DNA of 32,183 nucleotides from an uncultured Alphaproteobacteria bacterium. Lineage in GTDB: Bacteria > Pseudomonadota > Alphaproteobacteria > Micavibrionales > Micavibrionaceae. Within the stretch, counting starts at the first letter, position 1, and every line of letters begins with the position of its first letter. The position numbers and the translations under genes are program-made. Below, in pieces: positions 1-32,183 of this stretch. Where the stretch lies: assembly GCA_946480475.1 (NCBI GenBank), contig CAMLJM010000026.1, positions 1 to 32,183 on the forward strand. The letters are read 5' to 3'. Below the pieces are notes generated by a model. It was not told the DNA's origin. It made no database searches and was given only the letters and a program-made list of their open reading frames with translations.

Positions 1-1
1 C

Positions 2-55
2 CGCGAAGGTGGTCGTACAGTCGGCGCCGGCGTCGTCGCCAAAATCCTGAAGTAA
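2..55 (+). CDS. tuf: Elongation factor Tu, C-terminal end only
   Basis: Only the last 17 codons and the TAA stop are inside the window; the gene enters from the left. The peptide REGGRTVGAGVVAKILK is the highly conserved end of the EF-Tu beta-barrel domain 3. EF-Tu is the cytoplasmic GTPase that delivers aminoacyl-tRNA to the ribosome. Its position ahead of tRNA-Trp, secE and nusG matches the classical supercluster, although here a 5.5 kb stress module separates it from the tRNA. A strong terminator follows 22 bases after the stop. Confidence 0.93.
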   Translation, partial: REGGRTVGAGVVAKILK

Positions 56-77
56 TTTTTCCTTCAGTAAAAATTTC

Positions 78-109
78 GAAAGCCCCTCTGATGAGGGGCT
101 TTCTTTTTT
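78..109 (+). terminator. Rho-independent terminator after tuf
   Basis: A perfect 11-bp stem (78-88 with 93-103), a four-base loop and six T residues lie just downstream of the tuf stop. It closes the tuf transcript, so the next gene, prkA, needs its own promoter. Confidence 0.93.
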
Positions 110-300
110 GTTCGCGGCGTATCGTATGCCTGTGAACTTAAGATTAAAAAAACTTGGTGTTTGTGCATAGGCAACATACCCGGAAGAATCATTGTTGCCG
201 TCCAAATTTTTTATTGACAGGGACCTGATTATCTAATTACGTGAAAGACAACTTAAAAAACTCTTAAACAATACACGCTAGTAAAGCAGGGAGATCGCCT
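110..300 (+). promoter_or_regulatory. AT-rich 5' region of prkA, promoter not resolved
   Basis: These 190 bases between the tuf terminator and prkA hold no gene. A TTGACA hexamer at 214-219 is a possible -35, but no good -10 lies 16-18 bases downstream, so a standard sigma70 promoter is doubtful. An alternative sigma factor would fit a stress module, but I see no clear signature of one. Confidence 0.3.
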
Positions 301-2265
301 ATGTCGTCCAGTACAGCCCAAGACATCCTCGCAGGATTTCAAGAAGATTATGAAAAACAAAACGCCGAACCCATTAGCATCGGCGAGTACCTTGAAATCT
401 GCCAGAAGGATCGTTCTGCATATGGCACCGTACACGAACGTTTACTAAAGGCAATTGGTGAGCCTGTATCCATTGATACGCGCCGTGATCCGCGCTTAAG
501 CCGCATACACCAGAACAAAGTCATCAAGGTGTATCCGGCGTTTGAAGGCTTCTATGGCATGGATAATTCCATCCAGCAGATCGTTGATCATCTGACACAC
601 GCTGCGCAAGGTCTGGAAGCGCGTAAGCAGATTCTCTATCTGCTGGGTCCTGTGGGTGGTGGTAAATCGTCTCTGGCCGACCGCGTAAAGGCGCTGGCTG
701 AGAAAGAGCCGTTCTACGCTTTGGTTGGTCCGGATGGTCAAAGATCGCCCATCAACGAAAACCCATTAGGCCTGTTCGTGGGTCCTCATGCCGCGAAACA
801 GCGTAAAATTCTGGAAGAGAAGTTCGGCATTGCGCCGCGCTACTTCCCGGACACAATGTCTCCTTGGGCAGCGAAGCGCCTTGCTGAGGTAAAAGGTGAC
901 ATCAATAAGTTTAAAGTTGTGAGGGTCTACCCTTCATTGCTGAAGCAGGTCGGCCTGTCTTCCACCGAGCCGGGTGATGAAAACAACCAGGATATCTCCA
1001 CGTTGGTTGGTAAGATCGATATCCGCAAAATGGAACGCTATGGCCAGAACGATCCTGATGCCTACGCATGGGATGGCGGCCTCTGCACGGCGAACCGCGG
1101 TGTTCTTGAATTTGTCGAGATGTTCAAGGCGCCGATCAAGGTTCTGAATCCTCTGCTGGCTGCTACTCAGGATCGTCGTTTCCAGGGTACCGAGAAGATT
1201 GGTGCGATCCCATTCGAAGGCCTGATCCTGGCGCACTCTAACGAGAGCGAATGGAAGTCGTTCCGGGACAACAAGAAGAACGAAGCCTTCCTTGACCGCG
1301 TAAATATCATCAAGGTGCCATACTGCCTGCAATTGGATGAAGAAGTAAAAATCCTTGAGAAATTGCTGAACAATAGTGAGCTAAAGGATGCGCCATGTGC
1401 GCCTGGTACGCTGAAAATGCTGGCGCAATTCTCCATCCTGACACGTTTGAAAGAGCCTGAAAACTCATCTCTGGGAAGCAAGCTGCGTGTTTACAATGGT
1501 GAGAACATTAAGGACAAAGACCCCCGCGCCAAATCCATTCAGGAATATCGCGACGCGGCTGGTGTAGACGAAGGCATGAGCGGTTCTTCAACCCGTTTTG
1601 CTTACAAGGTCATTTCCAAAGTGTTCAATTTCCATGCGCAGGGTGAGCCTGAAATCGCAGCGAACCCGATTCACCTGATGTACGTGCTTGAAGATGAAAT
1701 CAAGCAACTGCAATCCAGTGAAGAAGAGAAAATGCTGGGTTTTGTTAACAAAAACCTCAAAGGGGAATTTGTTGAATCCTTGTCCAAGGAAATCCAGACG
1801 GCCTATCTGGAAAGCTATAGTGAATATGGCCAGAATATATTTGACCGCTATTTCACATATGCTGATTACTGGATTCAGGATAACGAGTACCGCGATCCGG
1901 ATACAGGCGAGGTTTTTGATCGCAAAGCTCTCGAAGCAGAACTTGCCAAGATTGAAAAGCCGGCGGGCGTTTCCAATCCTAAAGACTTCCGTAACGAGGT
2001 TGTCAACTTCATCCTGCGCGAGCGCGGCAATAATGGCGGCAAGAACCCTGACTGGACCAGCTATGAAAAGCTGAGATTAGTGATCGAGAAGAAAATGTTC
2101 TCTGGTACAGAGGATATGCTGCCGGTTATTTCTTTCAGCGCCAAAGGCAGTAGCGATATGCAGAAAAAGCACGACAACTATGTTGATAACATGGTTAAAC
2201 GCGGCTGGACACCGAAGCAGGTGCGTCTCGCGACAGAATACTACCTCAAACATAAAGTCAGCTAG
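301..2265 (+). CDS. prkA: PrkA-family serine protein kinase / AAA+ protein
   Basis: A 654-residue PrkA (YeaG in E. coli), a cytoplasmic protein with an AAA+-type N-terminal domain and a C-terminal PrkA kinase region. The Walker A motif GPVGGGKSS is at residues 116-124 and a Walker B-like segment RGVLEFVE is at 266-273. Length is normal for the family. The ATG follows a GGGAG ribosome-binding site. It opens a three-gene set with yeaH/yhbH and spoVR, the same association as E. coli yeaG-yeaH plus ycgB, which is linked to starvation and stationary-phase stress. The physiological target here is unknown. The set is inserted between tuf and tRNA-Trp. Confidence 0.95.
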   Translation: MSSSTAQDILAGFQEDYEKQNAEPISIGEYLEICQKDRSAYGTVHERLLKAIGEPVSIDTRRDPRLSRIHQNKVIKVYPAFEGFYGMDNSIQQIVDHLTHAAQGLEARKQILYLLGPVGGGKSSLADRVKALAEKEPFYALVGPDGQRSPINENPLGLFVGPHAAKQRKILEEKFGIAPRYFPDTMSPWAAKRLAEVKGDINKFKVVRVYPSLLKQVGLSSTEPGDENNQDISTLVGKIDIRKMERYGQNDPDAYAWDGGLCTANRGVLEFVEMFKAPIKVLNPLLAATQDRRFQGTEKIGAIPFEGLILAHSNESEWKSFRDNKKNEAFLDRVNIIKVPYCLQLDEEVKILEKLLNNSELKDAPCAPGTLKMLAQFSILTRLKEPENSSLGSKLRVYNGENIKDKDPRAKSIQEYRDAAGVDEGMSGSSTRFAYKVISKVFNFHAQGEPEIAANPIHLMYVLEDEIKQLQSSEEEKMLGFVNKNLKGEFVESLSKEIQTAYLESYSEYGQNIFDRYFTYADYWIQDNEYRDPDTGEVFDRKALEAELAKIEKPAGVSNPKDFRNEVVNFILRERGNNGGKNPDWTSYEKLRLVIEKKMFSGTEDMLPVISFSAKGSSDMQKKHDNYVDNMVKRGWTPKQVRLATEYYLKHKVS

Positions 2266-2277
2266 TAAGCTGAAAGC

Positions 2278-2305
2278 CACCGCCATCGGTATCTCGATGG
2301 CGGTG
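2278..2305 (+). promoter_or_regulatory. Stem-loop between prkA and yeaH
   Basis: A perfect 11-bp inverted repeat (2278-2288 with 2295-2305) with a six-base loop lies 12 bases after the prkA stop. The following bases, TTAATT, are not a real T-tract. It is more likely an mRNA-stabilising or partial-termination element than a full terminator. Confidence 0.55.
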
Positions 2306-2371
2306 TTAATTCCCTGCACAGGGCGGGGATAATCACTTATATAAAAGTAAGAACTCAAGGGAGCGATCTTT

Positions 2372-3814
2372 ATGGCTATCGTCGTAGACCGCCGGGACCA
2401 GACAGGTAACAGCACTGCAAACCGTCAGCGTTTTCTGGAGCGAAACAAGCCTCACATTAAAGAGGCGATTGATCGCGCCATTTCCGGGGGTAATGTTACA
2501 GATATTGGCAAAGGCGGCGCCGATGTCATCGTTCCTAAAAGAAACTTAAGGGAACCTTCATTCCATCGCGGCCAGGGTGGCGTTAATAAGCGCGTACATC
2601 CGGGTAATAAGGAATTTGTAGCAGGCAGCACAATTCCAAAGCCGCCTGGCGGCCGTGGCAAGGGTGGTGGACAAGGTAATAACGCGTCCGAAGATGGCTC
2701 TGGCGAAGATGATTTCATCTTTCACATCAGTGAAAAGGAATTCCTCGAGTACTTCTTTGGCGATCTCGAGTTGCCAAATATGCATATCCGCACGGATGCC
2801 GATGCCAAGCAAACAAAGATGCGTCGTTCTGGCCATGTTTCCCAAGGCCCCTATGCCAATCTTGATTATGCGCGCTCCCGCAAACGCCGTATGGGCCGTA
2901 TGTTTGCGGCCAGCATGCCGATTAACGAACAGATCCTCAGTCTATTGGATCAGCAGAAGGATATTCTGCAGCCACATGATGAAAGCCACATAGAGGCCGC
3001 TGCTGAAGAGGAATGGCTGCCTATAAAATACGAGATTGAGCGCCGCGAAAGTAAACTGGATGCTATGAAGGCACGCGTGCGTCATTTGCTCTCTCCAGAC
3101 GATGAAACAAAATTAAAAGATCTCGAAGGCCAGGTTAACGACCTGAAGAAGGAAATTTCATTGATTCCCAGCTGGGTTGAATCGACAGATATGCGATTCC
3201 GTCACAGCGAGCCTGAAACGGTTCCTTCAGCCAAAGCTGTGATGTTTGCGCTCATGGACGTGTCAGGATCGATGGACCAGGAAACCAAGGACAGGGCCAA
3301 AATTTTCTATTTCCTTCTGTTCCGCTTTCTGAAATTGCACTACGAAAAGGTCGATGTTGTTTTTATTCGCCATCATACGCAAGCAGAAGAAGTGGATGAG
3401 AATGAATTCTTCTATGGGCAGGAAACAGGCGGCACGATAGTTTCATCGGCGTTAACGCTGATGAAACAAATCCAAGAGGAACGCTATCCCGCAGATCAGT
3501 GGAATATATATGGCGCGCAGGCCTCAGATGGCGATAACTGGCATAACGACAGTGAAAAATGCGCCGAGATGCTGATTGAAATGTTCCCCGCGTTGCAGGG
3601 TTATTTCTACACAGAAATCACCGAGCGTCCGCACCAGAACTTATGGGACGCATACGCGAAGTTAGCTAAAAGTCACAGTGATAAATTCTGGATGGCGCAA
3701 ATCAAGAGTCGTAAGGATATCTGGCCCGTATTCCGGGAATTCTTCAAGAAACGCGAAGAGAAAACGCCGGGGATCGGTACACACAGCGCACGTATGGCAT
3801 CGCCATCGATATAG
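2372..3814 (+). CDS. yeaH: YeaH/YhbH family (DUF444) VWA-domain protein
   Basis: A 480-residue DUF444 protein, the usual partner of PrkA. The N-terminal half is basic and contains a Gly/Lys-rich linker (around residues 88-115). The C-terminal half is a von Willebrand A-like domain with the MIDAS motif DVSGS at residues 296-300, preceded by the hydrophobic strand VMFALM. A segment around residues 200-260 is likely coiled coil. The ATG has a GGGAG ribosome-binding site. It lies 106 bases after prkA and 37 bases before spoVR, consistent with one operon. Sporulating bacteria carry the homologue YhbH, but nothing here implies sporulation. The molecular role is unknown. Confidence 0.92.
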   Translation: MAIVVDRRDQTGNSTANRQRFLERNKPHIKEAIDRAISGGNVTDIGKGGADVIVPKRNLREPSFHRGQGGVNKRVHPGNKEFVAGSTIPKPPGGRGKGGGQGNNASEDGSGEDDFIFHISEKEFLEYFFGDLELPNMHIRTDADAKQTKMRRSGHVSQGPYANLDYARSRKRRMGRMFAASMPINEQILSLLDQQKDILQPHDESHIEAAAEEEWLPIKYEIERRESKLDAMKARVRHLLSPDDETKLKDLEGQVNDLKKEISLIPSWVESTDMRFRHSEPETVPSAKAVMFALMDVSGSMDQETKDRAKIFYFLLFRFLKLHYEKVDVVFIRHHTQAEEVDENEFFYGQETGGTIVSSALTLMKQIQEERYPADQWNIYGAQASDGDNWHNDSEKCAEMLIEMFPALQGYFYTEITERPHQNLWDAYAKLAKSHSDKFWMAQIKSRKDIWPVFREFFKKREEKTPGIGTHSARMASPSI

Positions 3815-3851
3815 GAAACTTCGTCGCATTGAGAAATAACAAGAGATAAAA

Positions 3852-5513
3852 ATGACGCAGGAAAATACGGATTACAAAAAGAAAATTGAAGATGTTCTGT
3901 CCCACTATGAAGGAGGCAGGGACATTTTCAAGAATGCAAAGGACTGGGATCATCCGTTAATTTTTAAACCGGGGTCAGAAAATGCCAATGTCCCGCAAAC
4001 ATGGCTTGAACTGGTTGAGCATGTAATCGGGATTGTTGCTCACGAAAAATACGGCCTGAAAACCTATGCGAACGAGATTTCCATCATCGACTATGAACAG
4101 ATGCTGGATCTTTATTCATCTGTGGGCATTCCTGTAGGATATAAGCATTGGTCATTTGGTAAAGAGCGTGCCTCTCAGGATCAAATGTATAAACAGGGGC
4201 GCATGGGCCTGGCTTACGAAATTGTGATCAACAGCAATCCTTCAATCGCGTATTGCATGACGCAGAATACGCCGTTGATGCAAATGTTGGTGATCGCTCA
4301 TGCCAGCTTTGGCCATAATTCTTTCTTCAAGAATAACCATATGTTCCGCCAGTTTACCGATGCAGATGAAATCCTGCCGATGATGGAGCGTTTCGAACAA
4401 GACGCAGCCCGTTATGAAGAACGATATGGCGCTGAAGAGGTAGAGAAGCTTTTTGATGCCGCTCATGCTCTTGAGGCTTATGCCGTAAACCGTTACAGCA
4501 AACCACATAAACGTACACCTGAAGAAGAAACCGCTCGCCGTATGAGAATTGAAGAGATGCGCCGCGAGAACTACGATCCCGTTCTTGACCGTACATCTGT
4601 GAAAATGTCCTCAAAGGATGCTTTTACGAAAGCGGCGCATGAAATTCCGGCAGATATGGAAGAAAACCTGGTGCGTTTCATTGCCAGCGATGCGCCGCAT
4701 TTAAAGCCATGGCAGCGCAACCTGCTGACACAATTTGCAGATAAGGCGCAATATTTCTATCCGCAGAAGCAAACCCAGCTTATGAACGAAGGCTGGGCCA
4801 GCTTCTGGCATTACACATTGCTCACAGACCTGCGTGAGATGGACCTTATCAGCGAAGGTATGTATCTTGAGTTCCTGACTTCACATACAGGTGTTCTGAC
4901 ACAGCCTGATTTTGATGATAAGCGCCGTTATAGCGGCATTAACCCGTATGCTTTGGGTTTTGCCATCTTCCGCGATATACGCCGTATGTGCGAAGAGCCG
5001 ACAGATGAAGACCGCAAGTACTTCCCCAATATTGTGGGTAAGCCTTGGATCCCCACTTTGATGGATGCTATGGAGCGCTTTAAGGATGAGAGCTTTATTC
5101 TGCAATTCCTCTCACCGAAAGTGGCTCGTGATTTCAAATTATTCTGTATCAAGGATGATGCAGAAGAAGATGAATATGTTGTCACCTCTATTCATGACGA
5201 CTCTGGCTTCAGGGCTTTACGCGAAGATCTCGCATCTCAGTATCGCTTGGCTGAACGTGAACTGCAGATTGAAGTGGCGAAATATAACTTCAAGGGTGAT
5301 CGTGCCCTGACATTGCAGCACACTATGCGGAATGGCATCCCCATTGATGAAGGGGAAGCCCTGGAAACATTAAAACACTTCCACTATCTGTGGGGGCATC
5401 CGGTTATTCTGCACAGCGTTGACCAGGATGGCACGATTGTTAGCAGCCTTTCTATCCCCTATAGCGCCAAGGATAATGGCCCGAAGCCCGGTCAGAAGCT
5501 GACATATAATTAG
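3852..5513 (+). CDS. spoVR: SpoVR family protein (YcgB-like)
   Basis: A 553-residue SpoVR/YcgB family protein, similar in length to other family members. Typical segments are visible: an N-terminal stretch rich in conserved aromatics (HEKYGLKTYANEISIIDYEQML near residues 60-80) and the MNEGWASFWHY block near residue 310. It has no signal peptide or membrane helices, so it is probably cytoplasmic. It is the third gene of the prkA-yeaH-spoVR set and is followed by a terminator 4 bases after its stop. The family name comes from a Bacillus spore-cortex phenotype. In Gram-negative bacteria it is part of a stress module and its biochemical activity is not established. Confidence 0.94.
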   Translation: MTQENTDYKKKIEDVLSHYEGGRDIFKNAKDWDHPLIFKPGSENANVPQTWLELVEHVIGIVAHEKYGLKTYANEISIIDYEQMLDLYSSVGIPVGYKHWSFGKERASQDQMYKQGRMGLAYEIVINSNPSIAYCMTQNTPLMQMLVIAHASFGHNSFFKNNHMFRQFTDADEILPMMERFEQDAARYEERYGAEEVEKLFDAAHALEAYAVNRYSKPHKRTPEEETARRMRIEEMRRENYDPVLDRTSVKMSSKDAFTKAAHEIPADMEENLVRFIASDAPHLKPWQRNLLTQFADKAQYFYPQKQTQLMNEGWASFWHYTLLTDLREMDLISEGMYLEFLTSHTGVLTQPDFDDKRRYSGINPYALGFAIFRDIRRMCEEPTDEDRKYFPNIVGKPWIPTLMDAMERFKDESFILQFLSPKVARDFKLFCIKDDAEEDEYVVTSIHDDSGFRALREDLASQYRLAERELQIEVAKYNFKGDRALTLQHTMRNGIPIDEGEALETLKHFHYLWGHPVILHSVDQDGTIVSSLSIPYSAKDNGPKPGQKLTYN

Positions 5514-5517
5514 TAAG

Positions 5518-5543
5518 AAACCCCTGTTTTTCAGGGGTTTTTC
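5518..5543 (+). terminator. Rho-independent terminator after spoVR
   Basis: A 9-bp stem (5518-5526 with 5532-5540), a five-T loop and a T-rich tail end the prkA-yeaH-spoVR operon before tRNA-Trp. Confidence 0.88.
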
Positions 5544-5604
5544 TTGCTACGCCAAATTTTCACTGGAAATCCCGGAACTTCTGTGGTTAAAAAGGGCCTG
5601 TCGT

Positions 5605-5680
5605 AGGGGTATAGCTCAGCTGGTAGAGCGTCGGTCTCCAAAACCGCAGGTCGAGGGTTCGAATCCTTCTGCCCCTGCCA
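5605..5680 (+). tRNA. trnW: tRNA-Trp (anticodon CCA), CCA end encoded
   Basis: The 76 bases form a full cloverleaf. The acceptor stem AGGGGTA pairs with TGCCCCT, the D-arm carries AGCTCAGCTGGTAGAGC, and the anticodon loop CTCCAAA gives anticodon CCA for UGG. The T-arm contains GGTTCGAATCC, followed by discriminator G and an encoded CCA. A single tRNA-Trp directly before secE is the classical arrangement; here 8.9 kb separates them. Confidence 0.97.
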
Positions 5681-5771
5681 CTATCAAAACTCCCGTATAA
5701 TATTGAAATTCCCTAACTATTACTTTATGCTGCACCGCAGAAAACAACAGCCGTGCCGGAGTTTTATATTT

Positions 5772-6308
5772 ATGTTTCTGTCCAAAGTATCAATTGGCAA
5801 AAATCCTCCCGAGGAAGTCAACGTCCTGATCGAAAATCCGATGGGCGGGGTGCCGGTAAAGTATGAACTGGATAAGGAAAGCGGCATTATGTTTGTTGAT
5901 CGCTTCCTGCATACGCCCATGTACTATCCCGGCAACTATGGGTTCATCCCGCATACGCTCTCGGGCGACGGCGACCCCGTCGATGTAATCGTGATTGGCC
6001 GCACCCCTGTGATGCCGGGTGCTGTCATGCGTTGCCGCCCGGTCGGTGTGCTGCTGATGGAAGATAACGCCGGCACGGATGAGAAAATCATTGCGGTCCC
6101 TGTGGCGGCGCTGCACCCCTACCACGACAATATCGAGAACTACACCGATATCCGTCCGATCCTGCGTGACCAGATTGAACATTTCTTCAGTCATTATAAG
6201 GACCTTGAACCCGGTAAATGGGTAAAGGTAAATGGCTGGGCCGATGCCGCGACGGCCAAGAAAATGATCGTCGAAGGCATTGAACGTGCGAAAAATGCCG
6301 AAAAATAA
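5772..6308 (+). CDS. ppa: Inorganic pyrophosphatase (family I)
   Basis: Soluble cytoplasmic pyrophosphatase that hydrolyses PPi to two phosphates and drives biosynthetic reactions. The signature DGDPVDV with its metal-binding aspartates is at residues 66-72, and the conserved [12 protein letters not shown] segment precedes it. I chose the ATG at 5772, giving 178 residues, the normal family length, because a GGAG sequence lies 10 bases upstream. Starting at the TTG at 5703 would add 23 residues (MKFPNYYF...) without family support or a ribosome-binding site. It is followed by its own terminator. Confidence 0.95.
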
Positions 6309-6324
6309 GGCGGACAAATAAAGG

Positions 6325-6350
6325 AAAGGGGCTGTTAAAAGCCCCTTTTG
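6325..6350 (+). terminator. Terminator after ppa
   Basis: A 9-bp stem (6325-6333 with 6340-6348), a six-base loop and a short T-run lie 17 bases after the ppa stop. It separates ppa from the glycine cleavage operon. The T-tract is short, so termination may be partial. Confidence 0.72.
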
Positions 6351-6388
6351 ACTGTCTATAGTACCTGATCAACAGGGGTTATAAGACT

Positions 6389-7477
6389 ATGACAACTCTC
6401 AAAACCGCGCTTTTTGATTCCCACATTGCTGCTGGCGCTAAAACCGGCCCGTTCGCCGGTTACGACATGCCGCTTTATTATAAAGAAGGTGTGCTGAAGG
6501 AACACGAATGGGTGCGTAGCCGTGCGGGTCTGTTCGATGTTTCGCATATGGGGCAGGTTTATCTCGAAGGCTCTGGCGTCGTGTCGTTCCTTGAGCAAAT
6601 CACACCATCCAACTTTGCAAAATCCGGGCATGGCGTTGCCAAATATACCGTCATGACAAATCCGCAGGGCGGTATTGTCGATGACCTGATCATCACACGT
6701 GTGAATGATACGAAATTTTTTTCCGTTATCAACGCAGGCTGCAAGGAAAAAGACATTGCCTGGATGAATGATCATCTGCCCGCTGATGTGAAACTTACAC
6801 GTCTTGATGATCGGGCCCTGATCGCGTTGCAAGGTCCCAAAGCGGAACAGGCGCTACGCGAAGTACTCAAGATCGACGCCAGCGCGCTTGGCTATATGCG
6901 CATGATGTATGTCGATGAACTGATCGTAAGCCGCCTGGGTTATACAGGCGAAGATGGTTTTGAGATCAGCGTTTTTGCGATGAAAGCGCCGGAGTTATGG
7001 GCGAAGTTCTTGGCAAATCCTTTGGTGCGGCCCATTGGCTTGGCGGCGCGCGATTCATTGCGTCTTGAAATGGGTTATCCGCTTTACGGTCACGACATTA
7101 ATGATGAAACCACACCGCTCGAAGCCGATCTCGGCTGGGTAATGGGTAAGGGGAATGAAAGCTTCATCGGTGCGGGCAACGTACTCGGCAAAACTCTGAA
7201 GCGCAAACGCGTCGGCGTAAAACTGATCGATAAAGGTATCGCCCGCGAAGGCGCTGAAATCCGTAACGATAAAAATGAAGTGATTGGTGCACTCACCAGC
7301 GGTGGTCACTCGCCGACGCTCAAAAACTCCATCGGCATGGGTTATGTCGATGCGGCTTACACCAACCCCGGCACGAAAATTTTCGTGACCGTGCGGGGTA
7401 ACAATATCGCAGCAGAGGTTGCGGCGTTACCATTCATTCCGGCCCGTACCAAATCGGCAAAGAAGGCCGCCGCGTAA
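6389..7477 (+). CDS. gcvT: Glycine cleavage system T protein (aminomethyltransferase)
   Basis: A 362-residue T protein, normal length. It transfers the methylene group from the aminomethyl-lipoyl H protein to tetrahydrofolate and releases ammonia. Family segments are clear: FAGYDMPLYY near residue 23, FDVSHMGQ near 50, RLGYTGEDGFEIS near 182 and AARDSLRLEMGYPLYGHD near 219. It ends in a short Lys/Ala tail. It is the first gene of a gcvT-gcvH-gcvPA-gcvPB operon. There is no room for a glycine riboswitch: only 39 bases separate the ppa terminator from the start. Confidence 0.96.
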   Translation: MTTLKTALFDSHIAAGAKTGPFAGYDMPLYYKEGVLKEHEWVRSRAGLFDVSHMGQVYLEGSGVVSFLEQITPSNFAKSGHGVAKYTVMTNPQGGIVDDLIITRVNDTKFFSVINAGCKEKDIAWMNDHLPADVKLTRLDDRALIALQGPKAEQALREVLKIDASALGYMRMMYVDELIVSRLGYTGEDGFEISVFAMKAPELWAKFLANPLVRPIGLAARDSLRLEMGYPLYGHDINDETTPLEADLGWVMGKGNESFIGAGNVLGKTLKRKRVGVKLIDKGIAREGAEIRNDKNEVIGALTSGGHSPTLKNSIGMGYVDAAYTNPGTKIFVTVRGNNIAAEVAALPFIPARTKSAKKAAA

Positions 7478-7514
7478 AGGCAAATCAAAAAATTTAGCAG
7501 CATAGGAGAAGTAA

Positions 7515-7895
7515 ATGTCTGACAATCTGAAATACACGAAAGAACATGAATGGCTGAAGATCGAGGGCGGCAATGTCGCCGTTCTGGGCATCACGGCCTA
7601 TGCGCAGGATGCTCTGGGCGATCTCGTGTTCGTTGAACTGCCGGAAGTGGGGCGTAAACTGACCAAGGGCGAGCACTTCGCTGTTGTTGAATCGGTCAAA
7701 ACGGCTGCCGAAGTTTATACGCCTGTCGCTGGTGAGGTTGTCGCCGTAAATGACAACCTTTCAGGTGATCCGGAACTGATTAAAAAATCACTCGAAGAAG
7801 GCTGGATTGCCAAGATCAAGATTGAAAATCCCGCCGAGCTTGAAAGCTTGATGGACCGTGCCGCCTACGACAAATTCACGGCGTCTCTCGACTAA
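7515..7895 (+). CDS. gcvH: Glycine cleavage system H protein
   Basis: A 126-residue lipoyl carrier that shuttles the aminomethyl group between P, T and L proteins. The lipoylation motif ESVKTAAE places the modified lysine at residue 62. The ATG has a GGAG ribosome-binding site (AGGAGAAGTAA). It is 37 bases after gcvT and 73 before gcvPA. No lipoamide dehydrogenase (L protein) gene is in the window; it is normally shared with other complexes and encoded elsewhere. Confidence 0.96.
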   Translation: MSDNLKYTKEHEWLKIEGGNVAVLGITAYAQDALGDLVFVELPEVGRKLTKGEHFAVVESVKTAAEVYTPVAGEVVAVNDNLSGDPELIKKSLEEGWIAKIKIENPAELESLMDRAAYDKFTASLD

Positions 7896-7902
7896 CTTTT
7901 TA

Positions 7903-7934
7903 TTGTCATTCTTCGCTGACGCTCAGGATGACAA
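7903..7934. repeat. Short palindromic repeat-like element in the gcvH-gcvPA gap
   Basis: A 9-bp imperfect inverted repeat (7903-7911 with 7926-7934, one G-T pair) of the type TGTCATTC ... GGATGACA. It resembles the dispersed intergenic palindromes of the GTCATCCTGAGCG kind found in many bacterial genomes. It sits inside the operon with no T-tract, so it is more likely a repeat or RNA-processing element than a terminator. Confidence 0.5.
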
Positions 7935-7968
7935 ATGTGAGAAACCATTTTTTACAGGGGTCTGCAAG

Positions 7969-9243
7969 ATGCGCTACCTGCCGCAAACCAAAAAAAGCCG
8001 CGAAGACATGCTCGCCGCTGTCGGTGTCAAATCCGTCGACGATCTTTTCCGTGATGTGCCGAAGGCAGCCTTCATCAACGGCAAGGCCAGGATTGCTGAC
8101 CACATGGGCGAGCTTGAGATTGAGCGTCTGCTCTCCGGTTACGCGAACCAGAACCATGCGGCAAACGCAGGCCCGTTCTTCCTGGGTGCTGGTTGCTACA
8201 ATCACCACATTCCAGCCTCTGTTGATTACATCATCCAGCGCTCTGAATTTCTGACCGCCTACACGCCCTACCAGCCGGAAATTGCGCAGGGTACCCTGCA
8301 GGTGATTTTCGAATACCAGACCTTCATCGCCCAGCTGACGGGGCAGGATATCGCTAACGCTTCCATGTATGACGGCGCGACCTCCGCTGCCGAAGCGGCG
8401 TTGATGGCGATGCGCGTGACCAAGCGTGACAAGGTTGTACTTGGTAATGCGCTGCATCCGCATTACCGCGATGTCGTGGCCACCTACGTAAACAACCAGC
8501 ACGGCGCTTCGCTGGCGGAGGGTAAACCCGACGCGGAAACCGCTTGCGTGATTATCCAGACGCCCGATTTCCACGGAACCCCGCATTCATTAGCCGAATG
8601 GCGCAAGATCTGCGATGAAACCGGTGCCTTACTGGTGGTCGTCATCAATGAAATCGTATCACTCGGCCTGCTACCTGCCCCTGTGGAAGCCGATATCGTC
8701 TGTGGTGAGGCGCAATCCGTCGGTGTGGCCATGTCTTACGGCGGGCCGCATCTGGGCTTCTTCGCCACCAGGGAGAAATTCCTCCGCCAGATGCCGGGCC
8801 GTCTCTGTGGCATGACGGTGGATGCCGATGGCAAACGCGGTTTCGTGCTGACGTTGAATACCCGTGAACAGCATATCCGCCGTGAGAAGGCAACCTCCAA
8901 CATCTGCACCAACCAGGGTCTGATGGCACTCGCTTTCACTGTGCATATGGCGTTGCTGGGCGAGGGTGGCTTCAAGCAACTGGCAACTCTCAACCACGAA
9001 CGTGCCTGCGATCTCGCTGATGCGCTGGAAAAAGCGGGTGTAAAGATTGAGAACAAAACATTCTTCAACGAATTCGTAGTTGATCTTGGTAAGCCTGCCA
9101 AAGAGGTTGTCGAAAAACTGGCCGCTCAGGGCATCATCGCCGGTCTGGCGCTGGACGGCAACAAACTCCTCGTCACTGCGACCGAAATGACCACAGACGA
9201 ACATATCGCCACCTTCATCAAAGCTCTGAAAGAGGTGCTGTAA
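7969..9243 (+). CDS. gcvPA: Glycine dehydrogenase (decarboxylating) subunit 1
   Basis: A 424-residue N-terminal subunit of the two-part P protein, the pyridoxal-phosphate enzyme that decarboxylates glycine. The family opening MRYLPQTKKSREDMLAAVGV and the segment FLGAGCYNHHIPASVDYIIQRSEFLTAYTPYQPEIAQGTLQ are visible. I start at the ATG at 7969, which matches family N-termini and follows an AGGGG sequence. The longer in-frame reading from 7858 overlaps gcvH and translates the repeat. The subunit does not carry the PLP lysine, which is in GcvPB. Its stop overlaps the GcvPB start (TAATG), indicating translational coupling. Confidence 0.95.
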   Translation: MRYLPQTKKSREDMLAAVGVKSVDDLFRDVPKAAFINGKARIADHMGELEIERLLSGYANQNHAANAGPFFLGAGCYNHHIPASVDYIIQRSEFLTAYTPYQPEIAQGTLQVIFEYQTFIAQLTGQDIANASMYDGATSAAEAALMAMRVTKRDKVVLGNALHPHYRDVVATYVNNQHGASLAEGKPDAETACVIIQTPDFHGTPHSLAEWRKICDETGALLVVVINEIVSLGLLPAPVEADIVCGEAQSVGVAMSYGGPHLGFFATREKFLRQMPGRLCGMTVDADGKRGFVLTLNTREQHIRREKATSNICTNQGLMALAFTVHMALLGEGGFKQLATLNHERACDLADALEKAGVKIENKTFFNEFVVDLGKPAKEVVEKLAAQGIIAGLALDGNKLLVTATEMTTDEHIATFIKALKEVL

Positions 9244-10781
9244 TGGTTGCTGAAAGAAAAATTCCAGAAAGCGGAAAAGTTGCACAGGAACAGAACAACA
9301 TGAACATCATGGATCAAACCCGTGGCCTGAATTACGAAGAAAACTTATTGTGGGAGAAAGGCCCCGGTGATCACCCCGGCGTCGATCTGCCGATACCCAA
9401 GGGTACAAAATCACGCACCGGCCTGACCGCACGCGATAAAGTCGGTCTGCCGCAGCTCTCCGAGCCGCAAGTGCTGCGTCACTTCGTGCGCCTGTCCACC
9501 AAAAATTACTCCATCGATCATGGCTTCTTCCCCTTGGGAAGCTGCACAATGAAGCATAATCCGCGCCTGAACGAAAAAATCGCGCGCCTGCCGGGTTTCG
9601 GTGGCATCCACCCGATGCAACCCGCGTCAACCGTGCAGGGTGCGTTGCGCGTCATGTTCGAATTGCAGGAAATCCTGGGTGAACTCACCAATCTGCGCGG
9701 CGTCTGCCTGACACCGGCGGCTGGTGCGCATGGCGAACTCGCGGGCCTGATGACTATTCGCCGCGCCCACGAAATGAACGGACAGGGCCACCGCAAGGTG
9801 ATCCTTGTGCCTGACTCCGCGCACGGTACCAACCCGGCCACCGCCGCGATGTGTGATTACACGCTGCGCGTCATCCCGACCAAGGAATCCGGACGCGTGA
9901 CAGTGGAAGCATTTAAAGAAGCACTTGGTGACGGTAAAGATGTCGCGGGCATGATGGTCACCAACCCTAATACCTGCGGCCTGTTCGAACGCGATATTAT
10001 CGAATGTGCCGACCTGCTGCATAAGGCTGGCGGTTATTTCTATTGCGATGGCGCCAACTTCAATGCGCTGGTCGGTAAAATCCGCCCCGGTGATTTTGGC
10101 GTCGATGTCATGCATATCAACCTCCATAAGACATTCTCGACGCCGCATGGCGGCGGCGGCCCGGGTTCCGGCCCGATCTGCGTCAATGAAAAACTGCGCC
10201 CCTATCTGCCGATGCCGCTCGTGGTGAAAAATGCCGATGGTACTTACCACCTTGAGGAAGAAGGTGAACGCGACACATCAATGGGCCGCCTCAAGGGTTT
10301 CCAGGGCCAGTTTGGCATGCATATCCGCGCGCTGACCTATATTCTCTCGCACGGTGCCGATGGCCTGAAGCAGGTTTCAGAAGATGCGGTGCTGAACGCC
10401 AACTATATTCTGAGCCAGTTGCAGAACGATTTCTATGTACCGTTCGAAGGTCCCTGCATGCATGAATGCCTGCTGACCGACAAACTGCAAAAGGACGCAG
10501 GCATAACCACGCTCGATATCGCCAAAACGCTGATCGAACACGGCATGCACCCGATGACGACCTTCTTCCCGCTGGTGGTATCCGGCGCGATGCTGATCGA
10601 ACCGACAGAAACAGAGAGCAAAGAATCATTGGATCGCTTTATCACCGTGATGAAATCTGTGGCTTCGGATGTGAAGGCAGGCGATGCCGAGAAATTTCAC
10701 AGCTATCCCCTCTCCGCACCGCGCCGCCGCCTTGACGAAACCAAGGCTGCGCGTGAACCGGTCCTGCGCTGGAAGGCTTAA
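9243..10781 (+). CDS. gcvPB: Glycine dehydrogenase (decarboxylating) subunit 2
   Basis: A 512-residue C-terminal subunit of the two-part P protein. The PLP lysine is in HINLHKTFSTPHGGGGPG, at residue 296. PLP-proximal segments PDSAHGTNPATAAM and CDGANFNALVG are also present. The start used overlaps the gcvPA stop by one base. A start at the ATG of 9300 (19 residues shorter) is possible, because the first residues are weakly conserved in this family. Separate GcvPA/GcvPB subunits, rather than one fused GcvP, occur in several alphaproteobacteria, Gram-positives and archaea. Confidence 0.95.
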   Translation: MVAERKIPESGKVAQEQNNMNIMDQTRGLNYEENLLWEKGPGDHPGVDLPIPKGTKSRTGLTARDKVGLPQLSEPQVLRHFVRLSTKNYSIDHGFFPLGSCTMKHNPRLNEKIARLPGFGGIHPMQPASTVQGALRVMFELQEILGELTNLRGVCLTPAAGAHGELAGLMTIRRAHEMNGQGHRKVILVPDSAHGTNPATAAMCDYTLRVIPTKESGRVTVEAFKEALGDGKDVAGMMVTNPNTCGLFERDIIECADLLHKAGGYFYCDGANFNALVGKIRPGDFGVDVMHINLHKTFSTPHGGGGPGSGPICVNEKLRPYLPMPLVVKNADGTYHLEEEGERDTSMGRLKGFQGQFGMHIRALTYILSHGADGLKQVSEDAVLNANYILSQLQNDFYVPFEGPCMHECLLTDKLQKDAGITTLDIAKTLIEHGMHPMTTFFPLVVSGAMLIEPTETESKESLDRFITVMKSVASDVKAGDAEKFHSYPLSAPRRRLDETKAAREPVLRWKA

Positions 10782-10821
10782 AAGGGTAAAATTTGACATA
10801 TCAAATAATCCTATCCTAAGG

Positions 10822-10838
10822 TCCCCTAAAACAGGGGA
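10822..10838 (+). promoter_or_regulatory. Hairpin containing the ribosome-binding site of the C39-like gene
   Basis: A 6-bp stem TCCCCT/AGGGGA (10822-10827 with 10833-10838) with a five-base loop has the Shine-Dalgarno sequence in its 3' arm, ending 4 bases before the ATG at 10843. It lacks a T-tract, so it is a poor terminator for gcvPB. It could restrict translation initiation. Confidence 0.4.
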
Positions 10839-10842
10839 TCTT

Positions 10843-11415
10843 ATGGCTTTAAAGCTCGAAACATTATTCAACCAGAAAGCATTCGACCGGGTATTTATAC
10901 GACAGTTGGACGACGTAACCTGCACCCCTGCGAGCCTTACGACGATAGCAAGGCTTTATGATTTGCCCCGCGAATTGGATTTTGCCTTCTTTAAGGGCGA
11001 GCTGAAAACTGGCTTTAATGGAACATTTCAAACGGAATTACGCCCGGTAGCCAGAAAATTTCTCCCCGTTACAAAATCGGGAATTGATGTGTACGACGGC
11101 GGTGTGGCGCTGGCGACCATTCGTCACAAACCGACGGGGTACAATCATTCTGTAGTATTTCTTGCCAAAAAGGGTTCCGAGGTCGTTTATTATGATCCTT
11201 GCGACCATAAAATCTATCATGACAATATTCGTAATATGCAGCGCGGGTCACAGGGTCTGGCAAGTGAGCGCTGGACAGCCAATATGCCTAAAATTTCTGG
11301 CGCCAGTTTTTCATTCTGGAAGAAATTATCGGTGCCTAATCCTTACCCTTTGAAACAGCAGGTATTCTGGTTGAAAGAACACGGCTATAAAAATTTCCCG
11401 CCTCGTCAAACCTGA
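10843..11415 (+). CDS. C39-like (papain-fold) cysteine peptidase, putative
   Basis: A 190-residue protein without signal peptide or membrane helix. The pattern QLDDVTCTPASLTTIARLY (Cys27), YNHSVVFLA (His102) and VVYYDPCD (Asp118) matches the Cys-His-Asp layout of C39-like peptidases, with Gln21 a possible oxyanion-hole residue. Substrate is unknown. I start at ATG 10843 because AGGGGA precedes it; the longer frame from 10684 lies within gcvPB. TTGACA at 10793-10798 may be a -35 but its -10 is weak. The 3' end overlaps the convergent cNMP-binding gene by 10 bases. Confidence 0.68.
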   Translation: MALKLETLFNQKAFDRVFIRQLDDVTCTPASLTTIARLYDLPRELDFAFFKGELKTGFNGTFQTELRPVARKFLPVTKSGIDVYDGGVALATIRHKPTGYNHSVVFLAKKGSEVVYYDPCDHKIYHDNIRNMQRGSQGLASERWTANMPKISGASFSFWKKLSVPNPYPLKQQVFWLKEHGYKNFPPRQT

Positions 11416-11948
11416 TATTTTTTTACGATCTTTTCCATCGCTTCCATAAGGGGCACAATCTCGCGCGTAAAATCGTCGCGTTTCTCGGCATCAATGCCTT
11501 GGCCTACATTCTGCACAAGGCCGAGCAGATGGTTCTGTAGTTCTGCCATGCGCAGGTAATAATGCATTTGCTTGTTATTGGCGTCACGCAACCGGCGTGT
11601 TTGTGCTGCGATCAACGACCGTACAAATTTATCGTCGATATTATTGATGCGTGCTTCCAGATCTTCGCGTTTCAGAACGCTGACAGTTGTTTGCTCCAGC
11701 GCGGTAACTGTCGCTGTGCGCAACTGGTTTTCCAGCACGCTCATCTCACCAAAAATTTCGCCGGGGCCTAGTTCCGCAAGCTTGATGGTATGTTCACCTT
11801 CGCGCACGCTGACCTCAACGCGGCCTTCTTCAATATAGAAAGCCTGAAAGGCGGGCGTCCCTTGCTCAAAAATGGCGCGTCCGGCATTTGTGACCATTTG
11901 GGTCAGTTCGGGAAAGGCTGTAGGTGATGGCGAATCATCTTTATCCAT
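11406..11948 (-). CDS. Cyclic nucleotide-binding domain protein without DNA-binding domain (paralogue 1)
   Basis: A 180-residue CRP-like cNMP-binding domain protein. The ligand-pocket signature GEIFGEMSVLENQLRTATVTA is at about residues 63-83, with the Arg-Thr pair that contacts the cyclic phosphate in CRP-type pockets. After the beta-roll the protein continues as helices and ends in a charged, likely coiled-coil tail. There is no helix-turn-helix, so it is not a CRP-type regulator; it may bind a partner. It is a paralogue of the gene at 13270-13842. A hairpin (11950-11955 with 11962-11967) ends just before the ATG and no clear Shine-Dalgarno is visible, so the start is less certain. Confidence 0.8.
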   Translation of the reverse strand: MDKDDSPSPTAFPELTQMVTNAGRAIFEQGTPAFQAFYIEEGRVEVSVREGEHTIKLAELGPGEIFGEMSVLENQLRTATVTALEQTTVSVLKREDLEARINNIDDKFVRSLIAAQTRRLRDANNKQMHYYLRMAELQNHLLGLVQNVGQGIDAEKRDDFTREIVPLMEAMEKIVKKYQV

Positions 11949-12016
11949 GGCAGATGAGTGTATCTGCTTTTACTAATTTAATAAACGCAGACGCGGTATG
12001 GGGTATGTATTAACGG

Positions 12017-12994
12017 TCAGGGACCTTGAAGAATGTTCCGTAAACCGCCGCCATGCTGGATATAGTTAATATTGTAAGAGGGTAAATTCCCTGTGACGCC
12101 GCTAATCCCCTCAGAGATGTAAGGCGAAGGTATCTCATAGCCGCGTGCGGCATTCGCGGGTCTTTCCTCATAACAGCTGCTTTGCAGCGTACGTTCATGC
12201 ATGTGCAATGTGCTGATGGGGGCTTTGGCGACATCTACCCCCTCAAGGGCGCTATCCTTATAGAAAGATAATAAATCGCGATCACGATACCATGCCCTGA
12301 AAGCGGAGAGGGTTGCATCGGTTTTACTTTCGCCTCGTGTCATGGCGTCTTTGAACGCGGTTGAGATATGTGCATAGCATATAGATTTGGGGCCATAATT
12401 CAGCGGGTTGTTATGGGCGTTCCACGGGCCGGCATGCCCGGCTTCCTTCAACTCCCACATTAGTAAGGATGCTGTGGCCTCGGCATCCGCTTCGCCCGCA
12501 TATTCCAGATGTATATGGTCGTTTTTTTCGCGCGGCTTAATTTTGTGAATGCCCGCTTTGTCCTGGAACAAATGGCGTAATTCATGTGCCGCATCGGCAA
12601 CGATCTCGTCATTGCTTTTGTTCAAGCCTACGGACAATACGCCGTTGCCGGTGTAATATACCGCATGCAATCCTTTGATACTCTTAAAGCATATCCATGC
12701 AGGCTGTGAATCATAGGTTGCAGCCGCCTGCATCAGGTCACGGCCTGTGGCTGACTTGTTGATGATTGTATTGAAATCCCGGATACGTTGTTCGATTACC
12801 GGATTGGCGGCGCCGCCGGTAATGGGGCCGCACATTTGGGCTGCGTTTTTATAAATCGCACTGACACGTGCGGGAATGGCGGCAGGCTTCAATTCAGGTG
12901 GGGAAAGGGGAGCAGCTGCACACGCGGTGCCTGCAAGAGCCGTCGCGGCCAGTAGACCCGCTACCAGCTTCCTTATGTTCCGATTCATAGTCAT
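12017..12994 (-). CDS. Secreted HExxH zinc metallopeptidase-like protein
   Basis: A 325-residue protein with a Sec signal peptide (basic MTMNRNIRK, hydrophobic core to about residue 24, cleavage likely near CAA-AP at 26-28). The zinc motif AHELRH gives His137, Glu138 and His141. A downstream acidic segment GEADAEATASLLMWEL offers Glu168 or Glu172 as third ligand. Several cysteines (residues 55 and 102 and others later) suggest an oxidised periplasmic or extracellular protein. The family is unfamiliar to me; a DUF6782-type putative metallopeptidase is the nearest idea. It lies between two cNMP-binding paralogues on the same strand, 68 bases before paralogue 1, so the two may be co-transcribed. 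Confidence 0.7.
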   Translation of the reverse strand: MTMNRNIRKLVAGLLAATALAGTACAAAPLSPPELKPAAIPARVSAIYKNAAQMCGPITGGAANPVIEQRIRDFNTIINKSATGRDLMQAAATYDSQPAWICFKSIKGLHAVYYTGNGVLSVGLNKSNDEIVADAAHELRHLFQDKAGIHKIKPREKNDHIHLEYAGEADAEATASLLMWELKEAGHAGPWNAHNNPLNYGPKSICYAHISTAFKDAMTRGESKTDATLSAFRAWYRDRDLLSFYKDSALEGVDVAKAPISTLHMHERTLQSSCYEERPANAARGYEIPSPYISEGISGVTGNLPSYNINYIQHGGGLRNILQGP

Positions 12995-13083
12995 ACTCCC
13001 TGTTGTGCGGGCTCATTAAGTCTGGCCCCGCGTACGATTAAGTAACGGATCGTCGCGTTATTAATAGATGACATGAATCAAAG

Positions 13084-13098
13084 AGGGCGTAAAGCCCT
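13084..13098 (-). terminator. Weak hairpin downstream of cNMP paralogue 2
   Basis: A 5-bp inverted repeat AGGGC/GCCCT in the gap between paralogue 2 and the metallopeptidase. Read on the minus strand it is followed only by CTTT, so it is at best a weak terminator. The rest of 12995-13269 shows no other feature. Confidence 0.25.
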
Positions 13099-13269
13099 AT
13101 TATTATTAAGAAATTTTGGAAAATGACTCTGGAAAAATGAAGATATTCATGGGGAGGATTTTTGAGTCAAAAACAGCGGTTTCTGAGAACCGGAACACAG
13201 AATATCTACTCATATTTGAGTACCGGCAGCGCAGGAAAACGCTGTTTGCAGACCAAAGACAATAATATA

Positions 13270-13842
13270 TTAGCGCTGATACTCGGCCAGCATTTTGTCC
13301 AGTTGCTCCAGCAGCGGCGTAATTTCATTCCGGAATTGCTGTCGCCTCGATGCTTCAACCCCATTGGATACTTTCTCTACCAATCCGGCGATGCGGTCCT
13401 GGAATTCAGCCAGGTTTTTGTAATGTTGCAATTGACCGCGATTGGCCCCGCGCAAACGCGCTAGTAAAACGCGAATCAAGGCCCGCACGGCCTTATCATG
13501 CACATTGTTCAGCTTCTCATCCAGTTCCTTATTGGTGATGACGGTAACAGTGGTATCCTGTAAGGCCCGCACAGTGGCAGAGCGTTCCTTATGCTCGATC
13601 AGGGCCATTTCACCGAATATCTCGCCTGCACCCAACACGGCGACACGCACCATGTAAGGGCCGTCCTTGACCATGACTTCTACCATGCCGCGCTCAATAT
13701 AGAAGGCGCGGTTGCCGGTAACGCCTTGCTCTATAATCGTTTGGCCTTTGTAAAAGACTTCTCGGGTCAATATGCGGGGCATATGTGCGGGCAGATCGCT
13801 TCGCGGGTCCAGATCTGACGTGATGATATTGTCGCTTTGCAT
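13270..13842 (-). CDS. Cyclic nucleotide-binding domain protein without DNA-binding domain (paralogue 2)
   Basis: A 190-residue paralogue of the gene at 11406-11948. Shared blocks include FYIE.G.VEV.V, LG.GEIFGEM..., and a helical tail ending in (I)TPLLEQLDKMLAEYQR, compared with IVPLMEAMEKIVKKYQV in paralogue 1. The pocket signature GEIFGEMALIEHKERSATVRA keeps Arg-Ser at the phosphate position. Again there is no helix-turn-helix. The middle helical part (RALIRVLLARLRGANRGQLQHYKNL) resembles a CRP dimerisation helix. Upstream and downstream gaps are about 155 and 275 bases, so it is probably transcribed separately from the metallopeptidase. Confidence 0.8.
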   Translation of the reverse strand: MQSDNIITSDLDPRSDLPAHMPRILTREVFYKGQTIIEQGVTGNRAFYIERGMVEVMVKDGPYMVRVAVLGAGEIFGEMALIEHKERSATVRALQDTTVTVITNKELDEKLNNVHDKAVRALIRVLLARLRGANRGQLQHYKNLAEFQDRIAGLVEKVSNGVEASRRQQFRNEITPLLEQLDKMLAEYQR

Positions 13843-14033
13843 GGCCGATCTCGTTTTCTTGGTTTCTTATGGTTATTATCTTTAAGGCGTCTGTTCTATC
13901 TTCAGTATAGCATATTTACATAATAAATTTAAAATATCGGGGTTATTTCGCTCTTATTTTATAACTATTTGATTTTTAACGATTATTAATCTGGCCCTTG
14001 TGCCAGAACCCGAACCGGGTTACATCTCTTTTC

Positions 14034-14366
14034 ATGAGAATGCTGCATTTCCTTACCCTCGGGCTTGGGTTTCTGGCGCTTGGCGGGTGCCAGACGGTCG
14101 ATTCCGTGATCGGCGGTCCTGAAAGCCACTACAGCTGCGTAACGGGCGGGTTGATCACGGCACGCCCGGGTGTCAACCGCCGTCATCTTGATGTCACCTA
14201 TGCGCTGGATGGCCAGGTTTATTTCAAGGGGGTGCTTCAGTCTGTTCCGTCTGATTTCGGCGAACGGTTTACCGCTGATACAGGCACGACATTCTGGATC
14301 AATGGCGATAAAGGCCTCTTCAGCCGCCCGGGCGAAGACCAGATTCTCTGCCACCAGGAACGCTGA
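14034..14366 (+). CDS. MliC-like lipoprotein (C-type lysozyme inhibitor family), putative
   Basis: A 110-residue lipoprotein. The N-terminus MRMLHFLTLGLGFLALGGC ends in a lipobox LGGC with the lipidated cysteine at residue 19. The mature part has the MliC pattern: an early Y-S-C, a central VPSDFGERFTADTG.TFWINGDKGLF block (family: SASGxRY...FWxKGDxA), and a late Cys near the end (QILCHQER), likely disulfide-bonded to the first. MliC proteins inhibit host C-type lysozyme in the cell envelope. I start at ATG 14034; a TTG at 13998 would add 12 residues before the signal peptide. The ribosome-binding site is weak for either start. Confidence 0.68.
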   Translation: MRMLHFLTLGLGFLALGGCQTVDSVIGGPESHYSCVTGGLITARPGVNRRHLDVTYALDGQVYFKGVLQSVPSDFGERFTADTGTTFWINGDKGLFSRPGEDQILCHQER

Positions 14367-14530
14367 TTCCTGCAAATTTTTCATTTTTTGCTGGTCAGGG
14401 CGCAGGCGTTGGGTTAAAACTCTTCCTATCTCCTGACAATTTGGTTCATCTCAAACGGCCGCCGCCGAACGACACGAACCTTTGGCGGGAACGATGTAAC
14501 GAATATGAATTTTAACAAGCCGAGGAATAT

Positions 14531-14725
14531 ATGGCCAAGTTTTCGCCCGTTGAATATGTGCGTCAGGTAAAAATCGAAATGCAGAAGGTCACATGGCCTT
14601 CACGCCAGGAACTGACCAGCAGCACTATTGCCGTATTCATCATGGTTATGCTGGCGGCTGTATTCCTCTTTGTTGCCGACCAGATACTGGCGTTCGGCGT
14701 AAACAAAATTCTCGGTCTGAACTAA
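14531..14725 (+). CDS. secE: Preprotein translocase subunit SecE
   Basis: A 64-residue short SecE with a single transmembrane helix at about residues 33-58, preceded by the conserved amphipathic VRQVKIEMQKVTWPSRQEL segment. It is part of the SecYEG channel in the inner membrane. A GAGGAA ribosome-binding site precedes the ATG. It is followed 28 bases later by nusG, the universal pair. The gap 14367-14530 upstream has no clear sigma70 promoter and no strong terminator, so its transcription start is unresolved. Confidence 0.97.
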   Translation: MAKFSPVEYVRQVKIEMQKVTWPSRQELTSSTIAVFIMVMLAAVFLFVADQILAFGVNKILGLN

Positions 14726-14753
14726 TTAATTTATTAAAGGAAAGAGCAACATC

Positions 14754-15296
14754 ATGGCATCCGCAGCAACAGCACGCTGGTACGTTCTTCACGTTTATTC
14801 AGGTTTCGAAGAGAAAGTTGCCGAAGCGATTTTCGACAAGGCCCGTAAACAAGGTCTCGAAGACAAAGTTGAAGAAGTAATGGTTCCCACTGAAAAAGTG
14901 GTCGAAGTCAAAAACAACAAAAAGCAGGAAAAAGACAGCAAGTTCTTTCCTGGTTATGTATTGGCTAAACTACAACTGACAGACGAAGTCTGGCACATGA
15001 TCAAGGACACGCCAAAGGTCACAGGTTTCTTAGGGGCAGGTAACAAGCCATCGCCGATCAGCAATAAAGATGCTGAACGCCTGATCAAGCAAATTCAGGA
15101 AGGCGTCGAGCGCCCACGTTCAAGCGTATCCTTCGTTATTGGCGAAGAAGTCAAAGTTACCGAAGGTCCGTTTGCTTCCTTCAACGGTACGGTTGAAGAG
15201 GTCGATGAAGAGAAGGGCCGCCTGAAAGTATCCGTTTCGATCTTCGGTCGTGCGACGCCGGTGGAACTGGAATTCAGCCAGGTTGAGAAGGTTTAA
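14754..15296 (+). CDS. nusG: Transcription termination/antitermination factor NusG
   Basis: A 180-residue NusG with N-terminal NGN domain (RWYVLHVYSGFEEKVAEAI near residues 7-25, FFPGYVLAKL near 64-73) and a C-terminal KOW domain (VKVTEGPFASFNGTVEEVDEEKGRLKVSV near residues 135-163). It binds RNA polymerase and links it to Rho or ribosomes. It has an AAAGGAAAGAG ribosome-binding site. In most relatives rplK follows directly; here a kinase gene and two hypothetical genes intervene, and no terminator is visible after nusG. Confidence 0.97.
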   Translation: MASAATARWYVLHVYSGFEEKVAEAIFDKARKQGLEDKVEEVMVPTEKVVEVKNNKKQEKDSKFFPGYVLAKLQLTDEVWHMIKDTPKVTGFLGAGNKPSPISNKDAERLIKQIQEGVERPRSSVSFVIGEEVKVTEGPFASFNGTVEEVDEEKGRLKVSVSIFGRATPVELEFSQVEKV

Positions 15297-15391
15297 TCTA
15301 TCTTTGGTATAGGCCCCTTCCGGTCGTTAACAGGAAAGAAATGGCTTTTCTCATACAATAAGCTAAGTACGGGCGAATTGTATGGAAGAGT

Positions 15392-18300
15392 ATGACGGAT
15401 ACATCCAAAAGCAAGATTTTCTCCGGAAATGATGCTGTCTCCCAAGGCCCCTATGTGGTGGTCAGGCGTTATGCTGGCAATGCCGGCAATATAACGGCGG
15501 GGGATTTCTTTCTAGCAGAAGGCCAGCGCGCGGCGCTGGCTATCGCCTTTATATCTCCGGAACTGGACTTCGACGTAACCTGCAGGACTCTAAAGGCGGT
15601 GGCGGGCGATAGCCGGTTTCTGGCCGTATCGACAGCGGGTGAATTATGCAGCGCCCGCGATGGCGCGGGATCGCTTTACTGTGCTGATTCTTCTCACTCC
15701 CCGGGAATTGTTCTGCAACTTTTCAGCGCGGATATCATCGCGGAGATCAGCATTCACGCCGTGCCGCTTTTCAGCGAAGATATACGGCGCAAGGACATTG
15801 TCCTGTCCAAGGATCAGCGCGTCGAAAAAATCAGGAATTGCTTACAGGAGCTTCCGGTAAATTTCCCCGTGACAGCGCGCGACACGCTGGCTTTGACATT
15901 TGTCGACGGTCTTTCGGCTTCCGAGAATTATCTGATGGAAGCCGTGTATGCCAGTGGACGATTCCCCTGTCTGTTCGTCGGGGGGTCAGCGGGGGGCAAG
16001 CTGGATTTTCGCGATACATATCTTTTCGATGGCAAGGATGTTTTGCAGAACCATGCTATCGTGGCTTTTTGTAAAATGGCAAAAGGCGCATGGTTCAGCG
16101 CGTTCAAATCGCAAAATTTCAGGATGACGGGCCAGTCATTCGTTGTTATCGAGGCGGAAAGCGCCTGCCGTACTATCAAAACCGTTATGCGTGCAAATTC
16201 TACGGACCTTTTATCGCCTGTGGATGCCATGTGCCAGATGTTGGCATGTTCTGTCGATCAACTGGATGACTACCTCTCCGGTCATACATTCGGCATTAAG
16301 GTTGATGGTGAGTTATTTGTCCGGTCGGTAGCAAAAATCAATCATGCCGATGGCAGTGTTGAGTTTTATTGCGATGTGAATCCCGGCGATGAGCTGTTCT
16401 TTCTGGAAGCCACAGATTTTGTGGAACAGACCAGGAAAGATCTGGAGAGTTTTCTGCAGGGCAAGCCAGCCCCTGTGGGGGCGATTTTAAACGATTGCAT
16501 ACTCAGGCGCCTCAACAACGCCCGGAACTTGGGGGGCATGGACGATCTGTGGTCTATGCCTGCTGCGGGGTTCTCCACTTTTGGCGAATTGTTCGGCATC
16601 AATATTAATCAGACCTTGTCGGCGGTTGTCTTTTTCAGAACCCGCGAAGGGGAACTTTTTCACGACCGCTTTATCAATGAATTCCCGATACATTATGCCC
16701 GCTATATGAATTATTTCAGCCAGTGCCGTTTGCAGCAAGTATCCATCCTGAACAAATTGCGCGTTCAGATTATTCAGAAACTGATCAATTTTATAAATGA
16801 ATCCAATCGCCTGAATCGGGATCTGGGGATTTTGATCGACAGGCAGGAATCAGGGCAGGGAAATCTGGACGAAGCACAACTGCTTGCGGAGAAAAAATCC
16901 TATGAAAAGCAGTTTGACCTGGTGGATGAGTTCATGGATATCAGCAGGGTTCTGTCCTGCATCGATCATTCCCTGGGGATCAGGCAGGAAACGCTTTCGC
17001 CGGAAGCGGCAGGGGAATCCCCTGATCTGCTTTACAAGACATTCCACAACAGTATTCAGCTAGGGCAGCGTCTGCGCGAGAACATCATAAGTCTCAACCG
17101 GGCGCGACAAGAGGCGCAGGCCGCGAGTATCGCGAAATCGCAGTTCCTGGCGAATATGAGTCATGAATTGCGAACGCCCATGAACGGAATCATCGGCCTA
17201 GCGGAAATTCTTTCTGGGACAGATCTCAATGACGATCAGGCAGAATCGGCAAGGGCCGTCTTAAGCTCCGCCAAATCCCTTCTCTTGCTGCTGAACGACA
17301 TTCTTGACTACTCGAAAATAGAATCTGGCGAACTGGTTCTGGAGACCGTGTCGTTCAACCTGCGCGCCAGCCTGCAAAGCGTGGTCAGTGTGCAGCAACC
17401 TGTCGCTGCCAAAAAGAATGTCGATCTGAAATTCATTTACGAAGACTCCGTGCCCGTTCATGTGATGGGGGATTCTTTGCGTATCAACCAGATGGCGCTC
17501 AACCTGATCGACAACGCGCTTAAATTCACGGACAAAGGGCACGTTATATTGCGCGTTACATCCGGCGGCAGGGGTGAAGACGGAAAAGAAACAATCATCA
17601 TCAGCGTCGAAGACACAGGCATCGGAATTCCTGAAGACAAATATGACCGGATATTCCAGAAATTCATGCAGGCAGACGGATCGACAAGCCGCAAGTACGG
17701 TGGTACGGGCCTGGGTTTGACAATTACAAAAGATCTGGCGGAAATGATGGGCGGGCAGATCAGCCTGTCCAGCAAACCGGGAGAGGGAAGCGTTTTCAAG
17801 ATCAGTGTGCCGTTAATGGTTTCTGCCGACACGACAACCGGCCTCTCCAGTGACGAAGAAGACAGGATCGTTATGATGCCGGATTTGTCGGTGATGAGGA
17901 TACTGGCCGTCGACGATCACCCGGTGAATATGATGTTCCTGCGCAAGCTGTTGAAGAAAATGGGCTTTGCACACGTTGATGAGGCCGAGAATGGTAGGAT
18001 TGCGGTGGAGAAGGTCAAGGCGGCGGATCAGCCTTATCAGGCGATCCTGATGGATTGCCAGATGCCAGAGATGGACGGTTTTGATGCCAGCCGCCTGATA
18101 CGCATATGGGAGGAAGAGCAGGGGCAATCTCCGGGAATCATTATTGCTGTTACAGCCCACGCCATGGAAGGCGATCGTGAAAAATGCCTGCAGGCCGGTA
18201 TGAACGACTATATCGTAAAACCTATCAACCCTGGTAAATTGTATGAAACACTGGGGCGCTGGCTGTTCAGGCCTGAATCCACAACGGAATCATTCGCGCC

Positions 18301-18697
18301 TGTCCCGCCGCCGGACAGGAAAAATATCCCGGATGACGTGCCTGTCGATCTTGATCATCTGGCCTTGTTTACTGATGGCGATCCGAAGCAGGAGCAAATA
18401 TATTCAGGCATATTCCTGAGCGTAGGAGAAGAAATCCTTGGCGTGATGCGCGGGCATATACAGGGTGAAAAATCCACCGAAGAATGGAAACAGGTGGTGC
18501 ACAAACTGAAAGGGTCGTCCGCCCAGATCGGCGCCAATAATTTATTGGCTATATGCAAGGAAGCAGAAAGCAAAGACGCTGCCTCTCTGGCTGACAAACA
18601 AGAGTTGCTTACGCGTATCGAGGGCGACTTTGCCACGGTGAAGCGCTTTTTTGAAGATCGCCAGCAGGTTCATGGCCATATGGCCTGTCGTGCCTGA
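15392..18697 (+). CDS. FIST-domain hybrid histidine kinase with REC and Hpt domains
   Basis: A 1101-residue multidomain sensor. Order: FIST N domain (about residues 30-240, with GGSAGG near 197-202), FIST C domain (about 255-405, ending PAAGFSTFGELFG), a helical linker (about 430-570), HisKA with phospho-acceptor His591 in MSHELRTPMNG, HATPase with an N box near 697-710, DTGIGIP near 742 and GGTGLGL near 770, a receiver domain starting near 835 with phospho-acceptor Asp888 in LMDCQMPEMDG, and Hpt with His1037 in VVHKLKGSSAQIG. There are no transmembrane helices or signal peptide, so it probably senses a cytoplasmic ligand; FIST domains are proposed to bind small molecules such as amino acids. 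No cognate response regulator is adjacent. It lies between nusG and rplK. The GGAAGA ribosome-binding site is close to the ATG. Confidence 0.92.
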   Translation: MTDTSKSKIFSGNDAVSQGPYVVVRRYAGNAGNITAGDFFLAEGQRAALAIAFISPELDFDVTCRTLKAVAGDSRFLAVSTAGELCSARDGAGSLYCADSSHSPGIVLQLFSADIIAEISIHAVPLFSEDIRRKDIVLSKDQRVEKIRNCLQELPVNFPVTARDTLALTFVDGLSASENYLMEAVYASGRFPCLFVGGSAGGKLDFRDTYLFDGKDVLQNHAIVAFCKMAKGAWFSAFKSQNFRMTGQSFVVIEAESACRTIKTVMRANSTDLLSPVDAMCQMLACSVDQLDDYLSGHTFGIKVDGELFVRSVAKINHADGSVEFYCDVNPGDELFFLEATDFVEQTRKDLESFLQGKPAPVGAILNDCILRRLNNARNLGGMDDLWSMPAAGFSTFGELFGININQTLSAVVFFRTREGELFHDRFINEFPIHYARYMNYFSQCRLQQVSILNKLRVQIIQKLINFINESNRLNRDLGILIDRQESGQGNLDEAQLLAEKKSYEKQFDLVDEFMDISRVLSCIDHSLGIRQETLSPEAAGESPDLLYKTFHNSIQLGQRLRENIISLNRARQEAQAASIAKSQFLANMSHELRTPMNGIIGLAEILSGTDLNDDQAESARAVLSSAKSLLLLLNDILDYSKIESGELVLETVSFNLRASLQSVVSVQQPVAAKKNVDLKFIYEDSVPVHVMGDSLRINQMALNLIDNALKFTDKGHVILRVTSGGRGEDGKETIIISVEDTGIGIPEDKYDRIFQKFMQADGSTSRKYGGTGLGLTITKDLAEMMGGQISLSSKPGEGSVFKISVPLMVSADTTTGLSSDEEDRIVMMPDLSVMRILAVDDHPVNMMFLRKLLKKMGFAHVDEAENGRIAVEKVKAADQPYQAILMDCQMPEMDGFDASRLIRIWEEEQGQSPGIIIAVTAHAMEGDREKCLQAGMNDYIVKPINPGKLYETLGRWLFRPESTTESFAPVPPPDRKNIPDDVPVDLDHLALFTDGDPKQEQIYSGIFLSVGEEILGVMRGHIQGEKSTEEWKQVVHKLKGSSAQIGANNLLAICKEAESKDAASLADKQELLTRIEGDFATVKRFFEDRQQVHGHMACRA

Positions 18698-18722
18698 ATT
18701 TCCCCCCCATTACACTGATTCT

Positions 18723-18752
18723 TTGACATAAGGGAGAAATCGGGATTACAAC
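18723..18752 (+). promoter_or_regulatory. Sigma70-like promoter for the 127-residue hypothetical gene
   Basis: A consensus TTGACA -35 at 18723-18728 is followed after 18 bases by TACAAC at 18747-18752 (four of six matches to TATAAT). It lies between the hybrid kinase stop and the next start. Confidence 0.55.
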
Positions 18753-18788
18753 CGTAACATCCTGTTAAAAGCACAAGGGAGTTACGTC

Positions 18789-19172
18789 ATGACTGCGCAA
18801 CCTGCCACTATTGGACATCAGTGGACACAAGCTTCATCTGATCGCATGGAAGATATCATCGATAAACTAGGCAGGCTGGGCGCAGGCACGGGCGTAGGGC
18901 CGAATTTCTACCCTGGGGCAGCCGACAACCTTAAGGTCCGTCTGGGTGATCATAAGCATGGCATCGAATATGTCACACTGACACCTCAAGAAGTTGCAAC
19001 CGTGCGCGCCTATATGGACCGCAACGACAAGCCGGAATACGCAAAAATACGCGAACTATTTGCTGCTGCCGATAAAGCGTTTGTTCGCGGGCAAAGCTAT
19101 GCGCGTGAGTATTATGAGAAAAACGCCGCCAAAATTATTACGCAAGCCCCATCGCATATGCGTGCAGCCTGA
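18789..19172 (+). CDS. Hypothetical cytoplasmic protein, 127 residues
   Basis: I do not recognise this family. The protein has no signal peptide or membrane segment. It is mixed in character, with a Gly-rich stretch (LGRLGAGTGVGPNFYPG, about residues 27-43) and a charged helical C-terminal half containing many Tyr and Ala (KIRELFAAADKAFVRGQSYAREYYEKNAAK). It has a good GGGAG ribosome-binding site and its own likely promoter, so it is probably real and separately expressed. It is followed by a weak terminator and a convergent small gene. Confidence 0.7.
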   Translation: MTAQPATIGHQWTQASSDRMEDIIDKLGRLGAGTGVGPNFYPGAADNLKVRLGDHKHGIEYVTLTPQEVATVRAYMDRNDKPEYAKIRELFAAADKAFVRGQSYAREYYEKNAAKIITQAPSHMRAA

Positions 19173-19174
19173 GT

Positions 19175-19194
19175 AAATCCCGGAGGGTTTTTTT
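19175..19194 (+). terminator. Weak terminator after the 127-residue hypothetical gene
   Basis: A 6-bp stem with one G-T pair (19175-19180 with 19185-19190), a CGGA loop and a run of seven T (19188-19194) follow the stop directly. Confidence 0.5.
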
Positions 19195-19198
19195 CAGC

Positions 19199-19381
19199 TT
19201 AAGGCTTGGGGACGGCTTTGTAACAGAACGCGGTGACTCCGGCAGCCAGGGCAACACCTAACACATTCATGACAATGCCCGTCGGGGTGGCAGCTTCGCC
19301 AAATGATCGGGCAAGATTTGTGACGGTAAATCCCGAAAGGCCTGCGCCGACAATTGATAAAGTGCTAAAAAGTTTAGACAT
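19199..19381 (-). CDS. Small hydrophobic protein, 60 residues
   Basis: Unrecognised small protein with two hydrophobic segments (about residues 5-25 and 35-55) separated by a short polar loop (NLARSFGEAATP), ending in a short basic tail. It is likely a small inner-membrane protein. It is convergent with the preceding hypothetical gene and lies about 240 bases from the divergent rplK. The ribosome-binding site (AAAG) is weak, so the call is moderate. Nothing indicates a function. Confidence 0.5.
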   Translation of the reverse strand: MSKLFSTLSIVGAGLSGFTVTNLARSFGEAATPTGIVMNVLGVALAAGVTAFCYKAVPKP

Positions 19382-19478
19382 GATCTTTAAAAAATCTCTG
19401 TAGTTTGTTAAAGCTGGGCATAGTTATAGCTTAAAAATTTACATAATGCAATAACTGATTTGAGAATTACTAAAAACC

Positions 19479-19507
19479 TTGCATTTTCTGCGACTTCCCC
19501 CTAATTT
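19479..19507 (+). promoter_or_regulatory. Possible sigma70 promoter for rplK-rplA
   Basis: TTGCAT at 19479-19484 and TAATTT at 19502-19507 are spaced by 17 bases. Both hexamers match consensus only partly, but the position suits the rplK leader and rplK must have a promoter now that it is separated from nusG. Confidence 0.4.
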
Positions 19508-19540
19508 GCCGCGTCTCTGAGAAAGGTTTTTCAGGGATTT

Positions 19541-19591
19541 TCGTGGGAGGCCATACCGGGCTTCTAAGACCATCCGGCCGCCGCACCACGA
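19541..19591 (+). promoter_or_regulatory. Structured rplK leader, possible L1/L11 operon autoregulatory element
   Basis: Bases TCGTGG (19541-19546) pair with CCACGA (19586-19591), and GGCC (19549-19552) can pair with GGCC (19576-19579), closing a leader hairpin 27 bases before the rplK ATG. The L11 operon of many bacteria is autoregulated by L1 binding to its leader; assigning that role here is inference. Confidence 0.45.
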
Positions 19592-19618
19592 GCCTCGTTC
19601 TTTGTTTAGGAGGTTTAC

Positions 19619-20050
19619 ATGGCAAAGAAAGTAACCGGATATATCAATCTGATTATCCCGGCGGGTTCTGCGAACCCGTCACCGCCGATTGGTCCAGCAC
19701 TGGGTCAGCACGGCGTGAACATCATGGAATTCTGTAAGGCATTTAACGCCAAGACAGAAAAAATGAACAAAGGCATGCCGATTCCGGTGGTGATCTCGGT
19801 TTACGAAGACCGTTCCTTCACCTTCATTATGAAGCAGCCGCCCAACACGTACTGGATCAAGGAAGCGATCAAACTGAAAAGCGGTTCTAAACTGCCCGGA
19901 CGTGACATCGTTGGCTCTATCACGACAAAACAACTGCGTGAAATCGCCGAACAGAAAATCCAGGACATGAACGCAAACGACATCGATGCCGCCGTGAAGA
20001 TCCTCGCAGGTTCCGCACGTTCCATGGGCCTCGAAGTGAAGGGGGCATAA
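19619..20050 (+). CDS. rplK: 50S ribosomal protein L11
   Basis: A 143-residue L11, normal length. The family opening [43 protein letters not shown] is present. L11 binds the GTPase-associated region of 23S rRNA and is required for RelA-dependent stringent response. A strong AGGAGG ribosome-binding site lies six bases upstream. It is followed by rplA after one base, forming a two-gene operon that ends in a strong terminator. Confidence 0.98.
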
Positions 20051-20051
20051 G

Positions 20052-20756
20052 ATGGCTTTTGTTGGTAAGAAACTCAAAGCGATCAATGAAAAAGTCGATC
20101 GTACAAAACTCTACACTGTTGAAGAAGCTGTCGCTGTTCTGAAAGACGCTGCGAAAGTGCGTAAATTCGATGAAACCATCGAAATCGCGCTGAACCTCGG
20201 TATCGATCCACGTCACGCTGACCAGGCCGTTCGCGGCATGATTTCGCTGCCACATGGCACAGGCGCAAAACTGCGCGTGGCCGTGTTCGCAAAGGACGCG
20301 AAAGCAGAAGAAGCTCTGAAAGCAGGCGCAGACATCGTTGGTGCGGAAGATCTGGCGGAAAAGGTGCAGAAAGGCGAAATCAACTTCGACCGCTGCATTG
20401 CTACACCAGACATGATGCCGCTGCTCGGTCGTCTTGGTAAGGTCCTCGGTCCACGTGGTCTGATGCCGAACCCGAAACTGGGTACGGTGACAATGGATGT
20501 TAAAGGCGCTGTGGCGACTGCCAAAGCCGGTGCGATTGAATTCCGTGCTGAAAAGGCCGGTATCATTCACGCGGGCGTGGGCAAAGCGTCCTTCGCTGAT
20601 AAAGCTCTGGTGGAAAACATCATCGCTTTCGTCGATGCCATCAACAAGGCAAAACCGTCAGGCGTAAAAGGCACATACATGAAGAAGATTTCCGTATCTT
20701 CGACAATGGGCCCAGGCCTGAAGCTGGATCCGGCGGCTGTTACAAAAGCGGCTTAA
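20052..20756 (+). CDS. rplA: 50S ribosomal protein L1
   Basis: A 234-residue L1, normal length, with the conserved segment [23 protein letters not shown] near residues 123-145. L1 forms the mobile stalk near the E site and often represses its own operon through the rplK leader. Its start is one base after the rplK stop, consistent with translational coupling. The terminator after it separates rplKA from rplJL, which in most relatives follows directly. Confidence 0.98.
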
Positions 20757-20773
20757 TAAATATTCTTTTCATG

Positions 20774-20799
20774 AAAAGCCCCGGTTATCCGGGGCTTTT
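20774..20799 (+). terminator. Strong terminator after rplA
   Basis: A perfect 11-bp stem (20774-20784 with 20789-20799) with loop TTAT; the 3' arm ends in TTTT. It ends the rplK-rplA operon. Confidence 0.92.
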
Positions 20800-20851
20800 G
20801 ACTTTCCGCGACTTTGTAATTGTGGGGGCTTTACCTGCAGGGGTATTAAAA

Positions 20852-20860
20852 TGATATAAT
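20852..20860 (+). promoter_or_regulatory. Extended -10 promoter of secreted paralogue 1
   Basis: TGATATAAT combines the extended -10 dinucleotide TG with a perfect TATAAT, 40 bases before the start codon. No good -35 is visible. The same arrangement (TGGTATAAT) precedes the second paralogue. Confidence 0.6.
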
Positions 20861-20899
20861 CAGGAAAACCTGGGTGATACGGCATGCAAGAGGGGAATC

Positions 20900-21550
20900 A
20901 TGCACCGGATATTCAAGCATTCAATCGCTATTTTGTTTTTCGCTGTTCTGGCCGTCGATTCAACCGCGCTGGTTAACGGTGATCTGGCATTTAATAACAG
21001 TTTCGCTACATCCTCTTCATCGAAACCCAAAAGCGCGGACATGGGCGGGGCAACTGTGGTAAAACCCTTAGGTTCCGGCGAACCTATAGATTATTACAAC
21101 AGCGCGACCATCAGGGCGCAAAGCGTCCAGCAAAACCTGACGCAGGAATATGAATTGCTGCAACCCGGCCAATGCCAGCAACGCGTACTACCCCCGCATA
21201 GCACGACAGCCATCCCTTTCACATATGATAACCGCTACAGCAATATAAATGTGGCTGCTGGCGGCGTGACGCGCTTGTTTATTTCCAGCGTGCCGGGCTA
21301 TGACCCCCTCAACAGATTAGCGCCCAGTGTCCAGAATGATTTTGCGAGTCCCTGCCACGCGCAGGCGAACTTGCCAGGCTCTGATCCCCACAACCAGAAT
21401 AGCCTGAGCCTCACAGAGGCTGGGGCCAGCGGTCAGCAAGGCTGCATGTTGCGGAGGGGAGAAACCTACTATCTGAATATTCAAAATCAGGGGAAAGCCC
21501 CCCTGTGCGCTTCTTTTGGCAGCGATACGGCCTGCGGCTCCTGCGAATAA
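20900..21550 (+). CDS. Secreted Cys-rich protein of unknown family (tandem paralogue 1)
   Basis: A 216-residue protein with an N-terminal signal sequence (hydrophobic residues about 8-24). It is a paralogue of the next gene. Shared blocks are NLTQE..., PGxCxQRxxPPxSTTxIPFTY, GVTRxFxSSxPGYDPLNRLAP, NDFxSPCHAQANLP and YYxNIQNQGxxPxC, followed by two more cysteines near the end. Six cysteines align between the two proteins, suggesting up to three disulfides in a periplasmic or extracellular beta-rich domain. I do not recognise the family. It has an AGGGGA ribosome-binding site and its own extended -10 promoter. Confidence 0.72.
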   Translation: MHRIFKHSIAILFFAVLAVDSTALVNGDLAFNNSFATSSSSKPKSADMGGATVVKPLGSGEPIDYYNSATIRAQSVQQNLTQEYELLQPGQCQQRVLPPHSTTAIPFTYDNRYSNINVAAGGVTRLFISSVPGYDPLNRLAPSVQNDFASPCHAQANLPGSDPHNQNSLSLTEAGASGQQGCMLRRGETYYLNIQNQGKAPLCASFGSDTACGSCE

Positions 21551-21567
21551 TCCCGGAAAATCCTCGG

Positions 21568-21601
21568 AAAACCGCGGTCAGATCCCCGGTTGCGGTTTTT
21601 T
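21568..21601 (+). terminator. Terminator after secreted paralogue 1
   Basis: An 8-bp stem AAAACCGC/GCGGTTTT (21568-21575 with 21592-21599) with a 16-base loop and six T residues. The long loop can fold further. It separates the two paralogues, which therefore form two transcription units. Confidence 0.72.
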
Positions 21602-21619
21602 GCACGGCCCCGCGCGAAA

Positions 21620-21628
21620 TGGTATAAT
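21620..21628 (+). promoter_or_regulatory. Extended -10 promoter of secreted paralogue 2
   Basis: TGGTATAAT has the TG dinucleotide and a perfect -10, 48 bases before the start codon. It parallels the promoter of paralogue 1, suggesting that promoter and gene were duplicated together. Confidence 0.6.
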
Positions 21629-21675
21629 CTATAATAATTAGAAATGTGTCTTTAGGCACGCTAGAGGGGGCACCT

Positions 21676-22428
21676 ATGCGGCAATTTATCCTTTCCTGTA
21701 TATCTATGATTCTTATTACATGTGCCTCGACGGCGGCATATGCGCAATGTTCGATAGGCGATACGAATGACCATACCTGTAGCGAAGGCGCCGCACCCGC
21801 GCAGGAAGCCGCGCCCGCAACGCCAGCAGGTACAGCCATTCAATCTGCGCCAACAGCGCCACCGATTGGCACCAGTGATGTGATTGATTATTCAAGAACC
21901 TCGGAAACAGTGCAGCGCGATGTCCAGCCTAACCTGACCCAGGAAACAGATCCCATAGAACCGGGTGAATGCGTACAAAGAACAATCCCCCCCAACAGCA
22001 CGACCTCCATACCCTTCACATATGGGGGCGGCAGCACCAATATGAACGTGCCGGAGGTCGATGGTCAGGGCGTTACGCGTATGTTTGTGTCTTCAATGCC
22101 GGGTTATGATCCTTTGAACCGTTTGGCGCCCGGGGCTGGAAATGATTTTTACAGCCCCTGCCACGCGCAGGCCAACCTGCCTGACATATGCGATGAATCA
22201 TCCTGCGTACCGGATCCTAACAATGAGAATACGATCAATATCAGGGATGCAGAAACCGTAGCGGCTGACCCTACAGGTAATGCCGGCCAATGCCCGCTGG
22301 TACCTGGCACGCGCTATTACGTGAATATCCAGAACCAGGGTAGCAGCCCCATTTGCACGTCCGTAGGTAACGGGACGTCATGTCCGCCTTGCTACGTCGA
22401 TGGCGGTGGCTGGGGTGGCGGGGGCTGA
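21676..22428 (+). CDS. Secreted Cys-rich protein of unknown family (tandem paralogue 2)
   Basis: A 250-residue protein with a clear signal peptide (MRQFILSCISMILITCASTAAYA, cleavage likely before Gln24). A Pro/Ala-rich linker (about residues 36-62) precedes the conserved domain shared with paralogue 1 (see blocks listed there). It has extra cysteines (DICDESSC) and an acidic insertion, and ends in a Gly/Trp tail (YVDGGGWGGGG). The start at ATG 21676 follows AGAGGGGG; an upstream GTG at 21646 would place ten residues before the signal peptide. Function unknown. Confidence 0.72.
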   Translation: MRQFILSCISMILITCASTAAYAQCSIGDTNDHTCSEGAAPAQEAAPATPAGTAIQSAPTAPPIGTSDVIDYSRTSETVQRDVQPNLTQETDPIEPGECVQRTIPPNSTTSIPFTYGGGSTNMNVPEVDGQGVTRMFVSSMPGYDPLNRLAPGAGNDFYSPCHAQANLPDICDESSCVPDPNNENTINIRDAETVAADPTGNAGQCPLVPGTRYYVNIQNQGSSPICTSVGNGTSCPPCYVDGGGWGGGG

Positions 22429-22453
22429 TGAAATCCCCTCTTCATATTTACAG

Positions 22454-22488
22454 GAACTTCGGTCTACAATGACCGGAGTTCTTTTTTT
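22454..22488 (+). terminator. Terminator after secreted paralogue 2
   Basis: An 11-bp stem with one G-T pair (22454-22464 with 22471-22481), a six-base loop and seven T residues. Confidence 0.92.
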
Positions 22489-22508
22489 ACCAGGAAAGGG
22501 AGCGCCAG

Positions 22509-23393
22509 ATGAATTGGGCCCTTTACGCATTGCTCCACAGTCTGTGCAGGGCGTTCTTCGTTGAAACCAACCGTGTCTATAAGGTCGATAGCTGGCATCT
22601 GACCTTCATGCAGGCTTTGTTTGGCCTGCTGGTGTTGGTACCCGTTATACCTTTTATGCACTGGCCCACCGACCCGCGCTTTTATTTTGCGGCATTGATC
22701 GTATCCCTGATTACGGCGGTGGGTTATATGATCCAGCTGGGTCTGGCCGCTCAGAAGACAGGTCGTGTATCGGGTATGTATATGCCGCTCGAAGCATTGA
22801 CAGCGACTATCGTATGGGTGCTGGTCATGCCTGCCGCGCTGGAAATTCATACGCATAACTTATTGCTTTCCGCAGGTGTTGTTGTGGCCTTTGCATTGGC
22901 CAGCTTTGGCATGGCGCGAATTCGTCAAAGCGATGTGTCATGGAATACGTTCCTGATCGTGGCGCCTGTGGGTGTGACTTATGCGGTATCAGGTATTGCG
23001 ACCAAAATCGTCATGCCGGAAACCATGATTATCCCGACGGTGCTGACATATTCCTTCGTCAGTTTCGCTGTCATGACTTTTGTTCTGGGTACGGTGCTGC
23101 TGGCCAAGAAGAAAGTAAGCCGTGAAATGCTGGATAAACGCAATCTGCGGGGCGGCATTCTGACAGGCGCATTCTCTGTTGTGGGCTCTCTAAGCTTCGT
23201 GGCCAGTGTCGCGATGGCGCCGAACCCCGGTTATACCAGCATGATGGCGATGATGCTGCCCGTGTGGCTGATGCTGTTCCACAAGGCGCTGGGCGTGGAA
23301 GACCGCGCGAATAAACTGGCGGCTTCCATGCTGGCGCTGGGGGTGGTCCTGCTGATTATCGTGACGGCTGTATTCTCCGGTCCTCAGGCATAA
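22509..23393 (+). CDS. DMT/EamA-like membrane permease, putative
   Basis: A 294-residue polytopic membrane protein with about ten hydrophobic helices in two similar halves, as in the drug/metabolite transporter superfamily. An internal basic linker (AKKKVSREMLDKRNLRG, about residues 199-215) separates the later helices. Helix four carries the motif GMYMPLEALTATIVWVLVMP, typical of EamA proteins at this position. Substrate cannot be predicted. It has a GGGAG ribosome-binding site. It starts 20 bases after the terminator of paralogue 2, so its promoter is unclear; it may depend on readthrough. A strong terminator follows. Confidence 0.78.
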   Translation: MNWALYALLHSLCRAFFVETNRVYKVDSWHLTFMQALFGLLVLVPVIPFMHWPTDPRFYFAALIVSLITAVGYMIQLGLAAQKTGRVSGMYMPLEALTATIVWVLVMPAALEIHTHNLLLSAGVVVAFALASFGMARIRQSDVSWNTFLIVAPVGVTYAVSGIATKIVMPETMIIPTVLTYSFVSFAVMTFVLGTVLLAKKKVSREMLDKRNLRGGILTGAFSVVGSLSFVASVAMAPNPGYTSMMAMMLPVWLMLFHKALGVEDRANKLAASMLALGVVLLIIVTAVFSGPQA

Positions 23394-23396
23394 TAA

Positions 23397-23424
23397 AAAA
23401 ACCCCGGTCAAACCCGGGGTTTTT
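23397..23424. terminator. Bidirectional terminator between convergent genes
   Basis: An 11-bp stem (23397-23407 with 23414-23424) flanked by A-run on one side and T-run on the other. It can end both the permease transcript (plus) and the convergent small gene at 23445-23771 (minus). Confidence 0.92.
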
Positions 23425-23444
23425 ATTTTGAGGCCGTGATCGTG

Positions 23445-23771
23445 TTAAGCAACTACGGGGCGAATTTGGTTTCTTTGTAGTTGGCTGCTCAGGGACGTGT
23501 CCACACCTGAGAATGTAGGATATTGAGGGTGTGCCTCACGGATCAGATGGTCGGCTTCCACAGTCTCAACACCAGCAGCGCGAAACTCTTCAAGCTTACC
23601 AATAGCGCGCTGTGTGCCTTCGACCATGGCGCTGCTGTAACCGGCAATCAGTTCCCCGTCTTTCTTGGTGGCAGCTTCGGCGGCTTTGACTTCAAATCCG
23701 GCTTTCAGTTCTGTAGCCAAAGCGAGAAGGTCTGCAAGTTTGTATGTAATCGTGGCTTTAACGGCGGTCAT
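23445..23771 (-). CDS. Hypothetical cytoplasmic protein, 108 residues
   Basis: I do not recognise this family. The sequence is helical and Ala/Glu/Lys-rich (LADLLALATELKAGFEVKAAEAATKKDGELIAGYSSAMVEGTQRAIGKLEEFRAAG) with a more polar tail ending QIRPVVA. There are no cysteines, signal peptide or membrane segment. The start MTAVKATITYKL at 23771 is supported by a strong AAGGAG ribosome-binding site; an upstream in-frame ATG at 23810 lacks one. A minus-strand promoter (23998-24026) and a terminator-like hairpin (23817-23841) precede it, so its expression may be attenuated. Confidence 0.7.
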   Translation of the reverse strand: MTAVKATITYKLADLLALATELKAGFEVKAAEAATKKDGELIAGYSSAMVEGTQRAIGKLEEFRAAGVETVEADHLIREAHPQYPTFSGVDTSLSSQLQRNQIRPVVA

Positions 23772-23816
23772 AGTGGTCTCCTTCGGGTTAATAGTTCTCA
23801 AAAAGTCCAAAAATCA

Positions 23817-23841
23817 AAACCCCCGGACATGCCGGGGGTTT
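23817..23841 (-). terminator. Minus-strand terminator-like hairpin
   Basis: A perfect 10-bp stem (23817-23826 with 23832-23841) with a five-base loop. On the minus strand it is followed by TTTTGATTTTTGG, giving a broken T-tract. It may end a short minus-strand RNA or act as an attenuator for the gene at 23445-23771. Confidence 0.65.
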
Positions 23842-23991
23842 AAACTCACAATCGGGGCGCTTTTGTTCCCACATTCGCGCGCGCCTGGCCGTGGGGCACA
23901 ATTCCGGTGCCATCACCGAGCGGTCGCTGTCTAAATGTAAGATGTTTCGTGTTCAACACTTCACCTTAAAAACGCCAGTTATCTCTAAAGA
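23817..23991 (-). ncRNA. Candidate small RNA or structured leader on the minus strand
   Basis: A good minus-strand promoter (TTGACA, 17 bases, TAGAAA) predicts a start near 23991 and the hairpin at 23817-23841 predicts an end, giving about 175 bases. The region contains further short inverted repeats (23895-23899 with 23907-23911; 23868-23872 with 23891-23895). A 41-codon reading frame (23788-23913) runs through it without a ribosome-binding site. I cannot match it to a known RNA family. Confidence 0.4.
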
Positions 23992-23997
23992 AGTTAT

Positions 23998-24026
23998 TTT
24001 CTATAATTATTAGATGCAAGTGTCAA
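23998..24026 (-). promoter_or_regulatory. Minus-strand sigma70-like promoter
   Basis: On the minus strand a perfect TTGACA (24021-24026) is separated by 17 bases from TAGAAA (23998-24003, four of six matches). It points away from rplJ toward the gene at 23445-23771. Confidence 0.65.
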
Positions 24027-24079
24027 GAAAAAATCAGGAAATTCTTGGGTTTCTCCGCACTTTATCGCTAATAATTCTC

Positions 24080-24108
24080 TTGACCCCAAAGGGTAACCCC
24101 CCTATAAC
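24080..24108 (+). promoter_or_regulatory. Sigma70-like promoter for rplJ-rplL
   Basis: TTGACC at 24080-24085 and TATAAC at 24103-24108 are separated by exactly 17 bases; each hexamer has five of six consensus matches. It gives an mRNA leader of roughly 200 bases before rplJ. Confidence 0.78.
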
Positions 24109-24129
24109 AACCCGGTTTGAAGGCTTTAA

Positions 24130-24234
24130 GGGTCTTCAACAGCTGTCCAAGACTACAGGTAAAACCTCGGTTTTATAAGTCCTGTATAGACGGAAATGAT
24201 TGATCGGGGTGCCCTTTAAGGGGCTGCCTTTTTT
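24130..24234 (+). promoter_or_regulatory. L10-type rplJ leader RNA
   Basis: The leader contains an arm formed by CTACAGG (24153-24159) and CCTGTATAG (24181-24189), enclosing a TAAAAC/GTTTTA hairpin (24160-24175) with a CTCG loop. This layout resembles the L10 leader at which L10-L7/L12 represses rplJL. A GC hairpin (24211-24224) followed by six T (24229-24234) closes it and looks terminator-like. Assignment to the L10 leader family is by appearance only. Confidence 0.6.
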
Positions 24235-24254
24235 CATCGCCGTATGTTTGGACA

Positions 24255-24280
24255 GGATGGGGTTTAACCCGTCCTTTTTT
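24255..24280 (+). terminator. Terminator-like attenuator in the rplJ leader
   Basis: A 7-bp stem with one G-T pair (24255-24261 with 24268-24274), a six-base loop and six T residues, ending 39 bases before the rplJ start. Because it lies between promoter and gene it implies transcriptional attenuation of rplJ-rplL. Confidence 0.72.
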
Positions 24281-24319
24281 ATTGGAATTTTTTAGGTCGG
24301 TTTTGAAGGAGAAAAAACC

Positions 24320-24823
24320 ATGGCACAACAAAAGCAAGCACACATCGAGAAAGCAGAAAAAATCTCTGCCGTTTCCAAACGCCTCGAGAAAGCTGAACTG
24401 GTCATTCTGACCCGTAACAAAGGTCTGACACACCTGATGGACCGCGAACTGCGCAATAACCTGCGTAAAGAAGGCGCTTCCTTCGGTGTTGAGAAAAACA
24501 CACTGGTTGCACGCGCTCTGCAAGGTACCAAATTCGAACACCTCTCAGACAAACTCTCTGGTCCGATTGGTATCGCCATTTCTGAAGATCCGCTGGCGGC
24601 TGCCCGCGTGGTTTATGAATTCGCGAAAAAGAACGACAAACTCGAAATCGTGGCAGGCTCCTCCGGCGCTGACGCTCTCGACCTCGAGAAAATCAAATTC
24701 CTTGCCATGCTGCCGACAATGGATCAGCTGCGCGGCAAGATCGTGGGCCTGCTGCAGGCTCCGGGTGCGCAACTGGCTCGTCTGGCCAATGCTTACGCCA
24801 CCAAAGACCAAACATCTGCTTAA
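24320..24823 (+). CDS. rplJ: 50S ribosomal protein L10
   Basis: A 167-residue L10, normal length for alphaproteobacteria. It anchors L7/L12 dimers to the ribosomal stalk and represses its own mRNA. Family segments LVILTRNKGLTHLMDRELRNNLRKEGASFGVEKNTLVARAL and GPIGIAISEDPLAAARVVYEFAKKN are visible. The C-terminal helix that binds L7/L12 (GAQLARLANAYATKDQ) is intact. An AAGGAG ribosome-binding site precedes the ATG. It is separated from rplA by 3.5 kb of unrelated genes. Confidence 0.98.
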   Translation: MAQQKQAHIEKAEKISAVSKRLEKAELVILTRNKGLTHLMDRELRNNLRKEGASFGVEKNTLVARALQGTKFEHLSDKLSGPIGIAISEDPLAAARVVYEFAKKNDKLEIVAGSSGADALDLEKIKFLAMLPTMDQLRGKIVGLLQAPGAQLARLANAYATKDQTSA

Positions 24824-24877
24824 TAATTTTGACTTTAAAAACGAATACAGCTTTTTACACTTAAAAGGAGAACTAAA

Positions 24878-25249
24878 ATGGCTGCAAATCTTGAGAAACT
24901 CGTTGAAGACCTGTCCGCTCTGACAGTACTCGAAGCTGCTGAGCTGGCAAAACTGCTGGAAGAAAAGTGGGGCGTTTCTGCTGCTGCTCCGGTAGCTGTT
25001 GCCGCTGCTGGTGGCGGTGCTGCTGCTGCTGAAGAGAAAGACAGCTTCAATGTTGTCCTCGTTGACGGCGGTGCAAACAAAATCAACGTGATTAAAGAAG
25101 TTCGTGCCATCACCGGTCTGGGCCTGAAAGAAGCAAAAGACCTGGTAGAAGCTGGCAACAAAGAACTGAAAACAGGCGTTGCGAAAGCAGAAGCTGAAGA
25201 GCTGAAGAAGAAGCTCGAAGCTGCTGGCGCAAAAGTAGAACTGAAGTAA
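24878..25249 (+). CDS. rplL: 50S ribosomal protein L7/L12
   Basis: A 123-residue L7/L12, normal length. N-terminal dimerisation domain ([26 protein letters not shown]), an Ala/Gly-rich hinge (about residues 34-52) and a C-terminal factor-binding domain ([26 protein letters not shown]) are all clear. It recruits elongation factors to the ribosome. It lies 54 bases after rplJ with a good AAAGGAG ribosome-binding site, and a strong UUCG-loop terminator follows, cutting it off from rpoB. Confidence 0.98.
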
Positions 25250-25272
25250 TTTCAGTTTTATTGCCCAAGTTT

Positions 25273-25300
25273 AAACGGCTCGCTTCGGCGGGCCGTTTTC
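25273..25300 (+). terminator. Strong terminator after rplL
   Basis: An 11-bp stem with one G-T pair (25273-25283 with 25288-25298), a stable TTCG tetraloop and a T-rich tail. It separates rplJL from rpoB, which are co-transcribed in many bacteria. Confidence 0.9.
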
Positions 25301-25302
25301 TT

Positions 25303-26493
25303 TTATGATGGCTCTTCGATTTTATGCCCTGCAAAGGTCCAGATAGAGAATGCCAATGTAAGAACGGCACTGCCTGCCATGCCTAAAACCATGGGGGTGG
25401 GTGTTCCATCGGCGAATAATCCGCTGATCGCAATGATGGCTGATCCTGTCATCAGTTGCACTGTATTCATGACTGATGCTGCAGTGCCTGCAATATCGCC
25501 ATGGTTCGCCAGCGCCATCACAGAGATAGTAGGGATGACGATGCCTAAGAAAGCGAAGCTTACAAACATCAACCCCATTACCAGCGGCAGAGCCGTAAAT
25601 CCTGCCAGCACCAATCCCGCCAGTAAAATCATGCAGGCTGCAAAACCACCCGCAGCAGGCATAATGATATTATGAATGCCATAGCGTTTGGAAAGCCAGC
25701 CATTACATTGCGCAGCGGCAAAGAAGGCCGCAGCATTGATAGAAAACATGATGCTGAAACCGCGGGGACTCAGACCGTAATAATCCATCATGACGAACGA
25801 CGAGTTGCCCAGATAAATAAAGAATGTCGTGATGCCGAAAGATCCAATCAGGGTCATGCCGACAAACGGCTTATCGCGGATCAACACAGCAAAGGCCTGA
25901 CTCATGCTGGCAAATCCGGCCCGAATGCGTTTTTCATGAGGCAGGGTTTCACGCAGTGACGTAAGCAGCAGCATAATACCAAGCCCGCCCAGGATGGTAA
26001 TGCCCCAGAAGACAGCCCGCCATCCGGCAAATTCCACTACGTAACTGCCCACCAGGGGTGCCAGTAAGGGTGATATACTGAAAATCAGCATCAGCAATGA
26101 CATCATCTTCACTTCTTCAACACCGTGATAAAGGTCGCGCACAACCGCGCGGGCAATGATCATTCCGGCGGCCCCGCCAATACCCTGCAGGAATCGAAAC
26201 AACACCAGCATGCCGACTGACGACGCCAGCGCACAGCCAACCCCGGCAGCCACAAAAAGTATAAGACCCGTCAGCATCGGCGCGCGGCGGCCATACATGT
26301 CGGAAAGCGTGCCGAAAATCAGCTGGAATATCCCGAATGAGGCGAAAAAAGCTGTCAGGCTCAGGATAGCGCCTTGCCCTAACGACTTTTCGATCTCGGG
26401 CAGGGCAGGCAGATACATATCGATGGCAAACGGCCCCATGGCGGTAATCAGGCCAAGGATCAGGGCGTTTTTGAATAAACTGTTTTGATTCAT
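25303..26493 (-). CDS. Bcr/CflA-type MFS drug efflux transporter
   Basis: A 396-residue major facilitator with about twelve hydrophobic helices. The opening LGLITAMGPFAIDMYLPALPEIEKSLG and the loop GTLSDMYGRRAPMLTG (motif A region) are typical of the Bcr/CflA multidrug subfamily, as is the RFLQGIGGAAGMIIARAVVRDLY segment. It probably exports drugs or small metabolites across the inner membrane by proton antiport. I start at ATG 26493; the in-frame ATG at 26553 would add 20 polar residues and overlaps the proposed leader peptide. It is convergent with rplL. Confidence 0.9.
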   Translation of the reverse strand: MNQNSLFKNALILGLITAMGPFAIDMYLPALPEIEKSLGQGAILSLTAFFASFGIFQLIFGTLSDMYGRRAPMLTGLILFVAAGVGCALASSVGMLVLFRFLQGIGGAAGMIIARAVVRDLYHGVEEVKMMSLLMLIFSISPLLAPLVGSYVVEFAGWRAVFWGITILGGLGIMLLLTSLRETLPHEKRIRAGFASMSQAFAVLIRDKPFVGMTLIGSFGITTFFIYLGNSSFVMMDYYGLSPRGFSIMFSINAAAFFAAAQCNGWLSKRYGIHNIIMPAAGGFAACMILLAGLVLAGFTALPLVMGLMFVSFAFLGIVIPTISVMALANHGDIAGTAASVMNTVQLMTGSAIIAISGLFADGTPTPMVLGMAGSAVLTLAFSIWTFAGHKIEEPS

Positions 26494-26528
26494 GGGTTCA
26501 CTCTGGAGAGGGGTGCCGATGCACTGAT

Positions 26529-26603
26529 TTAAGCGCTCATCATGACAGGGCAAGCGCGAATGAAACAGCCCCCGTTTGTGGTGGCCTCAATAGGATCGGT
26601 CAT
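26529..26603 (-). CDS. Possible 24-residue leader peptide upstream of the MFS gene
   Basis: A short reading frame, M-T-D-P-I-E-A-T-T-N-G-G-C-F-I-R-A-C-P-V-M-M-S-A, starts at 26603 after an excellent TAAGGAGAG ribosome-binding site (seven bases from the ATG) and ends 35 bases before the exporter start. The ribosome-binding site is better than that of the exporter, which suggests real translation. It could be a regulatory leader or a small protein; nothing in the peptide is recognisable. Confidence 0.5.
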   Translation of the reverse strand: MTDPIEATTNGGCFIRACPVMMSA

Positions 26604-26640
26604 GTGTGGCCTCTCCTTAGAATACACCCACATCATACAT

Positions 26641-26683
26641 AATAGTTAGGCAAAAGGTTTTATATTAACTATTTGATTATCAA
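26641..26683. promoter_or_regulatory. Inverted repeats upstream of the MFS/leader-peptide unit
   Basis: Two overlapping palindromes: AATAGTTA (26641-26648) with TAACTATT (26666-26673), spaced by 17 bases, and TTGAT-T-ATCAA (26673-26683). The region is AT-rich. These are operator-like, or they may simply be promoter-region symmetry. Confidence 0.4.
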
Positions 26684-26701
26684 TGGTAATTTTATAGAAT
26701 T

Positions 26702-26932
26702 TTAAAAGGGGCCGCCGAAATCACAGCCGATGCTACGGTCAAAAGCGCGATCTATTCTCCGTATCGCAATACCGGTAGCTTCCTTTGCCAGCGCGCTGTC
26801 TGAGGCCTGTAATCCGCCCTTGACTTGGCTTGCAGCATCGTCAATCAGATCGATGGCCAGTTCCGCCCTCACGCGCTCTGCGAAATCCTCAACAAGTGAA
26901 GCGGGAAGTTTAATTTCAAAAGCTGTTGTCAT
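26702..26932 (-). CDS. Hypothetical protein, 76 residues
   Basis: Unrecognised small protein: helical, acidic in the first half (LPASLVEDFAERVRAELAIDLIDDAASQVKGG), with a basic IRRIDRAFDRS segment and a GCDFGGPF end. There is no signal peptide or membrane helix. I start at ATG 26932, which follows AAAGGG with suitable spacing; the ATG at 26953 gives seven extra residues and has less support. It lies between the exporter region and the rpoB promoter on the opposite strand. Confidence 0.6.
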   Translation of the reverse strand: MTTAFEIKLPASLVEDFAERVRAELAIDLIDDAASQVKGGLQASDSALAKEATGIAIRRIDRAFDRSIGCDFGGPF

Positions 26933-27003
26933 GATGGAGCCCTTTCTGCACACGATATAGAATATTGAAGGGGCTATTAGGTTATGTCAACAAAACAATC
27001 CTT

Positions 27004-27058
27004 GTGGATATTTTTACTATCCGATTCTTTCCACAGGGTTTTTTCTTGAAATCCACAG
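27004..27058. other. Cluster of three DnaA-box-like 9-mers
   Basis: TGTGGATAT (27004-27012, minus orientation, one mismatch to TTATCCACA), CTTTCCACA (27028-27036, two mismatches) and AAATCCACA (27050-27058, two mismatches) lie within 55 bases, just upstream of the rpoB promoter. The remainder of the 340-base gap holds the promoter and a structured leader. Confidence 0.3.
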
Positions 27059-27070
27059 AATCAAAAATAC

Positions 27071-27099
27071 TTGACTCTCAACCCCCGGTCCGGCATAAA
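27071..27099 (+). promoter_or_regulatory. Sigma70-like promoter for rpoB
   Basis: TTGACT (27071-27076) and CATAAA (27094-27099) are spaced by 17 bases. It predicts a long rpoB leader of about 190 bases and makes rpoB independent of rplJL, in line with the strong terminator after rplL. Confidence 0.68.
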
Positions 27100-27213
27100 A
27101 CGCGTGCGAAAGACCGGGAAAAGTGTGACTGCAGCCATTCCGCAAAGCGACTAACAGATTGATTTAACACCGTTTTTAGTAACCCTGAGCAGGGCGCGCT
27201 AAAGGCGGTTTTC

Positions 27214-27246
27214 CGCATTTCATCGTCGCTGCAGACGAAAAAATGC
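27214..27246 (+). promoter_or_regulatory. Stem-loop in the rpoB leader
   Basis: GCATTT and AAATGC close an outer helix around an inner CGTC/GACG pair, so the leader can form an extended hairpin about 50 bases before the rpoB start. There is no T-tract, so it is not a terminator. Confidence 0.4.
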
Positions 27247-27294
27247 ACGAATTTTTTATGATGCTCGGTGAAGGCCAACTAAGGAAAAGTAACC

Positions 27295-30200
27295 ATGACA
27301 ACAAAAACGCCCAAAACAACCCCAAAAGACAAAGCAGAGAAGAAAGCGCCCGCTAAGTCGCGCTCCTCGACCAAGGCTGCTGCCGCTGATAAGCCGGTTG
27401 TTCGCTACGTTGTTGAAAAACCTATTGTATTCAAGCCCGCTAACGATGTTGACAGCTTCACAGGCCGTAAGCGCGTACGCCGTTCCTTTGGTAAAATCCG
27501 CGAAGTGGCGGATATGCCGAACCTGATCGAGGTGCAGCGTCAGTCATACGAAGCATTCCTGCAGGCGGAAGTGCCGGCGGATCACCGCAAGATGCAGGGC
27601 CTGCACGAAGTGTTCTCTTCCGTATTCCCGATCAAGGATTTTTCTGATCGCGCAGAAATCGACTACGTGAAGTATGAGCTGGAAGAGCCGAAATACGACG
27701 TTGATGAATGCCAGCAGCGTGGCATGACATTCGCCGCCCCGCTGCGCGTGACACTGCGCCTGTCCGTATTCGATGTGGATGAGGATACAGGCCTGCGTTC
27801 TATCCGCGATATTAAAGAACAAGACGTTTATATGGTTGACATGCCGCTGATGACAAAGAACGGTACGTTCGTTGTTAACGGCACAGAGCGTGTGATCGTA
27901 TCCCAGATGCACCGTTCACCGGGTGTATTCTTCGACCATGACGGCGGTAAAACACACGCATCAGGTAAGTACCTGTTTGCGGCCCGTGTAATTCCATACC
28001 GTGGTTCATGGCTCGACTTCGAGTTCGATGCGAAAGACAACATTTATGTTCGTATTGACCGTCGCCGTAAATTGCCTGCCACAACATTCCTGCGTGCGCT
28101 GGATTCCGCCGCCACGGCAGCTTACCGCGTGAAATGCGAAGAAAATGACCAGCCGGTTGATCCGCTGCTTGTGCAAGGCATGGGTAACGAAGAAATCCTC
28201 CAGACCTTCTATGATGTGATCAACTACACACGTGAGAAGAAGGGCTGGAAAACGGCATTCAACGGCGAGCGTATGCGCGGCGTGAAACTGGTTCACGACC
28301 TCGTGGACGCGAAAACCGGCAAGGCTGTTGCTTCTGTTGGCGACAAAATGACTCCGCGTCTGGCCAAGCAGCTTGTTGAAAAGGGCCTGAAAGACATCCT
28401 GGTACAGGACGAAGAGATCATCACCAAATATGCGGCGATGGATATTTTCGATCCGAAAACAGGTCTGGTTGTTCTCGAAGCGGGTCAGGAAATCTCTGAA
28501 GAGAACCTGAAATCGCTGGAGAAAATGGGCGTAAACGAACTGCCGGTATTGGCGATCGATCACCTGAACGTGGGTCCATACATCCGTAACACCATGATGG
28601 TGGACAAGTGCGATACACGTGAAGAAGCGCTGATCGACATCTACCGCGTGATGCGCCCCGGTGAGCCGCCAACTGTTGAATCGGCTGATGCGCTCTTCCA
28701 ATCCCTGTTCTTTGACGCTGAGCGTTATGACCTGTCCTCCGTGGGCCGCGTGAAAATGAACATGCGTCTTGATCTGGATGCAGAAGACACAGTCCGCATC
28801 CTGCGCAAGGAAGACATCCTCGCGATCATGAAATACATTCATGGCCTGCGTGACGGCATGGGCGAAATCGACGATATCGATAACCTCGGTAACCGCCGCG
28901 TTCGTTCCGTCGGCGAGCTGATGGAAAACCAGATCCGTGTCGGCCTGCTGCGTATGGAACGCGCTATCCGCGAGCGCATGTCCTCTGTCGAAATCGACAC
29001 ATACATGCCGCACGACCTGATCAATGCGAAACCGGTCGCGGCTTCCGTTCGTGAATTCTTCGGCTCAAGCCAGTTGTCTCAGTTCATGGACCAAACCAAC
29101 CCGCTCGCTGAAATTACGCACAAGCGTCGTCTCTCAGCGCTCGGCCCCGGTGGTCTGACACGTGAACGCGCAGGCTTCGAAGTCCGCGACGTGCACCCGA
29201 CACACTATGGCCGTATCTGCCCGATTGAAACACCGGAAGGTCCGAACATTGGTCTGATCAACTCTCTGTCCACATTCGCACGCGTCAACCAGTACGGTTT
29301 CATTGAATCTCCTTACCGTCGCGTTCAGAACGGCAAAGTAACCGACGAAGTCGTTTACATGTCTGCGATGGAAGAAGCGAAATACACCATTGCGCAGGCA
29401 AACTCTCCAATGGACAAGGGCGGCAAGTTCACGGAAGAACTCGTCTCCTGCCGTAAGGCCGGTGAAAACATCATCGCTACCCCGGAAATGATCGAATTCG
29501 CCGACGTGTCGCCGAAACAGATCGTTTCTGTGGCTGCTTCGCTGATCCCGTTCCTTGAGAACGATGACGCGAACCGCGCGCTGATGGGTTCAAACATGAT
29601 GCGTCAGGCTGTGCCTCTGCTGCGCTCTGATGCGCCATTGGTAGGCACAGGTATGGAAGCAACGGTTGCCCGTGACTCTGGTGCGGCTGTAGTGGCGAAA
29701 CGCTCCGGCGTTGTGACGAAAGTCGATGCAACTCGCGTCGTTATTCGTGCAACCGAAGATATGCGTTCCGACCAGGCGACTGTTGATATCTACAAACTGT
29801 CGAAATTCCAGCGCTCCAACCAGTCAACCTGCATTACGCAGCGTCCGCTGGTTAAAGTGGGCGATGAAATCAAGTCCGGCGACATTATTGCTGACGGACC
29901 ATCGACACAACTGGGTGAATTGGCTCTGGGCCGTAACGTGCTGGTCGCGTTCATGCCTTGGAACGGTTACAACTTCGAAGACTCGATCCTCCTGTCCGAG
30001 CGTATCGTGTCCGAAGACGTGTTCACCTCTATCCACATCGAAGAATTCGAAGTGATGGCGCGCGATACCAAGCTTGGTACCGAAGAAATCACACGCGATA
30101 TCCCGAACGTGGGTGAAGAAGCCCTCAAACACCTCGACGAAGCCGGTATCGTTCACATCGGTGCCGAAATGAACCCGGGTGACATTCTCGTTGGTAAAGT

Positions 30201-31641
30201 GACACCGAAAGGTGAATCACCGATGACACCGGAAGAGAAACTTCTACGTGCCATCTTCGGTGAAAAAGCAGCCGACGTGAAAGATACCTCCCTGCGTGTG
30301 CCGCCGGGTGTTCAGGGTACAATCGTTGATGTACGTGTGTTCAACCGCCGCGGCGTTGATAAAGACGCTCGTGCAATGGCGATTGAGCGTGCCGAAATCG
30401 AACGCCTTGCAAAAGACCGTGATGACGAACGCGCGATCCTGGAAGATGGTTTCTTTGCGCGTCTGAAAGATCTGATGGTGGGTCAGACAGCGGGTACCGT
30501 GCCGAAGCAAGTCACATCCGTGAAGAAAGGCGAGAAAATCAAAGCCGCCGATCTGGACGAAGTGGGTCGCGGTTACTGGCGCCAGATTTCCGTCGAAAAC
30601 GAAAAACGCATGGAAGAAATCGAAGCTGTTTCCAAGACATTCGATGACGCCGTGGATCACCTGCAACAGCGTTTCGAATCCAAAGTCGAAAAACTGCAGC
30701 GTGGTGACGAACTGCCTCCGGGTGTGATGAAGATGGTTAAGGTCTTCATCGCTGTAAAACGTAAAATGCAGCCAGGCGACAAGATGGCGGGCCGTCACGG
30801 TAACAAAGGTGTGGTTTCCCGCATCATGAAGACCGAAGACATGCCTTACCTCGAAGACGGTACATCTGTTGATATCGTTCTGAACCCGCTCGGCGTGCCT
30901 TCACGTATGAACGTGGGTCAGATCCTGGAAACCCACCTGGGCTGGGCCACAGCGTCTCTGGGCAAGCAAATCGGTCAAATGATCGACAGCTTTGCAAACC
31001 CTGACGAGGCGACCGCTGCGGAACTGAAGAAGCTGAAAGATCAGCTGAAGACAGTTTACGGCGACAAGGAGTTTGACGAAAAAGTCACACGCCTTGACGA
31101 CAAGCAAGTTGTGGAAATGGCGAACAACCTGCGTGGCGGTATCCCGATGGCGACACCGGTATTCGACGGCGCGCATGAAGCTGACATCGACGAACTGCTG
31201 AACAAAGCAGGCCTCGACAAGTCCGGTCAGGTTCGCCTGATCGACGGTCGTACGGGTGAATACTTCCATCGCAACGTGACAGTGGGCTACATCTACATGC
31301 TCAAACTGCACCACCTTGTTGATGACAAGATTCACGCCCGTTCGATCGGTCCTTACTCTCTCGTTACGCAACAGCCTCTGGGTGGTAAAGCCCAGTTCGG
31401 CGGTCAGCGCTTCGGTGAGATGGAAGTCTGGGCCCTGCAGGCATACGGTGCGGCTTACACGCTGCAGGAAATGCTGACAGTCAAGTCGGACGACGTGGCT
31501 GGCCGTTCCAAAGTCTACGAAGCGATCGTTCGCGGCGAAGACAATTTCGAAATCGGCGTGCCGGAATCCTTCAACGTTCTCGTTAAAGAACTGAAAGCCC
31601 TTGGTCTCAACGTCGATATGAAGAACTCGGAAGGCAACTAA
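27295..31641 (+). CDS. rpoB: DNA-directed RNA polymerase subunit beta, with N-terminal extension
   Basis: A 1448-residue beta subunit. The usual start ([15 protein letters not shown]...) only begins at about residue 54; the preceding segment is Lys/Thr/Ala-rich ([20 protein letters not shown]...) and ends in [19 protein letters not shown]. There is no in-frame ATG, GTG or TTG between residue 1 and the conserved core, and a good AAGGAAA ribosome-binding site supports this start. The rifampicin region [34 protein letters not shown] is wild-type-like with Asp, His and Ser at the usual resistance positions. The catalytic-centre segment [13 protein letters not shown] and the end [15 protein letters not shown] are normal. 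It has its own promoter. Confidence 0.98.
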
Positions 31642-31647
31642 GACGCC

Positions 31648-32016
31648 ATGAACCGCACGGTCGTTGTCATTGTTGATAAAGGTCTGAAGGCACGGGTCGG
31701 CCCCGCGAAGGGTTTGCGCCCCGTGCTGAACGGCCTGGCATCGACACTGAACGCCGCGCAAGTGGCAGAGCGCGTTGAACAAGTGCGCACGGGCGTTGGC
31801 GAAGTGCTTACCCGCGAGGGCGGCAGGATTGAACGCACCATGCCGGATAACAGCATTGTCGTCAGCACGACCGATAAAGGCGTTATCGCACTGGGTCAGA
31901 TCGAAGGTGTCAAAGGCATCAGCGAAAATGGCGTTCTGCGTCCGGCCCGTGAATTTAAACAACCGGCAGCTTTGGCTGCTACAGCTTCGAGAGAAGCATT
32001 GAAAGTAACCGCATAA
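31648..32016 (+). CDS. Unrecognised 122-residue protein between rpoB and rpoC
   Basis: This frame begins two codons after the rpoB stop and in the same reading frame, and ends 33 bases before rpoC, again in that frame. The protein begins with a short strand-like MNRTVVVIVDKG, then a helical LNGLASTLNAAQVAERVEQVRTGVGEVL, a Gly-rich beta-like IERTMPDNSIVVSTTDKGVIALGQIEGVKGISENGVL, and an Ala-rich tail. It has no signal peptide, membrane helix or cysteine. Base use matches its neighbours. No strong ribosome-binding site precedes it; GGAAGG lies about 12 bases upstream inside the rpoB end, so it may rely on coupling. It belongs to no family I recognise. In most bacteria rpoB and rpoC are directly adjacent. 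Confidence 0.72.
   Translation: MNRTVVVIVDKGLKARVGPAKGLRPVLNGLASTLNAAQVAERVEQVRTGVGEVLTREGGRIERTMPDNSIVVSTTDKGVIALGQIEGVKGISENGVLRPAREFKQPAALAATASREALKVTA

Positions 32017-32183
<167 letters not shown>

Follow-up and report, generated by a model that had tools for sequence, protein, structure and literature searches.

An open reading frame of 122 codons that separates rpoB from rpoC raises two questions, i.e., whether it represents a gene and, if so, whether its position between the genes for RNA polymerase subunits beta and beta' says anything about the role of its product. Within the window (i.e., the whole stretch of 32,183 nucleotides analyzed here), the frame is located on the plus strand at 31648..32016. 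It follows rpoB (27295..31641, plus strand), which encodes a beta subunit of 1448 aa with the usual C-terminal residues, and precedes the start of rpoC (32050..32183, plus strand; truncated by the end of the window), which was assigned from the beta' N-terminus matched in relatives. The original prediction had placed the frame 6 bases past the rpoB stop and 33 bases before rpoC, and the coordinates confirm this: the TAA stop of rpoB occupies 31639-31641, the ATG of the frame is at 31648, and its stop ends at 32016, with rpoC starting at 32050. Both 31648-27295 and 32050-31648 are divisible by 3, so rpoB, the inserted frame and rpoC share one reading frame, as had also been predicted.

The final rpoB codons contain a putative SD-like stretch, GGAAGG (31629..31634, plus strand), with a duplex energy of -5.7 kcal/mol (random-site mean, -3.3 kcal/mol) and a long spacing of 13 bases to the ATG. 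The rpoC leader (32017..32049, plus strand) is retained 3' of the insert and also carries an SD-like stretch, with a duplex energy of -4.9 kcal/mol against the same random-site mean of -3.3 kcal/mol. Within the joint between rpoB and rpoC in the window, no inverted repeat or other repeat, no strong hairpin, no promoter-like site and no terminator-like site on the sense strand was found; two weak terminator-like matches were present on the opposite strand, where 1.1 matches would be expected over both strands. Judged from these sequence features (i.e., the short spacers of 6 and 33 bases, the SD-like stretches and the absence of a repeat or terminator-like sense site), the inserted frame is probably cotranscribed with rpoB and rpoC, which is in line with the co-expression with beta and beta' that had been proposed for it.

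Codon use was assessed with a model trained on 14 genes of the window, with the inserted frame excluded. The frame scored 0.30 per codon and 0.17 on a synonymous-only scale, which is near the middle of the distribution of 83 true-gene windows drawn from the training genes (means of 0.30 and 0.15, respectively). Among 414 wrong-frame or antisense windows (means of -0.44 and -0.17, respectively), none reached the score of the frame on either scale. Other non-ribosomal genes in the ribosomal clusters of the window scored lower (0.16 for 18789-19172, 0.01 for 20900-21550 and -0.04 for 21646-22428). Moreover, two homologous proteins of 122 and 120 aa match the predicted protein (12.8 kDa; pI 10.3) over its full length, with identities of 98% and 91% by BLAST (98 and 93% in the alignment). 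A chance open frame without a product would be compatible with relatives that are limited to two near-identical sequences, but it is contradicted by the codon use and by the full length kept in both homologues, one of which (the 120-aa protein) differs by an in-frame two-residue gap, and we regard this explanation as very improbable. The frame is thus a genuine coding gene, and the original prediction of a real, unrecognised gene was borne out by both lines of evidence. By its codon use, the gene looks settled or well expressed, like native genes; a very recent arrival would therefore be a poor fit.

Searches for more distant relatives of the protein gave uniformly negative results. Beyond the two near-identical proteins, no match was found among 5.8 billion proteins, with a profile search included and E-values up to 10 considered, and scanning 84,980 species genomes with a pattern-based method that is sensitive to close relatives only yielded no match to the gene. 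None of 142 Micavibrionales genomes showed a match to the protein at E 0.01, although this empty result, obtained without a positive control, shows little. Plasmids, phages and viral contigs contained no relative, and neither Pfam (up to E 1) nor PHROGs yielded a match. In NCBIfam nothing rose above noise (best E 0.05, an unrelated enzyme), and the same was true for PDB sequences searched up to E 10 (best hit, 35 residues of HrpA at E 0.04). An AlphaFold model built from three near-identical sequences had a pLDDT of 39 and is uninformative on the fold; a resemblance to small alpha/beta folds like those of protease propeptides found no support from Pfam to E 1 or from PDB to E 10. Taken together, the gene appears to be lineage-restricted; the two homologues were found here as protein sequences, and their genes may lie at the same joint or elsewhere.

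A scan with NusG placed the window in the Micavibrionales, the order of the predator Micavibrio and its kin, with the best loci (94-95%) found in a Micavibrio aeruginosavorus metagenome-assembled genome (MAG; G001) and an alphaproteobacterial MAG (G002). No RpoB match was found in G001, and its joint is therefore unreadable. In this MAG, which was deposited as a chromosome (L001, L086; CP066681.1), similarity to the window ends after the gene at 22509-23393, and the assembly may lack rplJL-rpoBC. Among the relatives whose joint could be read, G002 is the closest; it is also the nearest row in the tree described below, and its RpoB is 94% identical to that of the window. As this match covers residues 1-1447 of 1448, the inserted gene is not a split-off end of rpoB, and this origin can be ruled out. 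The rpoB-rpoC joint of G002 measures 85 bases and contains no gene. When a 550-base DNA query comprising the rpoB end and the joint was used, 88 of the 142 genomes matched and, among the matches listed, the similarity was confined to rpoB. The check that had been suggested, i.e., a search for homologues at the same joint in relatives, thus found an empty joint in G002 and a match in none of the 142 genomes of the order.

If the gene itself is missing from relatives, the joint that it occupies is often filled with something else. The C-terminus of rpoB was located in 103 of the 142 Micavibrionales genomes and 101 joints were fetched (two partial matches, in G126 and G141, and an additional match in G014 were left out); rpoB and rpoC were present on both sides in 100 of these, while the remaining one (L140), with 741 bases past rpoB, no rpoC and a contig end, was not counted. 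The 100 joints ranged from 17 to 1736 bases, with 30 of at least 200 bases (hereafter, long joints) and 24 of at least 300 bases. As the Acetobacterales yielded no rpoB or rpoC match in any of 73 loci (L008-L080), a sample of the class was used as control. Among its 172 genomes, rpoB matches were found in 150 and rpoC matches in 148; after removal of two Micavibrionales and two genomes without a partner gene 146 remained, 144 of which had both genes on one contig. Only 6 of these 144 showed gaps of at least 200 bases by coordinates, and four when the sequence was read (the six measured 398, 591, 5, 252, 171 and 206 bases in sequence); two of the six contained ATG frames of at least 65 aa. The difference between 30/100 and 6/144 was significant (P = 2 × 10-8; Fisher's exact test), with the reservation that genomes within one order are not independent. 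The view that a gene in this joint is very unusual therefore holds for the class sample but not for the Micavibrionales.

Long joints are scattered within the order. In a quick tree based on 544 RpoB/RpoC columns (only 35% of them covered by the window), no fewer than 26 switches between the long and the short state were needed to account for the 31 long joints, counting that of the window, where shuffled labels gave approx. 27; well-supported branches alone forced 10 changes. All 31 long joints fell in one set of 83 rows, and the remaining 18 rows were short. Close pairs of one long and one short joint were the window and G002, L165 and L141, L138 and L155, L112 and L116, L123 and L118, and L129 and L152. 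While such counts cannot separate gain from loss, the contents of the long joints are unrelated, which argues for separate gains.

These contents comprise 35 sense ORFs of at least 55 aa, carried by 28 of the 30 long joints and representing 28 families by blastp at 1e-3; of the two other joints, one (L126) lacks any ORF of 40 aa, while the other (L127) has a single ORF of 49 aa. A Pfam scan covered 30 of the 35 ORFs, the five omitted (L092, L106, L148 and two of L121) being homologues of scanned ones. Ten of the 30 showed a family above the cut-off (SIMPL twice, L-PSP of the RidA type, DUF1653, nucleotidyltransferase, HepT-like, FliL twice, GIY-YIG and FkbM methyltransferase), and 20 showed none; apart from the one GIY-YIG protein, no mobile element or recombinase family was found above the cut-off in the scanned ORFs. 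The protein encoded in the window showed no kinship to the other small orphan inserts with phmmer up to E 10, and its blastp matches to them had E-values of 2 or worse. The joint is thus a hotspot of gene gain in the Micavibrionales, with unrelated occupants.

At least one of these inserts is maintained by selection, as the SIMPL gene found in the joints of three sister genomes had dN values of 0.11-0.12 and dS values of 0.83 and 2.05 (one pair was not computable), and is thus under purifying selection. A single SIMPL match was present in each of 48 of the 142 genomes, at the joint in four, elsewhere in 33 and in genomes without a located rpoB end in 11. With identities of 32-44% to distant SIMPL copies, SIMPL at the joint looks like a resident gene that was relocated. 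A nucleotidyltransferase and HepT-like pair occupies the joint in three genomes that lie apart on the tree (L121, L129 and L148); this MNT-HepT pair is of the toxin-antitoxin type, by Pfam name in L129 and by homology in L121 and L148. Palindromes, which we take to be REP-like, flank the inserts in L099, L104, L130, L148 and L149; in L104 and L130 they are present at either end of the insert. Flanking palindromic repeats may have helped capture in some cases.

The diversity of the occupants bears directly on the function that had been proposed for the product of the inserted gene, i.e., an RNA polymerase-associated factor with beta or beta' as its binding partner and with synthesis matched to theirs. 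Such a role would fit the location of the gene in the rpoB-rpoC joint, the likely cotranscription, the basic nature of the protein (pI 10.3) and codon use typical of well-expressed genes. However, the gene is missing from the nearest relative (G002) and from the 142 genomes of the order, the remaining inserts at the joint bear no relation to it, none of the 30 scanned ORFs showed a transcription family above the Pfam cut-off, and the protein itself matched no described family of transcription factors or RNA polymerase subunits in Pfam, NCBIfam, PHROGs or PDB. As the joints of relatives hold unrelated, ordinary accessory genes, position alone is uninformative on a link to RNA polymerase; we consider this role improbable, and the original prediction of it is unsupported. 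Even less probable, in our judgment, is that ribosomes read through the rpoB stop, whether in a programmed or a leaky manner, and so extend beta by 122 residues. The shared reading frame, interrupted by a single TAA, would permit such a fusion, but the inserted gene carries an ATG of its own 6 bases past the rpoB stop, and UAA is usually the least leaky stop. Moreover, the 35 ORFs of the long joints are spread over the three frames relative to rpoB (10, 10 and 15 ORFs), and four of the 35 are in frame with both rpoB and rpoC, where approx. 1 in 9 would be expected. The shared frame therefore means little and is at chance level, and readthrough as a design is not supported, since the frame relation is not kept among the inserts.

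A further alternative is that the whole secE-rpoBC-str cluster is breaking up in these genomes and that the rpoB-rpoC joint is not special. Nine joints of this one cluster were compared in 60 longer loci, which were picked by length of contig. Gaps of at least 200 bases were found at 20 of 60 rpoB-rpoC joints as compared to 5 of 188 within-operon joints (P = 6 × 10-10), and it is these within-operon joints, which have stayed shut (0/46 for rplK-rplA, 2/56 for rplJ-rplL, 1/44 for rpsL-rpsG and 2/42 for rpsG-fusA), that speak against a general loosening. Joints at operon boundaries, on the other hand, are as loose or looser in the same loci (21/35 for nusG-rplK, 46/46 for rplA-rplJ, 11/12 for rplL-rpoB and 27/27 for rpoC-rpsL), although many of these long gaps may represent leaders or promoters rather than inserts. 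Thus, the rpoB-rpoC joint behaves as a boundary, though its two genes form one unit elsewhere. The window itself was opened by 4.3, 3.6 and 2.0 kb at three boundary joints (15297-19618, 20757-24319 and 25250-27294, respectively), as general loosening would predict. With the boundary joints equally loose, part of the hotspot effect may be due to general loosening; as an explanation of the hotspot as a whole, we consider it unlikely.

The opened joints of the window contain a large histidine-kinase-like gene (by eye) and two small genes that resemble each other and have Cys-rich ends. Between rplL and rpoB lies a gene on the opposite strand that, by eye, is transporter-like. Elsewhere in the window, two genes for small proteins of the cyclic-nucleotide-binding type (11406-11948, minus strand, by Pfam; 13270-13842, minus strand, by eye) flank a DUF6782 metallopeptidase-like gene (12017-12994).

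Where the codon model could assign an orientation, ORFs in rpoB-rpoC joints (window included) were all in sense (13 sense, 0 antisense), whereas the other joints had 22 in sense and 13 in antisense (P = 0.01); the model recognized no ORF in 8 of 21 long rpoB-rpoC joints. By length alone, an antisense ORF exceeded the sense ORF in 3 of the 30 long joints (L106, L127 and L130), in one of which (L106) the sense ORF is SIMPL. In 20 of 28 joints, at most 30 bases separated the rpoB stop from the start of the first ORF, and in 24 of 28 the final ORF ended at most 70 bases before rpoC. SD strength before rpoC was similar in long and short joints (means of -6.0 in 30 long joints and -6.3 in 70 short joints).

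Hairpins below -10 kcal/mol were found in 36 of 54 short joints of the order (45-150 bases) and in 8 of 44 joints at rplJ-rplL, and a hairpin lies beside the ORFs in 9 of 28 long joints. A joint hairpin can be ruled out as the cause of the hotspot, because a strong hairpin (below -10 kcal/mol) was also present in all 13 hand-picked control joints from other Alphaproteobacteria. The joints considered for such hairpins include L088, L089, L090 and L255-L268; the joint in L090 (G052) has a 10-base stem followed by a T run and is terminator-like. In five related genomes (L144, L145, L146, L156 and L161) a common hairpin stem was observed, the arms of which seem to co-vary (by eye); if they truly do, they would indicate a selected RNA structure.

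Overall, the data make it probable, in our view, that the gene at 31648..32016 is a genuine orphan that forms the middle cistron at a joint acting as a hotspot of gene gain in the Micavibrionales. We propose that unrelated accessory genes enter the rpoB-rpoC joint, stay for a while and then are lost or replaced. In a transcript reading rpoB-orf-rpoC, translation of the orphan gene would be coupled to termination at the rpoB stop or would restart downstream of it, and production of beta' would continue, with the rpoC leader left untouched by the insert. In polarity, Rho stops transcription when the next cistron is not started (PMC9239205), and survival is therefore predicted to be best for sense inserts that are translated and are followed by efficient re-initiation at rpoC; inserts that are not translated in sense would be lost, since transcription would stop before the essential rpoC. 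The orientation of the inserts, their spacers and the kept leader fit such a polarity filter. The orphan protein itself would then have an accessory role and no particular link to RNA polymerase. A more tentative possibility is that the joint represents a growth-coupled slot, in which accessory genes, among them relocated residents and orphans such as the present one, are repeatedly inserted and then kept by selection for production in step with RNA polymerase.

Fusions of rpoB and rpoC occur in Helicobacter and Wolbachia; in these fusions the joint is lost, while in the Micavibrionales it is widened, both being departures from the usual joint. In G160 and G291, both from the class sample, a single, fusion-like open frame of about 2700 codons spans the rpoB and rpoC matches. 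As in the hotspots described by Oliveira et al. 2017 (PMC5635113), fixed core genes flank the Micavibrionales joint and unrelated genes turn over fast, and many of those hotspots also have no recognisable mobile elements. According to the same paper, new genes rarely enter an operon and join its edges instead; the Micavibrionales spot, by contrast, is inside rpoB-rpoC and receives one to four small genes, not islands. In addition, those hotspots were defined within species with simulated thresholds, whereas here one order was compared without such a threshold. A study of Gammaproteobacteria and Bacilli describes entries of few genes into the same cluster, with tusDCB located between rpoBC and str and nrdHEF between rplL and rsmC as examples, and with operons intact in 75 of 115 rearrangements; unlike in the Micavibrionales, an insertion between rpoB and rpoC is not described in the main-text passages of that study. 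In the open-access literature, mostly titles and the starts of abstracts, no report of genes between rpoB and rpoC in Micavibrionales was recognised; the phrase "rpoB-rpoC intergenic" was absent and "between rpoB and rpoC" appeared only in mycobacterial work. The sections of the Micavibrio genome paper considered here (PMC3189940) name rpoB once, in a list of genes for a tree.

These results also carry a warning, i.e., that proximity to rpoB and rpoC does not by itself show that a gene belongs to the polymerase. If the joint were indeed a growth-coupled slot, it would break with the usual avoidance of operon interiors by new genes. The repeated filling and emptying of the joint in the Micavibrionales offers a natural experiment on the tolerance of an essential operon, on how closely production of the two large subunits must be matched, and on whether gene capture is favored at sites of high expression.
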